Program-made: the position numbers and the translations under genes | Notes under the pieces: generated by a model | Seen by the model: only the letters and a program-made list of their open reading frames with translations | The model's database searches: none | Told to the model about the DNA's origin: nothing | Origin: Leadbetterella sp. | GTDB taxonomy: Bacteria > Bacteroidota > Bacteroidia > Cytophagales > Spirosomataceae | Assembly (NCBI GenBank): GCA_019638185.1 | Contig: JAHBUH010000011.1 | Location: 1-64,000, forward strand | DNA length: 64,000 bases | Direction: 5' to 3' | Part shown: positions 1-64,000 of the stretch, piece by piece | Layout: every line of letters begins with the position of its first letter | Numbering within the stretch: position 1 is the first letter of the stretch

Positions 1-1
1 G

Positions 2-1219
2 AAAGGAACTCCGCTTTATTCTGCAGGAGGAACCTGGCATATCGATAAGGAAGCGTTTTTTGATAAGAACATACTTAATTACCTGCGTTTTAAGCTTACT
101 TACGGGGTAAGTGGTAATATTGACAAAAGCCTTTCCGCCTATACTACAGCGGTGCATGCCGGACAATATTCAGTTACAGGTCTGCCTTATGCGGTTATTG
201 TAAACCCGCCTAACCCTGATCTGCGCTGGGAGCGGGTTAAAATGATCAACACGGCTATAGAGCTGCAGAGCCGTAACCGGCGTATTACGGCCCGCCTCGA
301 ATACTTTATGAAGAGAGGCACTGACCTGATCGGCTCTTCGCCGCTGCCTGCTTACAGCGGTGTGACCACATTCAGGGGCAATACGGCCAATACAGCCGGG
401 AGTGGGGTGGAAATAACGCTTCAAACCCGGCAGATGAACGGCCCGTTCAAGTGGTATAGTGACTGGCTGTTTTCCCGGATTACCGATAAAGTAACCCGTT
501 ACCTTGTATCCTTTACCTCCTTGAATTCTTACCTGAGATTTTCTGCGCAGGTGCCTACCGAAGGGAAACCGCTTTATGCACTGTATAGTTTTCAGTGGGC
601 AGGCCTGGATCCTCAGACCGGAGACCCGAGGGGATATCTTAATGGCGAACCAAGTAATGATTATACGGCCATCATCAATAGCACGTCTCCGGAGAGACTG
701 GTGTATAATGGTCCTGCCAGGCCCACTGTTTTTGGCTCGTTTCGGAACACCTTCATGTGGAAAGATTTTTCCCTGTCAGCCAATATAAGCTATCGCCTGG
801 GTTATTTTTTCCGGATGCCGTCAGTACAGTATGGAAATAATCAGGGCTTGACGGCCCGGCATGGAGACTATGCAAAAAGGTGGCAGGCACCGGGAGATGA
901 AAACCATACGTATGTACCGTCTATACCCTCTGCGGTTAATTCTAACCGTGATTTTTTCTATGCTTACTCCGGGGTTTTAGTGGAAAAAGGAGATCATATC
1001 CGCCTTCAGGATGTGCGCCTTTCTTATTCTCCTTCAGCGGGTAAATCTAAAGTCTTTCAGGATTACAGTATTTTTTTATATGCCAATCACCTGGGAATTC
1101 TCTGGAAGGCCACTTCTTCAGACTGGGATCCTGATTATGTGACTTCCTTTTCAAATATGACCCGGCTTACCCCGCCTTCACGCAGTATTAGTATTGGGTT
1201 TAATATCAACTTAAAATGA
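2..1219 (+). CDS. SusC/RagA-type TonB-dependent outer-membrane receptor, C-terminal part (5' end outside window)
   Basis: The frame is open from base 2 to a TGA at 1217-1219, about 405 residues, so the plug and the first barrel strands lie upstream. Near the left edge it reads YLRFKLTYGVSGN, then NPDLRWERVKMIN, both typical of the SusC barrel. Further in are AYSGVTTFRGNTA and a final barrel strand ending SISIGFNINLK. SusC proteins form the outer-membrane channel, partnered with a SusD lid, for TonB-driven uptake of glycans or peptides. The next gene is SusD-like and overlaps the stop by ATGA, so the two are co-translated. The substrate cannot be told: no glycoside hydrolase or sensor lies in this part of the window. 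Confidence 0.9.
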   Translation, partial: KGTPLYSAGGTWHIDKEAFFDKNILNYLRFKLTYGVSGNIDKSLSAYTTAVHAGQYSVTGLPYAVIVNPPNPDLRWERVKMINTAIELQSRNRRITARLEYFMKRGTDLIGSSPLPAYSGVTTFRGNTANTAGSGVEITLQTRQMNGPFKWYSDWLFSRITDKVTRYLVSFTSLNSYLRFSAQVPTEGKPLYALYSFQWAGLDPQTGDPRGYLNGEPSNDYTAIINSTSPERLVYNGPARPTVFGSFRNTFMWKDFSLSANISYRLGYFFRMPSVQYGNNQGLTARHGDYAKRWQAPGDENHTYVPSIPSAVNSNRDFFYAYSGVLVEKGDHIRLQDVRLSYSPSAGKSKVFQDYSIFLYANHLGILWKATSSDWDPDYVTSFSNMTRLTPPSRSISIGFNINLK

Positions 1220-2610
1220 GTATCATGAAAAATAGTATTCTGATAGCGATGCTTTGGAGTGGACTAACTTCCTGTTTTAATGAGTATTTAGATAAGAAGC
1301 CTGATCAGAAGCTGGTGGTGCCCGCCTCATTAACCGACTTCCAGGCGCTGCTGGATAATGTAAACAGCAGTGAAATGAACGCAGACCCGGCTCTGGGGTT
1401 TATAGCGGCAGATGATTTTTATATTACTGACGCCGGGTTCAGTTCCCTCATTGATATTGAAAAGAATGCCTATATATGGGCAGATGAAGTTTATGGAGCA
1501 AACGGATATGTGGATGATTGGATCAGGCCTTACCGGCAAATTTTCTGCACCAATGTGGTTTTAGAAGGTGTAGAAAAGATTAAGCCGGAGGAAAGTGAAG
1601 CAGAGATGCGGAATGCGGTCAAAGGAAGTGCACTTTTTTTCAGGGCTACGGCGTATTATAACCTGGCGCAGCTGTTCAGGCCCGCATATTCAGTGGAGAA
1701 TGCTGCTGAAACACCGGGCCTGCCTCTGAAGCTGGAGAGCAACGTAAACCTGGCTCCTGTGATTTCTGAACTGCAGATGACCTATAATCAGATTCTTAAA
1801 GATCTGACAGAAGCTGCAGGTATTTTACCGGAGAGTAGCCATATTAAAAGCAGGCCGGACCGCAAAGCCGTAAATGCCATGCTGGCACGTGTATATCTAA
1901 CCATGGGTATGTATGAACTGGCAGAACAATACGCTGATAAGGTTCTTCAGCAGTATAGAGTATTAATAGATTACAATACCCTGCAAACTTCCTCTACCAG
2001 GCCCTTCCCGCCTTCACTCCCGGGTGGAAATCCGGAAGTGCTCTTTCATTCTGTTATAGTCGGCGGATATCCTTACCTGAGAAGCACCCTGGTTTCTGTT
2101 GACCCTTCGCTCTATAATGCATATGCAGATAATGACCTCAGGAAGTTACTTTTTTTCAGATCCAGAGCAAACGGTATTTATACGTTTAAAGGCTCTTACG
2201 GCCCCGCTCTTCCCGGTAATACTACTTCCCTGTTCAGTGGGTTATCTACGGATGAGGTGTTTCTGATCAGGGCAGAGTGCCGGGCCAGAAGAGGTGATGT
2301 GCCTGCGGCACTGGAAGATTTGAATACGCTGCTGGTGACCAGGTGGGTAACGGGAACCTACAGCCCGTATGAAGCGGGTACTGCAAAAGAAGCTTTAGAT
2401 ATCATACTCCTTGAAAGAAGGAAGCAGCTGGTAGGCAGAGGTCTCCGATGGACTGACCTGAGACGGCTGAACCAGTCGGAAGAGTATGCGAAGGAAATTT
2501 CCAGGACGGTAAACGGGCAAAAGATCATATTAGCGCCGGGAGATAAAAAATATACGTTTCCTGTTCCGGTCAGTGAACTCACTAACGGAGTAGAACAAAA
2601 CCCCCGTTAA
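1216..2610 (+). CDS. SusD/RagB-family outer-membrane lipoprotein
   Basis: 464 residues, the usual size for SusD. The N-terminus MSIMKNSILIAMLW... ends in the lipobox LTSC, so the mature protein is lipid-anchored at the cell surface. Helical repeat features include FFRATAYYNLAQLFRPAYS and VNAMLARVYLTMGMYELAEQ. The C-terminal ILLERRKQLVGRGLRWTDLRR is the classic SusD signature, and the end TFPVPVSELTNG is also typical. The start overlaps the SusC stop (ATGA); a second ATG nine bases further in gives an equally good signal peptide. The protein binds ligand over the SusC channel; the ligand is unknown. Confidence 0.93.
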   Translation: MSIMKNSILIAMLWSGLTSCFNEYLDKKPDQKLVVPASLTDFQALLDNVNSSEMNADPALGFIAADDFYITDAGFSSLIDIEKNAYIWADEVYGANGYVDDWIRPYRQIFCTNVVLEGVEKIKPEESEAEMRNAVKGSALFFRATAYYNLAQLFRPAYSVENAAETPGLPLKLESNVNLAPVISELQMTYNQILKDLTEAAGILPESSHIKSRPDRKAVNAMLARVYLTMGMYELAEQYADKVLQQYRVLIDYNTLQTSSTRPFPPSLPGGNPEVLFHSVIVGGYPYLRSTLVSVDPSLYNAYADNDLRKLLFFRSRANGIYTFKGSYGPALPGNTTSLFSGLSTDEVFLIRAECRARRGDVPAALEDLNTLLVTRWVTGTYSPYEAGTAKEALDIILLERRKQLVGRGLRWTDLRRLNQSEEYAKEISRTVNGQKIILAPGDKKYTFPVPVSELTNGVEQNPR

Positions 2611-2614
2611 CAGG

Positions 2615-2656
2615 AGAGAGGCTGCCTCACCTGAAGCAGCCTCTCTTAATTTTTTA
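2615..2656. terminator. Rho-independent terminator after the SusC/SusD pair
   Basis: A perfect 11-bp stem (arms 2615-2625 and 2636-2646) with a 10-base loop is followed by a T-rich tract ending in the convergent gene's stop codon. It ends SusCD transcription and separates it from the minus-strand gene at 2654-2926. Confidence 0.9.
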
Positions 2657-2926
2657 ATCCTCATCAGGGATTAAAACAAATGTGCCTTTATCTGTACTCG
2701 GGTCATTTTCGTTCTGCGAATTGTAAAGGCAGGTTTCTTCCGAGGGAGTACAGTAATAGCCACTGTAGCCGGAAGGTAAGCTATGAATATTCACCCAGCC
2801 GGAAGGGTCAACACTGGTGGGAACCCGGCCCCATGAACCCGCTACATGCTTATGGGTAGTAGCCAGCGCAAGGCCACTTCCGAGAATAATTGCCATTGCA
2901 GGCAAAAATTTAATTACCTTTTTCAT
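2654..2926 (-). CDS. small secreted protein, DUF6520-like
   Basis: 90 residues. MKKVIKFLPAMAIILGSGLALA is a signal peptide, followed by a short exported domain with two Cys (YYCTPSEETC) that could form a disulfide, and an acidic tail LIPDED. Length, the N-terminal pattern and the late Cys pair fit the DUF6520 family of Bacteroidota, small proteins of unknown function often encoded next to MauE-like genes. Here the next gene upstream on the same strand is exactly such a MauE-like protein, about 130 bp away, so the two probably form one transcript. No function is assigned. Confidence 0.75.
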   Translation of the reverse strand: MKKVIKFLPAMAIILGSGLALATTHKHVAGSWGRVPTSVDPSGWVNIHSLPSGYSGYYCTPSEETCLYNSQNENDPSTDKGTFVLIPDED

Positions 2927-3054
2927 TGTTTTACTAAATTTGAATTGAATTGTTAGTTTCCCTTACTCTGTTTTCAGGTTTTCAGGGGAACCCTGGTCCC
3001 GGGAGGTAGTTTCTGAAACTGCATTCCGGGATCTTTCTGTTTACGTTTTCTGTG

Positions 3055-3477
3055 TCACGGCAGGCCTTTTTTAGAGTGAAACATATAAATCCCTAAAATT
3101 GAAAGGGTCAGAAAGAAAAGGTTAAAGACAAGATGCGTCTTAAAGCCCATGGAACGCAACACCCCTCCGCAGCTGCACGGGGTACGATCAAAATACCCGA
3201 CTACCACCAGGCCTATATAACCCGTGAAAAGAGCCATAAGCAGTGCCGAGCCGTAAAAGCCGGGCAGACGGGTAGCCGGAATGATCAACAAAACGCAAAG
3301 GAGAAGTTCAGCAGCCGGAATCAGCCAAACCAGCGGTGCTTTTGACCAGGACGGTAATTCCTGTTTAGTCAGCTGTCTCTCAAACTCGCCCATATCTATG
3401 AGCTTGGCAAAAGCCGTATAGCTGAAGAGAATAATCAATGCCACAGCTATTAAAGATACTATTTCGTTTCGTTTCAT
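3055..3477 (-). CDS. MauE/DoxX-like membrane protein
   Basis: About 140 residues with four predicted membrane helices (LIAVALIILFSYTAFAKL; WLIPAAELLLCVLLIIP; GFYGSALLMALFTGYIGLVVV; LVFNLFFLTLSILGIYMF). The loop after helix 3 has PCSCGGVLRSM, the Cys-x-Cys motif of MauE-type proteins. MauE in methylamine utilisation helps disulfide formation and maturation of exported proteins; in Bacteroidota such proteins are common orphans. I chose the ATG at 3477 (MKRNEIVSLIA) because the 15 upstream residues are polar and break the membrane pattern. It probably acts with the DUF6520-like neighbour in the envelope. Confidence 0.8.
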   Translation of the reverse strand: MKRNEIVSLIAVALIILFSYTAFAKLIDMGEFERQLTKQELPSWSKAPLVWLIPAAELLLCVLLIIPATRLPGFYGSALLMALFTGYIGLVVVGYFDRTPCSCGGVLRSMGFKTHLVFNLFFLTLSILGIYMFHSKKGLP

Positions 3478-3920
3478 CGCTATGATAATTTTATGTTTAG
3501 TGTCTCTTAAAAATTTGTGCAATTTGTCTCTGCAGAAATAATCTGTTTATGCTCATTTCATTAACTCATTTTTAATACAAAGTTCCGGCAGCCTTTTGAT
3601 CAAAAAAAGAGAATTATGACAGGTTTTTGGCCTTTTTGTGTTCAAATCTTGCCATTTTTTCCGGTTTTGTACTTTCGGTCATGAAAAAGTAAAAGGGTAG
3701 CTAAACCATTATACAACCCGGTTAAAAACTCAATCGCATCGTTTCAGCAATCGGCCAGATGAACGATTGTAATACAATCGCTGCTGGGGGCCGCCCTGGC
3801 CCGCTCTAACCCGGAACTCGTGGGCAGGGGAGTTTTGATGAGTTATATATTACCAAAACTATTCTTTACCTTTGCCTGAAATATCTTTATTTCATCCAAA
3901 GAGAAAATTTATCCGGTAGT
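3478..3920. other. 443-bp intergenic stretch without a gene
   Basis: I find no convincing coding frame here. It separates the divergent MauE-like gene and the orphan gene at 3921. It contains a small perfect inverted repeat (7-bp arms, 3-base loop, 3764-3780) and a GC-rich patch at 3786-3830. A TACCTTTG box near the right end matches the Bacteroidota -7 consensus. Confidence 0.6.
3867..3874 (+). promoter_or_regulatory. -7 promoter box (TAnnTTTG type)
   Basis: TACCTTTG lies 46 bp before the ATG at 3921 and matches the -7 element used by the Bacteroidota primary sigma factor. A matching -33 TTG at the ideal distance is not obvious. Confidence 0.5.
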
Positions 3921-4652
3921 ATGCACAAGCTGAAAACAAATAAGGGCAAAATGAGTAAAGTCAGTTACAAAACTTACTTTAATGACCGGCTGAAGCAGGT
4001 GCCCCTGCACGGTCAACCAACCTATCCCTTATATATTCAGGTGACTTTTGAGCGCAGGACCATCTTTTTTAAAAGCTACTATTTTGAGCTTTTTTCAAAG
4101 GCCAGGTATTACCAGTCGGCCGCAGGGGCCGGCCGCGGATCCTCTATTGAAGAAATAACGGATAAAGAAAACGAGGTGATTGACTTTATCATCCGTAAGC
4201 ATAGGGATACTTTTTCACTACACCTCTTCAAACAGGAGTATTCCTTTTATAGCAGGGATCTGTGCTACAGTATGGAAGAAAGTTTTATCCATTATATGTA
4301 CCATTTCTTCCAGGATAAAGGCATGCCGGATTTTGCCATAACCGTCAGGGAGGGTAGCAGGTATCGGATTGCTTACCATGTGGTACGGGATATGAAACAG
4401 GCACTTACAAAACCACTTTATGAAGAGCTGGTAGAAAATTCACTCTACTATGCTCCCCCCTATTTACCGTTATATGGTTTTATGCAGCAAACAAAAAAAT
4501 GGCCCATGCTTTGCCTGACAGTCATGGAATGGGAAACCGGGAATACAAAAACCGAATTTACAGCGTATCTCCACCAATACTATCCCAAAGATAATGCAGA
4601 TGAAATAATGAAACAGGTGGAGAAATGGCTGCAGGCTGTTAAGGCTCAATAA
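3921..4652 (+). CDS. hypothetical protein; N-terminus resembles a recombinase arm-binding domain
   Basis: 243 residues, not confidently recognised. Start candidates are 3921 (MHKLKTNK) and 3951 (MSKVSYKTYF). The first 60 residues carry TYPLYIQVTFERRTIFFKSY, the beta-strand pattern (pay attention to YPLYIQVTF...R) seen in the arm DNA-binding domain at the N-terminus of Bacteroidota tyrosine recombinases. No R-H-R-Y catalytic domain follows. Instead there is a helix-rich region (FIIRKHRDTFSLHLFKQEY, FIHYMYHFFQDKG) and a C-terminal amphipathic helix (EIMKQVEKWLQAVKAQ). It could be a recombinase-derived accessory DNA-binding protein or a separate family. The repeat region and the AbiE cassette follow immediately. 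Signal peptide and membrane helices are absent. Confidence 0.6.
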   Translation: MHKLKTNKGKMSKVSYKTYFNDRLKQVPLHGQPTYPLYIQVTFERRTIFFKSYYFELFSKARYYQSAAGAGRGSSIEEITDKENEVIDFIIRKHRDTFSLHLFKQEYSFYSRDLCYSMEESFIHYMYHFFQDKGMPDFAITVREGSRYRIAYHVVRDMKQALTKPLYEELVENSLYYAPPYLPLYGFMQQTKKWPMLCLTVMEWETGNTKTEFTAYLHQYYPKDNADEIMKQVEKWLQAVKAQ

Positions 4653-4829
4653 ACATACATTGGTTTTTTATGCTTCCTGTGCTTATTCTTATCCGTTGAT
4701 ATGTATTTCTTTTTCTGAATTTATTACATATTGTTACCAATCGAAGTACAATAAGACCCAAAAATTGGGTCTTATTGTACCGCAAAAGGTAAAATGGCAG
4801 ACAGCGTTTACATATCAGAACATCTTACT

Positions 4830-4945
4830 ACTCTATTCGCGATTACTTCTCAATTTCTTATTCGTCTGGTTTGGCCTAGAAAGTGGACGATAGTAAAACA
4901 ACCGAAAGCACACGTTATCTAACCGCCAGGCTTGTCTAACTGCTT
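4830..4945. repeat. repeat copy A, left part of a split interspersed repeat
   Basis: Bases 4830-4920 align without gaps to 24998-25088 with about five mismatches in 91. Bases 4921-4945 then match the start of repeat copy B at 6916. Copies A and B together reconstruct the continuous copy C (24998-25152), so the AbiE segment interrupts one repeat. On the minus strand this part is the 3' flank of the short ORF seen in copy B. Confidence 0.85.
4921..4945. repeat. left direct repeat flanking the AbiE cassette (att-like)
   Basis: AACCGCCAGGCTTG-TCT-AACTGCTT at 4921-4945 is repeated with a single-base length difference at 6916-6939. It duplicates the last codons of the 57-aa minus-strand ORF at 6913-7086, as expected for site-specific integration at a gene 3' end. 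Confidence 0.7.
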
Positions 4946-4951
4946 ACTTGG

Positions 4952-5754
4952 TCATAATTTCATCTTCTTTAACTGCCTTTGTACTTCTCTCTCCACTTTA
5001 TCGAATTCAGGCAAATCCTTTATCTGCTCGCTCATAGAGCTTTTCCAACGACCTTTGTATTGGGGTAGGCGTTCTGTTAGCTTCTTATGAAAATCTTTCG
5101 GGTTTAATCCCTTTCTTGCGCATTTTTTCCTGAACTCATCTAAGTAAAAATCAGCTTCCATCCCATGCTCTACCAATAAATACCAGATATCGTAAAAATC
5201 CCTTGCTGCCATACGCTGCATTACAGAACGTAGCTTTTCAATCAGTACCTCTTCCAGTGGGTAACATTGCAGATTATATTCTTCCAAATCCGTATAATCA
5301 ATAAAAGCGGGGTTTAAAACAGGTTCAAACTCCAGCTTTTCACTTCTGGAAATATCTACCTTTACCCGCTTATTGTTTCCTTGTCCACCCAATGGCCCTA
5401 CATAACTGATATAGAAGTTTATCCCACCATCTTCATGCTCATTATTGTCGATTATGTCAAGGGGAATATTTGCTTCGTCCCGGATATATTCAAAGGCTTC
5501 TTTAAACCATGCAAATATCTGCTCATTAGTAATCTCGCCGGTCAACAATGTAAAATCAAGGTCTTCAGAAAACCTGTAGTCCGGAAAATAGATTTTCTTT
5601 AATACAGTGCCGCCTTTGAATACAATGATTTTTGACAGCTGGTCGTGTTGAGACATACCTTTTAATATCCAGGAGAGAATATAGTCTTTCTCTATCTGCT
5701 GGTCACGAACCCCACTTCTCTTGCCTTTTGCTGTATTTCTCCGGGTTTAATCAT
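4952..5754 (-). pseudogene. AbiEii-type nucleotidyltransferase toxin, frameshifted
   Basis: The uninterrupted part (start 5656) reads IIVFKGGTVLKKIYF and FSEDLDFTL: the nucleotidyltransferase core GG-T-x9-SEDLD of the AbiEii/DUF1814 toxin. It continues to the helical tail with ARDFYDIWYLL. The true start is the ATG at 5754, which overlaps the antitoxin TGA (ATGA). From there MIKPGEIQQKARE runs on, then the frame is lost at a run of four C on the + strand (5710-5713). The correct continuation GVRDQQIEKDYILSWILKG lies in the frame of the downstream part. One missing base in the homopolymer explains everything: adding it gives 267 residues. AbiEii blocks growth by nucleotidyl transfer to RNA or GTP-linked targets; here it is inactive unless slippage or a sequencing error is involved. 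Confidence 0.88.
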
Positions 5755-6572
5755 GTGTAAATAGCTGATTTAATTGTTTCTGTTTCCAAATTTTGCTGGA
5801 TACCCCATCTGCTTATCATTTTTCCTGACTTGGGTAGTTCAGTATCCAATACAACATAAGAGGCCGTCTTTTCCTTTAATAATTTTTCTATAATCGGGTT
5901 ATCAATTTCTAACAGTTCCAGGAGAAAGCCAAGCCGCTTAATAACTGCCTGAGATTTAAATCTTTTTGCGTATTCCAGCAGCTTATCAAATTTAATTTGG
6001 TTTGCAGAAATGCCGATTGCTCTTGCAATCTCAACGATGCCTCCCGCATAATCAGGCTTAAAAAGACAGTCAATAATCGTTTTTTCAAGATCTGAGCATT
6101 GCACTTTATGGAAGCTGTCAATCCAGATTTTTTTCATCCCGAAGAAGTGATCCGGGTTATGGTATATAAACTGGAAAGGAACGTTTTTGATCTTAATTAC
6201 TGAAGGTCTGAGTTGCCTGGAAACTACAATTTGCTCTTTTAGTGACGGCTGTGTAATCAAATTATGAATTTGCAACGCAGAATAGTAGCCAATATAGTAT
6301 TGGGCATCTTTTACAATAAATTCAGGTATCAGGTGCCAGTCAGGCATAAATGTATCCGCATCTTGTTCATAGGGAATGATATAATAGACCCCCTCTTTTA
6401 AGCGCATTAAAAGACCTCTTTTGGTCATATCGCTTAATAATTCCTTTACTGCGCTTTCGCCTGATTCGGGTAAAGCCTTAAAAGCCTCTGCATAACTAAA
6501 GCAAAATCTGTCTTGTTCATGAAAATAGGACAAGAGTTCATTTGACTGTGTAGAGATGTACTTATTTCTCAT
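5751..6572 (-). CDS. AbiEi-family antitoxin/transcriptional repressor
   Basis: 273 residues. The N-terminal winged helix spans about residues 8-65 (FSYAEAFKALPES... LLSDMTKRGLLMRLKEGVYYI), the fold by which AbiEi antitoxins bind their own promoter. The central and C-terminal part (YYIGYYSALQIHNLITQP; CSDLEKTIIDCLFKPDYAGG; AIKRLGFLLELL-type segment) is the AbiEi antitoxin domain. The last residues GKMISRWGIQQNLETE fit Bacteroidota members. It overlaps the toxin gene by 4 bp, as in type IV toxin-antitoxin operons. Two inverted repeats upstream are probable operators for negative autoregulation, which is known for AbiEi. The frame is intact although its toxin partner is broken. Confidence 0.9.
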   Translation of the reverse strand: MRNKYISTQSNELLSYFHEQDRFCFSYAEAFKALPESGESAVKELLSDMTKRGLLMRLKEGVYYIIPYEQDADTFMPDWHLIPEFIVKDAQYYIGYYSALQIHNLITQPSLKEQIVVSRQLRPSVIKIKNVPFQFIYHNPDHFFGMKKIWIDSFHKVQCSDLEKTIIDCLFKPDYAGGIVEIARAIGISANQIKFDKLLEYAKRFKSQAVIKRLGFLLELLEIDNPIIEKLLKEKTASYVVLDTELPKSGKMISRWGIQQNLETETIKSAIYT

Positions 6573-6580
6573 AACATCAT

Positions 6581-6599
6581 AGTCAGGTTAAACCTGACT
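6581..6599. promoter_or_regulatory. operator 1 of the AbiE operon
   Basis: A perfect inverted repeat with 9-bp arms around one central A: AGTCAGGTT-A-AACCTGACT. It lies 9 bp upstream of the AbiEi start. AbiEi antitoxins are known to bind paired inverted repeats upstream of their gene. Confidence 0.8.
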
Positions 6600-6665
6600 A
6601 CAATGATATGAAAAACAATCTATTTTGATATACAAATAGAGTGGTTTTTTCAATTATAGTTAAAT

Positions 6666-6684
6666 GGTCAGGATAAACCTGACT
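6666..6684. promoter_or_regulatory. operator 2 of the AbiE operon
   Basis: GGTCAGGAT-A-AACCTGACT is a second copy of the palindrome with two changes in the left arm. Its centre is 85 bp from operator 1, about eight helical turns, which would suit cooperative binding. Confidence 0.75.
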
Positions 6685-6747
6685 GCATAACTACGAAAAA
6701 TAAATTTTATAATGCCTCAATAATTGCGAACGCACTGTATTTGCAAT

Positions 6748-6870
6748 GTTCCGCAATCATTCATATTCCCAATTTTAACAAAAGATAAAAATGGAAATTC
6801 TAAGTTTTTAGCTACTGGATTTCCCATCAGCAACAGTGGAAATTTTGTAACAGCAAAGCATGTTGTATGA
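6748..6870 (+). pseudogene. remnant of a trypsin-like serine peptidase (His-motif fragment)
   Basis: The open frame 6748-6870 encodes about 40 residues. It contains KFLATGFPISNSGNFVTAKH followed by VV and a TGA. The pattern ATGFxIS-x-GxFVTAKHVV is the stretch around the catalytic His of trypsin-like/DegP-type peptidases. No start codon, Asp or Ser motif is present; the frame closes right after the His. It sits on the plus strand inside the AbiE cassette, between the operators and repeat copy B, so it is probably the edge of a gene cut by the rearrangement. Confidence 0.55.
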
Positions 6871-6912
6871 TCTTAGGTGAATTGCATCATAATAGCATCA
6901 CGATTGCATCAT

Positions 6913-7086
6913 TTAAACCGCCAGGCTTGCCAACTGCTTTAAATCCGATAAGAAAAGATTCGAAATCTGTACAGGCAGGGCGACATCACAGGACAAATGA
7001 GATTCCGCAGTTTGCGTCATTTGAGAAGATAGTTTATCTTCCTGGTGCTGAATTTCCGATAATATTTCGTTCAACACGATTTCCAT
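6913..7086 (-). CDS. small 57-residue ORF whose 3' end is repeat copy B
   Basis: Minus-strand ATG at 7086, TAA at 6913-6915. The protein is MEIVLNEILSEIQHQEDKLS..., ending NLFLSDLKQLASLAV. The N-terminal heptad-like helix recalls small accessory proteins of Bacteroidota mobile elements, but I do not recognise a family. Its last 30 codons are the repeat (6916-6979). The final about 24 bp are duplicated at 4921-4945 on the far side of the AbiE cassette, as though the cassette integrated at this gene's 3' end and restored it. Too short to be sure it is expressed. Confidence 0.4.
   Translation of the reverse strand: MEIVLNEILSEIQHQEDKLSSQMTQTAESHLSCDVALPVQISNLFLSDLKQLASLAV
6916..6979. repeat. 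repeat copy B, right part of the split repeat, including the right direct repeat
   Basis: 64 bp aligned without gaps to 25089-25152 with five mismatches (about 92% identity). The first 24 bp (6916-6939) are the right-hand direct repeat of the AbiE cassette. Together with copy A it makes one complete repeat. Confidence 0.85.
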
Positions 7087-7242
7087 AGCTTTGACGTTTA
7101 GATATTGGGACTATTTGTTTCGGAACTACATCTTCGTTGATTTGCCAAAATTTGGAAATAATATCGAACCTATTATCACATAGTGTCCCCATATTGGGAA
7201 AGATTTACTCTAAATCGCTCATTCTATGATATATTAGATACG

Positions 7243-7281
7243 AAAAAAGGGCTAAGTGTCTTCCGACTTAACCCTTTTTTA
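7243..7281. terminator. bidirectional rho-independent terminator
   Basis: A-run, then GGGCTAAGT, an 8-base loop, ACTTAACCC and a T-run. The stem has 9 pairs with one mismatch and poly-A/poly-T on opposite sides, so it works in both directions. It lies downstream of the minus-strand aldo/keto reductase gene. The rest of 7087-7401 holds nothing else I can name. Confidence 0.8.
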
Positions 7282-7401
7282 TTAAATTTGCAGTAATGAT
7301 TTACAAGGTAATCAGATGAAAGCGAGTGCAGTAAGCACCATTACTAAATCGTTACTGATAACACTCCCGGTTCTTGTAAACACTACTCTTTATTAACCTG
7401 T

Positions 7402-8460
7402 TTAATCTGTATTAATCTTTTCATAAAACTCCGGCGTTGGGTTTAACGATTTATTTTGCCATTGGTGCCAGTAAGGATAAATAGGTACCTCGTTACTCGC
7501 TTCATCCAGTTTTTTAATTTGATCCGTTGTCAGGTTCCAGCCTATAGCACCAAGATTTTGCTTCAATTGCGCTTCATTTCTCGCACCGATAATAATACTT
7601 GAAACAGTGGGCCGTTGCAGTAACCAGTTCAGAGCTACCTGCGATACGGATTTGCCTGTTTCCGCGGCTATATCTTCCAAAGCGTCTGTAATCTTAAACA
7701 AATGTTCCTTTTCGGCAACTTCCATAGGAACAGGGCTACCGCCTGCTGCTACACGACCGGATGTTGGCCATTCTTTTTTCCTGCTGAACTTTCCACCCAA
7801 TCTTCCGCCTGCCAATGGCGACCATATCAAAGATCCTACTTTTTGATCCAGTCCCAAAGGCATCAGTTCCCATTCATATTCCCGGTTCAGCAACGAGTAA
7901 TACACCTGGTGAGCAACATACCGGTTCCAGCCGTACTTTTCTGAAATTCCTAATGATTTCATCAAATGCCAGCCGGAAAAATTGGATACCGCGATGTAGC
8001 GCACTTTACCACTTTCAACCAAATCGTCCAGCGTTCGCAACGTTTCTTCTACCGGCGTATTGCCATCAAAACCGTGCATATGGTAAATATCGATATAGTC
8101 TGTTCCAAGACGTTTCAGGCTGCCTTCAATCTGGTTTAAAATATGGTAGCGTGAAGATCCCTGGTTGTTCGGTCCGTCACCAAAAGTAAATGTCGTTTTA
8201 GTCGAAATAAGCAGTTCGCTGCGTTGCTTTCCGGCTATGGCTTTTCCCAACACTTCTTCGGCAAGCCCATCTGAATAAATATCAGCTGTATCAAAGAGAT
8301 TGACACCTGCTTCAAGGCAAATATCAATTAGCTTTTTGGCTTCATCAACCTGGGTAGATCCCCAGGCTTTAAAAAAATCGTTCCCTCCGCCAAAAGTGGC
8401 CGTTCCAAAACTCAGCACGGGCACTTTCAATCCCGATGCTCCTAAAAATCTGTATTCCAT
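7402..8460 (-). CDS. aldo/keto reductase family oxidoreductase
   Basis: 352 residues, full length. The (beta/alpha)8 barrel starts MEYRFLGASGLKVPVLSFGT. Catalytic tetrad residues are visible: Asp and Tyr in LFDTADIYSDG (about 58 and 63), Lys in LLISTKTTF (about 88) and His in IYHMHGFD (about 128). The C-terminal NADPH-binding element SSIIIGARNEAQLKQNL is present. These enzymes reduce aldehydes and ketones or oxidise alcohols with NADP(H) in the cytoplasm. The substrate is unknown; the best general resemblance is to the YajO/Gfo-type group. It is the last gene of a long minus-strand set and one of the few intact ones; neighbours include glyoxalase, quinol-monooxygenase and propeller genes. Confidence 0.92.
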   Translation of the reverse strand: MEYRFLGASGLKVPVLSFGTATFGGGNDFFKAWGSTQVDEAKKLIDICLEAGVNLFDTADIYSDGLAEEVLGKAIAGKQRSELLISTKTTFTFGDGPNNQGSSRYHILNQIEGSLKRLGTDYIDIYHMHGFDGNTPVEETLRTLDDLVESGKVRYIAVSNFSGWHLMKSLGISEKYGWNRYVAHQVYYSLLNREYEWELMPLGLDQKVGSLIWSPLAGGRLGGKFSRKKEWPTSGRVAAGGSPVPMEVAEKEHLFKITDALEDIAAETGKSVSQVALNWLLQRPTVSSIIIGARNEAQLKQNLGAIGWNLTTDQIKKLDEASNEVPIYPYWHQWQNKSLNPTPEFYEKINTD

Positions 8461-8471
8461 TATCTTAAATT

Positions 8472-8989
8472 TTAATTATTTGAATTAGGGTTAAAACTAA
8501 AAATATAATATGGCGGCTTTCTCAAATCTTTTCCTTTGCGCATAAAAGGCATATTGGAGATCTGGGCTACCACCAGGTGAAAAGTACCGTCGAATCAATT
8601 TCAGCCAATTTGGGTGCGCCGGGCACTCTGTCCTTCCCAAATGCTTCGCCTGCGTCAGTTACCCAGAGATGGTTGTCGTCACGGTTGATGTAAAGCGAAT
8701 TAAGAGAAACAAAAGCTTTTTTGGGGTCTTTACCCGGCTGCCAATTGTTCCATTCATTACCGGGAAAGGCAACTTCCTTTCCGTCTTTTAATTCAACAAG
8801 TGACGGATTGTTACCTTTTTCCCAACGCGAGAAGTCGGCAAAAATCCGCTTATCATTGGAAACGGCTATACCGTTCCAGTTGCGTTCTGTGGTGATGGCA
8901 ACTACATTTAGTTGAGGAGCCCGCTGTTGAGCAACTGCTATTGCTGAGGTACCTAAAGACATCAACATTCCAATTATTGGCTTCATCAT
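8472..8989 (-). pseudogene. major royal jelly/Yellow-family protein with the middle deleted
   Basis: The open frame (8567-8989) gives 140 residues: signal peptide MMKPIIGMLMSLGTSAIAVAQ, then the family start RNWNGIAVSNDKRIFADFSR and LWVTDAGEAFGKDRVPGAPK. It then hits a stop. In another frame, at once, the family C-terminus appears: VVAQISNMPFMRKGKDLRKPPY, ending at a TAA at 8472-8474. The intact neighbour (9010-10128) ends GKDLRKPPYLVVRIKV. So about 200 codons were removed, and the join is out of frame. Confidence 0.85.
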
Positions 8990-9009
8990 TTTTTTGCATT
9001 TTCTGTTAA

Positions 9010-10128
9010 TTACTCACTCACTTTTATCCGTACCACCAGATAAGGCGGTTTCCGTAAATCTTTTCCATTGTTAAATCCCGGCAAACGGTTCCATTGCCCC
9101 AATGTCACATAGACATAGCCGTTCCGGTAAGCCAGTCCGTCGGGCCATACAAAATTTTCTCTATCATGAGCAAGCAACTTATAAGTTCCGTTGGCCGAAC
9201 GCTGGATAATAGACTGTTGCTCAAACGCGCCAAAATAAATATTGCCCTTCTCATCTTCGGCAAGTCCGTCGCAAGCAGGATGCTGACCTTCATTTTTTAC
9301 CGCTTCGGCGATTTGTTGGCTGGAGGTCTTAAAATCGCTCAATAAATCCGTGGAAATGCTATAGAGATTTCTGCCGGTAATGGTCGTCCAATACAATGTC
9401 TTACTGTCGGGGCTCAATGCGATGCCATCTGCTCCGCCATTGGGAAATGACTGATTTTTGAAGTCGTAAACGTGTGGCTTACCTTCCAGGAAGCCCATAA
9501 ATTGAAGCTCCGGCGAAGTTGAATAATGATTAAGCAACACTTCCCGGCAGTTACCCGAAGCTATATCTATAACCACCAGGGAATAATGCTCTCCGAAACC
9601 TGAATTCGCAATATAAATCCTTCCTTTTTCGCCGTGTGTCAGGTCCACACGCAGGTCATTGTAATGCGCAGCATCTGAAAGCACCGGTTTTGGAATGACC
9701 AGCGTTCGTAGTATTTTTTTTGAACGGATGTCAATGGCCACTACTTTGGCGGCTCCTTCCGGGATTTCCTTTTGCCCGGAGCATTTGCCATCGTCCAATA
9801 CCCAAAGCACATCGTTCTTGTCCATATAAATTCCGTGCGGTGACACCAGCCATTCTTTATAGGGTTTTGTTGATGGATACACATAATCCTTATTTGGAAA
9901 AGGAACAGGCTTGCCATCGATCAACTCAGCAAGTGCAAATTCCTTGTGATTATCTGCGTGGCGGGGGAAACCAAGAAACACCCGGTTATCCGAACTTACC
10001 GCAATGCCCGACATATCGGGGTTTGGCGGTGATATCCTCGCTATAGTTTCATAATTTTCCTGTGCCATTGCTAATGTAGTTTTTATGAGCAGCATAATGA
10101 TGCCTGCCGCCTTTATCAATTGTTTCAT
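9010..10128 (-). CDS. secreted major royal jelly/Yellow-family beta-propeller protein
   Basis: 372 residues, full length. A signal peptide (MKQLIKAAGIIMLLIKTTLAMAQ) is followed by the propeller: MSGIAVSSDNRVFLGFPRHA, LWVLDDGKC, YNDLRVDLTHGEKGRIYIAN, GADGIALSPDSKTLYWTTI, CDGLAEDEKGNIYFGAFEQQ, WPDGLAYRNGYVYVTLGQW and GKDLRKPPY near the end. In insects this family includes Yellow and royal jelly proteins, which bind or convert dopamine-type catechols; bacterial members have no established activity. It is exported to the periplasm. It follows a VOC gene by 5 bp on the same strand and precedes a broken paralogue, so it is a tandem duplication. A role with catechols or quinones is inferred only from context. 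Confidence 0.9.
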   Translation of the reverse strand: MKQLIKAAGIIMLLIKTTLAMAQENYETIARISPPNPDMSGIAVSSDNRVFLGFPRHADNHKEFALAELIDGKPVPFPNKDYVYPSTKPYKEWLVSPHGIYMDKNDVLWVLDDGKCSGQKEIPEGAAKVVAIDIRSKKILRTLVIPKPVLSDAAHYNDLRVDLTHGEKGRIYIANSGFGEHYSLVVIDIASGNCREVLLNHYSTSPELQFMGFLEGKPHVYDFKNQSFPNGGADGIALSPDSKTLYWTTITGRNLYSISTDLLSDFKTSSQQIAEAVKNEGQHPACDGLAEDEKGNIYFGAFEQQSIIQRSANGTYKLLAHDRENFVWPDGLAYRNGYVYVTLGQWNRLPGFNNGKDLRKPPYLVVRIKVSE

Positions 10129-10133
10129 AATCT

Positions 10134-10493
10134 TTATTTTCTATATTCTATCAACTCAAACCTATTGCCGAACGGATCACGGAAAAAACACCGTTCCCTT
10201 CCTTCAATCTTTGATGAATAGCTGATAGTGATGTCTTCTTTTTCCAGAAACTTTTTGGCTGCCGTTAAATCGTTCACCACAAAAGCGGGATGACGGTCAG
10301 AATTAGTCTGGTGGCCGTCTTCTTCCCGAAGGTGCAATTGTATATTGCCTATTTCATACCAAATGGCACCGTTGGGATGATTGCCCTCTATTTCCTTTAG
10401 CTGCAATACTTGTCCATAAAATGCTCGGGCAGCTTCTTTCGCTCCTGGCGGAATAGTTATCAAAATATGGTCTACGTGTTTAAAATCAATCAT
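10134..10493 (-). CDS. VOC-family (glyoxalase/dioxygenase superfamily) protein
   Basis: 119 residues, one VOC module pair: FKHVDHILITIPPGAKEAARAF at the start (metal-ligand His), AIWYEIGNIQLHLREEDG in the middle, FVVNDLTAAKKFLEKED and the closing CFFRDPFGNRFELIEYRK, where the Glu is the usual last metal ligand. VOC proteins bind a divalent metal and act as glyoxalases, extradiol dioxygenases or resistance proteins. It sits between a PPC-domain gene and an MRJP gene in a tightly packed minus-strand operon. The substrate cannot be told. Confidence 0.88.
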   Translation of the reverse strand: MIDFKHVDHILITIPPGAKEAARAFYGQVLQLKEIEGNHPNGAIWYEIGNIQLHLREEDGHQTNSDRHPAFVVNDLTAAKKFLEKEDITISYSSKIEGRERCFFRDPFGNRFELIEYRK

Positions 10494-10514
10494 ACCAGGT
10501 TATTTAAAACAATT

Positions 10515-11024
10515 TTACTCTTTTTCGAAATCATAAAAATTCAATCCTACCGCTTCATTTTTGACTTTTATGACTTTGCTGCTGATAGGATAAATAAAAA
10601 ATTCTCCCGCACCTCGAATTTTTGCATCAAGTAAGTGTCCGGCCAATGCCGTGTAATCCTTTCTGCCCAATGTAACGTGAAGATGCAGCATTGGTTTTCC
10701 CTGTACTTCCGAGATATTCCCGGAAAGGTTACTGATTTCCATCTGTTCATTAAAAGTCTTATCCATATATTTTTTGGTAACAGGATCAAAAAAACGCAGC
10801 GTGGCCTCGTTGGTTGCACCGATACCTGTAATCTGACCGGCCGGAATTTTTTGCGCTATCACAAAGTCAGTTAATGCATCCAAAACACTGCTTTTATCCG
10901 CAACACTTACAATATAAGTGCTGTCCACTTTACGGGCGATCCAGTTATTCCCTTTTAAATTCTGTGCATTCATATTGGCTGTTATTAACAGGATGATGGT
11001 TATTAATACTACTATTCTTTTCAT
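10515..11024 (-). CDS. exported PPC/DUF296-domain protein
   Basis: 169 residues. The N-terminus MKRIVVLITIILLITANMNA is a clear signal peptide. Residues about 33-165 are a complete PPC (DUF296) domain: SYIV-type first strand (STYIVSVADKSSVLDALTDF), GQITGIGATNEATLRFFDP, LSGNISEVQGKPMLHLHVTL with the HxH pair, and GHLLDAKIRGAGEFFIYP. PPC domains are usually cytoplasmic and trimeric, fused to AT-hooks in plants; here the domain is secreted, which is unusual. His-x-His may hold a metal. It lies in the same minus-strand set as VOC and MRJP genes. Confidence 0.85.
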   Translation of the reverse strand: MKRIVVLITIILLITANMNAQNLKGNNWIARKVDSTYIVSVADKSSVLDALTDFVIAQKIPAGQITGIGATNEATLRFFDPVTKKYMDKTFNEQMEISNLSGNISEVQGKPMLHLHVTLGRKDYTALAGHLLDAKIRGAGEFFIYPISSKVIKVKNEAVGLNFYDFEKE

Positions 11025-11037
11025 AACAGATACTTTT

Positions 11038-11165
11038 TTATTCCCAGTCTTTTCCCGGCTGCGGTTTCCAACGGCGTAAAGTCAAAACTTTGCGGCTTCA
11101 ATATCCGGAACCGTAATGCCAATGTGATCTATGGCACGGACTTCTGTTTTTGGGTAATTCATCAT
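11038..11165 (-). pseudogene. VOC-family gene reduced to its two ends
   Basis: MMNYPKTEVRAIDHIGITVP-DIEAAKF followed by TGA is the first 27 residues of a VOC protein (AIDHIGITVPDIEAA is diagnostic). It starts at 11165, overlapping the upstream MRJP stop (TAATG). Immediately after, in another frame, comes a tail LTLRRWKPQPGKDWE and a TAA at 11038-11040. The body of the gene is missing, as in several neighbours. Confidence 0.7.
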
Positions 11166-12292
11166 TATTTCATTTTGTTAACGGGAATTTTCAGCACCTG
11201 ATAAGGACCGTGGCGGAGATCTTTGCCTCCGTTTAATCCGGGCGCTCTGTGCCATTGCCCGATTGTTACATAAATAAATCCGTTACTGAATGCCATTCCA
11301 TCCGGCCAGATCAGACGGGGATCATACGCAGTAAGAGCAACATTTCCTTGAATATCTTTTTGAATGATACTGTAGCGTGATGCATCACCGAAATATAAAG
11401 TACCGTCCGCATCCACGGTAATACCTCCGTTAGAAACCGTTTGCCCTTCCCAGTGGATAGCCTTTTTAATTTCCTCTTCCGGCATTGCAAAGTTGCTGAT
11501 CACATCCGTCGGAATACTGTAATAATCGGGTTTTGTGGGTATTGTCCAATACAAGGTTTTAAAGTCCGGACTGAGCTCTATGCCATTTACACCACCCTGG
11601 GGCATTGTGGGTTTTTCGTAGTTCAATACGTGAGGTTTCCCTTCTACAAAAGTCATAAATCCTTTTTGAGGCGACACTTCGGGTGCATCCCGGAACAATT
11701 CCCGCAATTTTCCGGTGGCAACGTCTGCTACGATAATAGATTGGTCGGGCCTGGCAAATCCATTGTTGGAAATATACACCGTACCTTCCTTACCGTGGGT
11801 TGGATCAAAACGAAGATCATTGAGCTGTATGGTTTCCCTGAAAAATGGTTTAGGAATGGGAATGTTTCTGACGATCTTTTTTGTATTGATATCTACTGCC
11901 ACGATTTTGGTGCTGCCATCAGGAATTCCATCTATACCGGCTCTTTTGCCCTGATCTAATATCCAAAGGGTATTTTTATAGAGCGTAATGCCTAAAACAG
12001 AAACCAGATGGTTGGGCAGATCTATGTTTACATTTTCATTTATTTTTTCGTTGGGAAATGCCTTGGGCTTACCATCCACCACCTCTACTACAGAGGGGTA
12101 AGAATGGTTCATACCGCCACGTGGCAAGGCAAGAAAAATTCTGCCTGTTTCGCTCACGGCAATACCTGCCGGCTCTACGTCTGCTAAGCTCACTGCAACG
12201 CTGATGCCTTTGGGATATATTGCGGGCATCTGTGCCTTTGTATCAAGAATTCCTGTTGCCATAATGATGAATATTAATAATTTCTTTTTCAT
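11165..12292 (-). CDS. secreted major royal jelly/Yellow-family beta-propeller protein
   Basis: 375 residues, intact. Signal peptide MKKKLLIFIIMATGILDTKA; propeller blades with PAGIAVSETGRIFLALPRGG, LWILDQGKRAGIDGIPDG, LNDLRFDPTHGKEGTVYISN, GVNGIELSPDFKTLYWTIPT, GGITVDADGTLYFGDASRYS, WPDGMAFSNGFIYVTIGQWH and GGKDLRHGPY. It is clearly paralogous to the genes at 9010 and 21165 but diverged from both. Its ATG overlaps the stop of a cupin remnant (ATGA), and its stop overlaps the start of a VOC remnant, so the old operon order was cupin-MRJP-VOC-PPC-VOC-MRJP-MRJP. Function in bacteria is not established; periplasmic small-molecule binding is the likely role. Confidence 0.9.
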   Translation of the reverse strand: MKKKLLIFIIMATGILDTKAQMPAIYPKGISVAVSLADVEPAGIAVSETGRIFLALPRGGMNHSYPSVVEVVDGKPKAFPNEKINENVNIDLPNHLVSVLGITLYKNTLWILDQGKRAGIDGIPDGSTKIVAVDINTKKIVRNIPIPKPFFRETIQLNDLRFDPTHGKEGTVYISNNGFARPDQSIIVADVATGKLRELFRDAPEVSPQKGFMTFVEGKPHVLNYEKPTMPQGGVNGIELSPDFKTLYWTIPTKPDYYSIPTDVISNFAMPEEEIKKAIHWEGQTVSNGGITVDADGTLYFGDASRYSIIQKDIQGNVALTAYDPRLIWPDGMAFSNGFIYVTIGQWHRAPGLNGGKDLRHGPYQVLKIPVNKMK

Positions 12293-12524
12293 TTTTTCCA
12301 GATTTTGGTAAGCCCTGACATCGTACCGGTCAAAGGATCGGTATCGGGTAGCTTAAGTTTTGCTATGCGATTGTCAGCAGCGGGAATTGGCTATTGGGAA
12401 TATTGCCATCATCCTTAAAATAATAAGTTTGAGGTTCTGCTGCTGTCATAGCGGATAATTGTCGGGTTAAAAAAACTCCTGCAATGGCCAACGTACTATT
12501 TTTTATGAATATTCTTCTTAGCAT
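12289..12524 (-). pseudogene. YjlB-like cupin gene reduced to its two ends
   Basis: The ATG at 12524 gives MLRRIFIKNSTLAIAGVFL, then PQTYYFKDDGNIPNSQFPLL and a TAG at 12363-12365. YFKDDGxIPNS is the characteristic start of YjlB-type cupins. The next bases encode, in another frame, KLPDTDPLTGTMSGLTKIWK and a stop; SDPxxGxxxGLxKIWK is the usual C-terminus of the same family. The cupin barrel itself, roughly 120 residues, is missing. The final stop overlaps the next MRJP ATG. Confidence 0.75.
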
Positions 12525-12544
12525 AACCGTTCATTTTAGCAAGT

Positions 12545-12829
12545 TCAGAGCTTGTGCATCAGAAAGACTTCCATCGGTTTTTCCAAAAGCGATTGGGCTT
12601 TTTCTTTAAACTCTACCAGGTGATCATTGGCGAGATGCTTTTCCAGCGCTTCCCGGCTTTCCCAGTTTTCGTAGAAAAAGAAAACCTGTTCTTCCGTTTT
12701 CCCCTGGTGCAAATCATACTGGATGCAGCCGTCTTCTTTTAAGGTGGGCGCCACCAGCGATTGCAGCAAAGCCTTGGTTTCTTCAATCTTCGATTGCTTA
12801 GCGGTCATTTTTGCGATTACGGTCAACAT
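12545..12829 (-). CDS. ABM-domain putative quinol monooxygenase
   Basis: 94 residues, the normal length for YgiN-like antibiotic-biosynthesis-monooxygenase proteins. MLTVIAKMTAKQSKIEETKA, CIQYDLHQGKTEEQVFFFYE and NWESREALEKHLANDHLVEF form the dimeric ferredoxin-like ABM fold. Characterised homologues oxidise quinols without cofactor. The gene lies between the cupin remnant and the amidohydrolase on the minus strand. It is complete and adds to the quinone/electrophile flavour of the region. Confidence 0.88.
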   Translation of the reverse strand: MLTVIAKMTAKQSKIEETKALLQSLVAPTLKEDGCIQYDLHQGKTEEQVFFFYENWESREALEKHLANDHLVEFKEKAQSLLEKPMEVFLMHKL

Positions 12830-12856
12830 TATTTAATATATTTAAATGGTGGATAT

Positions 12857-13834
12857 TTATTTCAACGGGCCTTTGCTCACTTCTTTTCCGGCTTTATACA
12901 CCGCATAGACAGACCGGGTCTGTTTAATATCGGATGCAGGATTGCCCTTCAGGATAAGCAGGTCGGCCGTTTTCCCTTTTTCAATGGTACCGAATTTCTT
13001 ATCTATCCGTAATACTTGGGCAGCGTTCTTTGTAGCGACGGCTATTGCCTGAAGAGGTGTCAGGCCTGCCTGCACCATCAGTTCCAATTCCAGGTGCTCG
13101 CTGAAGCCTTGTGCACGAAGCGGCATTGCTCCGCTATCAGTTCCCATAGCGATTAAGACACCGGCATCGAACAGTTTTTTAAGATTTTTTAAACCCGTTT
13201 CAAATGCTTTTGTATTTTTTGCGTAAGCCGGTGAGTTTTTCAGATCATTTTGATACTTCTCAGAGGTAATCATTTCATATACACCTGGTTCCAAAGAAGC
13301 TTTGAAAAACGGATCGTTAATCCATTCGGGTTTTCTGGCATAAATATACGCAAACTCATCCAAAGAAAGTGTCGGGATATAGGTGATACCTTTTGCCTTT
13401 ATCTGCTGTGCCAATGCATCATCTATTATACTGTCAAGAACACTGTGCCCGATTACATCCACACCATCGGTAACCAGTTGCCGTGCGTCGGAAAGGTAGT
13501 ACACGTGTGCTGCTACGCGTAGATTTCGCTGATGTGCCTGACGAATGATTTCCTTGTATATTGCAGGATCTATTTTTTTGTATTTACCGCCGAAGTCATC
13601 CACCCAAATTTTCACAAAATCCGGTTTAAGCTTTGCAAGACTGTCCATTTGTGCTGCAACCTGTTCAGGTTTTTCAGGACGATACACATAATCCATTGCA
13701 AATTCTATCGGAGGGGCACCCTTGGGAACACCAAAACCATCAGCTGATTTTTGCTTTTGACCCTTATTACACGATATTACCGCCAATGCAATACCGGTAA
13801 AGAATGTGGTCTGTATCAATTTTTTTAAATCCAT
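12857..13834 (-). CDS. amidohydrolase-family lipoprotein lacking its N-terminal metal-binding segment
   Basis: 325 residues in one frame. Lipoprotein signal MDLKKLIQTTFFTGIALAVI ends SC. Then, at about residue 33, the sequence jumps straight to DGFGVPKGAPPIEF and KLKPDFVKIWVDDFGG, which in intact family members (about 430-480 residues) comes after the first barrel third. The HxH metal-binding motif (usually PGLIDAHVHL) is therefore missing. Later motifs remain: RVAAHVY, DVIGHSVLD, GTDSGAMPL and the C-terminal GTIEKGKTADLLILKGNP. This looks like an in-frame internal deletion of about 120 residues, so the enzyme is probably inactive although the frame is open. Confidence 0.75.
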   Translation of the reverse strand: MDLKKLIQTTFFTGIALAVISCNKGQKQKSADGFGVPKGAPPIEFAMDYVYRPEKPEQVAAQMDSLAKLKPDFVKIWVDDFGGKYKKIDPAIYKEIIRQAHQRNLRVAAHVYYLSDARQLVTDGVDVIGHSVLDSIIDDALAQQIKAKGITYIPTLSLDEFAYIYARKPEWINDPFFKASLEPGVYEMITSEKYQNDLKNSPAYAKNTKAFETGLKNLKKLFDAGVLIAMGTDSGAMPLRAQGFSEHLELELMVQAGLTPLQAIAVATKNAAQVLRIDKKFGTIEKGKTADLLILKGNPASDIKQTRSVYAVYKAGKEVSKGPLK

Positions 13835-13862
13835 AATATACTGTTTTTTTAGTGTAAAAAAT

Positions 13863-14647
13863 TTATTTCTCCCCCTTTAAAGACAAGGAGACCGGAGTTT
13901 TGTTTAGCAGCAGTATAAAACCCATAACTGAAAAGATTAATAACTGCAAACAAACCGCGTTCCGTTGCCCCCATTGCCAAAAGAACAGTCCGCTGTACGT
14001 TCCCAAGGCGCCACCCAGAAAATAGGAAGTCATATAGATGGTATTGATGCGGCTGTGCGCCGTTTCATCAAGGGTATAAATGACGGCCACATTGGTTACC
14101 TGTATTGCCTGCACTCCCAAATCGAGCAACAGCACGGCAACAACCACCGCCCATAACTGTCCGCGATAGAAATACGAAATAACGATTGTGCCGATAACCA
14201 GCATCACCGCCAAGAGACGGAAACGGTTAGCACCTTCCGGATCCGCCAGTTTTCCAAACATCGGCGCCAGTAAAGCTGAAAATATCGCGAGAACACCGAG
14301 CGGAGCAAATCAGGATAGCTACCTTTGAATACCGCTGTGATATCCGGCAAAGACCTGTACAGCACAAGGGAAGTTGCCAGTACCATAGCGGCACCAATAC
14401 CGTAAACATAACGCCAGCTGAGCCATTCCGCAATAAACCCACTGAAGACCCTTGCCGCAAGTATGCCCGTTAATATACCCATAAAAATAATGCCTACAAT
14501 TTTCCCTTTATTGTGTGGCGACATATGGGCGGCCATCTCTTTCAGCAAAGGCTGGTTATAATAGATATTGGCTACGCAAACCCCTGCTGTAACGGACATC
14601 AGTAAGGTTTGCCAGGCAGATGTTTCATTTTTTTCTCTTTCCATCAT
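13863..14647 (-). pseudogene. MFS transporter with two internal deletions and a frame change
   Basis: The N-terminal frame (14204-14647) starts MMEREKNETSAWQTLLMSVT, then VANIYYNQPLLKEMAA (helix 1), and jumps to MSPHNKGKIVGIIFMGILTG, which is helix 5 of intact relatives: helices 2-4 are gone. After SYPDLL the frame is lost. The other frame continues APLGVLAIFSALLAPMFGKL and then helices 10-12 to 13863. So there are two separate losses, one in frame and one not. Intact members have about 390-400 residues; only about 240 codons remain. It is divergent from the AraC gene at 14728. Confidence 0.82.
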
Positions 14648-14694
14648 ACAAATTTCCTTATTGTTTTGATGATGGACTTGGTATATATCACGGC

Positions 14695-14702
14695 TATTTT
14701 TG
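14695..14702 (+). promoter_or_regulatory. -7 promoter box of the AraC gene
   Basis: TATTTTTG matches TAnnTTTG and lies 25 bp before the ATG at 14728. A TTG at 14678-14680 could be the -33 element, though slightly close. Confidence 0.55.
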
Positions 14703-14727
14703 TACTTTTATCCTAAATAAAAGGTTT

Positions 14728-15579
14728 ATGAAGAAATTACAGTTTGAACCTCTTGTTATCCACGATTTTGAAGAGAATGCGTTTCATCTGCCTGTACACA
14801 GCCATACGTATTATGAATTGGTTTATATCCATAAAGGGAAGGGCATTCATTTGTTAAATAACGGCCGGCTGCCTTATAAAAGCGGTGATCTGTTCATCAT
14901 TAGTCCGGGAGATGAGCATTATTTCGAAATCGCCAAAAGCACCCGTTTTACGTTTATAAAATTTACGGATGATTATTTCTCGGGACATAAGATGTATTAT
15001 GAGGCCGACGCGTTCATTTCCCTTGCGCCGGAAAATATTATGCGAAATAAATTGCTGAAAGAGGTAAAGCTAAAAATGGATGAGCCCTGTATTTCCATTC
15101 TAAAAAATACTGTAGAGAACATTGTAGCTTATAATTGTAAAAAAGAAATTGCCCGTTCGCCGCTGATGTTTTACCAGATACTTTCTATTTTAGGATTAAT
15201 CAAAGAAGCAGCGGCTAAACTCAATATCAGGATTGATAATGGCCAGCCCGAAAAGGAAGAACTGATTTCGTATATACATCAGCATATTTATGAACCTCCT
15301 TTGATACAGATTAAAAATATCGCTGCTCATTTTGCGATTTCTGCCACTTATTTCAGTGATTATTTCAAGAAGAAATTCGGGGTAAGTTACCGCAATTATA
15401 CCAACGATTACCGGCTACAAATCATTGAAAAACGTCTGGCTATACCAACGATTACCTTAGGTCAGATTGCCGATGAATTCGGATTTACAGACGAAAGTCA
15501 CCTGAATAAATTTTTCAAGACACATAAAGGAATTGGTCCTAAAGATTATCGTTCAAAGGTACAACAAACGTGCTTGTAG
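14728..15579 (+). CDS. AraC-family transcriptional regulator
   Basis: 283 residues. The cupin-like sensing domain is at the N-terminus (FHLPVHSHTYYELVYIHKGK, then YKSGDLFIISPGDEHYF). The AraC DNA-binding domain is at about 185-283: IKNIAAHFAISATYFSDYFK is helix-turn-helix 1 and LGQIADEFGFTDESHLNKFF is the conserved second one, ending KTHKGIGPKDYR. I chose the ATG at 14728 because it follows a -7 box and gives a normal AraC N-terminus; a longer reading starts at 14620 inside the divergent MFS gene. It probably controls the divergent MFS/amidohydrolase operon. Confidence 0.92.
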   Translation: MKKLQFEPLVIHDFEENAFHLPVHSHTYYELVYIHKGKGIHLLNNGRLPYKSGDLFIISPGDEHYFEIAKSTRFTFIKFTDDYFSGHKMYYEADAFISLAPENIMRNKLLKEVKLKMDEPCISILKNTVENIVAYNCKKEIARSPLMFYQILSILGLIKEAAAKLNIRIDNGQPEKEELISYIHQHIYEPPLIQIKNIAAHFAISATYFSDYFKKKFGVSYRNYTNDYRLQIIEKRLAIPTITLGQIADEFGFTDESHLNKFFKTHKGIGPKDYRSKVQQTCL

Positions 15580-15654
15580 TTACCAGGCAACACCTCTAAA
15601 ATATAAGTTTAGATGAACTTCGGTCATTAAAGCGAAATGTATCATAGAAAAATC

Positions 15655-15699
15655 CCGAAAAGTTCACCATTGCAGGTCTTTCAAAAAATCGCATCTTTG
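15655..15699 (+). promoter_or_regulatory. promoter with shared regulatory motif, copy 1
   Basis: CCGAAAAGTTCACCAT at 15655-15670, then GCAGGTCTT and a CATCTTTG -7-like box. The same three-part arrangement occurs at 16103, upstream of the next gene. It precedes the HTH gene at 15720, so autoregulation is likely. Confidence 0.65.
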
Positions 15700-15719
15700 T
15701 TTTATTTTTATTCAACCAA

Positions 15720-16097
15720 ATGAGGGACGCAAACAAAGAGATTTTGAACAGAAGCAAAGAAATTACCGAAAAGTATTTTCAGTTTTTGGATCAACATATT
15801 GCGGATGTGGTTTCGGGGACTGTTGACGAATTTATGGAAATAAACCAGATTGCAAGCGAGTTGTTTCTGTCGCACCAGCATTTGACCTATACTGTACAAA
15901 AAGAAACCGGAAATCATCCCTGCCATTTCTATGATCTGAAAATTATTGATGAAGCCAAAAGAATGCTGACAGAAACAGACAAACCCATTTCCGAAATCGC
16001 TGGGATATTGACGTATGACCCGTCCAATTTTTCAAAATTCTTCCGGAAATTTGTAGGGCAGACACCCGGGCAATTCAGAAAAGAAAACAAAAAATAA
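15720..16097 (+). CDS. short AraC-type DNA-binding protein
   Basis: 125 residues made almost only of an AraC-type helix-turn-helix pair: FMEINQIASELFLSHQHLTY and PISEIAGILTYDPSNFSKFF, followed by RKFVGQTPGQFR. A short N-terminal helix (MRDANKEILNRSKEITEKYF) replaces the sensor domain. Such sensor-less AraC proteins are complete genes in Bacteroidota rather than fragments. Its promoter motif reappears before the downstream gene at 16197, so it probably regulates itself and the membrane-protein/NTF2/antiporter set. Confidence 0.88.
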   Translation: MRDANKEILNRSKEITEKYFQFLDQHIADVVSGTVDEFMEINQIASELFLSHQHLTYTVQKETGNHPCHFYDLKIIDEAKRMLTETDKPISEIAGILTYDPSNFSKFFRKFVGQTPGQFRKENKK

Positions 16098-16102
16098 AAG
16101 TT

Positions 16103-16147
16103 CCGAAAAGTTCACCATAAAATAAATGCAAGGTCTTGCCACCTTTG
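16103..16147 (+). promoter_or_regulatory. promoter with shared regulatory motif, copy 2
   Basis: CCGAAAAGTTCACCAT at 16103-16118 is identical to 15655-15670. It is followed by GCAAGGTCTT and CCACCTTTG, in the same order as copy 1. It drives the operon starting at 16197. Confidence 0.65.
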
Positions 16148-16196
16148 TCCTATCAATTTTTAAAACATTTAAAATCCAATAAAATGGCGAGAAACG

Positions 16197-16544
16197 ATGA
16201 TACTAAAAATAACCAACACCGTTCTTATTCTTTTTGCCGTATTTATGGGCATCAAACAAGGTTGGGCTATGCTTACGGCAAAACCCGAAATGCTGGAAAT
16301 GTTCGGCAAATGGAATTTCAGTAAAAATGCCGTTATTATTAATGGAGCAGTAACCCTATTGGCTTCTGTTCTGATTCTGTTTCCCAAAACATTTTTATGG
16401 GGAAATTTTTTGATGGCGGCAGGCATACTGATGATTATCTGCCTCCAATTAGTAAGTAAAGATTTAAAGGGTGCTGCGATAGAAATTCCCTTCTTATTGC
16501 TGAACCTGATTATCATTTATCTGCAGCACCCGCTCAGGAATTGA
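16197..16544 (+). CDS. small four-helix membrane protein, DoxX-like
   Basis: 115 residues with hydrophobic segments ITNTVLILFAVFMGIKQGWA, NAVIINGAVTLLASVLILFP, FLWGNFLMAAGILMIICLQL and IPFLLLNLIIIYL. KQGWAML and the overall four-helix layout resemble DoxX/SURF4-like proteins of Bacteroidota. Substrate and partner are unknown. It is the first gene after regulatory copy 2 and is followed three bases later by the NTF2-like gene, so they are co-transcribed. Confidence 0.78.
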   Translation: MILKITNTVLILFAVFMGIKQGWAMLTAKPEMLEMFGKWNFSKNAVIINGAVTLLASVLILFPKTFLWGNFLMAAGILMIICLQLVSKDLKGAAIEIPFLLLNLIIIYLQHPLRN

Positions 16545-16547
16545 CAA

Positions 16548-16871
16548 ATGGACTTAAAAGCAATAACCAACGAAAATGTAAGAAAAGCAATCGAAGCTTT
16601 GCAGGCAAATGATAAAAGAAACTGGTACTCCTACTTTACAGACGATGCCGTTTTTAGCGATGACGGACGGGTTTTAGGTTTCAAATCGTTTTTTGACAAT
16701 GCCTTCAACCACAAAGAGAAATTTCTTGATATTGACAAAGTGGAAAACGGAGGAAAAGATATTTATGGGAATTTCGAAGCAGGACAATGGGGCACTTTTC
16801 GAGTTTTTTTCAAGTTCCACGAAGGTGCTGATGGAAAATTTAACCGCTTGGATATCGGACAGGCAAATTGA
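16548..16871 (+). CDS. NTF2/SnoaL-like protein
   Basis: 107 residues: NVRKAIEALQANDKRNWYSY-FTDDAVFSDDGR is the helix-plus-strand start of the NTF2-like cone fold, and GQWGTFRVFFKFHEGADGKF plus the final RLDIGQ are typical strands. It is cytoplasmic; members bind small molecules or act as isomerases or hydrolases. It follows the small membrane protein by three bases and precedes the antiporter. Confidence 0.82.
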   Translation: MDLKAITNENVRKAIEALQANDKRNWYSYFTDDAVFSDDGRVLGFKSFFDNAFNHKEKFLDIDKVENGGKDIYGNFEAGQWGTFRVFFKFHEGADGKFNRLDIGQAN

Positions 16872-16904
16872 CAATTGCGGATCGACGATTATTTGTTGAA
16901 ATTC

Positions 16905-16950
16905 GCAGTCCATAACTCGTAATTCGTAAATTGTAATTCGAAATTCAAAA
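16905..16950. repeat. short AT-rich repetitive spacer
   Basis: Repeated and inverted AATTCG / CGAATT / AATTCG units between the NTF2-like gene and the antiporter. Such spacer repeats are common in Bacteroidota intergenic DNA; no function is assigned. Confidence 0.4.
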
Positions 16951-16954
16951 AAGC

Positions 16955-18556
16955 ATGCACCATACACTACTCTTGGTTCTGGGTTTGTTATTAGCCGTGA
17001 TGTTGCTGGTAATGCTCGCGCAACGAATAAAAATTGCTTATCCCATTTTTTTGGTCATAGCCGGATTGGGTATCAGTTTTATTCCGGGCATACCGCAATT
17101 GCATCTCAATCCCGAATTGATATTCCTGATTTTCTTGCCGCCGCTTTTGTACGAAGCAGCCTGGTACACTTCGTGGAACGATTTCTGGAAATGGAAACAT
17201 TCTATTGCCTCATTGGCTTTTGGGTTGGTATTTCTCACTTCACTGGCTGTAGCTTATGCTTCTTCCGCTTTCATTCCAGGTTTTACTTTGGCATTGGGAT
17301 TTCTGTTAGGCGGTATTGTATCGCCACCTGATGCCGTTGCGGCCGCAACGGTTCTGAAGGGAATGAACGTTCCCAAAAGATTGATGACAATATTGGAGGG
17401 CGAAAGTTTGGTAAATGATGCCTCTTCTTTAATTGTTTTCAAGTTTGCTTTGGCAGCCGTTTTGACCGGAACTTTTTCAATGCAGGAAGCTACAGGACAG
17501 TTTTTTCTCGTGGCAGGAATGGGTATCGTAGTGGGATTGATTGTAGCGCATATTATGTATGTCATCCATCGTTTTTTACCAACTACCCCGGCTATTGACA
17601 GCGCATTAACCGTCATCACACCGTATCTTATGTTTTTGGCGGCAGAGCAGTTTCACTATTCAGGAGTAATGGCAGTGGTTAGCGGTGGTTTATTTATGTC
17701 GTACCGTTCGCACGAAGTATTTAAGACAGGTAGCACTCGCCTGAATATGCTGGGCGTATGGAATACGATGATTTTTGTGATGAACGCACTCGTATTTATA
17801 TTGATAGGTTTGGAATTACCAGAGATAATAGACGGATTGGGCGATTATTCCATTGCCGATGGTATCAAATACGGTTTAATCATCAGTGCTATTACCATTG
17901 CTTTGCGGTTTTTATGGGTGTATCCTGCGGCATATATTCCGCGTTGGATAAGTGCTAAAGCAAGACAAGACCCTTCACCCGGCTGGAAAGGTCCATTAGT
18001 TGTAAGTTGGGCAGGAATGCGTGGTGTAGTTTCTTTGGCAACAGCACTATCCATTCCAATGTTAATGACAGACGGCACTGCTTTTCCGCAGCGAAACCTG
18101 ATTATATTCATCGCTTTTGTGGTCATATTCATTACACTTGTTTTTCAGGGATTGACATTACCTTTTGTTATCAAGCTCATTAAGCTGGAAGAGATTGATG
18201 ATATTCTTCCCGAAAAAGAACAACAGGCAGGTATACAATTGCGGTTGAACAAAACAGCATTAAAACTGCTGAACGAAAAATATACTGCTGATATCAAAGA
18301 AAATGAGTTAGTAGGATTATATAAATCCAATCTTGAAAGCGATATGCAGAATATAGAACAATCATTGGAAGACAATGATACCGAAGAATATCAGGAAATA
18401 GAACGTTATCACGAAATATTAGCACATGTTTATGCACAACAACGTAAAGAACTGTTTCAGCTTCGTAAAGAAAAATTTTTCAGCGATGAGGAAATAAGAA
18501 AAGCTGAGTTGCAATTGGATTTAATCGATTTGAAAATTACAGGTGCAGGACATTAG
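16955..18556 (+). CDS. Na+/H+ antiporter, CPA1 family
   Basis: 533 residues. Twelve or so membrane helices fill the first 400 residues. SPPDAVAAATVL (about 123-134) and EGESLVNDASSLIVFKFALA (about 149-168) are the CPA1 signature, with the paired Asp residues that bind and translocate cations. SWAGMRGVVSLATALSIPM is the conserved late helix. A charged cytoplasmic tail (about 415-533), rich in Glu and Lys, follows and may be regulatory. The protein exchanges Na+ (or K+) for H+ in the inner membrane for pH and salt balance. It is the last gene of the AraC-motif operon. Confidence 0.93.
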   Translation: MHHTLLLVLGLLLAVMLLVMLAQRIKIAYPIFLVIAGLGISFIPGIPQLHLNPELIFLIFLPPLLYEAAWYTSWNDFWKWKHSIASLAFGLVFLTSLAVAYASSAFIPGFTLALGFLLGGIVSPPDAVAAATVLKGMNVPKRLMTILEGESLVNDASSLIVFKFALAAVLTGTFSMQEATGQFFLVAGMGIVVGLIVAHIMYVIHRFLPTTPAIDSALTVITPYLMFLAAEQFHYSGVMAVVSGGLFMSYRSHEVFKTGSTRLNMLGVWNTMIFVMNALVFILIGLELPEIIDGLGDYSIADGIKYGLIISAITIALRFLWVYPAAYIPRWISAKARQDPSPGWKGPLVVSWAGMRGVVSLATALSIPMLMTDGTAFPQRNLIIFIAFVVIFITLVFQGLTLPFVIKLIKLEEIDDILPEKEQQAGIQLRLNKTALKLLNEKYTADIKENELVGLYKSNLESDMQNIEQSLEDNDTEEYQEIERYHEILAHVYAQQRKELFQLRKEKFFSDEEIRKAELQLDLIDLKITGAGH

Positions 18557-18583
18557 ATTTTGGTTTGCAGATTGATGATTTGA

Positions 18584-18763
18584 AAAAAGGGAAAAAGGCA
18601 ATATATTCTTTCCACCAAAAATAGAGCAACACAAATTTTGGCACAACAATCAGGGCAATTAAAAGAGTTAAACAAATTCATCGGCGAATTGTCCAAACAT
18701 ACGGAAAAGACGGGCGATTGGTTTGTCTGGCTTAATGTGCATATACGTCAATGTCTTTATTGA
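18584..18763 (+). pseudogene. coding remnant of an unrecognised small protein
   Basis: The frame is open from 18584 to a TGA at 18761-18763. It contains NRATQILAQQSGQLKELNKF and GELSKHTEKTGDWFVWL, a clear amphipathic helix leading into what looks like a membrane segment that is cut off. There is no start codon (a TGA precedes the frame). Its 3' end overlaps the cut end of the convergent NmrA-like gene. A single deletion probably removed the ends of both genes. Family not recognised. Confidence 0.45.
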
Positions 18764-19004
18764 AATAATTGGCGTATGACTCCATCAGGTAAACGATGTC
18801 TGCACCGGAAAAAGTTTCCACCAGAAAATCAACATCTTCTAACGAGCCAATAGCGGAAACGGCACCAATGGCTTCAATCTCATTTTGTCTGTCAGTCTTG
18901 CTGCTGATAACCGTTACGGAATGGCCTTTTGCTACCAGCTTTTCTGCAAGTGGTTTTCCGATATGTCCTAAAGAACCTGTCAATACAATTTTCATTTTTT
19001 TCAA
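18732..19004 (-). pseudogene. NmrA-like NAD(P)-binding protein, N-terminal third only
   Basis: 90 residues: MKKMKIVLTGSLGHIGKPLA has the Rossmann GxxGxxG motif, then GHSVTVISS, IGSLEDVDFLVETFSGADIV and YLMESYANYFNKDIDVYAH before a stop. Intact NmrA/SDR-type proteins of this kind have about 290-300 residues, so two thirds are missing. The cofactor-binding fold is incomplete, hence not functional. It is the last member of the TetR-controlled minus-strand operon. Confidence 0.72.
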
Positions 19005-19130
19005 ATTCAGTTACATACAAAGTTCTTAAATGCTACAAATGGACTTGTAACCAAATCTATTTTTGTTGTAACCGAAAAATGGAAATACCCAACATACAAA
19101 GGTTAAGTTATTTACAACCGTTTTCAGTCG

Positions 19131-19448
19131 TTAGTTTTCGTTTGTCGGAATGTTGCGAAGTATTTTATAGTCAATGTAGAATGTGCCAAACGGAATAAAG
19201 CAAGCAATTATCACTTTCCAAGTCGTTTCTTTAAATTTCCATTGTTGTTCTACTCCGACACGCAAAGCGTTGAAAAGGAATAACAGAAATAAAGAACCGT
19301 GAATTGGACCAAGTGCTTTTGACATTGCAGGATGGTCAAAGTAGTATTTGAGCGGAACGGCTACAAAAACCAAAACAAGTAATGAAAAGCCTTCTAAAAA
19401 AGCTAAAAGTCGTAAACGTCCGATTGTTGTTGCAAAAAACTGTTTCAT
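19131..19448 (-). CDS. DUF3817 membrane protein
   Basis: 105 residues with three hydrophobic helices: LRLLAFLEGFSLLVLVFVAV, GPIHGSLFLLFLFNALRVGV and WKVIIACFIPFGTFYIDYKI. The order LxFxEG... GxxHGxxFxxY/F... PFGTFxxD is characteristic of DUF3817 (YdzA-like). Function unknown. It is two bases from the upstream gene, in an operon with two further membrane proteins under a TetR-type operator. Confidence 0.85.
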   Translation of the reverse strand: MKQFFATTIGRLRLLAFLEGFSLLVLVFVAVPLKYYFDHPAMSKALGPIHGSLFLLFLFNALRVGVEQQWKFKETTWKVIIACFIPFGTFYIDYKILRNIPTNEN

Positions 19449-19450
19449 AA

Positions 19451-19915
19451 TTAAAATGTTCTGAAATTAGGTCTGCTTGACAATGGCGAAAATGTCCAAG
19501 GAATAGCAATGGAAATGATGAATAGTGCAATAGAAAACCAAATTAACATTGTCTTAAATTTTTCCTTATCTGTTAGTTTTCGTTTTGCTTTGGCAGAGCC
19601 TATTGTCAAAACAGTAATGGCGGTCAGCATTAAGATAATATGTATTAAGCCCCAAAATGTTAAGTCCAAATTTTGTAAACCAACTTTGGTTTCGTTCCAA
19701 AAGTATTTTACAATTGGGCTTTGTGTGTAAAGTATCATTCCTATCATCAGTTGAATATGGGCAACTGTCGCTGTCCAATGTCGGAAAGCGTTATCGGTTT
19801 TTGTAAAAGCTTTATTGCCGAAATAACCTACAAATGCCCTACAAATGGAATACACTAAAAAAATTAAAACAAGCCAACGTGTTAATGAGTGTAGGACTAA
19901 TAATGTTGAATACAT
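19451..19915 (-). CDS. membrane protein, cytochrome-b-like family of Bacteroidota
   Basis: 154 residues from the ATG at 19915 (MYSTLLVLHSLTRWLVL); this start lies one base after the upstream gene's stop and begins directly with a membrane helix, whereas the longer frame to 20035 adds 40 unrelated residues. Four helices are visible. His residues in LLVLHSLTRWL, FRHWTATVAHIQL and GLIHIILML could ligate haem, and similar proteins are often called cytochrome B in annotations; that name is not proven. C-terminal GSAKAKRKLTDKEKFKTM precedes the last helix. Confidence 0.78.
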   Translation of the reverse strand: MYSTLLVLHSLTRWLVLIFLVYSICRAFVGYFGNKAFTKTDNAFRHWTATVAHIQLMIGMILYTQSPIVKYFWNETKVGLQNLDLTFWGLIHIILMLTAITVLTIGSAKAKRKLTDKEKFKTMLIWFSIALFIISIAIPWTFSPLSSRPNFRTF

Positions 19916-19916
19916 A

Positions 19917-20354
19917 TTATGTTGTAATTGAGTTTCGTTTTTTAAATACGTCCCAGATTGTTGGTGCACCGAAGAAAAACCAAATTGCAAGAATGGGGTC
20001 GCAGACGGCACAACCTGCTGAAGACAAAGGGTCAAAAGGTATTATTGGGCTTGCGTATAAATGATGAAGAATATCCCAGCCTGTGTGAAGCAACCAGCCA
20101 ATACCAATGAAATAGTAATGTTTCAGACCTTTGTATGCCACAAATAACATAAGCGAACCGAATAAAAATTCCCAGACGCCCAAACCACCATTCCAATAAA
20201 CGCCTCCTGCACCTGCAATAATTATAGCATTTAATTTTTGTCGGTTGGGCTCTTTTACAAACGACATTATTGTGATGAATGCAATAGCAATAAGCACCGC
20301 AACAAACATAGCTGTCAAGGTAAATTCGGGAACAATGTGAGTATGTATATCCAT
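19917..20354 (-). CDS. DUF6010-family membrane protein
   Basis: 145 residues, several helices. GGVYWNGGLGVWEFLFGSLM, GIGWLLHTGWDILHHLYASP and GCAVCDPILAIWFFFGAPTI are conserved in DUF6010, a Bacteroidota/actinobacterial membrane family of unknown function. The HTGWDxxHH motif could bind a metal or haem. It is the first gene of the operon downstream of the TetR operator and -7 box. Confidence 0.8.
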   Translation of the reverse strand: MDIHTHIVPEFTLTAMFVAVLIAIAFITIMSFVKEPNRQKLNAIIIAGAGGVYWNGGLGVWEFLFGSLMLFVAYKGLKHYYFIGIGWLLHTGWDILHHLYASPIIPFDPLSSAGCAVCDPILAIWFFFGAPTIWDVFKKRNSITT

Positions 20355-20371
20355 ATTTTTGATATCTGAGA

Positions 20372-20409
20372 CAAAGATAAATTAAAAACATACTAATTAG
20401 TATGTTTTT
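20372..20409 (-). promoter_or_regulatory. TetR operator and -7 box of the DUF6010 operon
   Basis: A perfect 26-bp palindrome at 20384-20409, with core ACATACTAATTAGTATGT, lies five bases upstream (minus strand) of TATCTTTG (20372-20379), an exact TAnnTTTG box. The palindrome occupies the -33 region. Bound repressor would block RNA polymerase. The same hairpin with its T-run may also end the TetR transcript (stop at 20420). Confidence 0.85.
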
Positions 20410-20419
20410 GAGTAAAAAA

Positions 20420-21010
20420 TTATTTAAGTGTGTTTAAGTACGATTTAAGCTCCTTTAAATAAGTTAGATAAACCTTTTTGCTGTTCTCTAATTTTCCAAA
20501 ATTACGTATGCCCCAATAGCCCGACATTACAAATAATGTTACTCGTTTTGCGTTAACGTCTTTACGGACAAATCCATTTTCCTTCCCCTTTTCAATGGCT
20601 GTTGTCATCACTTTTGTCCATTGTTCGGTCAGCTCATTTAATACTTTATTGAAATCTGCATTCCAAGGTGTCATTTCTTGCGTAAAGTTTGAAGCAGGAC
20701 AACCATATTCAACTTTCAAAAACTCGTTTTTCATTAAAAGGTTGTCCATTAAGGTGTATATAGCGTCTAATGGGTTTTGTTCGCTTTGCAATGGCTGAAT
20801 GAAACTATTTTTAAGTGTTGGTTTCAGAATTTCGTTGATAATGGCAATGCCCATTTCGTCTTTGGTTTTGAAATGGTAGTAAAACGCACCTTTTGTTACT
20901 TGTGTCGTGGCAATAATGTCGTCAATGCTTGTGGTCTGATAACCCTTAATATAAATCAATTCAAATGCTTTTTGTAAGATTGTCAGCCGTGTTGCCTCTG
21001 CCTTTTTCAT
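20420..21010 (-). CDS. TetR-family transcriptional repressor
   Basis: 196 residues from MKKAEATRLTILQKAFELIY, followed by the TetR helix-turn-helix TTSIDDIIATTQVTKGAFYY and HFKTKDEMG. I chose the ATG at 21010 because the longer reading adds 49 residues with no TetR similarity. The C-terminal ligand domain has a single Cys (YGCPASNF, about 103) that could sense electrophiles, as in some TetR relatives. The matching palindrome is just downstream, in front of the DUF6010 operon. It probably represses that operon. Confidence 0.9.
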   Translation of the reverse strand: MKKAEATRLTILQKAFELIYIKGYQTTSIDDIIATTQVTKGAFYYHFKTKDEMGIAIINEILKPTLKNSFIQPLQSEQNPLDAIYTLMDNLLMKNEFLKVEYGCPASNFTQEMTPWNADFNKVLNELTEQWTKVMTTAIEKGKENGFVRKDVNAKRVTLFVMSGYWGIRNFGKLENSKKVYLTYLKELKSYLNTLK

Positions 21011-21164
21011 AAAGATACCGCTTAGTATTTTTGCAAAGGAACGAAAAATGTCGGAATGCTGGAAAGTAATCTTGTGAAATGGCGTTCTGTTTTCACAGGG
21101 TCGTTTATAATGGTTCGGGGCATGCCGTAGTGGGACATTTGAAAACAGCCTGCACATTCGTCTG

Positions 21165-22262
21165 TTATCTAAACGAAACTCCTTTAACTAATGGCTTGAA
21201 CCTAAAAATGAAAAACGGTGCTTTAGCTAGATTTTTGCCATTATTGAAAACTGCCCCCAAATGAACCTGTGCAGCCGAAACATACATATAGCCGTCCACC
21301 TGGTTGTAACTTACTCCGTCTGCCCAAAGCATTTTTTCATCGGTAACGATATTATGAATGCTTTTGTCTTTGGCAAGAATTACTGCTACACTGTTGCTTT
21401 CCATTGCGGTCAGATACAAATTGCCGTCAACGTCAATGCTTAAACCTCCGTTGTTCGGTTTTTCGGAATAAGTTTCTATCCGTGTGTCCAATTCGGTTTC
21501 GGTCAGATTTTTGTTTAGCAAATCGTCCAATTTCACACGATACATTTTACTGCCGTTCAATGGTGCATAATATAACCAATCAAAGTTTTTATCCGCAGTA
21601 ATTCCGTCACAACCTACCAAAAGATTTTTGCCGTTTACGGCTAACGGTTTTCCGTTGATAATGGTCGGTAGGTTTTCGGGTAAAGTCGTTCTATGACCTT
21701 GTAATAACCGTCTTGTTTCTCCTGTTTTCATATCCACCACAATCAAAGCTGCGGTATTGCCATTGCCGCCGTTTCCAATGCCTTCGTCTGCGATAATGAA
21801 AACACCGTGCTTGGTGTCCACAACCATATCGTTTGGTTGTGAAGTTGGAGCAACCGAAGTTTCGGGCAGGTAATAAATCCTCTCTAACTGCTCTGTAATG
21901 GTATTCCAACCTACAATTTTTGGTGTTATAGGATTTCGTTGTCCCATATCTAACATCCACACAATTCCGTTTTCATCGTTTCTAATTCCCAAAACATTGC
22001 TCAAATAATGGTCGTCTGTTTCTCGTGGTGTATTCCATTCTTCATTTGGAAATGGCGTACTTGTTTTGGTTTGGGCATTGTATTTTACCACCCGAAATTT
22101 CGGATTGAAAAACGGGTGATGGCTGTACACCAAATCGCCTTGATGTGTAAAAGCAATGTTTCCTACAGATTGCTCAACCGTTGCAAAAACTTCATAATCT
22201 GCTTTTTGAGCATAAGCGGAAATGCCTATCATCATACTGAAAGCTAAAATGTACTTCTTCAT
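21165..22262 (-). CDS. secreted major royal jelly/Yellow-family beta-propeller protein
   Basis: 365 residues. Signal peptide MKKYILAFSMMIGISAYAQ, then GNIAFTHQGDLVYSHHPFFN, WMLDMGQRN, QPNDMVVDTKHGVFIIADEG, GCDGITADKNFDWLYYAPLN, GGLSIDVDGNLYLTAMESNS, WADGVSYNQVDGYMYVSAAQ and the family C-terminus NNGKNLAKAPFFIFRFKP. It is the most diverged of the four copies in the window. It overlaps the end of a flavodoxin-type pseudogene by 4 bp and lies behind a nitroreductase gene, all downstream of an HxlR regulator. Context links the family to redox stress, but no activity is known. Confidence 0.9.
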   Translation of the reverse strand: MKKYILAFSMMIGISAYAQKADYEVFATVEQSVGNIAFTHQGDLVYSHHPFFNPKFRVVKYNAQTKTSTPFPNEEWNTPRETDDHYLSNVLGIRNDENGIVWMLDMGQRNPITPKIVGWNTITEQLERIYYLPETSVAPTSQPNDMVVDTKHGVFIIADEGIGNGGNGNTAALIVVDMKTGETRRLLQGHRTTLPENLPTIINGKPLAVNGKNLLVGCDGITADKNFDWLYYAPLNGSKMYRVKLDDLLNKNLTETELDTRIETYSEKPNNGGLSIDVDGNLYLTAMESNSVAVILAKDKSIHNIVTDEKMLWADGVSYNQVDGYMYVSAAQVHLGAVFNNGKNLAKAPFFIFRFKPLVKGVSFR

Positions 22263-22806
22263 ATTTCCATTTTTTTTAGTTCTGTTATCAATCTTTCTGC
22301 GTGTTGTTTTGCTCTGTTTCTCACATCTTCTTCTTTATATCCGACATTCAAAGACGTTCCGTGAAAGTACATCGGGTCTATGTAATTCATTTGAGCGTAA
22401 TATGCAGTTTGTTCTATACTTTTAAAAAATTCATAAATTCTGAAATGATGTTTTCCCAATGCTCTATAGGCTTCTTCGGGCGAGCCTACCGTGAAACTTG
22501 GCACAAAGTTTTTGCCTTTCAACTTGTGGCCTTTGAACCATAGGCAAACTGATATTCAAACACAATGTCAAATCATTCTTTTAGTACCGCAGGAATGTTA
22601 AGTCAATAAAAAGGATATTGGAAAACGATGGTTTGATGCCTCAATAATGCTTCCTGTTCGGCTTTTACATCAATTTTATAATCCGGATAGAGGTCGTGAA
22701 TAGTACGGATTTCCAATTCCAAATCACTTTTTTGTAATTCTTCGATAATCGTTTTGTTGGCAAAAGATTTATCAGAATTCGGGTGTGCTAAAATAACTAA
22801 CGCCAA
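22259..22806 (-). pseudogene. flavodoxin-fold NAD(P)H oxidoreductase with two Trp-to-stop changes and a frameshift
   Basis: The first frame gives MALVILAHPNSDKSFANKTI, then HQTIVFQYPFY and TGA at 22603-22605, where relatives have Trp (FYW). Continuing in frame gives LNIPAVLKE, a second TGA at 22573-22575 (HWF in relatives), then FDIVFEYQFAYGSK. A one-base loss in an A-run near 22530 shifts to the frame of KGKNFVPSFTVGSPEEAYRA, ending at 22259. The whole is a complete flavodoxin_2 (KefF/MdaB-like quinone reductase) of about 180 residues. Both stops are G-to-A changes of TGG. It starts three bases after the nitroreductase stop. Confidence 0.85.
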
Positions 22807-22809
22807 TTT

Positions 22810-23409
22810 TTATATTGATTTAATGATTTGTTCTAATGGTAAACGTGATTTTGGTTTTACAGACGGCTGATTGCTGTCTTCAGGATTTCTGTAACCGATA
22901 GCTACGGCAAACAGGGTTTTGTAACCGTCTAATTGTAAGATTGTATCGTATTTTTCGTTTTCAATGCCTTCCATTGGCGTACTGTCAATACCCATATTTG
23001 CACAAGCCGAAAGGAAAAATCCGAGCGAAAGATAAACCTGATGTTGTATCCAAAATTTTATTTCTGTTTCGGGTAGTGGTTTCAAAAAGTTGTTGTAATA
23101 ATTGATCGAGCCTTCAGGCAAATTTTGGTGGATTTGTTCTTCAAATTTTTCTACACTATCAATCACATTAAATACCACCAAATGACTTGCTTCGTTGATT
23201 TTATGTGCGTTCCAATAAGAAGCAGCGGCTAATTTGCTTTTCACTTTTTCATCGTAAACAAATAAGAACTTCCAGGGCTGACTGTTAATTGATGACGGAC
23301 TTAACCGAATAATTTCTTTTAACTGTTCAATTTTTTCGTCCGAAATTTTTTCGTTTGGATTATACTGTTTGGCTGTATATCTCCATTTTGCAAGGTCTAA
23401 AAAACTCAT
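22810..23409 (-). CDS. nitroreductase-family FMN oxidoreductase
   Basis: 199 residues. DLAKWRYTAKQYNPNEKISD, IIRLSPSSINSQPWKFLFVY (FMN-binding) and LSACANMGIDSTPMEGIENE are standard for NfsB-like enzymes; the end has VAIGYRNPEDSNQP. They use NAD(P)H and FMN to reduce nitroaromatics, quinones or unsaturated carbonyls in the cytoplasm. The gene is divergent from an HxlR regulator, with an inverted repeat in between, and heads an operon nitroreductase - flavodoxin (broken) - MRJP. Confidence 0.92.
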   Translation of the reverse strand: MSFLDLAKWRYTAKQYNPNEKISDEKIEQLKEIIRLSPSSINSQPWKFLFVYDEKVKSKLAAASYWNAHKINEASHLVVFNVIDSVEKFEEQIHQNLPEGSINYYNNFLKPLPETEIKFWIQHQVYLSLGFFLSACANMGIDSTPMEGIENEKYDTILQLDGYKTLFAVAIGYRNPEDSNQPSVKPKSRLPLEQIIKSI

Positions 23410-23429
23410 AATTATAAATTTTATTTATA

Positions 23430-23475
23430 CTATACTTTTTAATGTTACAAAATTAAGTATAGTCAATTATCTTTG
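23430..23475. promoter_or_regulatory. divergent promoter region with HxlR-type operator
   Basis: CTATACTT at 23430-23437 and AAGTATAG at 23455-23462 form a perfect inverted repeat with a 17-base spacer. TATCTTTG (23468-23475) is an exact -7 box 28 bp before the HxlR ATG. A further TATAGTATAG lies at the start of the HxlR gene. It lies between two divergent genes. Confidence 0.65.
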
Positions 23476-23503
23476 CAATAACGGCTAAATATGATAGTAA
23501 CAG

Positions 23504-23941
23504 ATGTATAGTATAGACAATAAGCAATATCCTTGTAGCACAAGCCTGACAATGAAATATATAGGCGGAAAATGGAAAGCGGTAATTCTTATTCATTTAA
23601 TCGAAAAAAAACGATATAGTGAATTGAGAAAAGCCTGTAAAGTGATTACAGAGCGGACATTGAGCCTGCAATTGAAAGAAATGGAAGAAGACGGTTTAAT
23701 CAGGCGTACCGTCCATACGAGCAAGCCGCCATTAAAAGTGGATTATGAATTAACCGATTTTGGCAAAACCTTAATTCCTTTGCTCACATCAATAGCACAA
23801 TGGGGTAAGGAAACGGCGAAAAGGAATAAACGTATTAAAGTGTCAGACTTATCTGTTTCAACTTTTGACACAACACTAATTCACTCTAAAGCTGCGATAG
23901 AATTTTCATTAAATTCATTGGATACAAATGACAAACGATAA
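23504..23941 (+). CDS. HxlR-family winged-helix regulator
   Basis: 145 residues. YPCSTSLTMKYIGGKWKAVI is the HxlR start with its conserved Cys (residue 10) and GGKW. RYSELRKACKVITERTLSLQ and LKEMEEDGLIRR form the recognition helix and wing, and DYELTDFGKTLIPLL ends the domain. The 40-residue polar tail is longer than usual. HxlR/DUF24 proteins often sense quinones or aldehydes by that Cys. Divergent from the nitroreductase, which it most likely controls. Confidence 0.9.
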   Translation: MYSIDNKQYPCSTSLTMKYIGGKWKAVILIHLIEKKRYSELRKACKVITERTLSLQLKEMEEDGLIRRTVHTSKPPLKVDYELTDFGKTLIPLLTSIAQWGKETAKRNKRIKVSDLSVSTFDTTLIHSKAAIEFSLNSLDTNDKR

Positions 23942-24051
23942 TGATGAACGATATAGAAAAACCAACCAAGGCATCTGTTTCAAACGGGCTAATGCTTAAA
24001 CGTGAAAGTTTTGTTTTTTATCTGGTGTCCCGGTGTTACTTCATTGCATAA
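23941..24051 (+). pseudogene. 36-residue gene start, cut off (unrecognised)
   Basis: ATG overlaps the HxlR stop (TAATG), typical of translational coupling. MMNDIEKPTKASVSNGLMLK is followed by RESFVFYLVSRCYFIA and a stop. The first part reads like a real coupled gene; the end after FYLV may be past a deletion join. Family not recognised. Confidence 0.35.
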
Positions 24052-24117
24052 ATAAACCATGCAGGAAATTATCAAAAATGGCTTTTTAGTCTGAAATTGT
24101 GTTAAAGAACCGGTAAA

Positions 24118-24836
24118 TCATTGCCCTGTAGGATTATTTATGTTTTCACTTGGTCTTTTTACCATATTTCTGCTCCACAATCTTGAATGATGAGCAATAA
24201 TATTTCGAACATAACTAATTGCCTCTATCCGGCTGGATAATTCACTGTGTAAATTCAATCCCATTTCTTTGGCAATCATTGCTTTTTCGGGAAGTTGGTG
24301 CTTCAGGTTCTACTATAACTTGGAAAGTGTTCCCATTGATGCAACTTCCAAAATTTTCCAGGCATCTGCATCGTCATTAGGATATCTTCTTCTTTGGTCT
24401 TGGATGAATATTTCCTGACTTCGGAAAAATTCCTTCTTGAGTTCAAGAACAGTATTCTGGTATATTGTAATGTTGGAGTCGGAAGGCAGGGATGTTGTTT
24501 CAAACAAATCGTCATCTAAATACCACAAACCACCATAAGTCATTGATAAATCATTTTTGTCCGCAACGCAATTTCAATACGCTCAGTGGCGTCAAACAAA
24601 ATCAATCTCAAATGTCGGTCCAAATTGTAGCGATCTATGATGTCCTCAAAATAAGTGTTAGTTCGAAATGTATGATTTGTAAAATCATTTTGTGTATCCC
24701 ACCAATAACCTTTTAGGCGATACTAACTAATATTTTTTAAAAGATTGAATGCATTGCCTACATCTCTGAACAACATTCTGCGTTTTTTCAAAAGTGCGAT
24801 TTGGCCGGCTATGCTGTATGCTGGTTTATTGGACAT
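24118..24836 (-). pseudogene. Abi_2-family abortive infection gene, broken
   Basis: From the ATG at 24836: MSNKPAYSIAGQIALLKKRR, then AFNLLKNIS, a TAG at 24723-24725 (Tyr in relatives), YRLKGYWWDTQNDFTNHTF and LRLILFDATERIEIALRTKM. The frame then shifts into MTYGGLWYLDD and AWKILEVASMGTLSKL. Two adjacent TAG stops follow, then NLKHQLPEKAMIAKEMGLNL and ISYVRNIIAHHSRLWSRNM to a TGA at 24118-24120. The RNxxAHHSRxW motif is characteristic of Abi_2 (AbiD/AbiF-like) phage-exclusion proteins. At least four lesions make it dead. Repeat copy C is just upstream of the gene. Confidence 0.85.
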
Positions 24837-24997
24837 AGCATAAAAATGACCCATTTGCAGTTCTTAGGGTATGCAAAATGGATACTGTTATTGAAAATAT
24901 ACTACGTAAAATTTATAATCGTAAGAGAACAGCCGTTTTTTACTGATTTAGAGCATAAAATCACTTGGATAGAGCCGGTAAATCTGATTATGAATAC

Positions 24998-25152
24998 ACT
25001 CTATTCGCGATTACTTCTCAATTTCTTATTCGTCTGGTTTGCCCTAGAAAGCGGACGATAGTAAAACGACCGAAAGTACACGTTATCCAACCGCCAGGCT
25101 TGCCCATGGCTCTAAATCCGATAAGAAAAGGTTCGAAATCTGTACAGGCAGG
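24998..25152. repeat. repeat copy C, uninterrupted
   Basis: 155 bp. Bases 24998-25088 match copy A (4830-4920) and 25089-25152 match copy B (6916-6979), so this copy represents the site without the AbiE insertion. It lies between the Abi_2 pseudogene and an SRPBCC pseudogene. The rest of 24837-25270 contains no gene that I can identify. Confidence 0.88.
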
Positions 25153-25270
25153 ACCACAAAGAAGACAAGTCAGATTCATTTCAGGCTTGCTTTTTTTTAT
25201 TTTCTTCTAAAGCGCTGTTTATCCTATATATAAACCGGACAAAACCAAAACAGAGGTTTCGGGATATTGA

Positions 25271-25615
25271 AATTCAAAAACGGTACTCATCAACCGGGAG
25301 TTTGCGGCCCGGCTCCCCCTGGTTTGGGATGCATTTACCAAACCGGAATTACTGGATCAATGGTGGGCGCCAAAACCTTTTGTGGCAAAAACAAAAGCAA
25401 TAGACTTTAAAGTGGGGGGAGAAGATTTTATGCCATGGTCAGCCCTGACGGACAGGAAAATTAGGCACTTCAGAAATATACTTCCATCAGCCCGAAAACC
25501 CATTTCAAAATGTTCAATACGTTTGCAGATAAAGATGAAAACCCTCAAAGGATTTACGGCCACATTGAATGACCTGGAAGAATTATTAAATCAAATAAAA
25601 AACGGTGCCATTTGA
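25271..25615 (+). pseudogene. SRPBCC/AHSA1-domain protein, degraded
   Basis: The frame from 25271 reads VLINREFAARLPLVWDAFTK, ELLDQWWAPKPF and DFKVGGEDFMPW, the standard start of AHSA1-like SRPBCC proteins. The next part lies in a second frame: MVSPDGQEN, a TAG where relatives have Trp, then [17 protein letters not shown]. The end [20 protein letters not shown] is back in the first frame. The stretch before this C-terminus is shorter than in intact members (about 150-160 residues), so an internal piece is probably missing. No start codon was found. Confidence 0.7.
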
Positions 25616-25651
25616 AGACAAGTGGTATCGTTTTTCATACGAATATACCTC

Positions 25652-26566
25652 TTAAGCACCGATTTCAAGCTTATATCCTTTTCCGCGTATCACCACGATC
25701 CTGATGTCCGGATCAGGTTCCAGTTTCTTCCGGAGCTTTGATATGAACATATCCAGGCTACGCCCCACTATAACCCCCTCATCTTCCCATATCTCTTTTT
25801 TCAGCCGGCTTCGGGCTATAACCTGGTTAGGAGACATCGCGAAAATGCGCAGTACACGGGTTTCCGTTCGGGTCAGGTCTATGCTCCCTCCGTTTATCAT
25901 GAGCTTGCGGGCCTCCACATCGAATAACATTGACCCCAAAGTGAACATACCATCGTGCCGAATGTCCGGTAAATCAGTAGCCTGGCCGTCGGTCAGAGCC
26001 TTCTGCGGCTTACCAGACTTTAAAAAAATAAATCCGACTAATCCTAAAAATACCAGTGCGCCCAGGAAAAGCTCATGCTTTGCTGTAATTAAAGGTAGGG
26101 GTTTAAATTTAATGTTAATCCTGTAACATGCCAAGGGCTGCTCTCTTCCCATGCAGGCTACGATATCATCTTTCTTATTTTTGGATATCGCATATCCGTA
26201 AGCTACACTGGCATTGGTACAGTTCAGTACATTAACCACATAATCACGCGCCAGCGGGTCTTGCGTTAACAAGCGCTGGGTAGTACTCACCAGGGAGTCA
26301 GGCTGAAAAGTGAAAGCATTCTCAAAACTGATCTGGTATTCATTTTCGGCGATCTTTTTTACCGGAAGTACCCTTGATGTGCTGTCGCCCGACTGCAGGA
26401 GTACTTCATGCCCGATCCGGCGGAGCAGGATTTCTCTTCGCGCCAGGTCAAAATCATCCTTGCCGGTCATGCTGAAAGCCACGCAGATCACAGAGATAAA
26501 CAGGAGCAGCAATAATCCGCCCAGGTGCTTTCGGCTGACTTCCAGGAGCTTTCTTCTAACAGGCAT
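25652..26566 (-). CDS. membrane-anchored winged-helix (OmpR/PhoB-type) regulator
   Basis: 304 residues. Membrane helix 1 at about 15-33 (LGGLLLLLFISVICVAF), then a roughly 130-residue probable periplasmic domain with two Cys (VLNCTNAS, VACMGREQPLACYRI), membrane helix 2 at about 165-182 (LFLGALVFLGLVGFIFL). A C-terminal cytoplasmic winged helix follows: FTLGSMLFDVEARKLMINGG, LTRTETRVLRIFAMSPNQVI, LKKEIWEDEG, VGRSLDMFISKLRKKLEPDP and IVVIRGKGYKLEI. So a trans-acting DNA-binding domain is tethered to a periplasmic sensor, with the order reversed compared with ToxR/CadC. Divergent from the lipoprotein/YceI operon, which it probably regulates. Confidence 0.85.
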   Translation of the reverse strand: MPVRRKLLEVSRKHLGGLLLLLFISVICVAFSMTGKDDFDLARREILLRRIGHEVLLQSGDSTSRVLPVKKIAENEYQISFENAFTFQPDSLVSTTQRLLTQDPLARDYVVNVLNCTNASVAYGYAISKNKKDDIVACMGREQPLACYRINIKFKPLPLITAKHELFLGALVFLGLVGFIFLKSGKPQKALTDGQATDLPDIRHDGMFTLGSMLFDVEARKLMINGGSIDLTRTETRVLRIFAMSPNQVIARSRLKKEIWEDEGVIVGRSLDMFISKLRKKLEPDPDIRIVVIRGKGYKLEIGA

Positions 26567-26690
26567 AATGTCAATATATTATTTACAAAGTTTACACTAT
26601 TTATTTACAATCCGGATTTCTCAGGCCAAAATAGACCCAAGTATTTTTGTTGCATCAATTTGATCTATGTTAATTAAACCTGCAAAAAAC

Positions 26691-27224
26691 ATGAAAAAAG
26701 TTATTTATACGCTGATCTCACTGCTGGTGGTGGTAAGCGGACTGGTATTTGCTAATTGCGAAAACAAAAATGAAACTTCAACTCCAAAGCCACTCCCGAC
26801 TGCTGAACTGACAGCCGGATTGAAACGATGGGAGGCTACCCTGGATGGTATAAAGTTCAAAGCATGGGAAGCGTCTCCTGAAGGTAAAAAGGTGCTGGAC
26901 GGTGCGGCTAAAATAAAGACGCATATCAATGCTTTTACCCATATGGAGGCTGTGGTAACCTCTCTTTCTCTTCCACCAGGTTCACGGCTGGGTTTCGGAG
27001 TGATGGTCAGGATTAAGGATGACGATTATATTCTCAGTTTCGGACTGGGAAAGCCTGATGAATTTCAGCAATTGCGCAGCCTGAAAGTTAACAACAAAAT
27101 AATTATAAAAAGCCGTAGTGTATCGTACGCACCCAAATATTCATATCCGATAGTATCGGGCGATTATGTAGAACGTGATCACAAAATAATTTATAAACGT
27201 GCCCCTCGCAAAGGCGGCTGCTAA
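26691..27224 (+). CDS. secreted protein of unknown function
   Basis: About 177 residues from the ATG at 26691 (MKKVIYTLISLLVVVSGLVF, then ANCENKN); the signal may end at a lipobox-like ANC, though Asn before Cys is unusual, or be cleaved after FA. The mature part has LKRWEATLDGIKFKAWEASP, AVVTSLSLPPGSRLGFGVMV and DDDYILSFGLGKPDEFQQLR. I do not recognise the family. It is 11 bp from the YceI gene on the same strand and divergent from the membrane-anchored regulator, suggesting an envelope-stress or polyisoprenoid-related unit. Confidence 0.65.
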   Translation: MKKVIYTLISLLVVVSGLVFANCENKNETSTPKPLPTAELTAGLKRWEATLDGIKFKAWEASPEGKKVLDGAAKIKTHINAFTHMEAVVTSLSLPPGSRLGFGVMVRIKDDDYILSFGLGKPDEFQQLRSLKVNNKIIIKSRSVSYAPKYSYPIVSGDYVERDHKIIYKRAPRKGGC

Positions 27225-27235
27225 ATAACCGAATT

Positions 27236-27862
27236 ATGAACAACAAGCTATTTTTCAATTACTTAATTATTATTCCTTTGCTCTTTGGTTGTGGTAAACC
27301 TGCAAAGGAGGCAAGTCAGGATCATGCACCGGTAAGCTCCGTATCCACGGGGCAAAAATACAGGGTAGATACGAAGGAAAGTGTAGTGACCTGGAAAGGC
27401 TCCATGCTGATGGGTTCAAACGGCCATACCGGGTACGTCTACCTCTCCAAAGGAGAATTGACGGTAGAAAACGGCCAGGTTACGGGAGGTACGGTGGAAG
27501 TAGACATGAATACCATTGAAGAAGAAACCCACGGCAGTGATAATGACCTGGTCAGGCATTTAAAAGATTCCGATTTTTTTGATGTGAAAAAATTCCCCAC
27601 CTCTGCCATCACCATTACCCGGGTTTCATCCACCCCAGGGGAAGTTACGGGGAACCTGACCATTAAAGGCATCACCCACTCCGTTACTTTTCCGGCCGAA
27701 ATAGAAGTCAGCGACAGCCTGATCAAAGCGAGTGGCCGGCTGGTCATAGATCGGACAAAATGGGGTGTTCTTTATAAATCAGGAAAATTCTACGGATTTT
27801 TAGCGGATGAGACTATATCGGATTCCATTGAATTCCAGATTGATATCGTGGCAAAAAAATAA
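27236..27862 (+). CDS. YceI-family lipoprotein
   Basis: 208 residues. Lipobox LLFGC after a hydrophobic N-terminus. The YceI domain spans about 43-207: YRVDTKESVVTWKGSMLMG, KGELTVENGQVTGGTVEVDM, LKDSDFFDVKKFPTSAITIT, VTGNLTIKGITHSVTFPAEI and SGRLVIDRTKWGVLYKSGKF. YceI proteins are lipocalin-like barrels that bind isoprenoid lipids. The lipid anchor places it in the periplasmic face of a membrane. Operon with the preceding secreted protein. Confidence 0.92.
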   Translation: MNNKLFFNYLIIIPLLFGCGKPAKEASQDHAPVSSVSTGQKYRVDTKESVVTWKGSMLMGSNGHTGYVYLSKGELTVENGQVTGGTVEVDMNTIEEETHGSDNDLVRHLKDSDFFDVKKFPTSAITITRVSSTPGEVTGNLTIKGITHSVTFPAEIEVSDSLIKASGRLVIDRTKWGVLYKSGKFYGFLADETISDSIEFQIDIVAKK

Positions 27863-27892
27863 CCCTAACCCGGAAACTAAAAAAGCGGCTTC

Positions 27893-28134
27893 TTATGGTT
27901 TATGAATATCTTCCGCCTGGTCAAAAGTTTCGAGGCAGTAGCCGGTTAAAAACAAGGCGTCAAAATAATGGCCTAAGGGGGTATTGGACGGCAGCCCTTC
28001 CGCAAAATCCTCCCCCATGATCTTGACGATACCCGTGGGGAGAAAGCTTGCCGCCAGTGCAATACGACAAAAAGAGCGAAGCCCCGGACCCACGCATCCG
28101 ACTTTGCTTCATCATAGATTTCCCGAAAACTCAT
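27893..28134 (-). pseudogene. DoxX-like membrane protein, frameshifted and truncated
   Basis: From the ATG at 28134: MSFREIYDEAKSDAWVRGFA-LF, then the frame is lost at a run of five T (minus strand). With one added T it continues CRIALAASFLPTGIVKIMGE and FAEGLPSNTPLGHYFDALFL-TGY, the start of a DoxX-type protein (GxVKIMGExF... PLGHYFDAL). The last three quarters are missing: after TGY an unrelated short tail ends at 27893. The start overlaps the upstream membrane-protein gene. Confidence 0.65.
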
Positions 28135-28465
28135 GCTTTTTACGAGGAAATATCCGACTGAGCAGGAAATGAAGGACCAAAGCGATGCCTGTCCAGTACA
28201 AAGTAAAAGCCACAAGCATTACCGGCGGCACGGGATCCGGGTCTGTCCCTAAAAATGATAACGGCTCTATCAATACATACCTGACCGGGTAGATGATAGT
28301 AGTTAAGATGTTTTTCCAGGCAATGGGCGACCCCATTCCCGCATACCAATCACCGTGTTTGGGAAAAAGCCCGATTTCAGGACTTAAAACCGAATTAGAG
28401 ATAAATTGAAAAACAAACGCCGAAATGAGGAAGGTAATGACAAATTTTTTCCTGGAGATCTTCAT
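28112..28465 (-). CDS. hypothetical three-helix membrane protein
   Basis: 117 residues: helix 1 KKFVITFLISAFVFQFI, helix 2 WKNILTTIIYPVRYVLIEPL, helix 3 VMLVAFTLYWTGIALVLHFL, then a basic end SRIFPRKKHEF. No known motif. It overlaps the start of the DoxX-type pseudogene by 23 bp on the same strand, so the pair was probably an operon. Function unknown. Confidence 0.6.
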   Translation of the reverse strand: MKISRKKFVITFLISAFVFQFISNSVLSPEIGLFPKHGDWYAGMGSPIAWKNILTTIIYPVRYVLIEPLSFLGTDPDPVPPVMLVAFTLYWTGIALVLHFLLSRIFPRKKHEFSGNL

Positions 28466-28588
28466 ATCGCTTAAGATTTGGAGTTAATAAAAGTACTTTG
28501 AAATACAAAGTAAAACTATTTGCTTTTTAAATCAAAGTGTTTAGAGGAGAAAAATGGTTGGTATTAGCGGAATGTATTTTAGGCTGTA

Positions 28589-29732
28589 TTAAATATTTTT
28601 TAATTCGTTATTTATAAACGCTTCTAATTTTGCTTTATCGGGTAACTGTAGCTGGTATTTACTCACAAAAATATCCAAATCACTATCGGCAATAGCGTAT
28701 TCCACCAATGCTTTGTTTTGATGGGTTACGAGTAAAATCCCGACAGGTGGGTTATCAGTACTTTCCCGGATATTTTTCTTGTAATAGTTGAGATACGATT
28801 TTAGTTGCCCTATGTGTTCATGTTTGGCTGTTTCAGTTTTTAAATCTATCAAAACGTGACACTTTAAAATGCGATGATAGAATACCAAATCAATGAAGTA
28901 ATATTCATCGCCAATTAATATGCGTTTTTGCCGGGCTTCAAAGCAAAAACCGTTGCCTAATTCCGTAATAAACTGTTGTAAATGACTGATAAGTGCTTGT
29001 TCCAACTCACTCTCTTCTACTAAATGCGGATGTCCTATATTCAGAAATTCAAAAAAATAGTGAGACTTAATCAAATCCGTTGTCTCCTGTGGCTTTATCT
29101 TTTTCATCACTTCGTCAAACGAGCCTTTGTGATTCTCAGACAGTCCGACTCTTTCGTAAGTAAGTGTATCAATCTGTCGTTTGAGTTCTCTCACACTTGG
29201 TTGTGTTTTTAATATCAACAACTCATAAAAACGTCTTTTGTTGCTTTCATCAAGTTTGATAAGCTCAATAAGATGTGAATATGATATGGAGGACAAGAGT
29301 TGATACAAATGGTCGTTTTGAGAGGAGTCAGTAGTCGGCTGACTAATTTCATTAATGCTCAATTCTTGGGACGGTGTCCCAAGAATTGGATTATATGAGA
29401 AATCTTCAATAAAATAGGAAGGAAGCAAGGCCCTGAATTTTTGGGTCACCGTCCCAAGAATTTGTGGATAAGTATGATAAAACTGTCGGCAACGAGAAAG
29501 CTCGGGTGCAGAAAGGCCTTTAATACTGATGCTTCTGGCCACATTTTAGAGCAACTTAGACCCGTATTGTGCTCTGTCACTTCCGTTCTGTTCAAACTCT
29601 ACAATATAAAACCCTACTAGTCAATTTCTAAGTGTAAGATGTATGTTTACAGCTTTTACTGCATTTTGCTGCATTTTGCTGCAAAAATTCATTAGTCTGT
29701 TGAATGCGGAAAGCTAATTTTTCAAAATTCAT
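28589..29732 (-). pseudogene. DUF1016 (YhcG-like) PDDEXK nuclease, broken at the 5' end
   Basis: An open frame of 317 residues remains (28589-29542): PELSRCRQFYHTYPQILGTV, FYELLILKTQPSVRELKRQI, then the nuclease core FEARQKRILIGDEYYFIDLV and FYHRILKCHVLIDLKTE, with D and xLK as metal-binding residues. Upstream the true N-terminus is still readable from the ATG at 29732: MNFEKLAFRIQQTNEFLQQN, HLTLRN, TGA (Trp), LVGFYIVEFEQNGSDRAQYG-SKLL, TAA (Glu), NVARSISIKG. A 10-bp tandem duplication near 29661-29680 also shifts the frame. Removing it restores the join. DUF1016 proteins often accompany restriction-modification or other defence genes. Confidence 0.82.
29661..29682. repeat. 10-bp tandem duplication inside the DUF1016 pseudogene
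   Basis: GCATTTTGCT occurs twice head-to-tail (29661-29670, 29671-29680). One copy is superfluous for the reading frame of the DUF1016 N-terminus; it is the likely cause of a frameshift. Confidence 0.7.
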
Positions 29733-29833
29733 CTGCTTGGATATTAATTGTGTTACAAACTTATAAAAAACTGTCATGCAGGCAATTGAGGACAAGTCGG
29801 ATTTTTTCCGGCTTGTCCTTTTTTATTCTGGTC

Positions 29834-31765
29834 TTACCTCCTCCCCGCCGGCCGCTTATTAATCCTGCCCTTAAACCTACTTACCCCGTCCATAAAAGCT
29901 TCCAGCACGATCCTCCCGGTGGGGAGATGGGTAAGGTCATAGTTGAATACCGCATTCCTGATCCCTTTGTATTCGTGCTTTTGCCACACTACGCCGTCTA
30001 CTGTGATCTGTACGGTCATATTACTCAGGCGGTTAGAGACCACGCTCAGCTGGGTATGGTCTACCACTGACCGGGGGTAGAGTGAAAATGCATGCCGGGC
30101 CACGGTGGTATCCCGTTCGAAACCCGGAATGGCCTTGAAGCTGAACATTTCGCCGTCGCCGCAGTCGCTCTCAAAAGCATGGATAAGAGTTCCTTTCAGA
30201 TCGAACAGGCGCAGGTAACCGTCGCCGTTAGCCGGCTGGGCCCAAAACTGCAGCCCATTACCTGATGTATCTATGAGGTTCAGGGAATACTTGCCCTCAG
30301 TCAGCTGGAGCGTGTCGGTGTAGAGCGTTAAGGGCTCCAGTTGGGCCGGGGTTTTCCGGAAAACGGTATCCTGCCGGGCGTTGACCAGGAAGATGCTGTT
30401 GTCTTTGGGTTTGTTATTGGTAAGGAGTTGTACTACAAATTCAGAAGGAAACTTTTCCGGGGCCGTAAAAGTAGAGGTCATTTCATTATCGCCCGGCCAG
30501 GCGTCATTTTTCCCGTTGGGCCGGGTGAGCGTCACACGAAAGGTATTCTCACCGTCTTTCTCCCGGATCTCTCCCGGCAGGATCACTTCGGCCACCTGGT
30601 TAAACGCAAGGTTTCCTTTCCATTCCAGTGTTTGCGCGGGGAAGCCCTCGGTACCGTACATAATGGTCAGCGAACGCACGGGATCGGCCCCCAGGTTCCG
30701 GAAGGCTATGCGGGGAGTGGAGCTGGCCGGGTTCAGCCGGAAAAAGCGCTGTTCATCGCTGGGCACCAGGATGGCCTCCATGGCCACGTCGGTCTTCTGG
30801 CGGGGCGCTGAATAATGAAACAGGTAAGACGATATGTTTTCAACCGCCTGGATGTTAGCCGTAGCGGTGTAGGGCTCCATCTGTAGCGCTACCTCATGCC
30901 GGCCGGCTTTGGTGAATACATCCATGATGTCCGGCTGCTGCAGATCACCCGGGCACCAGTAGGCGCGGTTATATATCCAGGTGCCTCCCTGCGGATACAG
31001 GGGATTATTCCCGCAGCTTTTCCACATATCTCTGCGATCTACCGTTTTTCCATCCAGTTTTATTTCCCGCCAGCGGCTGCAGAATTCGCTGCATCCCCGC
31101 GGTCTGTCCATCCCATGCCCGGTATGCTGGATGCGAATACGGCTCAGGGCAGCGCCCCGTGCCGCCTCATAGCTTACGGGCAGCAGGTGCTCTTCGATCT
31201 TCTCATCAGGGTCTCCGTACTTATATCCTTTATTCCACAGGGGAGTAATGCCCAGCGGCGTCACCACCGGCGGGCCGGACAGGATCTCAAAATCAATGGT
31301 CAGCGCCCAGCCTACCGTACTATCCTCATAACCGGAATGAACGTACACCACCTCCACGCTATCGCGCAGGTACGGTGCAAAATCGGTCACATCCACCTGC
31401 CATTTCCAGCTCCAGCCTTTGTTATAAATACTGCCATAGGGCGTCAGCATCCGGCCCAGCTCGTAATTCAGCGCCGGGCCGTTCACCCCACCCTTCCGGC
31501 GCAGTACGATATGATCCAGGTAATCCCAATGCGCGGTGTTCCGGTCATCCGGGCTTCCCAGCGTCACGTGCATGGTCACTTTCCGCACCGGGTAGGTGGC
31601 CGCCGGGAATACTCCCCAGGCCGGGTAAGGATTTTCCCCTTTGGACACATCACAGATGATGGTGGCACGGTCATGCGTCACCACATGGCTTACCACGGGC
31701 TTTTGGGCAGTAGCCGTAAAACAGGCCACCAGGCACGTTAACGATAGTATAAACTTCAGATTCAT
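29834..31765 (-). CDS. secreted PNGase F-like peptide-N-glycosidase
   Basis: 643 residues from the ATG at 31765 (MNLKFILSLTCLVACFTATA, signal peptide); a longer reading adds 27 basic residues in front of the signal, which is unlikely. The diagnostic region is about 245-300: HTGHGMDRPRGCSEFCSRWR, KLDGKTVDRRDMWKSCGNNP, LYPQGGTWIYNRAYWCPGD. This matches the two-domain jelly-roll of PNGase F, where an Asp and Glu cluster removes N-glycans from asparagine. An earlier half (WGVFPAATYPVRKVTMHVTL, TAHWDYLDHIVL) fits its first jelly-roll. The C-terminal 250 residues form beta-sandwich modules resembling a sorting region, but no clear type IX tail is seen. Exported. Confidence 0.88.
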   Translation of the reverse strand: MNLKFILSLTCLVACFTATAQKPVVSHVVTHDRATIICDVSKGENPYPAWGVFPAATYPVRKVTMHVTLGSPDDRNTAHWDYLDHIVLRRKGGVNGPALNYELGRMLTPYGSIYNKGWSWKWQVDVTDFAPYLRDSVEVVYVHSGYEDSTVGWALTIDFEILSGPPVVTPLGITPLWNKGYKYGDPDEKIEEHLLPVSYEAARGAALSRIRIQHTGHGMDRPRGCSEFCSRWREIKLDGKTVDRRDMWKSCGNNPLYPQGGTWIYNRAYWCPGDLQQPDIMDVFTKAGRHEVALQMEPYTATANIQAVENISSYLFHYSAPRQKTDVAMEAILVPSDEQRFFRLNPASSTPRIAFRNLGADPVRSLTIMYGTEGFPAQTLEWKGNLAFNQVAEVILPGEIREKDGENTFRVTLTRPNGKNDAWPGDNEMTSTFTAPEKFPSEFVVQLLTNNKPKDNSIFLVNARQDTVFRKTPAQLEPLTLYTDTLQLTEGKYSLNLIDTSGNGLQFWAQPANGDGYLRLFDLKGTLIHAFESDCGDGEMFSFKAIPGFERDTTVARHAFSLYPRSVVDHTQLSVVSNRLSNMTVQITVDGVVWQKHEYKGIRNAVFNYDLTHLPTGRIVLEAFMDGVSRFKGRINKRPAGRR

Positions 31766-31926
31766 TGACTTGTAAAATGATGTAAGAAACCGGATAAAGT
31801 TAGGGATTTTTTGCCGGAATACGGGAGGACATAATACCCATCTCAACGATTTTTTACCAATAAAAGTTAAATCCCCGCCTTCATCTTTGTACAGGTATTA
31901 TTTTCTAACCAAATAAACTGTCTGAA

Positions 31927-32373
31927 ATGAAAAATTTACTCTTTGTCCTCCTCCTGGCCTCCGGAAGCCTCTACGCCCAAACTATAGAAGAAGCTATTAA
32001 GGCCACCCTGCTGGCCGAGGCTACTGCCCTGAAAGCCCACCGCCCTGACGATGTACGGAAACATTGGTCATTTGACCCCAAAGATACCCGGTATACCCTG
32101 GTGAGCGTCAATCTGCCGGATGGTACGTATACCTCCAGAAACGGGGCCGATTTCGCCAATGACAACACCTTCCCGCCGGCCATGCCCGTCACCATCAGCA
32201 ACTCCGATTTCCGTATTACCGCCGGAGGAAATTTTGCAAGCGCCAACTACCAGACCCGTTACACCGGTCCCGATGGAAAATCAATAAACGCTCACCGGGT
32301 GGTGCTGCTGGAGAAAACAGGAAAGAACTGGAAAATCACCAGCATTTCCGAGCATTATTATCTACCAAAATAA
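31927..32373 (+). CDS. secreted SnoaL/DUF4440-like protein
   Basis: 148 residues. Signal peptide MKNLLFVLLLASGSLYAQ, then an NTF2-type fold: TIEEAIKATLLAEATALKAH, VRKHWSFDPKDTRYTLVSVN, ANYQTRYTGPDGKSINAHRV and the ending LEKTGKNWKITSISEHYY. Similar exported proteins are frequent in Bacteroidota; their ligands are unknown. It precedes an AraC gene by 51 bp on the same strand. Confidence 0.8.
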   Translation: MKNLLFVLLLASGSLYAQTIEEAIKATLLAEATALKAHRPDDVRKHWSFDPKDTRYTLVSVNLPDGTYTSRNGADFANDNTFPPAMPVTISNSDFRITAGGNFASANYQTRYTGPDGKSINAHRVVLLEKTGKNWKITSISEHYYLPK

Positions 32374-32424
32374 GTTGATAATCAATTTTTTAACTATATT
32401 TGGTTGTGGTTTAAGCTATGAGTT

Positions 32425-33267
32425 ATGATTTGCCAGCGCTGTCATCCTGCCCCTATCCTCAGGCCGTACGTAAAAGAATACCTGGTGCTGCACATGAAAT
32501 TCGGCAAAGAAATCCCTGATCCGGTAAAGGCATACCCCGTCAATCCCGAAGAGGGAATGACCTTTGTGATCAGGGGCACCAAAACCGCCGAGACCGTGGA
32601 GACGGGTATGTTTAAGGTACGTCCTAAAACCTATGTTTTCGGACTACCCAATGCCCGGCAAAACTTTCATTTGCCTCCTGAATACATGATGGTGCATGTG
32701 CGGTTTCAGCCCGGGGCCATTTATAAACTGCTGCGTATACCCATGTATGAACTCCTCCATCAATACATAGAGGCGCAGGCCATCCTGGGAAAAGAAATAA
32801 ACGAGGTAGAAGATCAGCTGGCCCACGCCACCACCTACGATGAGCTGCCGCTGATCCTGGACCGCTATTTTACCAAAAGAATCAGCCGCGTCAAATTCGG
32901 GTTTGAGCCCATTGAGAAAATCGGGAGCATTATTCTGAGTAATCCCCAGGCGTTTAAGCTCTCCCAAACGGCCAGTGACGCCTGCCTGAGCTTCCGGCAG
33001 TTTGAAAAGCGCTTTGAACGGCAGATCGGCGTGACCCCCAAGTACTTTGCCCGCATCTGCCGCTTTTACCAGGCCTATGAGCTAAAAGATATCTGCCAGG
33101 ACATGGACTGGCTCAGCATTGCGGTAAACACCGGCTACACCGACTACCAGCACCTGGTCAAAGACTTCAAGCGCTTTGCCGGCGTAACCCCCAATATCCT
33201 CATCCGGGAAAGTAACCTGAATCCGGAACGACAGCTCCGGTTGAATGCCGGATTTGCGGGTTTGTGA
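32425..33267 (+). CDS. AraC-family transcriptional regulator
   Basis: 280 residues. N-terminal sensor part: MICQRCHPAPILRPYVKEYL, then PVNPEEGMTFVIRG and MVHVRFQPGAIYKLLRIPMY, the DUF6597-type start seen in Bacteroidota AraC proteins. DNA-binding domain at about 180-270: FKLSQTASDACLSFRQFEKR, FERQIGVTPKYFARICRFYQ and WLSIAVNTGYTDYQHLVKDF followed by KRFAGVTPN. It is paralogous to the gene at 34944. The likely targets are nearby exported proteins. Confidence 0.9.
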   Translation: MICQRCHPAPILRPYVKEYLVLHMKFGKEIPDPVKAYPVNPEEGMTFVIRGTKTAETVETGMFKVRPKTYVFGLPNARQNFHLPPEYMMVHVRFQPGAIYKLLRIPMYELLHQYIEAQAILGKEINEVEDQLAHATTYDELPLILDRYFTKRISRVKFGFEPIEKIGSIILSNPQAFKLSQTASDACLSFRQFEKRFERQIGVTPKYFARICRFYQAYELKDICQDMDWLSIAVNTGYTDYQHLVKDFKRFAGVTPNILIRESNLNPERQLRLNAGFAGL

Positions 33268-33330
33268 GGACTTCCCTTGGATGCCAAAGAAAAGATTAAT
33301 TACTTTACTAAAAGTCAATGCGTGGTCTTG

Positions 33331-33468
33331 ATGCCCAATATATTGCCCCAGCCCGCTTTACGTCCGTATGTCCGACATTTCCTGGTGCTGCACCTCCATA
33401 AATATGAAAGAGGGGCCGAGCCCTGCCATGATCAAAACACTCCGGTTTTTATTATTGCCCATTGCTAA
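33331..33468 (+). pseudogene. start of another AraC-family gene, cut off
   Basis: MPNILPQPALRPYVRHFLVL followed by HLHKYERGAEP matches the first 25 residues of the upstream AraC protein (PAPILRPYVKEYLVLHMKF). The remaining 20 residues are unrelated and end at a stop. It is a tandem paralogue reduced to its first exon-length piece by deletion. Confidence 0.6.
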
Positions 33469-33575
33469 AATCAGTGACTACCGTTATTCAAACCCTGACT
33501 ATTGGCCTAAAAAATGACTATTATTTACCACTAAAACAGGGAGTTATGGGCTCAATTTTGCCTAAAAACTCCCTG

Positions 33576-34292
33576 ATGATGAAAGCAATATTAACCGGCA
33601 GGGGCATCGGTTTCCTGTTTATCGTTTTTTTCGGATTAGCGCTTTACGGCTTTTTCAAAAGCTACTTTGGCTTATTCCCTGACTTCCATGAGCGCATCAC
33701 CCTCATCACCCACCTGCACAGCATTTCCATCACCCTCTGGATGCTGATCCTGATTATCCAGCCCTTCCTGATCCACTTTAAACAGCACCGGCTGCACCGG
33801 CAGATCGGAACACTCTCCTACTATTTTGTGTCCTTTCTGGGGATAATTATCATCCTGCAGATCCGGCAGGCCTACCTGAGAGGGCTGGCAAACGGAGTGC
33901 CGCAAACTAACCTGCTGGCCTTTCAGTTTGTACCGCTTAGCGCTTTTACCTGTTCTTTCTGGGCGTACATTATGGCCATGCTTAACCGCAAAAAGCGCAC
34001 TGCCCACAGAAGCTACATGGTGGTCCATACCCTGGCCATGCTTTGGGCGGCCTTCGGCCGCATGGATTACAGCTGGCTTGGCCTGCAAACCTTTCAGCAG
34101 GCCATCGCCGTTTCTTATCTGCCCTCGGCCTGTATACTGGCCGCGATCCTCGTCTTTGAATGGGTGAAAGAGAAGAAAATAAACCGGGTATACATGGCGG
34201 CTCTGGGGGTTTTCCTCGCCACACCCCTCTTCTGGTATTACTGCACGGAAGGTCCACTGTGGCAGGGGGTGGCAAGGCTGATTTTTGAATAA
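33576..34292 (+). CDS. multi-pass membrane protein, function unknown
   Basis: About 238 residues from the double ATG at 33576 (MMKAILTGRGIGFLFIVFFG); a longer frame starts at 33462 in non-coding-looking sequence. Seven hydrophobic helices. His-rich helix ends ITLITHLHSISITLWMLILI, HFKQHRLHRQIGTLSYYFVS and HRSYMVVHTLAMLWAAFGRM recall DUF2306-like membrane proteins, where such His could bind haem; this is tentative. It lies between AraC and cupin genes on the same strand. Confidence 0.7.
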   Translation: MMKAILTGRGIGFLFIVFFGLALYGFFKSYFGLFPDFHERITLITHLHSISITLWMLILIIQPFLIHFKQHRLHRQIGTLSYYFVSFLGIIIILQIRQAYLRGLANGVPQTNLLAFQFVPLSAFTCSFWAYIMAMLNRKKRTAHRSYMVVHTLAMLWAAFGRMDYSWLGLQTFQQAIAVSYLPSACILAAILVFEWVKEKKINRVYMAALGVFLATPLFWYYCTEGPLWQGVARLIFE

Positions 34293-34375
34293 ACTTAAAA
34301 CGGCCGATTTTTACCACCGCCGGTAATTCTATCCTTCTAAACTTTGCATAAGAAAACCGTTAAATTTTTAGCATT

Positions 34376-34921
34376 ATGCAACGTAGAAAATTCATTGCTT
34401 CGGCAGCGGCTCTCGCTTCCGTGGCCGCTGCTCCCGAGGTATTCGCCGGGAACAATCCAAAACCTTTTGTAGTGAAAGCGGGAGAGGCCCGTTTTGGCGT
34501 ACACACCCCCTTCAAAGGCGTCAACCCGAACGACCTCAAAATTTCAGGGAAGGACACGAATGGCCAATTGGCTGTTTTCGAGTATACCGGCCACGTCAAA
34601 GAGGGGCCCGTACTGCATGTGCACTACGATCAGGACGAAATTTTTATAGTGGTAGAGGGGAGGTATCGCTTCCGGGTAGGCGAAAAAGAAGAAGTGCTGG
34701 AGGCAGGTGATACCCTGTTTCTGCCACGGAAGATCCCCCATACCTGGATTCAGCTTACCGACTATGGAAAACTCATTTTTATGGTGCAGCCGGCCGGTCG
34801 GATGGAAGAGTTTTTCCTGAGAATGAATGAATTAAAAGGCCCGCCTTCCGAAGAAGAATTTCAGAAGATTACCATGGCCCACGGCATGAAAAATGTAGGG
34901 CCGGCACTATCTTTGGAATAG
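34376..34921 (+). CDS. exported cupin protein
   Basis: 181 residues. MQRRKFIASAAALASVAAAP is a Tat-like signal (RRKF). The cupin motif 1 is in VLHVHYDQDEIFIVVEGRYR (two His and Glu as metal ligands) and motif 2 in EAGDTLFLPRKIPHTWIQLT. It is a small single-domain cupin; the metal and substrate are unknown. The AraC gene at 34944 follows 22 bp later, and a second cupin remnant lies beyond it. The pair looks like a repeated cupin-AraC module. Confidence 0.88.
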   Translation: MQRRKFIASAAALASVAAAPEVFAGNNPKPFVVKAGEARFGVHTPFKGVNPNDLKISGKDTNGQLAVFEYTGHVKEGPVLHVHYDQDEIFIVVEGRYRFRVGEKEEVLEAGDTLFLPRKIPHTWIQLTDYGKLIFMVQPAGRMEEFFLRMNELKGPPSEEEFQKITMAHGMKNVGPALSLE

Positions 34922-34943
34922 GATTTCTAATGAACCGGTCGCT

Positions 34944-35798
34944 ATGGATGGAATATACGACTACCGTCTTCCGCATCCGGCCTTGCGTGAATATGTGAGG
35001 CTGTTCCAGATTGTGGGCTGTAAATTCCCGGCCTGGATGACCTCCCTGCCCGTCAAAGCTTACTGGCCACGGGCCGAAAACTGCATCGCCTTTTCGCCTA
35101 AAGATCTTGAGTCGGTGGAGTACGGCTTTGATGGGAAAAAAGTAGCAAGTCATTCTTCCCGTATTTACGGCCAGCATTCTATAGCTTCTTTACGACACGT
35201 GGGGCGTGATTTTATGGTGTTCCAGGTACAGATGCAGCCGGGCGCACTGGCCCGGCTGACCGGGATGCCAATAACAGAATTTACCAATAAGTTCATAGAT
35301 GCCGAGGCCGTATTGAGCCAGGAGATCCGGCAGGTAAACCAGCGGCTGAGCTACACCCGGCACTATACCGAGATGATCCCTATAGTAGAGAATTTCTTCT
35401 TCCGGCTGATCCGGCAGCAGTCGGGAAAGAGGTATAAAAGCGGGTTACTTCCCGTTGATAAAATTAACCACTTTATTCTTCACCATAACGGGAACGTTTC
35501 CCTCGACTGGCTGGCGGATCAGGCCTGCTTAAGCCAGCGGCAATTCTACAGGCAGTTTGTGGAGCGCCACGGTATCAGCCCCAAGATGTTTGCCCGGGTG
35601 GCCCGTTTTGAACAGGCCATGAAATTCAAAAACAGCTACCCGGGCAAAGACTGGCTGAGCATTGCCCTGGAACTGGGCTATCACGACTACCAGCACCTGG
35701 TACGGGATTTTAAGGAATTTACCACCCTCACTCCTAACGGCTTCCTGGTAGCCGACGGGAAATCCCCGGAAAGGGTGTTTGGCGTGGTAGAGAAATAA
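34944..35798 (+). CDS. AraC-family transcriptional regulator
   Basis: 284 residues: start MDGIYDYRLPHPALREYVRL, sensor part FMVFQVQMQPGALARLTGMP, DNA-binding part SLDWLADQACLSQRQFYRQF, VERHGISPKMFARVARFEQA and WLSIALELGYHDYQHLVRDF. It is paralogous to the AraC protein at 32425 (shared SPKMFARxxRF... GYxDYQHLVxDFK). It probably controls the cupin gene in front of it. Confidence 0.9.
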   Translation: MDGIYDYRLPHPALREYVRLFQIVGCKFPAWMTSLPVKAYWPRAENCIAFSPKDLESVEYGFDGKKVASHSSRIYGQHSIASLRHVGRDFMVFQVQMQPGALARLTGMPITEFTNKFIDAEAVLSQEIRQVNQRLSYTRHYTEMIPIVENFFFRLIRQQSGKRYKSGLLPVDKINHFILHHNGNVSLDWLADQACLSQRQFYRQFVERHGISPKMFARVARFEQAMKFKNSYPGKDWLSIALELGYHDYQHLVRDFKEFTTLTPNGFLVADGKSPERVFGVVEK

Positions 35799-35842
35799 AT
35801 TTTATTCCTAAATTTGGACAGGTATAAATTTCCCGGAAGCTC

Positions 35843-35917
35843 ATGATCTGTAAACGATTTACGCCTTCCCCCGATGTAAGTAACTACATCCGGGAGACTG
35901 ACGCACCACTGTCCTGA
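35843..35917 (+). pseudogene. AraC N-terminal remnant
   Basis: MICKRFTPSPDVSNYIRETD followed by APLS and TGA matches the AraC start (MICQRCHPAP..LRPYV). A cupin fragment starts directly behind it, so a deletion has joined the front of an AraC gene to the inside of a cupin gene. Confidence 0.55.
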
Positions 35918-35918
35918 C

Positions 35919-36240
35919 GCGGAGTACGTGCTGGGAGGCATGGGCCCGATTGACCTTAAAGTCTCTGCTTGTGACACTAACGGGGCTTTGAGCACCTCGG
36001 AATACACCGGCTATACCAAAGGGGGCTCACCCTTACACATTCATCCTTTCCAGGACGAAGTGTTCTACACCCTGGAAGGGGAACACCTCTTCCGGGTAGG
36101 CGACGAACGTTATCATTTAACAGCGGGAGATACCATCTTCCTGCCCCGGAACGTACCGCATGCTCCCTGTCAGCTGTCGGATAAAGGAAGATACCTCTAT
36201 TGTTTCACCCCTTCCGGAAAAATGGAAGACTTCTGCGGAA
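35919..36240 (+). pseudogene. cupin-domain remnant truncated at both ends
   Basis: The frame reads GPIDLKVSACDTNGALSTSE, then SPLHIHPFQDEVFYTLEGEH (metal ligands kept) and AGDTIFLPRNVPHAPCQL, and stops resembling a cupin after GKMEDFC. It is clearly related to the intact cupin at 34376 (DLKISGKDTNGQLAVFEYTG). It has no start or signal peptide and runs into the convergent BatA-type gene. A duplicate module in decay. Confidence 0.7.
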
Positions 36241-36244
36241 TACC

Positions 36245-38314
36245 TCACTTCCGCATCAGCCGCGTCAGCAGCACCTCCGTCAGCAGGAAAAACAGCGCGG
36301 CTATCACAAAATACTTCCAGTAGACCTTGTCAATGGAAGACTCCCGGAAGGCCTCAATAAACTGGCCGTCCTGTACGTCCTCATAAACCTTCACATTCTT
36401 CTGCCCGGCAAAGACCTCCTCCAGCTCCGCGGGTGACCAGGTGTCCATATAAGACTCCGTGCGACTGTGGTTCAATGCCAGTGACTTCACCTCTTTGCCG
36501 TTGATCTCCAGTTCGTAAATCCCGGAGCCCAGCAGCTGGTTATTCTGCAGTTCTGACGACTTCGGCAGGGTCAGGATCAGCGTCTTGCCCCGCAGGCTTT
36601 GCACGGGGATCAGCTCCAGGTTCTTGTTTTTCAACTTGTACACGGCATTCTTAGGCGCTTCGGGCATATAAAGCCGTACGTGCCCTTCGCTGAAATTATA
36701 CGCCAGGCGGTCAGCTTTGCCGCTCAGGTAAGCCATACGGAACAGAACGGGTACATACAGGGCGTGCTCCGCAAAATTCCCGTACTCGCGGTTCAGCGGC
36801 GAAGCAAAAAGGTAAAGATTGCCCTCTCCTGCCCGGGTGCGCGTCAGGAAGGGTCGGCCGTTTTTCAGGCTCAGCACACGCTCCGCTACACCCTCCCAGC
36901 GCAGCTTGGGGTAGGCTTTCGGCAGGCTCATCAGGCGGTTATGACTGCCTTTTTCAAACACATCTTCAAAAAAGGGCGACTGCCCCTCGGGCTGGGCCAC
37001 CTCCTGCATGCCTTCCGGCTGGGGCACGTGGTTATCCACCTGCAGGTTCCGGATCCCGAAAGGCGCCAGGAAGCCCTGCAGGCTTACCTGGGACACCTGG
37101 GCAGAAGGGATCAGCGCCACATTTCCGCCCTGGTTCAGGAAAGTCTCCATCACTGTCCGCCGCTCGCCGTCCAGGGTGGAGATCCCCTCCAGCACCACCA
37201 GGTCAGCGTTCTGCACCTCACCGGGGTTAAAATTATCAATGGAATACGCCTTGTAGGCAAACAGGCTGTCGTTAGCAAAAATCTTCCCCACATAATTCTG
37301 CCCGCTCCGCTGGCCATACAGGTGCAGGATGCGGATGGCCGGCGAGGCATCCAGCGTAAAATAATAATCGTTATCAAACGTCACCGGCTGGTCATCAAAA
37401 CTCACGCGGCCCTTGTGCAGACCACGGGTATTCACCGTAAAATTAAACCGGGCCGTACCGTAGGCATTGGGCGGCAGGTCTACGGAAGACGTGGAGATCT
37501 GTACATCATCCACATACAGCTTCAGCGGCAGCTTCTCTACCGCCCGGTTACCCGAATTAAACACCTTTACGCTGAGCACGTTATTTTGCATTTCCCGCAC
37601 AAAAGGCACATTCAGCCAGAGGGAATCCACAAAAACATTCTGGGTGGCCTTACCCGTTACGGGGATCAGGTGCACCACATCATTTGTATCCACCTTCAGA
37701 TCCGCCAGGTTCCCGGCCGTGCTCTTCTGGAAATCGGAGAACCAGAAAAAATGGTTCTGCCCGGAGGGGTTATGCTTGTACGCCACCGAGCGCTGGCGTT
37801 TATACACCTGGGGCAGGTCGCGGCCCGTTTCCGAAAAGGCCACCGTGGTAAGGCGGTCACGCACCTTGGCGGCCGAGCTCACAAACTGGTCCTGCCCGTC
37901 AAAATCATTCGTAGAAAGCTGGATATTGGAAGTACGGTCCAGCAGGGAAAGCAGCTCATCGATCTTGATCACCGCCAGGTCCAGCAGGCGCCGGTTCTCC
38001 CGGGTGTTCTGCATGCTCTGGGAATTATCCAGGTAAATGCCGTTAATGCCCGGCGGCAGGCCGCGGTTCTCCCCGGCTTTTTTCACAGGCTGGGCAAAAG
38101 CCAGCACCAGGCAGGCGATAAACAGCATGCGGGCCAGCATCACCAGCAGGTGCTTCAGCCTCCGGAAGGCAGAAATGCGGGTATCCACACTCCGCAGCAG
38201 GGCCACATTAGAGAAATACACCCTGCGGGTCCGCCTGAAATTAAACAGGTGCACCAGCAGCGGTATCGCTAACGCAAAAAGTCCCCACAATACATTCGGA
38301 TATAGAAATTGCAT
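36245..38314 (-). CDS. BatA-domain membrane protein (aerotolerance regulator N-terminal type)
   Basis: 689 residues. The N-terminal BatA domain is plain: MQFLYPNVLWGLFALAIPLL, VHLFNFRRTRRVYFSNVALL, then helix 2 (LLVMLARMLFIACLVLAFAQ). After it comes a von Willebrand-like region with GIYLDNSQSMQNTRENR (DxSxS-like MIDAS) and long beta-rich modules. GNVALIPSAQVSQVSLQGFL and NLYLFASPLNREYGNFAEHA fit the BatA/DUF4159 class. The C-terminal helix YFVIAALFFLLTEVLL anchors the end. Such proteins sit in the inner membrane with a large periplasmic part; Bat operons are linked to envelope stress, but no MoxR or other Bat gene is adjacent here. A 557-codon open frame on the other strand is only its shadow. 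Confidence 0.9.
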   Translation of the reverse strand: MQFLYPNVLWGLFALAIPLLVHLFNFRRTRRVYFSNVALLRSVDTRISAFRRLKHLLVMLARMLFIACLVLAFAQPVKKAGENRGLPPGINGIYLDNSQSMQNTRENRRLLDLAVIKIDELLSLLDRTSNIQLSTNDFDGQDQFVSSAAKVRDRLTTVAFSETGRDLPQVYKRQRSVAYKHNPSGQNHFFWFSDFQKSTAGNLADLKVDTNDVVHLIPVTGKATQNVFVDSLWLNVPFVREMQNNVLSVKVFNSGNRAVEKLPLKLYVDDVQISTSSVDLPPNAYGTARFNFTVNTRGLHKGRVSFDDQPVTFDNDYYFTLDASPAIRILHLYGQRSGQNYVGKIFANDSLFAYKAYSIDNFNPGEVQNADLVVLEGISTLDGERRTVMETFLNQGGNVALIPSAQVSQVSLQGFLAPFGIRNLQVDNHVPQPEGMQEVAQPEGQSPFFEDVFEKGSHNRLMSLPKAYPKLRWEGVAERVLSLKNGRPFLTRTRAGEGNLYLFASPLNREYGNFAEHALYVPVLFRMAYLSGKADRLAYNFSEGHVRLYMPEAPKNAVYKLKNKNLELIPVQSLRGKTLILTLPKSSELQNNQLLGSGIYELEINGKEVKSLALNHSRTESYMDTWSPAELEEVFAGQKNVKVYEDVQDGQFIEAFRESSIDKVYWKYFVIAALFFLLTEVLLTRLMRK

Positions 38315-38316
38315 AG

Positions 38317-38400
38317 TCAGCTATGAGCTTTGAGCTATGAGCAGTGAGTTCTTCAGCACCGGCTACCAGCCCCTGGCTGACATTCATGGCTCATAGCTGA
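38317..38400. repeat. intergenic inverted repeat
   Basis: TCAGCTATGAGC at 38317-38328 and GCTCATAGCTGA at 38389-38400 are a perfect 12-bp inverted repeat, with a further GAGCTATGAGC copy at about 38333-38343. It lies just upstream of the BatA-type gene. A similar AGCTATGAG string also precedes the AraC gene at 32425. Confidence 0.6.
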
Positions 38401-38487
38401 TACATGAAAAAGTGACCTCACAATCTACAGAACGCCCTAAGGCCGCGGATTATGAAATCACTTCAATATTATTTTCAAAAGAAATTC

Positions 38488-38754
38488 TTACAGGGCAGCC
38501 ACGCTGTCTGCTTCATTAGCCGTGGCACCGTACAGAATTTCCTGGATTTCCATAGCTCTTACTTCGTTCTCGGAATTAGGCGTATACTGAACCTTCCGCT
38601 GACGTGCCATGGAATCAGGATTACCGTAAACATAATCGTTTCCTGCGTTTACGTCTTTCTGATCTATCCGGTTATTCTTCTGGTAAGTGCAGGCTGTCAT
38701 CAGCACAGTAGCTGCTATAGCTAGAAGTCCTACATTTTTCTTCATTTCCATCAT
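38488..38754 (-). CDS. small lipoprotein, unknown function
   Basis: 88 residues (or 85 from the ATG at 38745, MKKNVGLLAIAATVLMTAC). The lipobox MTAC is clear. The mature 68 residues are polar: TYQKNNRIDQKDVNAGNDYV, YGNPDSMARQRKVQYTPNSE. No family recognised. Both flanks carry inverted-repeat spacers. Confidence 0.7.
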   Translation of the reverse strand: MMEMKKNVGLLAIAATVLMTACTYQKNNRIDQKDVNAGNDYVYGNPDSMARQRKVQYTPNSENEVRAMEIQEILYGATANEADSVAAL

Positions 38755-38815
38755 TTTATAAATTCACACAAATTTACTCGGGGGAAATGAGAATGCCAAA
38801 AAAAAGTGAATAGTG

Positions 38816-38888
38816 AACAGTGAACAATGGGTCTAATTTGCTACTTTCCCCTCAAAAACCTGCCTGCGGCACAAAACTGTTCACTGTT
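38816..38888. repeat. intergenic inverted repeat of the GTGAACA type
   Basis: AACAGTGAACA at 38816-38826 and TGTTCACTGTT at 38878-38888 pair perfectly over 11 bp, with another GTGAA copy on the left and TTGTTCACTT on the right. It separates the SDR gene end from the small lipoprotein gene and may act as a terminator-like or spacer element. Confidence 0.6.
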
Positions 38889-38901
38889 AGTTATTATTTG
38901 T

Positions 38902-39603
38902 TCACTTCCTCGTCTTCGCCGGCCTCACCTCCACCTTACTCGGCAGTGTCCGCGGATTCATCTTCAGCAGGTCCGCCACCATCTGCCCGATATCCTCCGG
39001 CTGGATCTTCCAGGCATCCGCCTCCGAGGGCACATGATTATTAAAATACGTGGCCACAGAGCCCGGCATGATGGTAGTGACCTTCACATCCTTATCCCGT
39101 ACATCCAGCATCAGCGCCTGGCTAAAGCCCACCAGGCCGAACTTACTGGCATTATAGGCCGTACCCTTTTCAAAGAAATTGGCCCCGGCCAGGCTGGCTA
39201 TCGTGATCACATAGCCTTTCCGGCGGATCACCTCATCCAGCGTGGCCTTCACCGTATAAAACACCCCGGTGAGGTTAGTTTCTATAGTCTCATTCCAGTC
39301 TTCGGCCGTCAGTTCCGAAATATCCTTTAATATCCCTATGCCCGCATTAGCAACCACCACATCCACACCCCCGAACTTCTCCACGGTGGCTGCCACCGCC
39401 TTTTCCATAGACGCCAGGTCCCGCACATCGGCCGTCAGCCCCAATACCCGGCCTGCAAACGCCCGGCTCAGGGCCGCTTCCGCCTCCTGCACCCCCTGTG
39501 CCGTTCTTCCTGTAAATGCCACGGCATACCCCTCGCTGAGCAGGCTCTCCGCCACCCCGTAGCCTATCCCCTTGGTTCCCCCGGTAATAAATGCTGTTTT
39601 CAT
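38902..39603 (-). CDS. short-chain dehydrogenase/reductase
   Basis: 233 residues. Rossmann start MKTAFITGGTKGIGYGVAES, NAG motif in VVVANAGIGILKDISEL, Ser in ITIASLAGANFF, and the catalytic YNASK. The end VADLLKMNPRTLPSKVEVRP fits 3-oxoacyl-ACP-reductase-like SDRs. The reaction is NAD(P)-linked oxidation or reduction of an alcohol or ketone in the cytoplasm; substrate unknown. It is divergent from dihydrofolate reductase, with a 27-bp gap. Confidence 0.92.
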   Translation of the reverse strand: MKTAFITGGTKGIGYGVAESLLSEGYAVAFTGRTAQGVQEAEAALSRAFAGRVLGLTADVRDLASMEKAVAATVEKFGGVDVVVANAGIGILKDISELTAEDWNETIETNLTGVFYTVKATLDEVIRRKGYVITIASLAGANFFEKGTAYNASKFGLVGFSQALMLDVRDKDVKVTTIMPGSVATYFNNHVPSEADAWKIQPEDIGQMVADLLKMNPRTLPSKVEVRPAKTRK

Positions 39604-39630
39604 CTCTATATTTGTATAAAATTAAACATT

Positions 39631-40149
39631 ATGGACATATCTGTACTGGTAGCCGTAGCTGAAAACGGGGTCATCGGAAAAGACAACCAGCTGCTCTGGA
39701 AACTGAGTGACGACCTGAAGCTGTTTAAAAAACGCACCCTGGGCCACGCGGTCATCATGGGCCGCAAAACCTATGACTCCATCGGCCGGCCCCTGCCGGG
39801 CAGAACAAACATCATCATTTCCCGGAACCCGGAGCTGCATATCGAAGGGGCCACCGTAGCCTCCTCCCTGGAAGAAGCCCTCCGCCAGGCCGAAACCGCC
39901 ACACCACAAGACGAGATCTTCATCATCGGCGGGCAAAAAATCTACGAACTGGCCGCCCCCTACGCCACCCGGCTTTACCTGACCCGGGTACACGCCGCCC
40001 CCCAAGGCGACGCCTTCTTTGACCTCACCCCTTATAACAACTGGGAAACCGGGGATTCCGTTCACTTCGGACGGTCCGCTAAAAACGAATACGATTTTGA
40101 AATCGTTACGCTGAACCGGCCGCATAATATGCCGGCCACTTGTATATAA
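39631..40149 (+). CDS. folA: dihydrofolate reductase
   Basis: 172 residues, the normal size. MDISVLVAVAENGVIGKDNQ, LLWKLSDDLKLFKKRTLGHA and VIMGRKTYDSIGRPLPGRTN are the DHFR fold with the NADPH loop, and IFIIGGQKIYELAAPYATRL, YLTRVHAAPQGDAFF complete it. It reduces dihydrofolate to tetrahydrofolate with NADPH, in the cytoplasm. Normally thymidylate synthase is beside it, but here the neighbours are an SDR gene and a SusC gene. The catalytic acidic residue is in KLSDDLKLF. Confidence 0.95.
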   Translation: MDISVLVAVAENGVIGKDNQLLWKLSDDLKLFKKRTLGHAVIMGRKTYDSIGRPLPGRTNIIISRNPELHIEGATVASSLEEALRQAETATPQDEIFIIGGQKIYELAAPYATRLYLTRVHAAPQGDAFFDLTPYNNWETGDSVHFGRSAKNEYDFEIVTLNRPHNMPATCI

Positions 40150-40346
40150 AACGGCTCATAAGATTACCCCCACCCCGTTGAATTATTTTAAATTACAGAA
40201 AATTATATTGAAAAAAGGCCAATACTGATCATTTTTTGATACTTTTAGGTCTATTTTGTAAAATAGTCTTCTACATAATCACCAAAGTACAGGTAATTGG
40301 AAAACTATTTGACTTAACCATATCAATAACCCAAACATCTATTTGT

Positions 40347-43300
40347 ATGATGAAACATCTATTTGTCATTTTATTTACCCTTACCGGCTTAACGGCAATG
40401 GCCCAGACCATTACCGGAAAAGTCACCTCCGGAACGGACGGCTCCCTTTTACCCGGAGTTACCGTGCAGGTAAAAGGAGCTGCTTCAGGCATTGCCACGG
40501 ATGCTAACGGGAACTACTCCATTAAAGCCGGACAGAATGCCGTTCTGGTATTCTCCTCCCTGGGCTACAGAACAGTGGAAATTGCTGTAGGAAACCGCTC
40601 CACGGTTAACGCGGTTCTGGAAGAAGATAACACGCAGCTAAGCGAGGTAACCGTTACGGCTTTCGGCATGCAGCGGGCTGCCCGCTCTTTGGGATATACG
40701 GCCCAGACATTAAATGCTGAAAAACTGACCGTAAATAAACAAAATAACCTCGTAAATGCCTTACAGGGTAAAATGGCCGGCGTGCAGATTGTAAATACAG
40801 GCGGGGCGCCCGGAGCAGGGGCAAGAATCCAGATCAGGGGCATTAACTCCATTGATCCTAACAGGGATAACTCTCCGCTGTTTGTCATAGACGGGGTGAT
40901 CATGGATAACAGCACCTCTACACAGGGTTCGGATTTCCGGGCCCAAAGTAACCGTGCCATAGACATTAACCCGGATGACATTGAAAACATTAATATCCTG
41001 AGAGGAGGAGCAGCTACTGCCCTCTATGGCCTCCGGGGTTCAAACGGAGTGGTAGTACTCACTACCAAATCCGGAAAGTCCGGAAAAATGCAGGTGAATT
41101 ACTCGGGTTCGTATGGGATAGACGAAGTTAACCGGCTCCCTAAAGTACAGAATACCTATACTCAGGGCTGGGCAGGGGTATATGACACCGGATCTTTCTG
41201 GCCTTCTACCGGGCCTACCGTAGAAGAAGCCCGGAAAATAGACCCTACGCACCCTGAGAAACTGTATGATACCTTTAGAGATGCATGGGACACCGGGCAT
41301 CAGATGAAAAATAACCTGTCTTTTAGCGGTGGCACAGACAAAATCACCTACATGTCTTCCATCTCCCATTTCACCCAAAAAGGGCTTATGCCATTTACAA
41401 ACTTTGCAAACCTGCAGGCCAGGCTGAATACCACTATTCGCCCGAGCTCTAAGTTTTCAGTAAATACGAACATGAGCGTGAACAATAGCGGAGGTAACAG
41501 AGGAAACGTGTACAGGTACAATGAGCAGGTAGCTTACTGGGCTCCGCGTTATGACATCCGAAAATACGAAAAACCAGACGGGACAATGCTAATGGAATAC
41601 CCTGGCCTATCCCAGAACCCCATTTATATCGCTAAGACCAATAAGTTTGAGGATGATGTACTGAGGTTCATAGGAAACGTGAAATTCAATTACAATCCTC
41701 TGGAATGGCTTGGATTATCTTACACGTTTGGAGTGGATACCTACCGGGATACCCGACTGGCCACCGCACCCGGCTTCCAGGGCCTGGCGGGAGAGGTATT
41801 GGTAGATGATAACGGCGGCACCGGAGCTTCAGGACGTGGATTTATCTCTGTTTACGAAAACAAACAGAAATCGTTCAACAGTACGTTTCTGATAAACCTC
41901 TCGCATAAAATCAATGATAATTTCAGCGGTACCCTTACCCTCGGAAACGAGCTATTCAGCCGGAGCATATATCGTTCGGCCATGGAAGGCTGGGACCTGG
42001 CGATCTGGAACTGGTTTAGCCTTTCAAACGCCAACAAGCTGGCGGCCGGTACTTTTCAGCAGGATTACAGGCTGATGGGTAATTTCGCGGATCTGACATT
42101 CAATTTCAAAGATTATTTATTCCTGAACCTTACGGGCAGAAACGACGTAACGTCTTCGCTGCTGTCGCCGTATAACTCATTCTTTTACCCTTCCGTGAAC
42201 CTGAGTTATATCCTGTCAGACCACCTGAAGCTGCCGGCGGCCATAGATTACGCCAAACTGAGGTTATCCTATGCCAAAGTAGGTAAAGATGCTAATCCGT
42301 ATGCCACCAGCCAGGGTTTTGCCTCTTACACCGGGCTCCCCACCGGATTTACCGGCTTTACAAGGGCGGCTCTCTTAGGAAACCCGCTGCTCCGTCCTGA
42401 ATTTACCGATACCTATGAGATAGGAACAGAACTAAATTTCTTCAAGAGAAGACTGCGGGTGGATGCGAACTTCTATAACTCTGTTTCAAGTGACCAGATC
42501 CTGGCAGTTCCTGTTTCTACTACCACCGGATACGGTACGGCATCTACTAACGTGGGAAGCATCAGAAACCGGGGTATTGAACTTACTTTAGGGGCAACAC
42601 CAATTAAAACCGGTAACTTTAGCTGGGAAACTGACTTTAACATCTCGGCTAACCGGAACAAGGTTCTTTCCATTAACAGTGGGGCCAATGAAATCGTGGT
42701 ATATGAAGAAAGCGGATACCTGAGCTCTACCGTAACCATGCGCCTGATTCCAGGTGAATCATACGGTGTACTCTATGGCCGTGGCTATAAGCGGTATTAC
42801 TCCCCGGAAGAAATAGCACAAGGCCTGGACAAAAGCCTGAAATTAGACAAAGACCGCCCCATCGTTATCGGAGCTAACGGCTTCCCTGTCCTGGATGCTA
42901 CATCTAACAGGAAACAATTGGGCAACGTACTTCCTAAGTTTATCGCAGGATGGAACAATACATTCAGATACAAAAACGTAAGCCTTTCTATGCTATGGGA
43001 CGGACAGTTCGGACACCAGGCCTACAATAAACTGGATAACCATATTGCCTCTTTCCTGAAACCTGAATATACACTAAACAGAAATGACCATGTGGTATTT
43101 GACGGGGTATTGGCTGATGGCACAAAAAATACCCAGGAAGTATGGCTGGGACAGGGAGTAGATTCTAAAACCGGGCGTAACTACGGAAATGGCTTTTATC
43201 GGGATGTTTACAGAGGAAACTCGGAGTTCTTTATTCAGGATATATCGTGGCTGAAACTGAGAACCATGGCTTTAAACTATAGCCTGCCTAAAAAATGGCT

Positions 43301-43487
43301 TCCGAATAATTTCCTGAAAGATGTAAGCGTAGGTTTTACCGGAAATAACCTATTGATATTTTCGAAATTTAACGGGTATGACCCGGAAAGTATCTCTGTC
43401 AGCAGTGGTTCTAATATATCCGGATTTGCAGGATTTACATATCCCGGCCTCAGAAGCTACATATTTAATTTGAATGTTACGTTTTAA
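40347..43487 (+). CDS. SusC/RagA-family TonB-dependent outer-membrane receptor
   Basis: 1046 residues from the ATG at 40347 (MMKHLFVILFTLTGLTAMAQ signal peptide); the longer frame from 40236 has no signal. Domains: carboxypeptidase-regulatory-like repeat (GKVTSGTDGSLLPGVTVQVK), TonB box region and plug (AARSLGYTAQTLNAEKL, INPDDIENINILRGGAATAL, YGLRGSNGVVVLTTKSG) and a long beta-barrel ending AGFTYPGLRSYIFNLNVTF. Residues such as DNAPLFV-like NSPLFVIDGVIMDNS are typical. It is the channel for the partner SusD-like lipoprotein that starts directly behind its stop. Ligand unknown; no regulator is adjacent. Upstream is a roughly 200-bp spacer with AT-rich promoter-like sequence but no exact -7 box. 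Confidence 0.95.
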   Translation: MMKHLFVILFTLTGLTAMAQTITGKVTSGTDGSLLPGVTVQVKGAASGIATDANGNYSIKAGQNAVLVFSSLGYRTVEIAVGNRSTVNAVLEEDNTQLSEVTVTAFGMQRAARSLGYTAQTLNAEKLTVNKQNNLVNALQGKMAGVQIVNTGGAPGAGARIQIRGINSIDPNRDNSPLFVIDGVIMDNSTSTQGSDFRAQSNRAIDINPDDIENINILRGGAATALYGLRGSNGVVVLTTKSGKSGKMQVNYSGSYGIDEVNRLPKVQNTYTQGWAGVYDTGSFWPSTGPTVEEARKIDPTHPEKLYDTFRDAWDTGHQMKNNLSFSGGTDKITYMSSISHFTQKGLMPFTNFANLQARLNTTIRPSSKFSVNTNMSVNNSGGNRGNVYRYNEQVAYWAPRYDIRKYEKPDGTMLMEYPGLSQNPIYIAKTNKFEDDVLRFIGNVKFNYNPLEWLGLSYTFGVDTYRDTRLATAPGFQGLAGEVLVDDNGGTGASGRGFISVYENKQKSFNSTFLINLSHKINDNFSGTLTLGNELFSRSIYRSAMEGWDLAIWNWFSLSNANKLAAGTFQQDYRLMGNFADLTFNFKDYLFLNLTGRNDVTSSLLSPYNSFFYPSVNLSYILSDHLKLPAAIDYAKLRLSYAKVGKDANPYATSQGFASYTGLPTGFTGFTRAALLGNPLLRPEFTDTYEIGTELNFFKRRLRVDANFYNSVSSDQILAVPVSTTTGYGTASTNVGSIRNRGIELTLGATPIKTGNFSWETDFNISANRNKVLSINSGANEIVVYEESGYLSSTVTMRLIPGESYGVLYGRGYKRYYSPEEIAQGLDKSLKLDKDRPIVIGANGFPVLDATSNRKQLGNVLPKFIAGWNNTFRYKNVSLSMLWDGQFGHQAYNKLDNHIASFLKPEYTLNRNDHVVFDGVLADGTKNTQEVWLGQGVDSKTGRNYGNGFYRDVYRGNSEFFIQDISWLKLRTMALNYSLPKKWLPNNFLKDVSVGFTGNNLLIFSKFNGYDPESISVSSGSNISGFAGFTYPGLRSYIFNLNVTF

Positions 43488-44921
43488 ATGATTACAAGAA
43501 TGAAGAAATATATAAAATATGGTTTGTCATTATTCCTTATAATGACCCTGGCAGGATGTAAGGACTACTTTGATGTGGGCAATAACCCTAACCTGGTTAC
43601 TACTCCGAACATCAACAGCCTCCTGACTACTGCCACCTCCAAGTCAGGCATTAACTCAAGAACGTTTGCGAGTACCACTACTTACTATTCTCAGCATCTC
43701 GCAAGCCCGAGCCTGGGGTCTGATACCGATACATACAGGATCACTGACCTTTCAGGCACATGGGGAGCGGCCTACTACGCCATGGCCGACATCTATGATA
43801 TGCTGGTAATGGCAGAGGCTTCCAAAGCCTACCTGCATGCCGGTATAGCCAAAATACTCATGGCCTATAACCTGAGCTTAGTGGCTGACACCTGGGATAG
43901 TGCCCCGTATTCTGAAGCTTTTTCAAGGGTGCCTACCCTTACCCCGGTATGGGATTCAGGAGAGTCACTGTATCAGAGCATCGGCACACTCTTGCAGGAG
44001 GGGATTGCATTATTGGGAAGAACAGATGCCGCTGTAACGCTGACTCCCGCAGCTGATCTCATTCATAACGGGAATATCAGTGCATGGGTAAAAACCGGTA
44101 ATGGTCTCCTGGCCAGGCATCTGAATAAGATTACCAAGAAAAGCAGCTATAACCCCGCGGCCGTGCTGTCTGCTATTGACAAATCCTACAAGTCAGGTGC
44201 AGATGACATGAAAATGGGTACTTTCAACGGAAATAACCCCTGGGCTGCCGTAGCCATCAGCAATGCAGGCGCTTTATTAGGCGGATGGTTATCCTCTCAG
44301 TTAATTGATCACATGAATGGAGTGTATTACGGCGTATTTGACCCCCGTTTGCCGAAGTTAACCGATATCACAGTAAATAAAAACTGGGTAGGAACAAGAA
44401 ACGGTGCAGGAAACAAGGGGCCCGTAGCGAATACGATATGGGACGAATGCTATATTTCTATCAATAGTCCGGTAACAAAAACCAGCGCCCCTATCTATAT
44501 CATGACCTATGAAGAACTGAAGTTTGTGGAGGCGGAAGCAGCCTTAAGGGCTAATCTGCGGCCCAGAGCCTACGCAGCTTACTTAGAGGGGATCCGGGCT
44601 TCCATGAAGAAGTTTGAAGTGGCAGATGCGGCTATGAACGCTTACCTGGGTGAGGCGTCTGTAAGTGTGGGAGAGGCGGCATTAACACTTAATGAGATTT
44701 TCAAAGAAAAATATGTAGCTACCTACCTCAGCAATGAGACATGGACAGACGCCCGCCGATACGATTATAAATACAAGGGCTTCCAGTTACCTTATGATTC
44801 GGCTCTGCCTGCGTTTATCCGCCAGGTGGCCGTACCTACCAGGGAGTTTACCACTAATCCGGATCATGCTCCGAAACAGCAGCCAACGCTCAGTAACCCG
44901 TTATGGTGGGATAGGCCCTGA
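43488..44921 (+). CDS. SusD/RagB-family outer-membrane lipoprotein
   Basis: 477 residues from the ATG directly behind the SusC stop; an internal ATG at 43500 (MKKYIKYGLSLFLIMTLAGC) gives the cleaner lipoprotein signal with lipobox LAGC. It belongs to the SusD-like_2 subgroup: DYFDVGNNPNLVTTPNINSL, AAYYAMADIYDMLVMAEASK, YEELKFVEAEAALRANLRPR and WTDARRYDYK near the end. It binds the ligand for the adjacent SusC channel at the cell surface. Followed by a strong terminator. Confidence 0.93.
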   Translation: MITRMKKYIKYGLSLFLIMTLAGCKDYFDVGNNPNLVTTPNINSLLTTATSKSGINSRTFASTTTYYSQHLASPSLGSDTDTYRITDLSGTWGAAYYAMADIYDMLVMAEASKAYLHAGIAKILMAYNLSLVADTWDSAPYSEAFSRVPTLTPVWDSGESLYQSIGTLLQEGIALLGRTDAAVTLTPAADLIHNGNISAWVKTGNGLLARHLNKITKKSSYNPAAVLSAIDKSYKSGADDMKMGTFNGNNPWAAVAISNAGALLGGWLSSQLIDHMNGVYYGVFDPRLPKLTDITVNKNWVGTRNGAGNKGPVANTIWDECYISINSPVTKTSAPIYIMTYEELKFVEAEAALRANLRPRAYAAYLEGIRASMKKFEVADAAMNAYLGEASVSVGEAALTLNEIFKEKYVATYLSNETWTDARRYDYKYKGFQLPYDSALPAFIRQVAVPTREFTTNPDHAPKQQPTLSNPLWWDRP

Positions 44922-44958
44922 AGTAAACAGGGTTAAACTACACGTAACCGCGGGTAAC

Positions 44959-45008
44959 AAAAAAACACAGATTCCCCCTCACATGGAAAGGGAATCTGTG
45001 TTTTTTTT
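44959..45008. terminator. bidirectional rho-independent terminator
   Basis: A-run, AACACAGATTCCC (44964-44976), a 13-base loop, GGGAATCTGTGTT (44990-45002) and T-run. The 13-bp perfect stem stands between the convergent SusD and PEP carboxylase genes and serves both. Confidence 0.93.
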
Positions 45009-45044
45009 GAAGAAATGGGGCTCTTTTCGCCTAAAAGACTGATT

Positions 45045-47597
45045 TTATGCCGAATTCCGGCTGGCATTAATATTCCCGAACAGCGAGCGCGTCACCATCT
45101 TCTGGTAGATCAGTTTCAGCTCCTCGTCATCCGTTTCCTCGATCTTCTGAAGGGCATACTGCTGGATGGCCAGCAGGGGCAGCACGATCTGCTCCCGGTA
45201 GTTGACAGACAGTGAACCTACCACCTCCGTCTCCATCAGGGTCTTCTGGTTAGAGATCTCCAGCATATACTTCACGCTCTTCTGATACTCTTCGTGCATG
45301 ATATTCCACAGCCCGCCGTACTCCGGGTCATCTTTCATATACGAGGTCAGCGGGAAGTACGTTTTGGAGAGCGCCATCATGCTGTTCTGGATCAGCGTTT
45401 TAAAATACAGCGACTCATTGTACAGGTGCTTCAGGTCCTCCTCACGCCCTTCATTCACCACGGCCTCCAGGGCTGTACCCAAGCCGTAAAACCCGGGAAT
45501 ATTCTGCTTCAGCTGGCTCCAGGCACCCACAAACGGGATGGCCCGCAGGTCCGTAAGCTTCAGTTTGCCGCCAGAGCTCCGCTTGCTGGGACGGCTTCCG
45601 ATCTTCGTTTGCCCGTAATACTTCAGCGGGCTCTTATTCTCCAGGTAAGGTACAAACAGCGGATGGTTTTTCAGCTCCAGGTACTTCTCCCCTCCTATCT
45701 CTGCCAGCTCCTCGATCAGCGTGCGCTCCTCGGGCGTGATAATGGCCTTCTGGTCACCGAACACGTCATTCAGTACACCGGCAGAAAGCAGCTGCTCAAA
45801 ATTAAACCGGGCCTGGGGCCGCGATCCGTACATGGAAGTGATGGTCTGCCCCTGGATGGTCACCTGGATCTGGTTATTGGCAATGGTAGGCCCCTGGGAA
45901 GCGTAAAACTGGTGGGTCTTGCCGCCGCCCCGTGCCGGCGGGCCGCCCCGGCCGTCAAAAAAGATCACACTCACCTCGTTCTCCTCGGATACCGTGGTCA
46001 GGCGCTCTTTGGCCTGGAAGATCTCCCAGTTGGCCTTGATATAGCCCCCGTCCTTTGTACCGTCAGAAAAGCCCAGCATGATGGTCTGGGTATTCCGCCG
46101 GATGTTCAGATGCCGGCGGTAGGCCAGGTTATTATACAGCTCCTCCATGGAGTTTTTAGCTGTATCCAGTCCTTCTATCGTCTCAAAAAGCGGGATGATA
46201 TCCACCGATATGTCGCTGTCACGATAGCCGCAGAACTTGAACATGGCCAGCACTTCCAGCACCGAGCAGGCCGAGGTGGAATTGGAAATAATATAGCGGT
46301 TACAGGCCTTTTCGCCGTTATGCGATTGGATCTCCTTCATCACCCGGATGGTCTTGAACGTGTCTTTCACCAGCGGATCCGTGAAATCATCCTCCCATAC
46401 CTCAATGGTACTGGATGTCAGGAACTCTACTTTCTCCTCGTGGGTCCATTCCGAATAAGGAGTATCCGAAACCTTGAATTTCTCATTCACAGCCTGCATT
46501 ACTTTCTCATGAATGCTGCTGTCCTGGCGGATATCCAGGGTGGCAAAATGCAGCCCGAACAGCTTCACCCGCAGGATAAACCGGTCCAGTTCCTCAATAA
46601 ACGCACCGCCGTGCCGGGTCATCATCACCTCGCGCACTTCCTCCAGCCGGCTCAGCAGGGCATTGTACGACAGGTCATTGTTCAGCCCGAACATATTGGT
46701 ATACAGCTTGTTATTGATCTTATCCAGCAGGGGGATCACACCTTTGAACGTAAACCGGCGCCGGATGCTCTTGAAATGGTTATAATAACACTTCAGGATG
46801 TTAGACCGCAGCTCCTGGGCCACCTTCCGCGTGATCTCAGCGGTCACAAAAGGGTTACCGTCGCGGTCACCGCCCGGCCAGAAGCCCAGCTCAATCACCG
46901 GCGAAATGTCTTCCCCGTCAAAAATCTCCCGCGTCACCGTCTCCTGGATCTGGCTCAGCACCTCGTAATACACATGCCGCAGGTAAAAGATAATACTCTG
47001 CGCTTCCTGCACCGGGGTAGGCTGCTCGTCATTAAAGAAAGGAGTCTTGCCCAGCTGCTGCAGTAGCTGGTCTATGGTATTGATATCGTTTATCTGGATA
47101 TACTGTTCCAGATCCTGGATGATCCGCAGCACGGAATTAGGGTAAAACTGGGTAGGGTGCGCCGTAAACACCACCCGCACCTTGAAATTTCTCAGCTTCT
47201 CCCGTACCTCCTCCAGCTTGTCGTACTGCCGGGCCAGGGTCAGGATAGCCTTCATGGTACCCGGTGAATCTGCCGGTGTAAGCTTCTCAAAAGCCGCATC
47301 TTCCACGCTGTCAAAAAGCACCACCTGCCGCTCCACGTACGTGATCAGGCGGAAAAGCAGGTCTATCTTCTCCTTCTCCGTGGTGAAAACCGTAAACTTC
47401 TCAAAGAATTCATCAATGATCTCTTTCGGGTATTTTCCCTCCTCAAAACCCTGCCGGGCGTTATCGTAAAGAAAGGGCATCAATGAGCCTATCTTGGCCA
47501 TTTTATCATACGGAAGCCTCGAAAATAAAGTATTAAAAACCAAATACTTATTATGCACCTCCTGGGTAAAAACCGTCTCCAGATTTTGGTTAGGCAT
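45045..47597 (-). CDS. ppc: phosphoenolpyruvate carboxylase
   Basis: 850 residues. The conserved regions are all there: VRVVFTAHPTQFYPNSVLRI (catalytic His), LGFWPGGDRDGNPFVTAEIT, VSVIFFDGRGGPPARGGGKT (active-site loop) and TITSMYGSRPQARFNFEQLL. It converts PEP and bicarbonate to oxaloacetate, filling the TCA cycle. The C-terminus TRSLFGNINASRNSA differs from the usual RNTG ending. A TATATTTG -7 box (minus strand, 47623-47630) is 26 bp upstream of the start. Large antisense frames within it are shadows. Confidence 0.95.
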   Translation of the reverse strand: MPNQNLETVFTQEVHNKYLVFNTLFSRLPYDKMAKIGSLMPFLYDNARQGFEEGKYPKEIIDEFFEKFTVFTTEKEKIDLLFRLITYVERQVVLFDSVEDAAFEKLTPADSPGTMKAILTLARQYDKLEEVREKLRNFKVRVVFTAHPTQFYPNSVLRIIQDLEQYIQINDINTIDQLLQQLGKTPFFNDEQPTPVQEAQSIIFYLRHVYYEVLSQIQETVTREIFDGEDISPVIELGFWPGGDRDGNPFVTAEITRKVAQELRSNILKCYYNHFKSIRRRFTFKGVIPLLDKINNKLYTNMFGLNNDLSYNALLSRLEEVREVMMTRHGGAFIEELDRFILRVKLFGLHFATLDIRQDSSIHEKVMQAVNEKFKVSDTPYSEWTHEEKVEFLTSSTIEVWEDDFTDPLVKDTFKTIRVMKEIQSHNGEKACNRYIISNSTSACSVLEVLAMFKFCGYRDSDISVDIIPLFETIEGLDTAKNSMEELYNNLAYRRHLNIRRNTQTIMLGFSDGTKDGGYIKANWEIFQAKERLTTVSEENEVSVIFFDGRGGPPARGGGKTHQFYASQGPTIANNQIQVTIQGQTITSMYGSRPQARFNFEQLLSAGVLNDVFGDQKAIITPEERTLIEELAEIGGEKYLELKNHPLFVPYLENKSPLKYYGQTKIGSRPSKRSSGGKLKLTDLRAIPFVGAWSQLKQNIPGFYGLGTALEAVVNEGREEDLKHLYNESLYFKTLIQNSMMALSKTYFPLTSYMKDDPEYGGLWNIMHEEYQKSVKYMLEISNQKTLMETEVVGSLSVNYREQIVLPLLAIQQYALQKIEETDDEELKLIYQKMVTRSLFGNINASRNSA

Positions 47598-47622
47598 GAT
47601 TTATTCAGATTAGAGTGAGGGG

Positions 47623-47630
47623 CAAATATA
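47623..47630 (-). promoter_or_regulatory. -7 promoter box of the PEP carboxylase gene
   Basis: TATATTTG on the minus strand, an exact TAnnTTTG match, 26 bp before the start codon at 47597. Confidence 0.55.
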
Positions 47631-47746
47631 TAAAAACCCCATAGCAAGTATGAGATTTTGAATAAAAAAAGCCTTTTTGCTTAAAAAAATGATATTTTAT
47701 ACAAGAAATTTTGTATATTCTAAATATTCTTTACCCGTAATGGCAT

Positions 47747-48820
47747 TTAGATATAGCCTCTACCAAACTCCTCCGCCCGGGCCACAAACTCCCGCACCAG
47801 CTGCTCGTCCTCTTTGGGGCAGATCATCAGCACATTGTCATGCTCGGCAATGATATAGCCCTTCAGATCCTTCACCACCACCAGCTTATCTTTCGGCATT
47901 TTCAGGATACTTTCTTCCACATTATACAGCATGCTCCGGCAGTTCACCACGTTCTTCACCTCATCCTTTTCCGAATTTTCATACAGTGATTTCCACGTGC
48001 CCAGGTCTGACCAGCCTATATCGCACAGCACCACATACACATTCTCCGCCTTCTCCATCACCGCATGGTCAATGGATATGGCCCGGCACCGGGGATAAGC
48101 CATATCCAGGGCCTCTTTCTCGCCTTTCGTAAAGAAAAAAGGCTGGGCCTCGCGGAAAGCGTCAGCCATTTCCGGCACATAGGTATCCATGGCTTTCAGG
48201 ATAGAGGGCAGGCTCCAGATGAATATCCCGCCGTTCCACACATAATCACCGCTGGAAATAAACATCTTTGCGATCTCCAGGTCAGGCTTCTCCGTAAATG
48301 TCTTCACCTTTTTTACCTCCCGCGGATCCGTATCATCAAACTGGATATACCCATAGCCCGTATCCGGCCGCGTGGGCGTGATGCCCAGGGTCACCAGCAC
48401 ATCCGCCTCCCGGGCGTGATCCAGGGCCAGGGTCAGCCGGCTCCGGAACTCCTCCGTCTTAAGAATGATATGATCTGCCGGTGCCACCACCACATTAGCC
48501 AGGGGATTCTTCCGGGCTATCTTGTAACAGGCATACGCTATACAGGGGGCGGTGTTCCGCCGGCTGGGCTCCAGCAGGATCTGGTCATCTGACAGGAAAG
48601 GCAGCTGCTCCCGGGTGATCCCGTAATACTCCTGTGACGTCACCACGTAAATATTCTCCCGGGGGCAGATCCCCTCAAAACGCTCCGCTGTCTGCTGGAT
48701 CAGCGTACTGCCCGTACCCAGGATATCATGGAACTGCTTAGGGTAGCTCTGCCGGCTGAAAGGCCAGAAACGCGTACCCGTCCCGCCTGCCATGATGATG
48801 AGATAATTCGATGAACTCAT
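47747..48820 (-). CDS. manC: mannose-1-phosphate guanylyltransferase
   Basis: 357 residues, the single-domain form. IIMAGGTGTRFWPFSRQSYP and KQFHDILGTGSTLIQQTAER are the nucleotidyltransferase signature; FTEKPDLEIAKMFISSGDYV and WNGGIFIWSLPSIL follow, and VVLCDIGWSDLGTWKSLYEN is diagnostic. It makes GDP-mannose from mannose-1-phosphate and GTP for polysaccharide or glycoprotein synthesis. The phosphomannose-isomerase half found in larger ManC proteins is absent, as expected for Bacteroidota. Confidence 0.93.
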   Translation of the reverse strand: MSSSNYLIIMAGGTGTRFWPFSRQSYPKQFHDILGTGSTLIQQTAERFEGICPRENIYVVTSQEYYGITREQLPFLSDDQILLEPSRRNTAPCIAYACYKIARKNPLANVVVAPADHIILKTEEFRSRLTLALDHAREADVLVTLGITPTRPDTGYGYIQFDDTDPREVKKVKTFTEKPDLEIAKMFISSGDYVWNGGIFIWSLPSILKAMDTYVPEMADAFREAQPFFFTKGEKEALDMAYPRCRAISIDHAVMEKAENVYVVLCDIGWSDLGTWKSLYENSEKDEVKNVVNCRSMLYNVEESILKMPKDKLVVVKDLKGYIIAEHDNVLMICPKEDEQLVREFVARAEEFGRGYI

Positions 48821-48831
48821 AGACGGTTAAA

Positions 48832-50106
48832 TTACCTATTCCTGGCGTTATGCTTCGGATTACTCCGCGCATGCTGCTTGGAACCGGCCTTAGGGCTATT
48901 ATTCCGTGCACCGGGTTTGGAGCCTGGCTTCTTGTTATTACCTCCTCCCTTGGAAGACCGAAACTCCGGTGTGGCACCCAGGCCCAGCTCGGCCGTGATC
49001 TTCCTCACCTCCACCTCTTTTTCCAGCAGGGCCTCAATGGCCTTCACTGACCGGCGGTCGCGGTCAGACACAAACGTGATCGACACGCCTTCCGTATCCG
49101 CCCGGGCCGTACGCCCGATCCGGTGAATATAATCTTCCGCATCCCGGGGGATATCGTAATTCACCACCAGGTTCAGGTTAGAAATGTCAATACCCCGCGA
49201 GAGCACGTCGGTAGCCACCAGGATATTGTACTTGCCGGCCTTGAAATCGCGCAGCGCAAGCTCCCGGTCTTCCTGCTCAATATCCGAAGAAATACCCTTG
49301 GCCTTCAGCTTGTGCCGGGCCAAATCCCTCAGGATTTTCTGGATCATCACCCGCTGAGACGTAAAAATAATGATCTTCTGCCCCGCAAACGGCTGCAGCA
49401 GGTGCAGCAGCAGCGGCAGCTTCTGCTCATCCGAGGCCATATAAAACTGCTGGTCTATCTTCTCGGCAGGTTTGGATACCGCCAGGCTGATCTCGGTGGG
49501 ATCTTTCAGGATCTTCCGGGCAAAAGACCGGATCTTGGGCGGCATGGTGGCCGAAAACATCAGGTTCTGGCGCTCGGCCGGAAGGTGCTGGATCACATAC
49601 ATGATGTCATCCGAGAAGCCCATGTCCAGCATCTTGTCTGCCTCATCCAGGATCAGTCGCCGGATGGTGTTAAACTTGATCTTGCCTGATTTCATGTGGG
49701 CCAGGAGCCGGCCGGGGGTGGCTATGATGATGTCCGCCCCTTCCGTCAGCGCGGTGCGCTGCTGGTCCCAGTTCTCGCCTTTCCCGCCTCCGTAAATGGC
49801 CAGGCTGGTGACCCCCACAAAATACCCCAGGCCTTCGATCTGCTCGTCAATCTGCTTGGCCAGCTCCCGTGTAGGCACCACAATCAGCGTGGAAAGGGTG
49901 TCACTGCCTTCTTCCCGGATCTTGCTCAGCACCGGGATCAGGAAGGCCGCGGTCTTCCCCGTACCCGTCTGCGCACAGGCCAGCAGGTCTTTGCCTTCCA
50001 GAACCAGCGGGATCGCCATTTCCTGGATGGGGGTGGTGTTATCATAATTCATGGCGTCTATGCCATGCATGATGTCCGGATGTAAATTAAGTTCGTGAAA
50101 TTTCAA
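48832..50106 (-). CDS. DEAD-box RNA helicase
   Basis: 424 residues. Motifs in order: Q motif (TPIQEMAIPLVLEGKDLLAC), AQTGTGKTAAF (Walker A), PTRELAKQI, TPGRLL, LDEADKMLDMGF, SAT, then helicase C with VATDVLSRGIDISNLNLVVN and HRIGRTARADTEG. The last 45 residues are basic and Asn/Lys/Ser-rich (GNNKKPGSKPGARNNSPKAG), a typical RNA-binding tail. It unwinds RNA with ATP in ribosome assembly or decay. It precedes manC on the same strand, 11 bp apart. Confidence 0.94.
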   Translation of the reverse strand: MKFHELNLHPDIMHGIDAMNYDNTTPIQEMAIPLVLEGKDLLACAQTGTGKTAAFLIPVLSKIREEGSDTLSTLIVVPTRELAKQIDEQIEGLGYFVGVTSLAIYGGGKGENWDQQRTALTEGADIIIATPGRLLAHMKSGKIKFNTIRRLILDEADKMLDMGFSDDIMYVIQHLPAERQNLMFSATMPPKIRSFARKILKDPTEISLAVSKPAEKIDQQFYMASDEQKLPLLLHLLQPFAGQKIIIFTSQRVMIQKILRDLARHKLKAKGISSDIEQEDRELALRDFKAGKYNILVATDVLSRGIDISNLNLVVNYDIPRDAEDYIHRIGRTARADTEGVSITFVSDRDRRSVKAIEALLEKEVEVRKITAELGLGATPEFRSSKGGGNNKKPGSKPGARNNSPKAGSKQHARSNPKHNARNR

Positions 50107-50273
50107 ATTCTTCTTAAAGTTTTATGCAAATACTCACCGGGTCCGGTAATATTTGCGCGTCAAATATTGTTATACCTCTAATCGGCACCTCAAAAGTAAA
50201 TAATTCGTTTGTAAAAATTTAATTTGTTACAGGAAACAATAATTCGGAACTTTGTCATCAATAACAAGCAACA

Positions 50274-52166
50274 ATGAGTGATTCTATCAAGCACGAGTGC
50301 GGAATAGCTATGATTCGCCTCCGCAAGCCTCTTGAATACTATATTGAGAAATACGGCACACCGTTATACGCTGTTAACCGGCTGTATGTTCTCATGGAGA
50401 AGCAGTCGAACCGCGGGCAGGACGGCGCAGGGGTGGCCAACGTGAAGGTAGAAGTTCCGCCCGGAAGCCGCTACATCAGCCGCTACCGCTCCGTGGAAAA
50501 CCGCCCGGTGGTAGACATCTTCAAAAAAATAAACGATAAATTCATTGACGTTCAGAAGCAGGATCCCGCCCTCCTGAAAGATGCCAAATGGCTCCAGCAG
50601 AACGTGGCCTTCACCGGCGAAGTATGGCTGGGACACCTGCGCTACGGCACCCACGGCCGGAACGAGATCGAAAACTGCCACCCTATGCTGCGCCAGAGCA
50701 ACTGGCGGAGCCGTAACCTGGTGGTGGCCGGTAATTTTAACATGACCAATGCCGATGAACTCTTCCAGAAACTGGTAGACCTGGGTCAGCACCCCAAAGA
50801 CAAGGGGGACACCATCACCGTGCTGGAGAAGATCGGGCACTTCCTGGACGAAGAAAACCAAAGGATATTTGACCGCTTCAAGGGCAGCTACGAAAACCCC
50901 GAACTCAGCGATATCATTGAAGATAATATGGACATGCAGCGGGTGCTGCACCGTGCCTGCCGAGACCTGGACGGCGGCTATGCCATGGCCGGCATCACCG
51001 GTTTCGGGTCGGCTTTTGTGGTCAGAGACCCTGCCGGTATCCGCCCCGCCTACTACTGGTATGACGACGAAGTAGTGGTGGTAGCGTCTGAACGCGTGGC
51101 CATTAAAGCGGCTTTCGGTGCCCGGTATAATGACATCCTGGAAATTACGCCCGGTAATGCCCTAATCATTAATAAGAACGGCGACTTCTCCGAGCATAAC
51201 ATCCTGCCCCGCCTCGAAAAGAAATCGTGTAGTTTTGAAAGGATCTACTTTTCACGCGGATCGGATCCGAACATCTATAACGAACGGAAAGAACTGGGCC
51301 GCCGCCTCATCCCCCAGATCCTGAAAGAGATCAATTACGACCTGGAAAATACCGTTTTCTCCTACATTCCCAACACCGCTGAACCCGCCTTCTACGGCAT
51401 GGTGGAAGGAATAGAACAATACCTCTCCACCTGGCGGAAAGACCGGATCCTCTCCGGCCACCTTAACGAGGAAGAACTGGAAAAAGTACTGGAATTTAAG
51501 CCGCGTTTTGAAAAGCTGGTATCCAAAGACGTCAAGCTGCGGACCTTCATCACGAACGACGACGACCGCTCCGAGATGGTGTCACACGTCTACGAAATGA
51601 CCCATGGCGTGATCCGTAAAAAACTGGACACCCTGGTGATCATTGACGACTCCATCGTACGCGGCACCACCCTGGAAAAGAGCATTCTTAAGCTGCTGGA
51701 TAAGCTGGGACCCAAGAAGATCGTTATCGTCTCTTCCGCACCGCAGATCCGCTACCCCGACTGCTACGGGATCGATATGTCAAAGGTAAAGGAATTTGTG
51801 GCCTTCCGGGCCATGCTGGCGCTGCTGGAAGAACACGGGCTGGAAGATAAAAAAGAGGAAGTTTACAATAAAATCCTCCTGCTCCAGGAAAAAGGAGACC
51901 TGCGCAAAGCCAATCTCGTGAAAGAGCTTTTTGACCTGTTCACTGATGAGGAGATCTCCGTGAAAATCGCTGAGATTATTGCACCGGCCGGTATTGAAGC
52001 CGAAGTATCCGTGGTATTCCAGACCGTGGAAAACCTCAATGCGGCTTGTCCGCAGCACCTGGGCGACTGGTACTTCACAGGGAACTACCCTACTCCCGGT
52101 GGAAATAAGGTAGTGAATAAGGCCTTCCTGAACTTCATGGAAGGAAAATACATCAGGGCTTATTGA
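50274..52166 (+). CDS. PurF-like amidophosphoribosyltransferase/glutamine amidotransferase
   Basis: 630 residues, longer than classic PurF (about 500). MSDSIKHECGIAMIRLRKPL has the nucleophile Cys after an eight-residue propeptide, as in class II amidotransferases. QSNRGQDGAGVANVKVEVPP, GEVWLGHLRYGTHGRNEIEN and FGSAFVVRDPAGIRPAYYWY are further landmarks of the glutaminase half. The phosphoribosyltransferase half has LDTLVIIDDSIVRGTTLEKS, the PRPP loop. This large form is a conserved Bacteroidota paralogue; de novo purine synthesis is the probable pathway, but the paralogue's exact role is unsettled. Confidence 0.9.
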   Translation: MSDSIKHECGIAMIRLRKPLEYYIEKYGTPLYAVNRLYVLMEKQSNRGQDGAGVANVKVEVPPGSRYISRYRSVENRPVVDIFKKINDKFIDVQKQDPALLKDAKWLQQNVAFTGEVWLGHLRYGTHGRNEIENCHPMLRQSNWRSRNLVVAGNFNMTNADELFQKLVDLGQHPKDKGDTITVLEKIGHFLDEENQRIFDRFKGSYENPELSDIIEDNMDMQRVLHRACRDLDGGYAMAGITGFGSAFVVRDPAGIRPAYYWYDDEVVVVASERVAIKAAFGARYNDILEITPGNALIINKNGDFSEHNILPRLEKKSCSFERIYFSRGSDPNIYNERKELGRRLIPQILKEINYDLENTVFSYIPNTAEPAFYGMVEGIEQYLSTWRKDRILSGHLNEEELEKVLEFKPRFEKLVSKDVKLRTFITNDDDRSEMVSHVYEMTHGVIRKKLDTLVIIDDSIVRGTTLEKSILKLLDKLGPKKIVIVSSAPQIRYPDCYGIDMSKVKEFVAFRAMLALLEEHGLEDKKEEVYNKILLLQEKGDLRKANLVKELFDLFTDEEISVKIAEIIAPAGIEAEVSVVFQTVENLNAACPQHLGDWYFTGNYPTPGGNKVVNKAFLNFMEGKYIRAY

Positions 52167-52281
52167 CCGGTTTTTTGAGTATTTTCGGAAGTATAAACAC
52201 GTTAGCCGTAGCTTCTGTTATACCCAGGTTCCGAAGACAATCCCTGATGCTGATGGAATCTATTTTAAGTGCCGTTTTCAT
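52153..52281 (-). CDS. candidate small ORF of 42 residues
   Basis: ATG at 52281, TGA at 52153-52155: MKTALKIDSISIRDCLRNLG, ending ILKKPVNKP. It fills most of the spacer between PurF-like and ferrochelatase genes on the opposite strand and overlaps the PurF 3' end by 14 bp. The composition is protein-like but no family is known. It may equally be chance. Confidence 0.25.
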   Translation of the reverse strand: MKTALKIDSISIRDCLRNLGITEATANVFILPKILKKPVNKP

Positions 52282-52360
52282 GATGTGTCTGATTGATTTG
52301 GACATCAAATATATGATTAATTATATTCAGTAGTATCAATAATACAATTTTTTTTATCCA

Positions 52361-53401
52361 ATGCCTAAAACAGGAGTCCTGCTGGTTAACCTGGGCACGC
52401 CCGATTCCCCCTCCGTTCCTGATGTACGAAAGTATCTCCGCGAATTCCTGATGGACGAGCGGGTCATAGACATCCCTTACCTGAATCGCTGGCTGCTGGT
52501 AAACCTCATCATAGCGCAGTTCCGTGCCCCGAAATCAGCCGCCATTTACCGGCAGGTGTGGCTGCCGGAAGGCTCCCCCCTGAAAATATACGGGCTCAGT
52601 AATGAGGCCGAACTGCAGAAAGCCCTGGGAGACGCCTACGTGGTTCGACTCGCCATGCGCTACCAGAACCCGTCTATCCCTGCCGTGCTGAAAGAAATGG
52701 AACGCCTGAACCTGGAAAAAATCCATGTCATTCCCTTCTTCCCGCAATACGCCTCGGCCACTACGGGCTCCGTACACCAGAAAGTTTTTGAAACCGTCAG
52801 CTCCTGGTTGACCATCCCGGAGATCCGTTTTGCGGGGCCCTTCTATGACCACCCCCTGCTACTGGAGGGCTTTGTAAACAATGCCCGGAAATACCTCGCT
52901 GAAACCCGGTATGACCACTTTGTCTTCAGCTACCACGGGCTCCCCGAACGCCAGGTCATCAAAGCCCACTTCGGCAAAACCTGTGAAGAAGAAGGCTGCA
53001 CTCACGGGCTCACCGAAACTAACTACCTCTGCTATAAAGCCCAATGCTACCAGACCAGCCGGCTGCTGGCCGCCCGCCTGGAACTGGCTGAAGGCTCTTA
53101 TACCACCTGTTTCCAGTCGCGGCTGGGGAAATCGGAATGGATCAAACCCTACACCGAAGACACCATCAAAACCCTGCGGGAAAAAGGCGTTCAGAAAGTA
53201 CTGGCCTTCAGCCCGGCTTTTGTGGCCGACTGCCTGGAAACCACCATTGAAGTAGGCGAAGAATACCGCCACCTCTTCCTGGAGCTCGGCGGAACGCAGT
53301 GGGACCTCGTGGAATCCCTGAATGACTCCCCCCTGTGGATTGACCTCCTCAAAGACCTGGTGCTGGAAGACCATTCAATATCCGCACCGCATTTTCGTTA
53401 A
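52361..53401 (+). CDS. hemH: ferrochelatase
   Basis: 346 residues. MPKTGVLLVNLGTPDSPSVP is the HemH start; FPQYASATTGSVHQKVFETV, FSYHGLPERQVIKAHFGKTC (active-site His) and FQSRLGKSEWIKPYTEDTIK are conserved, and GEEYRHLFLELGG is near the end. Cys residues at CEEEGCTH and YLCYKAQCY are notable and may hold an iron-sulfur cluster or just lie in the family's variable part. It inserts iron into protoporphyrin IX as the last step of haem synthesis, at the inner face of the membrane. Confidence 0.95.
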   Translation: MPKTGVLLVNLGTPDSPSVPDVRKYLREFLMDERVIDIPYLNRWLLVNLIIAQFRAPKSAAIYRQVWLPEGSPLKIYGLSNEAELQKALGDAYVVRLAMRYQNPSIPAVLKEMERLNLEKIHVIPFFPQYASATTGSVHQKVFETVSSWLTIPEIRFAGPFYDHPLLLEGFVNNARKYLAETRYDHFVFSYHGLPERQVIKAHFGKTCEEEGCTHGLTETNYLCYKAQCYQTSRLLAARLELAEGSYTTCFQSRLGKSEWIKPYTEDTIKTLREKGVQKVLAFSPAFVADCLETTIEVGEEYRHLFLELGGTQWDLVESLNDSPLWIDLLKDLVLEDHSISAPHFR

Positions 53402-53415
53402 CCTTACATACCCGG

Positions 53416-54312
53416 ATGCCTTTGAGATACCTGACCATCATACTCTTTTCCCTCTGCCTGCAATCGTGCTGCTGGTTCGGACAATGCCCTGACCCCACCC
53501 CGAGTGAAACCCTGCCTACATTTGAACGCACCCCGCAAGTGAGCCAACTGAACATAAACTACCTGCAGGAAATATCCGGAATGGTCTCTTCTTTCCGTTT
53601 CCCGGGCCATCTCTGGGTGCAGGAAGACAGTGGAAATGAGCCCCGGATAGACCTGATCAGGAATGACGGCACCCATATCCGGAAAGTAAGCTTCTCCGGA
53701 GCTAACCGCGACTGGGAAGACATATCCATAGGCCCCGGCCCGGAAAACGGGAAAAATTACATTTACCTGGGGGAGACTGGCGATAATAACGCGGTTTACG
53801 GCGACTACTACATCTACCGTTTTGAAGAGCCCACCGAAGGCCAGAACAGCATAGATAACTATGACACCATCCACTTCCGCTACCCGGACAATGCATCTTA
53901 CGATGCCGAAACCGTAATGGTTGACCCTCTCACCCGTGACCTTTACGTGGTAACGAAAGCCCAGTTGAATGTACGGGTATACCGCCTGCCTTACCCCCAG
54001 AATACCACCGGTCTGACTGTGGCGGAATACATGGGAGCCATAAAATACTTCCTGATTGTGGCCGGTGATGTATCCCCGGACGGCAGTGAGGTCCTGCTCA
54101 AGTCTTATAATGCCATCTACTACTGGAAGAGAAAACCGGGCGAGAGCCTTTACCAGGTGCTGAGCCGCGCTCATGACCTCAGCGCACCGTATACCGTGGA
54201 ACCCCAGGGAGAATCCGTCTGCTGGTCCACTGACGCCCGCGGCTACTATACCATCAGTGAGCAGGGTAACAGTTCACAGACACCGCCGTTATATTACTAC
54301 AGTAAGAAATAA
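53416..54312 (+). CDS. secreted beta-propeller-like lipoprotein, unknown function
   Basis: 298 residues. MPLRYLTIILFSLCLQSCC: lipobox LQSC. The mature part repeats propeller-type strands: LNINYLQEISGMVSSFRFPG, HLWVQEDSGNEPRIDLIRND, DWEDISIGPGPENGKNYIYL, GETGDNNAVYGDYYIYRFEE, DAETVMVDPLTRDLYVVTKA and VAGDVSPDGSEVLLKSYNAI. It recalls the SdiA-regulated/esterase-like phytase class of propellers. Substrate unknown. It follows hemH by 14 bp and may share its transcript. Confidence 0.75.
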   Translation: MPLRYLTIILFSLCLQSCCWFGQCPDPTPSETLPTFERTPQVSQLNINYLQEISGMVSSFRFPGHLWVQEDSGNEPRIDLIRNDGTHIRKVSFSGANRDWEDISIGPGPENGKNYIYLGETGDNNAVYGDYYIYRFEEPTEGQNSIDNYDTIHFRYPDNASYDAETVMVDPLTRDLYVVTKAQLNVRVYRLPYPQNTTGLTVAEYMGAIKYFLIVAGDVSPDGSEVLLKSYNAIYYWKRKPGESLYQVLSRAHDLSAPYTVEPQGESVCWSTDARGYYTISEQGNSSQTPPLYYYSKK

Positions 54313-54344
54313 ATAAGGGAACTTCAAAAGGAAGGGCGAATACG

Positions 54345-54370
54345 CCGTGCCCGGGCTGCCCCGGACACGG
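54345..54370. terminator. GC-rich hairpin between convergent genes
   Basis: CCGTG-C-CCGGG, 4-base loop, CCCGG-A-CACGG: an 11-position stem with one mismatch between the convergent propeller and ffh genes. There is no long T-run, so termination is a guess from its location. Confidence 0.45.
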
Positions 54371-54380
54371 TTAAAATAGG

Positions 54381-55697
54381 CTATCGCATCATCCGGGCAC
54401 GATTACCCGGTGTCATGTTATTAAATTTCTTCATCATCTTCTTCATCTGCTCAAACTGCTTCAGAAGATTATTGACTTCCTGGATGGTCCGGCCTGACCC
54501 ACCCGCTATGCGGCGGCGGCGGTTACCGTCTATAATATCCGGCTGGCTCCGCTCTTTCGGGGTCATACTCCGGATAATCGACTCAATCGGCTTAAAAGAA
54601 TCATTACTGATATCGGCGTCTTTGATGGCAGCGCCCATGCCGGGGATCATCCCCATCACGTCTTTCAGGTTACCCATCTTTTTAATCTGCTCCAGCTGAC
54701 CCAGGAAGTCGTTCAGGTCAAAACTGTTCTCCCGCATCTTCTTATTCAGCTTACGGGCTTCTTCTTCATCAAAAGCCTGCTGGGCCCTTTCCACCAGCGA
54801 GATCACGTCACCCATGCCCAGGATCCGCGACGCCATCCGGTCAGGGTGGAAGATATCCAGGTCTTCCATCTTCTCCCCCGTGCTCATAAACTTCACGGGC
54901 TTATCTACTACCGCGCGGATAGACAGGGCTGCCCCCCCGCGCGAGTCACCGTCCAGCTTGGTCAGCACCACGCCGTCAAAATCCAGGCGGTCATTAAACG
55001 CCTTAGCCGTATTCACGGCATCCTGACCCGTCATGGAGTCTACCACAAACAGGATTTCTGACGGGTTAATGGCCTTCTTGATGTTTTCCACCTCGGTCAT
55101 CATCACCTCATCTACGGCCAGGCGCCCGGCCGTATCCACGATCACGATGCTCTTGCCCTTCGCCTTGGCTTCAGCCAGGGCATTGCGGGCTATGCTCACG
55201 GCATCTTTATTTTCAGGCTCGGCAAACACCTCCACACCCGTCTGTTCACCCAGCACCTGCAGCTGGGTAATGGCCGCCGGGCGGTACACGTCGGCCGCCA
55301 CCAGCATCACCTGCTTCCCCTGTTTCTTCAGGTAAGACGCAAACTTCCCGGAAAAAGTGGTTTTACCGGAACCCTGCAGACCGGCTATCAGCACCACGGC
55401 CGGCGAGCCCTTCAGGTTCACCGTTTCCGCCTTACCGCCCATCAGGTTAGTAAGCTCCTCCTGCACGATCTTCACAAAAAGCTGCCCGGGCTCCACCGCG
55501 ATCATCACCTTACGGTCTATCGCCTCCTGCTTCACACGGTCAGTCACCTCCTTAGCCACCTTATAGTTCACATCGGCGTCCATCAGGGCCCGCCTGATCT
55601 CCTTCACCGTACTGGCTATATTGATATCGGTGATCTTACCTTTCCCTTTCAGCGTCTTAAACGCCCCGTTTAGCTTATCCTGAAGACTTTGAAACAT
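54381..55697 (-). CDS. ffh: signal recognition particle protein Ffh
   Basis: 438 residues. N domain (MFQSLQDKLNGAFKTLKGKG), G domain with GLQGSGKTTFSGKFASYLKK, VAADVYRPAAITQLQVLGEQ, VDTAGRLAVDEVMMTEVENI and TKLDGDSRGGAALSIRAVVD, and the M domain with MGMIPGMGAAIKDADIS and GNRRRRIAGGSGRTIQEVNN, which binds SRP RNA and signal peptides. It guides nascent membrane proteins to FtsY. No SRP RNA was spotted in the window. Confidence 0.96.
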   Translation of the reverse strand: MFQSLQDKLNGAFKTLKGKGKITDINIASTVKEIRRALMDADVNYKVAKEVTDRVKQEAIDRKVMIAVEPGQLFVKIVQEELTNLMGGKAETVNLKGSPAVVLIAGLQGSGKTTFSGKFASYLKKQGKQVMLVAADVYRPAAITQLQVLGEQTGVEVFAEPENKDAVSIARNALAEAKAKGKSIVIVDTAGRLAVDEVMMTEVENIKKAINPSEILFVVDSMTGQDAVNTAKAFNDRLDFDGVVLTKLDGDSRGGAALSIRAVVDKPVKFMSTGEKMEDLDIFHPDRMASRILGMGDVISLVERAQQAFDEEEARKLNKKMRENSFDLNDFLGQLEQIKKMGNLKDVMGMIPGMGAAIKDADISNDSFKPIESIIRSMTPKERSQPDIIDGNRRRRIAGGSGRTIQEVNNLLKQFEQMKKMMKKFNNMTPGNRARMMR

Positions 55698-55750
55698 ATC
55701 TTATCTGAAAAAAATAGAGTGCAAATTTACAGAAAATATCCGGATTCTTC

Positions 55751-55975
55751 CTACTGTACCCTGCTTCTGAGAGAAAACCACCTTAGCAGGTACGCCAGGC
55801 CGCCCGCTACAGGAAAAGCCAATACCATCATCCCCCAAACCACCAAAGACCACTTCCGCTCATGACTGATCACCAGGTACAGGCAAAAAACGATAAACAA
55901 AACATAAAAAATACTAAGCACCAATAGCTGCGTACCGCTGACGGAGCCCAGGAAAAGAAGTTTATATATTCCCAT
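55751..55975 (-). CDS. small membrane protein, PLDc_N-like
   Basis: 74 residues, two helices: GTQLLVLSIFYVLFIVFCLY and WSLVVWGMMVLAFPVAGGLA, separated by VISHERKW, and a basic end RWFSLRSRVQ. The pattern (two helices, W...W...P in the second) resembles the PLDc_N domain, a small membrane family. Its start overlaps the end of the SGNH gene by 14 bp on the same strand, so they are co-transcribed. Confidence 0.65.
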   Translation of the reverse strand: MGIYKLLFLGSVSGTQLLVLSIFYVLFIVFCLYLVISHERKWSLVVWGMMVLAFPVAGGLAYLLRWFSLRSRVQ

Positions 55976-57455
55976 ATTTTAAATACTCCCGCGTATGAAT
56001 CAAAGGAATCTTCATGCCGTAATGCCTGTTCAGTACCTTAATAAACTCATTGGCTATCACCGCCTGTCCGAAAGCGGTAGGATAAAACCCATCATGCGAG
56101 TAAAAGTTTCCATTAGGATACCTGAATTCTACCAAAACACCGTCATCCGTAATAAACCTTCCTTCGCGAATGGCCTTAAACATGGAATGTAAGTCCACCA
56201 CAGGGAAATTGTACGTTTTACTATAGAGATCCAGACTGCTGTTATATCGCCTTAAGTGGTCATAAACTCCGCCTCCCATCTCCCTGTAGTATTCCTTTAA
56301 ATTCACAGGCCCGCCTAATTTCATTCTGTTACCTGAATACTGCCGGATGATCTCTTCCTTAAACACGAAATGAACATCAGCGCTCAATAATGAATCTAAG
56401 GCCGAATTCATCAGAAAAACACAGTCTTTCGGGTCAGTACCCCGACGAAAAACAATATCCCTACCCGTCACCATGTTTTTATATACTTCCTCTCCGGTAA
56501 CCCGATGGAACAAAGGTGTATCCAGGGGATCCGGTAAATTAGCTATACACAATAAATAATTTCGCTCCCTGGTTTTGCTATTTATACTCCCAAAACCCAA
56601 TGCAGACTCCTTATTTCCTACATCCGGCCCACCCATGATTACAGCCTCAAAAGAGCCTCTCAATGTTTCACCACTGATCATTTTTATGAGATCCGTATAC
56701 CCTGATTCCAGCGTAATTAAATCCGGGCGGGAGTCCGGATTGTATTTATCAGCGTAGCTTTGACTCCATCCTTTCTGACCAAACCGGTCAGAGAAAGCCC
56801 TTTCATTCTCAAAAGCATGAAGAAATTCCCATCGTTCAGAATTAGTCACCGCCCAGTTACTGATTTTCGATGCATTTTTGTGTTTTTCCAGCACCAGGTC
56901 CTTTCCAGAGACACCCGTTATCCCCAGGTTATTATTAACCATCTTAAACTTGGGAGCAGGGCCACCTGTAGGGTTAAAAGTAGTGGGAACCACCCTTCCT
57001 ACTCCATTTGCACTTTCACTAGAAAATGTAGGTGCTCCAAAATCCTTCAGCCCCATCTGGCGGGCTATAAGCATAGGATAGCTGGTAGCCATACCATCAT
57101 TAAAATACCCTCCGTCACGAAAACCAGCGGTTAGACTACTTCCATACGCCACATACTGAAAAGGCAGATTCTTATTCTCCTGTCTTTGGAAAGGTCTAAG
57201 ATCAGGAAAAGTGGGAGGCAGAGCAGCCAGCCCGGTGTTTGAAAAAACAGCCGTCGTATCACCCACTACCACCAATGACTTAATAAACCGGGTCTGCGTT
57301 CTGATACCGGAAATATCCTTCGCCACCCGTATCTTCACCGTATCCCTATCCACTAAGAAATACCCCGGTACCTCCGGTTCCAAAAGCCCATCCCTGTGGC
57401 AGCTCATCAAACCGCCTGCGGCAAATAATAAACTAAATAGTATTGTGTTTTTCAT
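55962..57455 (-). CDS. SGNH/GDSL-type hydrolase lipoprotein
   Basis: 497 residues. Signal MKNTILFSLLFAAGGLMSCH: lipobox LMSC. Block I is FQYVAYGSSLTAGFRDGGYF (the nucleophile Ser in GSS), the Asn-type block is in LITLESGYTDLIKMISGETL, where Asp replaces the usual Asn, and the late block FYSHDGFYPTAFGQAVIANE gives the catalytic Asp and a motif like HPT in DGFYPT; the usual His is not obvious, Tyr being in its place. It probably hydrolyses acyl esters at the cell surface; the changes in block III and V make the activity uncertain. Confidence 0.82.
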   Translation of the reverse strand: MKNTILFSLLFAAGGLMSCHRDGLLEPEVPGYFLVDRDTVKIRVAKDISGIRTQTRFIKSLVVVGDTTAVFSNTGLAALPPTFPDLRPFQRQENKNLPFQYVAYGSSLTAGFRDGGYFNDGMATSYPMLIARQMGLKDFGAPTFSSESANGVGRVVPTTFNPTGGPAPKFKMVNNNLGITGVSGKDLVLEKHKNASKISNWAVTNSERWEFLHAFENERAFSDRFGQKGWSQSYADKYNPDSRPDLITLESGYTDLIKMISGETLRGSFEAVIMGGPDVGNKESALGFGSINSKTRERNYLLCIANLPDPLDTPLFHRVTGEEVYKNMVTGRDIVFRRGTDPKDCVFLMNSALDSLLSADVHFVFKEEIIRQYSGNRMKLGGPVNLKEYYREMGGGVYDHLRRYNSSLDLYSKTYNFPVVDLHSMFKAIREGRFITDDGVLVEFRYPNGNFYSHDGFYPTAFGQAVIANEFIKVLNRHYGMKIPLIHTREYLKYGNI

Positions 57456-57586
57456 TGTATTTTAAACTATTGCAAGGCATGTAGAATCCTCCGAAGAGCC
57501 TAATTGCATATAAAGCTATAATAGTATTTTTGCAAAAAAAAATTTTGCGACAAATAGTGTATTTTGTGCGATGAATGATAAATTCT

Positions 57587-57625
57587 CAAAAAAAACGGGG
57601 TCGATGCATTATGCTCCGACCCCGT
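57587..57625 (-). terminator. rho-independent terminator of the 57646 gene
   Basis: Minus-strand stem ACGGGGTCG / CGACCCCGT (arms 57595-57603 and 57617-57625) followed by a run of eight or more T on that strand (A on +). It sits 20 bp behind the stop of the gene at 57646. Confidence 0.88.
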
Positions 57626-57645
57626 CTCCCGTCTTGCGGCTTTTC

Positions 57646-57996
57646 TTAGTTTACTGATGCTACTCTGTTGACAGTTGTATTGATCTTAACTTCTTTAGAG
57701 ACTACATTTTTGTCCATTTTAACTTCAAATGTGTAATCTCCGTCAGGGAAACCGGCCAGGCTGTACACCTTCACAAAAGCCGGGGCCTCATTAATATACT
57801 CCCGGTAGATCACTTCTCCGTTAGCATTCTTGATGGATACGCTTGCTTTTTCAGCCAGCTCGGGAATGGTCAGCTTAAATTTCAGACCCTCTAACGCTTT
57901 TACCTCTACTTTTTTAGGAGTGGCAGGTAAGGTTCCGTTAGCAAATGAAGTACTTACTCCTGCGAATAACGCCAATGCGATTACAAGCTTTTTCAT
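57646..57996 (-). CDS. secreted small beta-sandwich protein
   Basis: 116 residues from the ATG at 57996: MKKLVIALALFAGVSTSFA signal peptide, then a single Ig-like/T9SS-type sandwich: GLKFKLTIPELAEKASVSIK, NANGEVIYREYINEAPAF and GFPDGDYTFEVKMDKNVVSK. It matches the small DUF3244-like secreted proteins of Bacteroidota. The longer frame with 16 upstream residues has no signal. A -7 box lies 48 bp upstream. Function unknown. Confidence 0.78.
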   Translation of the reverse strand: MKKLVIALALFAGVSTSFANGTLPATPKKVEVKALEGLKFKLTIPELAEKASVSIKNANGEVIYREYINEAPAFVKVYSLAGFPDGDYTFEVKMDKNVVSKEVKINTTVNRVASVN

Positions 57997-58043
57997 AATT
58001 TTTTCTGGTTTTCTGATTATGTAATATGTGTCTTTTAACATCA

Positions 58044-58051
58044 CAAAGGTA
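58044..58051 (-). promoter_or_regulatory. -7 promoter box of the 57646 gene
   Basis: TACCTTTG on the minus strand (58044-58051), an exact TAnnTTTG match, 48 bp from the start at 57996. A second TACCTTTG on the plus strand is at 58077-58084. The rest of the 368-bp spacer to 58364 shows no gene. Confidence 0.5.
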
Positions 58052-58364
58052 TATAACCTTCTTAATACGTGTCAATTACCTTTGAAAAGTTCCTTCCAGG
58101 ATGCTACGGAAATATTGGAATAATACCATAGTTCACGGAAAAGTACAAGCATTCGTTCAAAATTTTATAGGAATACCCTTTCCCTCTGATTCTCAGCACA
58201 TTGCATTTAAACGTGAAAACCGTAGGACTCCCGGAAAAAGAGTGAAATTTTTTCCGGGGATTCTTAAATTCCAGAAAATCGCTTGTATTTGATCATTTCT
58301 AAAGTAACTTTCACTTTTTAGACACCCTTAGCCGGAGCCAAGTACCCGGAACCTGTTTATATAC

Positions 58365-59837
58365 ATGAAAAAACCTGACCTCTCTTTCTGGCAGATCTGG
58401 AACATGAGCTTCGGCTTCCTGGGAATCCAGTTTGGATTTGCCCTTCAGAACGCCAATACCTCCCGGATTTTCGAAACCCTGGGTGCCGATGTGGACAAGA
58501 TCGGCCTGTACTGGCTGGCAGCACCCGTGACCGGCCTGCTGGTTCAGCCCGTGGTAGGCTACTTTTCAGACAAAACCTGGACCCGCTTCGGCCGGCGGAA
58601 GCCCTACTTCATGATAGGAGCCCTGCTGGCCTCCCTGGCCTTATTTGTTATGCCTAACTCCCCGGCACTCTGGGTGGCCATCGGCACCCTCTGGATCATG
58701 GACAGCTCCATTAACATCAGCATGGAGCCTTTCCGGGCGTTTGTGGGCGATAACCTGAATGAAAACCAGCGCCCCCTGGGCTTTTTTACCCAAAGCTTCT
58801 TTATAGGCCTGGGCGCCGTGGTGGGCTCTGCGCTGCCTTATATCTTTACCAACTGGATCGGCCTCTCTAACGTGGCTGAAGCCGGCGTTATCCCGGAATC
58901 AGTGAAATGGTCTTTCTACTGCGGCGGCATCGTGTTCTTCCTGGCTGTGCTCTGGACTGTGCTCCGCTCCACGGAATACTCGCCGGAACAGCTGGAGGAA
59001 TTTGAAGGAAGCGTACAGGCCGAAGTCACCACCACCCACGTTCCCGTGCAGAAACAGATCACCTACGGGCTGGCGTTTATCACCCTCGGGCTGCTCTCCT
59101 GGCAGCTCATCCGGGCTTACGGCCTGGATAAGGAGCTGCTCATTCTCTGCGGCGGACTGGCCCTCACCGGGCTGCTGTTCCTGCTGGCAGGCCTGCTGCG
59201 CCAAAACCACGTGTCTAACGGCTTCACCGAGATCATCACCGGCCTGCTGGACATGCCCGCTACCATGAAGCAACTGGCCCTGGTGCAGTTTTTCACCTGG
59301 TTTGCCCTTTTTGCCATGTGGATTTACACCACCCAGGCCGTTACCGGACATGTGTTTGGATCGCATGACCCTACTTCTAAAGTGTATAACGATGCCGCCG
59401 ACTGGGTATCCATCATGTTTGCTTTCTACAGCCTGGTATGCGCCCTGGCGGCTTTCGGGCTGCCTAAACTGGCAGCAGCTATGGGTAACCGCCAGGCCCA
59501 CCTCCTGGCACTCACCCTGGGCGGAATAGGCCTTATTTCCGTTTATTTCGCCAAAAACCAGACCCATCTTATCCTGGCCATGGTGGGTGTAGGTATAGCC
59601 TGGGCCAGCATACTTTCCGTACCCTACACACTGCTGTCAAACTCCCTGCCAGCTGCCAAAATGGGGTATTACATGGGTGTATTCAATTTCTTTATCGTTA
59701 TCCCCCAGATCGTGGCAGGCACCATCCTGGGCTTCATCGTCAAAACTTTCTTTAACAGCGAGCCCATTTACGCGCTGATTATCGGCGGGGTCTCCATGAT
59801 CCTGGCGGGGATACTGACGTTATTGGTGAAGGAGTGA
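58365..59837 (+). CDS. MFS sugar transporter, SLC45/sucrose-maltose type
   Basis: 490 residues, twelve helices. LSFWQIWNMSFGFLGIQFGF, ALQNANTSRIFETLGAD, VQPVVGYFSDKTWTRFGRRK (the RWGRR-like MFS signature), MDSSINISMEPFRAFVGDNL and WMWIYTTQA-type helix are typical of the SLC45-like GPH/sugar symporters of Bacteroidota. It moves a disaccharide or similar sugar, probably with H+, across the inner membrane. No glycoside hydrolase is adjacent. Confidence 0.9.
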   Translation: MKKPDLSFWQIWNMSFGFLGIQFGFALQNANTSRIFETLGADVDKIGLYWLAAPVTGLLVQPVVGYFSDKTWTRFGRRKPYFMIGALLASLALFVMPNSPALWVAIGTLWIMDSSINISMEPFRAFVGDNLNENQRPLGFFTQSFFIGLGAVVGSALPYIFTNWIGLSNVAEAGVIPESVKWSFYCGGIVFFLAVLWTVLRSTEYSPEQLEEFEGSVQAEVTTTHVPVQKQITYGLAFITLGLLSWQLIRAYGLDKELLILCGGLALTGLLFLLAGLLRQNHVSNGFTEIITGLLDMPATMKQLALVQFFTWFALFAMWIYTTQAVTGHVFGSHDPTSKVYNDAADWVSIMFAFYSLVCALAAFGLPKLAAAMGNRQAHLLALTLGGIGLISVYFAKNQTHLILAMVGVGIAWASILSVPYTLLSNSLPAAKMGYYMGVFNFFIVIPQIVAGTILGFIVKTFFNSEPIYALIIGGVSMILAGILTLLVKE

Positions 59838-60889
59838 AAAACAAGCGCCCCGCTCCTGCCCTCCCACTCCCTGAACGCAGAACGCCGGTCGGTATAGCCG
59901 GCTATGAAATGGATAAAGTCGGAGATAGCAAATGTAGGGTGGTATAAGCCGGCTCCTGAGCGCTCGCCGTCCAGGGCATTGCAGGTTTGTTCGTAATGAT
60001 TTTTCAGGGGTACCATCAGTACGGGTTTTCCCAGCCACATGGCTTCACATACGGATTCAAAGCCGGCGGTGGAAATCACCCCTCTGCATTTTTGCATCAT
60101 TTCCAGGAAACGGGGGCCGTTTATTTTATGGAAAAACAGGTTCGGGGATACTTCCCTTACCTCCTCTTCCTGGGGCCAGTCTGAAAAACAATGAACCCTG
60201 TTTTCAGGAAACTGCCTTTGCCAGACGGCTATTTCTTCCGCCATAGCCTGCTGGGTCACATAGGCCAGGAAATAATCTCCCGGCTCGGGATCCAGGTTTC
60301 TTACCTCATTTCTTAAAAGCGGGGGCACCAGATGAATGTTTTTATCCGGCCGGCCCGCATAAAACGACAAAGCCAGTTTCTTCTCAGCCCCCCAGGCGGT
60401 AATACGCGTATTCAGGTTGACCAGGAAACCGTTCAGCCGCTTCCCTGCAGGAGGCACAAAATCTTTATGTAGCATTAAATACTGATGCGCTATGCACACC
60501 ATAGGCGCCCTCCGGGGAAAAAGCGCCTGATGCACCCCTCCCAAAACATCGTAAAAATTAATGATCACGTCCGGTTGAAGCTCCCGGATGCACTTATCTA
60601 TCCGGAAAAGGCTCTTACCATACCGGGGGAAATTCCGGAAAAGCGCCTGAAGAGTCAGCGGCAGGGAAAGCGCCCGGGTCTTCCGGCTGTAAACCAGCGC
60701 GGGGCTGGCAAAGGGGATGATCTCTGCGGGAAACGAGCTTCTGAAAAACTCCTGGACCCGCAGCCCGCAGCCGGAGCCCACCAGGGCGCCGATAACCTCA
60801 TGACCCCTTTTCCCGGCCATCTCCGCCAGCGCTATGGCCTGGGTCAGGTGGCCGCGGCCTTCGCCCTGGATAATAAACAGGAGTTTCAT
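59768..60889 (-). CDS. glycosyltransferase of the GT-B fold
   Basis: 373 residues. MKLLFIIQGEGRGHLTQAIA is the GT-B N-terminal glycine loop (GHLTQ, as in MurG/UDP-glycosyltransferases). The later half has KCRGVISTAGFESVCEAMWL and GKPVLMVPLKNHYEQTCNAL, the nucleotide-sugar binding region with the usual Glu. No signal or membrane helix, so it acts on the cytoplasmic side. It overlaps the MFS gene 3' end by 70 bp convergently and the phosphoesterase by 4 bp, so it is in an operon with the LpxH-like gene, suggesting envelope lipid or glycan work. Confidence 0.85.
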   Translation of the reverse strand: MKLLFIIQGEGRGHLTQAIALAEMAGKRGHEVIGALVGSGCGLRVQEFFRSSFPAEIIPFASPALVYSRKTRALSLPLTLQALFRNFPRYGKSLFRIDKCIRELQPDVIINFYDVLGGVHQALFPRRAPMVCIAHQYLMLHKDFVPPAGKRLNGFLVNLNTRITAWGAEKKLALSFYAGRPDKNIHLVPPLLRNEVRNLDPEPGDYFLAYVTQQAMAEEIAVWQRQFPENRVHCFSDWPQEEEVREVSPNLFFHKINGPRFLEMMQKCRGVISTAGFESVCEAMWLGKPVLMVPLKNHYEQTCNALDGERSGAGLYHPTFAISDFIHFIAGYTDRRSAFREWEGRSGALVFHSFTNNVSIPARIMETPPIISA

Positions 60890-61674
60890 CCCGTGATGGC
60901 CAGTGAAAGGGTCACAGGCACGGCCGGTTCCGCCTCTCTTTCTGAAAAATAGATCAGCTCCCAGTTGCCCTCATGGTCTTCTACCAGCGCGGAAAGCGAC
61001 TCCACCCAGTCGCCGGAATTCAGGTACAGCACCCCGTTAATATCGCGGATGGCCGGCTGGTGGATATGGCCACAAATGATGCCGTCACAGCCCTTGGCTT
61101 TGGCCATTTCGGCCAGTTTGTCTTCAAAATCCGTAATATAGCTGACCGCCTGCTTGACGGAGCTTTTGATCTTTTGCGACAGGGAGTAATACGGCAGCCC
61201 GCGCCGCGTACGATAACGGTTATACTGCTTATTCAGCCAGAGCAGGAAAGTGTAGCCTATATCACCCAGGTAGGCCAGCCACTTCATGTGCGAAGTGACG
61301 CTGTCAAAGACATCGCCGTGGGTGACATAAAAATTTCTTTCCCCGGATTTAAGGATATAATCGCGCCGGATCTGGAAATTCCTGCCCACCACCAGTGGAA
61401 GAACATTATCCAGGAAATCATCGTGGTTACCCCGGATATAGATCACTTTGGTATCGTGGCGGTCCATCATCTTCAGCACCGCCCGGAAAAACCCGGTGTG
61501 CTTCTTCTTCCAGGAGCCGTACTTCTTCAGCTGCCAGCCGTCAATGATGTCACCGTTAAGAATGAGCCTGTCGCAGCGGCAGGCTTTAAGAAACTCGGTT
61601 ACCTCCCGGGCCTTTGAGCCACTGGTGCCCAAATGCAGATCGGAGATAACTACGGTACGATATCGGTTTTTCAT
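60886..61674 (-). CDS. UDP-2,3-diacylglucosamine diphosphatase-like metallophosphoesterase
   Basis: 262 residues from the ATG at 61674 (MKNRYRTVVISDLHLGTSGS); the frame extends six residues further but those do not help. Metal motifs in order: SDLHLG (D-x-H), LILNGDIIDGW (GD), YIRGNHDDFLD (GNHD), VTHGDVFD (H), ICGHIHQPAI (GHxH). These match the LpxH/calcineurin-like phosphoesterase class of Bacteroidota that cut UDP-diacylglucosamine in lipid A synthesis. It overlaps the glycosyltransferase start by ATGA. Confidence 0.88.
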   Translation of the reverse strand: MKNRYRTVVISDLHLGTSGSKAREVTEFLKACRCDRLILNGDIIDGWQLKKYGSWKKKHTGFFRAVLKMMDRHDTKVIYIRGNHDDFLDNVLPLVVGRNFQIRRDYILKSGERNFYVTHGDVFDSVTSHMKWLAYLGDIGYTFLLWLNKQYNRYRTRRGLPYYSLSQKIKSSVKQAVSYITDFEDKLAEMAKAKGCDGIICGHIHQPAIRDINGVLYLNSGDWVESLSALVEDHEGNWELIYFSEREAEPAVPVTLSLAITG

Positions 61675-61749
61675 ACCGGCAAATATCCCCAAAGGAAATT
61701 ACCTGGTAGTTAAGCCATTGTTATGGAAACATTAACAATTACCCATTAT

Positions 61750-63207
61750 TTACACCGTCATCAGCGTCAGGTTATTCGTCCGGTGCTGCTTACCCAGCGG
61801 GTAGCTGGACATATTGATAAACTTATCGCCCTTAGCCAGCAGCCCTTTCTTCTCAATATATTTATTGGCTTCGTCAATCAGGATCAGCTCGTCACTGCTG
61901 TTTTCCAGCTCTTTCAGGGAGAATGCATTCACTCCCCAGTACAGGCTGAGCTGGTTCAGGAGCTTCTCGTTCCCGGTGACGATATAAATGGCGGATTTGG
62001 GCCGGTGGTGCGACAGCCGGAACGCCGTATAGCCGGAGCTCGTAATGCCCACTATGGCTTTTACCCTCAGGTCACGGGCCAGGCGGCAGCCCATCATGAT
62101 CACATTATCGTTATCTTTTTCTTTGGACACATAATCTGGGGCCGTCACGCGCGTATGGTGACGGAAATACAGCACGCCGGGATCAGCGAACTCCTCAATA
62201 TGCTGAATGGTGCGGGTCATGGTCTGCACAGCCAGTAAAGGGTACTTGCCGGACGCACTCTCGGCGCTCAGCATCACGGCATCGGCACCGTCCAGAACGG
62301 CATTGGCCACGTCACCCACTTCCGCCCGGGTAGGCGTAGGGCTGTCTATCATGCTCTCCAGCATCTGGGTGGCCACTATCACCGGTTTCACGGCCAGGTG
62401 GCATTTCCGCACCAGCTCTTTCTGGATAATCGGCACTTCCTCGGAAGGCATCTCCACACCCAGGTCGCCGCGGGCCACCATCACGGCATCCGTAGCTTCT
62501 ATGATCTCATCCATGTTCTGAATGGCCTCCGGCTTCTCCATTTTGGCAATCACCTTGGCGCCGGAGCCTTTTGACCGGATATATTCTTTAATGGCATAAA
62601 TCTCTTTGGCGGAGCGCACAAAAGACAGCGCTATCCAGTCCACGTCATTCGCCAGCCCGAAATCCAGGTCTTCGTAATCTTTTTTCGTCACGGAAGGCTG
62701 GGAGATATTCGTATTGGGCAGGTTTACCCCTTTCTTTTGCTTCAGAAGACCACCGTAGACCACTTCGGTGATCACCTCGTGGGCTTCGCTGTCTATGTCT
62801 ATCACCTTTACTTCCAGCTTACCATCGTCCATCAGGATACGGTCACCGATCTTTACGTCAAGGTACATACCGTCATACGGGGTGCTGGCCCGCTCCGAAT
62901 TACCCACTATATCTTCATTAGTAAACACAAAACGGCTGCCCGATTCCAGCGGTACACCGGCGTTACCGCCCTCCATCAGACCCACCCGGATCTTCGGTCC
63001 CTGGAGATCCTGAAGAATGGCACAGTTAAAGCCATGTTCACGGTTGATCTTCTTGATGCGGTCAATCCTCATCTTGTGGTCTTCATGCGTACCGTGCGAA
63101 AAATTCAGCCGGAATACATTTACTCCTGCCCGCGCTAACGCAATCAGCATTTCTTCACTTTCTGAGGCCGGACCCACAGTGGCAACTATCTTGGTCTTCT
63201 TTGTCAT
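61750..63207 (-). CDS. pyk: pyruvate kinase
   Basis: 485 residues. MTKKTKIVATVGPASESEEM, RLNFSHGTHEDHKMRIDRIK, ILQDLQGPKIRVGLMEGGNA and KVIAKMEKPEAIQNMDEIIE lead to the signature VMVARGDLGVEMPSEEVPII; PTRAEVGDVANAVLDGADAV and AVMLSAESASGKYP follow. It transfers phosphate from PEP to ADP, the last step of glycolysis, in the cytoplasm. The C-terminal regulatory domain is complete. Divergent from the leuA-type gene at 63445. Confidence 0.96.
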   Translation of the reverse strand: MTKKTKIVATVGPASESEEMLIALARAGVNVFRLNFSHGTHEDHKMRIDRIKKINREHGFNCAILQDLQGPKIRVGLMEGGNAGVPLESGSRFVFTNEDIVGNSERASTPYDGMYLDVKIGDRILMDDGKLEVKVIDIDSEAHEVITEVVYGGLLKQKKGVNLPNTNISQPSVTKKDYEDLDFGLANDVDWIALSFVRSAKEIYAIKEYIRSKGSGAKVIAKMEKPEAIQNMDEIIEATDAVMVARGDLGVEMPSEEVPIIQKELVRKCHLAVKPVIVATQMLESMIDSPTPTRAEVGDVANAVLDGADAVMLSAESASGKYPLLAVQTMTRTIQHIEEFADPGVLYFRHHTRVTAPDYVSKEKDNDNVIMMGCRLARDLRVKAIVGITSSGYTAFRLSHHRPKSAIYIVTGNEKLLNQLSLYWGVNAFSLKELENSSDELILIDEANKYIEKKGLLAKGDKFINMSSYPLGKQHRTNNLTLMTV

Positions 63208-63417
63208 TACTAAATATACGGTTTTATACCTTCAAACAGGCCTTTTCGTGCTCTAGAGAGACTTTTGTTCCTGCAAAATAAAAAATACGGCTGTAAAATT
63301 AGACATATTCATTCATAGTAACAGAATAAAATATCAGATACTTTCTAAATGATTGGCATATTATTCTTAATTCGGCCACTTCGGTACCGTTTCCTTTCCA
63401 TCCCGTCCGGAATTTCC

Positions 63418-63425
63418 TATTTTTG
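63418..63425 (+). promoter_or_regulatory. -7 promoter box of the 63445 gene
   Basis: TATTTTTG matches TAnnTTTG exactly, 19 bp before the ATG at 63445. Confidence 0.55.
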
Positions 63426-63444
63426 TACATCATTTAAGAATAAT

Positions 63445-64000
63445 ATGAGCGACAAAATTTATGTTTTTGACACCACGCTGCGCGATGGTGAGCAGGTGCC
63501 GGGATGCCAGTTGAATATCAACGAAAAGATCATGATAGCCCAGCAGCTCGATAAGCTGGGTGTAGACATAATAGAAGCCGGTTTTCCGGTGTCCAGTCCG
63601 GGCGACTTCAAAGCCGTGGAGGCCATCTCCCGGGCGGTGGAAAACGCTACGGTTTGCGGACTTACCCGCGCCGTTAAAAATGATATACAGGTGGCAGCTG
63701 ATGCACTGAAGCATGCCCGCAGACCCCGTATTCATACAGGCATCGGGGCATCAGACACCCATATAAAATATAAATTTAACAGCACCCGTGAAGACATCCT
63801 CCAGCGGGCTGTAGACGCTGTAAAATATGCGCGCACTTTTGTGGAAGACGTAGAATTCTACGCAGAAGACGCCGGCCGGGCCGACATCGAATTCCTGGCC
63901 CGCCTCACCGAGGCCGTCATCAGCGCCGGTGCCACCGTGGTAAACCTGCCGGATACCACCGGCTACCTGCTGCCTAACCAGACTTTTGACCGCATCTCCT
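63445..64000 (+). CDS. leuA: 2-isopropylmalate synthase, 5' part (runs off the window)
   Basis: The first 185 codons from ATG 63445. [20 protein letters not shown] has the DTTLRDGEQ acetyl-CoA-dependent HMGL signature; [40 protein letters not shown] and [20 protein letters not shown] follow, and [20 protein letters not shown] ends the visible part. It condenses acetyl-CoA with 2-oxoisovalerate for leucine synthesis. Family relatives (citramalate or homocitrate synthase) cannot be fully excluded, but SDTHIKYKF fits isopropylmalate synthase best. Confidence 0.92.

Follow-up and report, generated by a model that had tools for sequence, protein, structure and literature searches.

In a window of 64,000 nucleotides of Leadbetterella sp. 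DNA (contig JAHBUH010000011.1, positions 1 to 64,000), a short run of genes raises the question of how several neighboring genes could lose their middle parts, with both ends of each still recognizable and intact genes left in between. As read from the sequence, these losses most likely represent true internal deletions of DNA between tiny repeats.

Layout of the cluster and its remnants

Two relatives carry the same cluster, L020 (94% DNA identity) and L014 (86%). The L020 match spans positions 7407-16198 of the window at 93-95% identity; elsewhere in positions 1-20000, there are only short or weak L020 matches. A search of 222 genomes of the family (query, positions 7400-16200) yielded no further high-identity copy of the cluster, and the 92 genomes that matched at E 1e-40, the own genome apart, did so partially and at no more than 80% identity. 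Among 390 genomes drawn from the order (query, positions 10500-12850), only the own genome was retrieved, and neither a plasmid search (query, positions 9010-12850) nor a search of viral contigs with MRJP-c produced a high-identity match. Rfam models had 0 matches in positions 1-30000.

The operon genes are located on the minus strand and, according to the ORF listing, read toward an aldo/keto reductase (AKR), in the order MFS, amidohydrolase, ABM, cupin, MRJP-c, VOC2, PCC, VOC1, MRJP-b, MRJP-a, and AKR, with an AraC-type regulator divergent from them. The last gene (7402..8460, minus strand), which from its sequence we take to encode AKR, is intact, with DNA matches of 87% to L014 and 95% to L020, and codon comparison with the relatives reveals 0 stops and few nonsynonymous changes. 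Intact genes indeed lie between the remnants, as the preliminary description had it: against L020, no stop and no change of frame were detected in MRJP-b (9010..10128, minus; Pfam MRJP), VOC1 (10134..10493, minus; Pfam Glyoxalase; codon comparison), the PCC-domain protein (10515..11024, minus; Pfam PCC; truncated in L014 to an ORF of 91 aa), and what is, from its sequence, presumably an ABM-like monooxygenase (12545..12829, minus; seen in the ORF listing and in alignment to the relatives; cut in L014). MRJP-c (11165..12292, minus; Pfam MRJP), which is lost in L020 and was compared with L014 only (90% DNA identity), is an open reading frame. The presumptive AraC-type regulator (14725..15579, plus strand, inside ORF 14620-15579) is intact, with 0 stops and 1 window-specific nonsynonymous codon; a short AraC-type HTH protein (15720..16097, plus; Pfam HTH_18) is present also in G008 and L020.

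The five genes described as lacking their middles (MRJP, VOC, cupin, amidohydrolase, MFS) do lack them in comparison with L020 and L014 and, for VOC2 and cupin, with distant intact homologs. Deletions D1-D4 were mapped by alignment to L020 and, except for D1, L014. MRJP-a (8472..8989, minus) carries D1, with 574 bp gone at 8589/8590; its homolog is intact in L020 (364 aa), and the gene is lost from L014. The mapping of D1 is based on a single relative, L020. The amidohydrolase (12857..13834, minus; Pfam Amidohydro_1) lost 390 bp at 13737/13738 (D2), that is, 130 codons, in frame as previously stated. Both L020 and L014 retain this segment, and the HVH motif (residue 92 of the 455-aa L014 protein) falls in the removed part, so that HxH is lost. 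The MFS transporter (13863..14647, minus; Pfam MFS_1) was, in accord with the preliminary reading, hit twice, losing 154 bp at 14297/14298 (D3) and 255 bp at 14537/14538 (D4); its homolog is intact in L014 (405 aa), and in L020 the frame is open over the translated stretch.

A fifth deletion, D5, was mapped by alignment to G008: 804 bp are gone at 16194-16198, leaving a scar (16184..16198, plus) of a gene that we assume from its sequence to be an SDR. D5 takes nearly all of this gene, and the remaining first codons read into a DoxX-like gene at 16197 (DoxX_2 by Pfam); the SDR gene start is still present in L020. Located just beyond the 8472..14647 span, D5 was absent from the preliminary list, and its right side is supported by one relative.

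The VOC2 remnant (11038..11162, minus) comprises approximately the first 25 and the last 13 residues of a roughly 176-aa protein, with about 0.4 kb lost: the N-terminal piece corresponds to the beginning of a distant intact 176-aa VOC protein and LRRW to its end, and the C-terminal end is found in L020 too. In the cupin remnant (12289..12524, minus; about 0.37 kb lost), the N-terminal piece aligns up to residue 47, and the C-terminal piece to residues 173-191, of intact 191-aa homologs (L124, L125), the best aligned among intact homologs of 169-227 aa. Because no close relative has an intact copy, the VOC2 and cupin junctions are without a base-level map. Altogether, five mapped and two unmapped deletions fall within 7.6 kb.

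Shared bases and the spectrum of lesions

Junction mapping and a check for microhomology, as proposed in the preliminary description, showed that all five mapped junctions share bases, namely, 3, 3, 2, 6, and 5 bp for D1 to D5, respectively (D1-D4 by L020, D5 by G008). The shared bases are TCA at D1 (in L020; 2 bases if restricted to those still visible in the window), CAT at D2 (in L020, part of a repeat alike at 8/9 bases), GA at D3, GCCATC at D4, and ACGAT at D5. Breakpoints that share a few bases, of which one copy is kept, are the signature of short-homology deletion. Under a null model of uniform placement of breakpoints in L020, the homology at D1-D4 is above chance (Fisher p = 0.0026, taking 2 bp for D1), and the 2 bp at D3 would be expected by chance one time in six. 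Compared with L014, D2 and D3 give the same homology, and D4 reads 0 because one base differs.

What is odd is the deletion-only spectrum in one stretch, free of the usual small gene-killing mutations. Gaps inside genes of the window relative to L020 measure 574, 390, 154, and 255 bp, with one more of 3 bp; there are no small frameshifts in the genes aligned to L020 and no stops in the 708 codons of the aligned remnants (without cupin and VOC2). Decay by point mutation, which had been doubted from the outset, thus does not explain the remnants. The ratio of nonsynonymous to synonymous changes in the broken genes is 17:26, against 12:15 for the same genes in L020 (p = 0.80). That the aligned genes are free of small lesions and the broken ones show no clear extra change implies that the deletions are late. 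When the genome under study (G000) was compared with 78 ORFs of G008 that match on the same contig, no internal loss of at least 20 aa was detected.

Two other remnants in the window carry point lesions. The SRPBCC gene (25271), suspected of bearing the same type of scar, shows instead, in a reading of its frames, a frameshift, a stop, and a loss and is therefore a case of older mixed decay. The lesion contrast (7:0 against 1:5, p = 0.005) is of little weight because it is post hoc, depends on how two remnants are read, and counts two unmapped deletions.

Origin of the deletions

The explanation that we consider probable is that a laterally shared operon is losing dispensable genes through short-homology deletion that does not depend on RecA, in a genome where no Ku was detected. 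The operon would have moved between genomes, and the need for the lost genes would have been relaxed, such that dispensable members were lost. Polymerase slippage, template switching, or Ku-free end joining would produce the deletions between direct repeats 2-6 bp long, apparently with no requirement for RecA and in several separate events rather than one. The relatives have cluster deletions of their own, a single one of about 1.46 kb in L020, which removes MRJP-c and is adjoined by a short imperfect duplication, and three in L014 (1030, 341, and 414 bp). A profile search for Ku (PF02735) found 0 matches in G000 (95% complete) and 0 in G008, with Ku present in G039, G040, and G238; the absence from G000 is not certain because the assembly is 95% complete. 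In E. coli, deletions at homologies shorter than 25 nt are RecA-independent, according to the part of the source considered here (PMC2621351).

An unlikely alternative is a single MMBIR-like event: during copying or uptake of the cluster, the polymerase would have switched template in the forward direction several times, so that all deletions arose together and intact genes were left between them. Such an event would accommodate the crowding of the deletions, the microhomology at each mapped junction, the absence of small lesions, and the lack of comparable losses across the G008 ORFs; the broken genes, being not detectably faster than their L020 counterparts, fit a late loss of all. However, no inversion, duplication, or insert was seen at the D1-D4 junctions, the deletions of the relatives sit elsewhere, which suggests repeated separate losses, and the remnants cannot be dated singly. 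Slightly less likely still is a specific single-pass version, in which a polymerase on incoming or broken DNA would have made six or seven forward jumps at homologies of 2-6 bp within 8 kb, a deletion-only bacterial counterpart of chromoanasynthesis; the cluster would be liable to this kind of loss in all three genomes. Any strains that carry only part of the deletion set would show directly in which order the losses took place and whether there was one event or many.

About as improbable as the single pass is a filter by selection, whereby polar frameshifts and stops are purged because downstream operon genes (AKR and others) still matter, and the deletions retained are those leaving little sequence untranslated. 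The direction of the operon genes toward AKR, the 2 nonsynonymous versus 20 synonymous window-specific codons in AKR, and the in-frame deletion in the amidohydrolase agree with such a filter, but of the four operon deletions that were mapped, just two (390 and 255 bp) keep the frame, whereas those of 574 and 154 bp break it.

A little further down the scale is an artefact, raised in the preliminary description as loss of pieces in assembly: the segments would exist in the organism but were dropped in contig building, or a rare variant was chosen, and undecayed remnants would be expected in this case too. A join by a short-read assembler requires some 20 bp at least, and the joins here are at 2-6 bp; furthermore, the aligned genes lack small frameshifting gaps. 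The segments missing at D1-D4 were sought in the whole assembly with L020 as the query, and all six matches were in the window, none of them to the missing parts, indicating that the intervening DNA was lost, not moved. Given such short joins, the absence of these segments from all other contigs, and the different cluster deletions in two separately deposited assemblies, assembly error is unlikely, a judgment made on assembled sequence rather than reads.

Finally, a dedicated mechanism for removing gene interiors while sparing the two ends, as the preliminary description suggested, is highly improbable: D1-D4, VOC2, and cupin match its description, but the cluster is almost completely filled with genes, so that a deletion of 154-574 bp often falls within one gene by chance (probability 0.40-0.78 for each deletion; 0.11 that the window's four all do so), and only 4 of the 9 mapped deletions lie within one gene, the other five being D5, the one in L020, and the three in L014.

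Relation to known deletion processes

Short-homology deletion as a mechanism is already known; it is the absence of ordinary small mutations in these genes that is unusual. With its base-resolved junctions, the locus is a natural case in which gene loss is mainly due to mid-sized short-homology deletions, in a bacterium where Ku was not detected; the large deletions that this cluster carries also differ among the three genomes. Ku/LigD end joining would yield deletions with short or no homology, but Ku was not found in G000. The short-homology deletions of E. coli attributed to slippage or template switching, as far as the source in part covers them (PMC2621351), are similar in that few bases are shared, one copy is kept, and the DNA in between is lost; the difference is that here several occur in one 7.6-kb stretch without small lesions seen, and that RecA independence is presumed. 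MMBIR/FoSTeS, as outlined in the same portion of that source (PMC2621351), likewise involves microhomology of a few bases and clustered junctions, but D1-D4 show no duplications, inversions, or inserts. For clustered deletions by template switching in bacteria, no case came up in searches of one open-access paper collection, and published cases may nevertheless exist.

The decay of Salmonella pseudogenes under deletional bias, within the portion of that study drawn on here (PMC2916853), resembles the present case in the lineage-specific loss of function and the excess of deletion over insertion. There, in contrast, the lesions seen most often are small deletions and stops, and, by subtraction from the reported figures, only about 13 of 346 single-lesion pseudogenes have a deletion of more than 20% of the gene (PMC2916853). 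Here, the losses amount to 28-78% of the gene, with the VOC2 and cupin figures estimated; all five broken operon genes have losses above 20%, with 0 small lesions in the three alignable ones.

Internal deletions in the operon

In a three-row alignment of the window with two loci that carry the same gene cluster in other genomes (L014 and L020), the window contains four large gaps, every one inside a gene of the minus-strand operon. The deletion in MRJP-a (D1; 574 bp, junction 8589/8590) was read against L020 only, the MRJP-a gene being lost in L014; those in the amidohydrolase gene (D2; 390 bp, 13737/13738) and, twice, in the MFS gene (D3; 154 bp, 14297/14298; and D4; 255 bp, 14537/14538) are seen against both loci. 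VOC2 and the cupin gene lost ~0.4 kb and ~0.37 kb, respectively, as shown by distant intact homologs rather than by base-level junctions. The serial internal deletions described for five genes at 8472-14647 are thus real. Outside this region, an 804-bp deletion (D5; 16194-16198, junction ACGAT) was mapped against the genome G008, which at this point contains an SDR gene between a short AraC gene and a DoxX-like gene; L020 retains the start of the SDR gene, up to the contig end.

The preliminary description had also argued that ordinary decay by point mutation does not produce such remnants, and the lesions agree: none of the codons compared, 708 in remnants and 1511 in intact genes, is a stop, and the gaps inside window genes relative to L020 are the four large ones and a single gap of 3 bp, all other small gaps lying at or beyond gene ends or alignment ends. 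Window-specific nonsynonymous and synonymous codons number 17:26 in the remnants (MRJP-a, with 16 polarisable codons, weighs little) vs 15:63 where the genes are intact (p = 0.019); taken alone, this would suggest some relaxation. Because the intact L020 counterparts of the broken genes show 12:15 (p = 0.80 vs the window), the excess can be a difference between genes. There is accordingly no clear sign of long decay, so the deletions probably occurred late on the branch of the window. In PMC2916853, stops (131) and short deletions spanning <=20% of a gene (141) predominate among 346 single-lesion pseudogenes of Salmonella, next to 17% insertions and 2 start changes; subtraction leaves ~13 (3.8%) for longer deletions. 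In contrast, the five broken operon genes lost 28-78% of their length (two values estimated), a notable difference, albeit not a test, given that the organism is another one and the locus was not chosen blindly.

The cluster in other genomes and the background of indels

MRJP-b matched 8 loci when searched against genome contigs. Two are close: L020, from a Niabella sp. reactor MAG, matches window 7407-16198, with gaps, at 93-95% DNA identity, and L014, from the Chitinophagaceae MAG-386, matches 7409-15581 at 83-90%. With window 1-20000 as the query, the remaining matches in these two genomes reach <=88% over ~160 bp and otherwise 65-84%. Identity thus falls sharply outside the cluster, suggesting that it was transferred laterally, in either direction. 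No further high-identity copy was found among 222 genomes at the family level (92 partial matches, <=80% identity apart from the genome studied here) or, with a shorter query, among 390 genomes of the order, where this genome alone matched.

Both relatives have deletions of their own. L020 lacks ~1.46 kb of the window sequence (the VOC2 start, MRJP-c and cupin), with a short imperfect duplication adjoining the join, and L014 lacks 1030 bp (MRJP-a), 341 bp (PCC/VOC2) and 414 bp (cupin/ABM). Altogether, only 4 of the 9 deletions mapped in the three genomes (D1-D4) lie within a single gene, and four random deletions of the window sizes would all fall within single genes of the cluster with a probability of 0.11, VOC2 and cupin being counted at remnant lengths. 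Therefore, there is no need for the proposed process acting inside genes.

Over window 2850-6984, identity to G008 is 95.5%, and the indels measure 1-7 bp except for two, of 38 and 85 bp; none reaches 150 bp. Among 173 ORFs of G008 stretches, 78 matched contig C3, whose first 64 kb form the window, at E <=1e-10, and none of these showed an internal loss of at least 20 aa; these are mostly constrained genes, so that the figure is a bound for the cluster, not a matched comparison. Single-piece matches covered <85% of the length in 5/78 ORFs, and 2/78 contained one stop, such that point lesions may occur. Whole-gene loss is invisible to this screen, the SDR gene of D5 being among the 78 via a paralogue only. 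Window 2850-6984 occupies an apparently colinear position (G008, 2.11 Mb), and its high identity perhaps reflects recent exchange; farther along the contig (45-58 kb and >84 kb), identity to G008 2.14-2.20 Mb is 71-76%. At G000:C3:70231-71661, a 476-aa ORF is longer than its 315-aa G008 counterpart by 483 nt.

Origin of the deletions

Examination of the mapped junctions for microhomology, as had been proposed, identified shared TCA, CAT, GA and GCCATC at D1-D4, respectively; CAT sits within an imperfect repeat in L020 (8/9 bases alike, read by eye). With breakpoints placed uniformly and D1 scored as 2 shared bases, the chance of homology at least equal to that observed is 0.165, 0.073, 0.166 and 0.004, respectively (combined p = 0.0026, D4 contributing most). 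Every mapped junction is compatible with short-homology deletion, which PMC2621351 describes as independent of RecA in E. coli. Among five genomes searched, Ku was matched in G039, G040 and G238, with no match in G008 or in the genome studied here (4.22 Mb, 39 contigs, 95% complete), so that, allowing for completeness, classical NHEJ is unlikely in the latter; Ku is present in both relatives that have their own deletions. Slippage, template switching and Ku-free joining are all candidate routes to the deletions. A single event with several forward template switches is an unlikely source. Loss during assembly is unlikely: the joins share only 2-6 bp, the coding sequence is clean, two other assemblies contain other deletions in this cluster, and the parts missing at D1-D4 match nowhere in the assembly (an L020 query gave six matches, all in the window). 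The observation is true, and the mechanism is most likely ordinary, with an unusual concentration of deletions.

Other elements and remnants in the window

An SRPBCC-like remnant (25254-25615; no Pfam match for 25382-25615), suspected of carrying the same kind of scar, shows, as read by eye, an internal loss together with a frameshift and a stop, and so appears to reflect older, mixed decay. A Flavodoxin_2 gene (22259-22806), which, judging from Pfam pieces and reading by eye, is broken by stops and a frame change, appears to be a case of ordinary point decay.

Within 4830-7005, an AbiE toxin-antitoxin pair (AbiEii, 4952-5656; AbiEi, 5751-6572) is flanked by 14-bp direct repeats (4921-4934 and 6916-6929); 24998-25177 has the same flanks, one repeat and no AbiE genes, resembling an empty or emptied site. 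A dispersed repeat of ~110 bp at 7268-7429, with no Rfam match, contains a small open frame (read by eye) and recurs at G000:C8:85063-85205, on three contigs of G040 and in G039. At 20358-20470, where two G008 matches overlap by ~113 bp, G008 is ~1.5 kb longer, with two extra ORFs, one of which we take to be peptide-deformylase-like. Two further genes, one NAD-binding/NmrA-like and one Abi_2, are present as fragments at 18732-19004 and 24313-24543, respectively.
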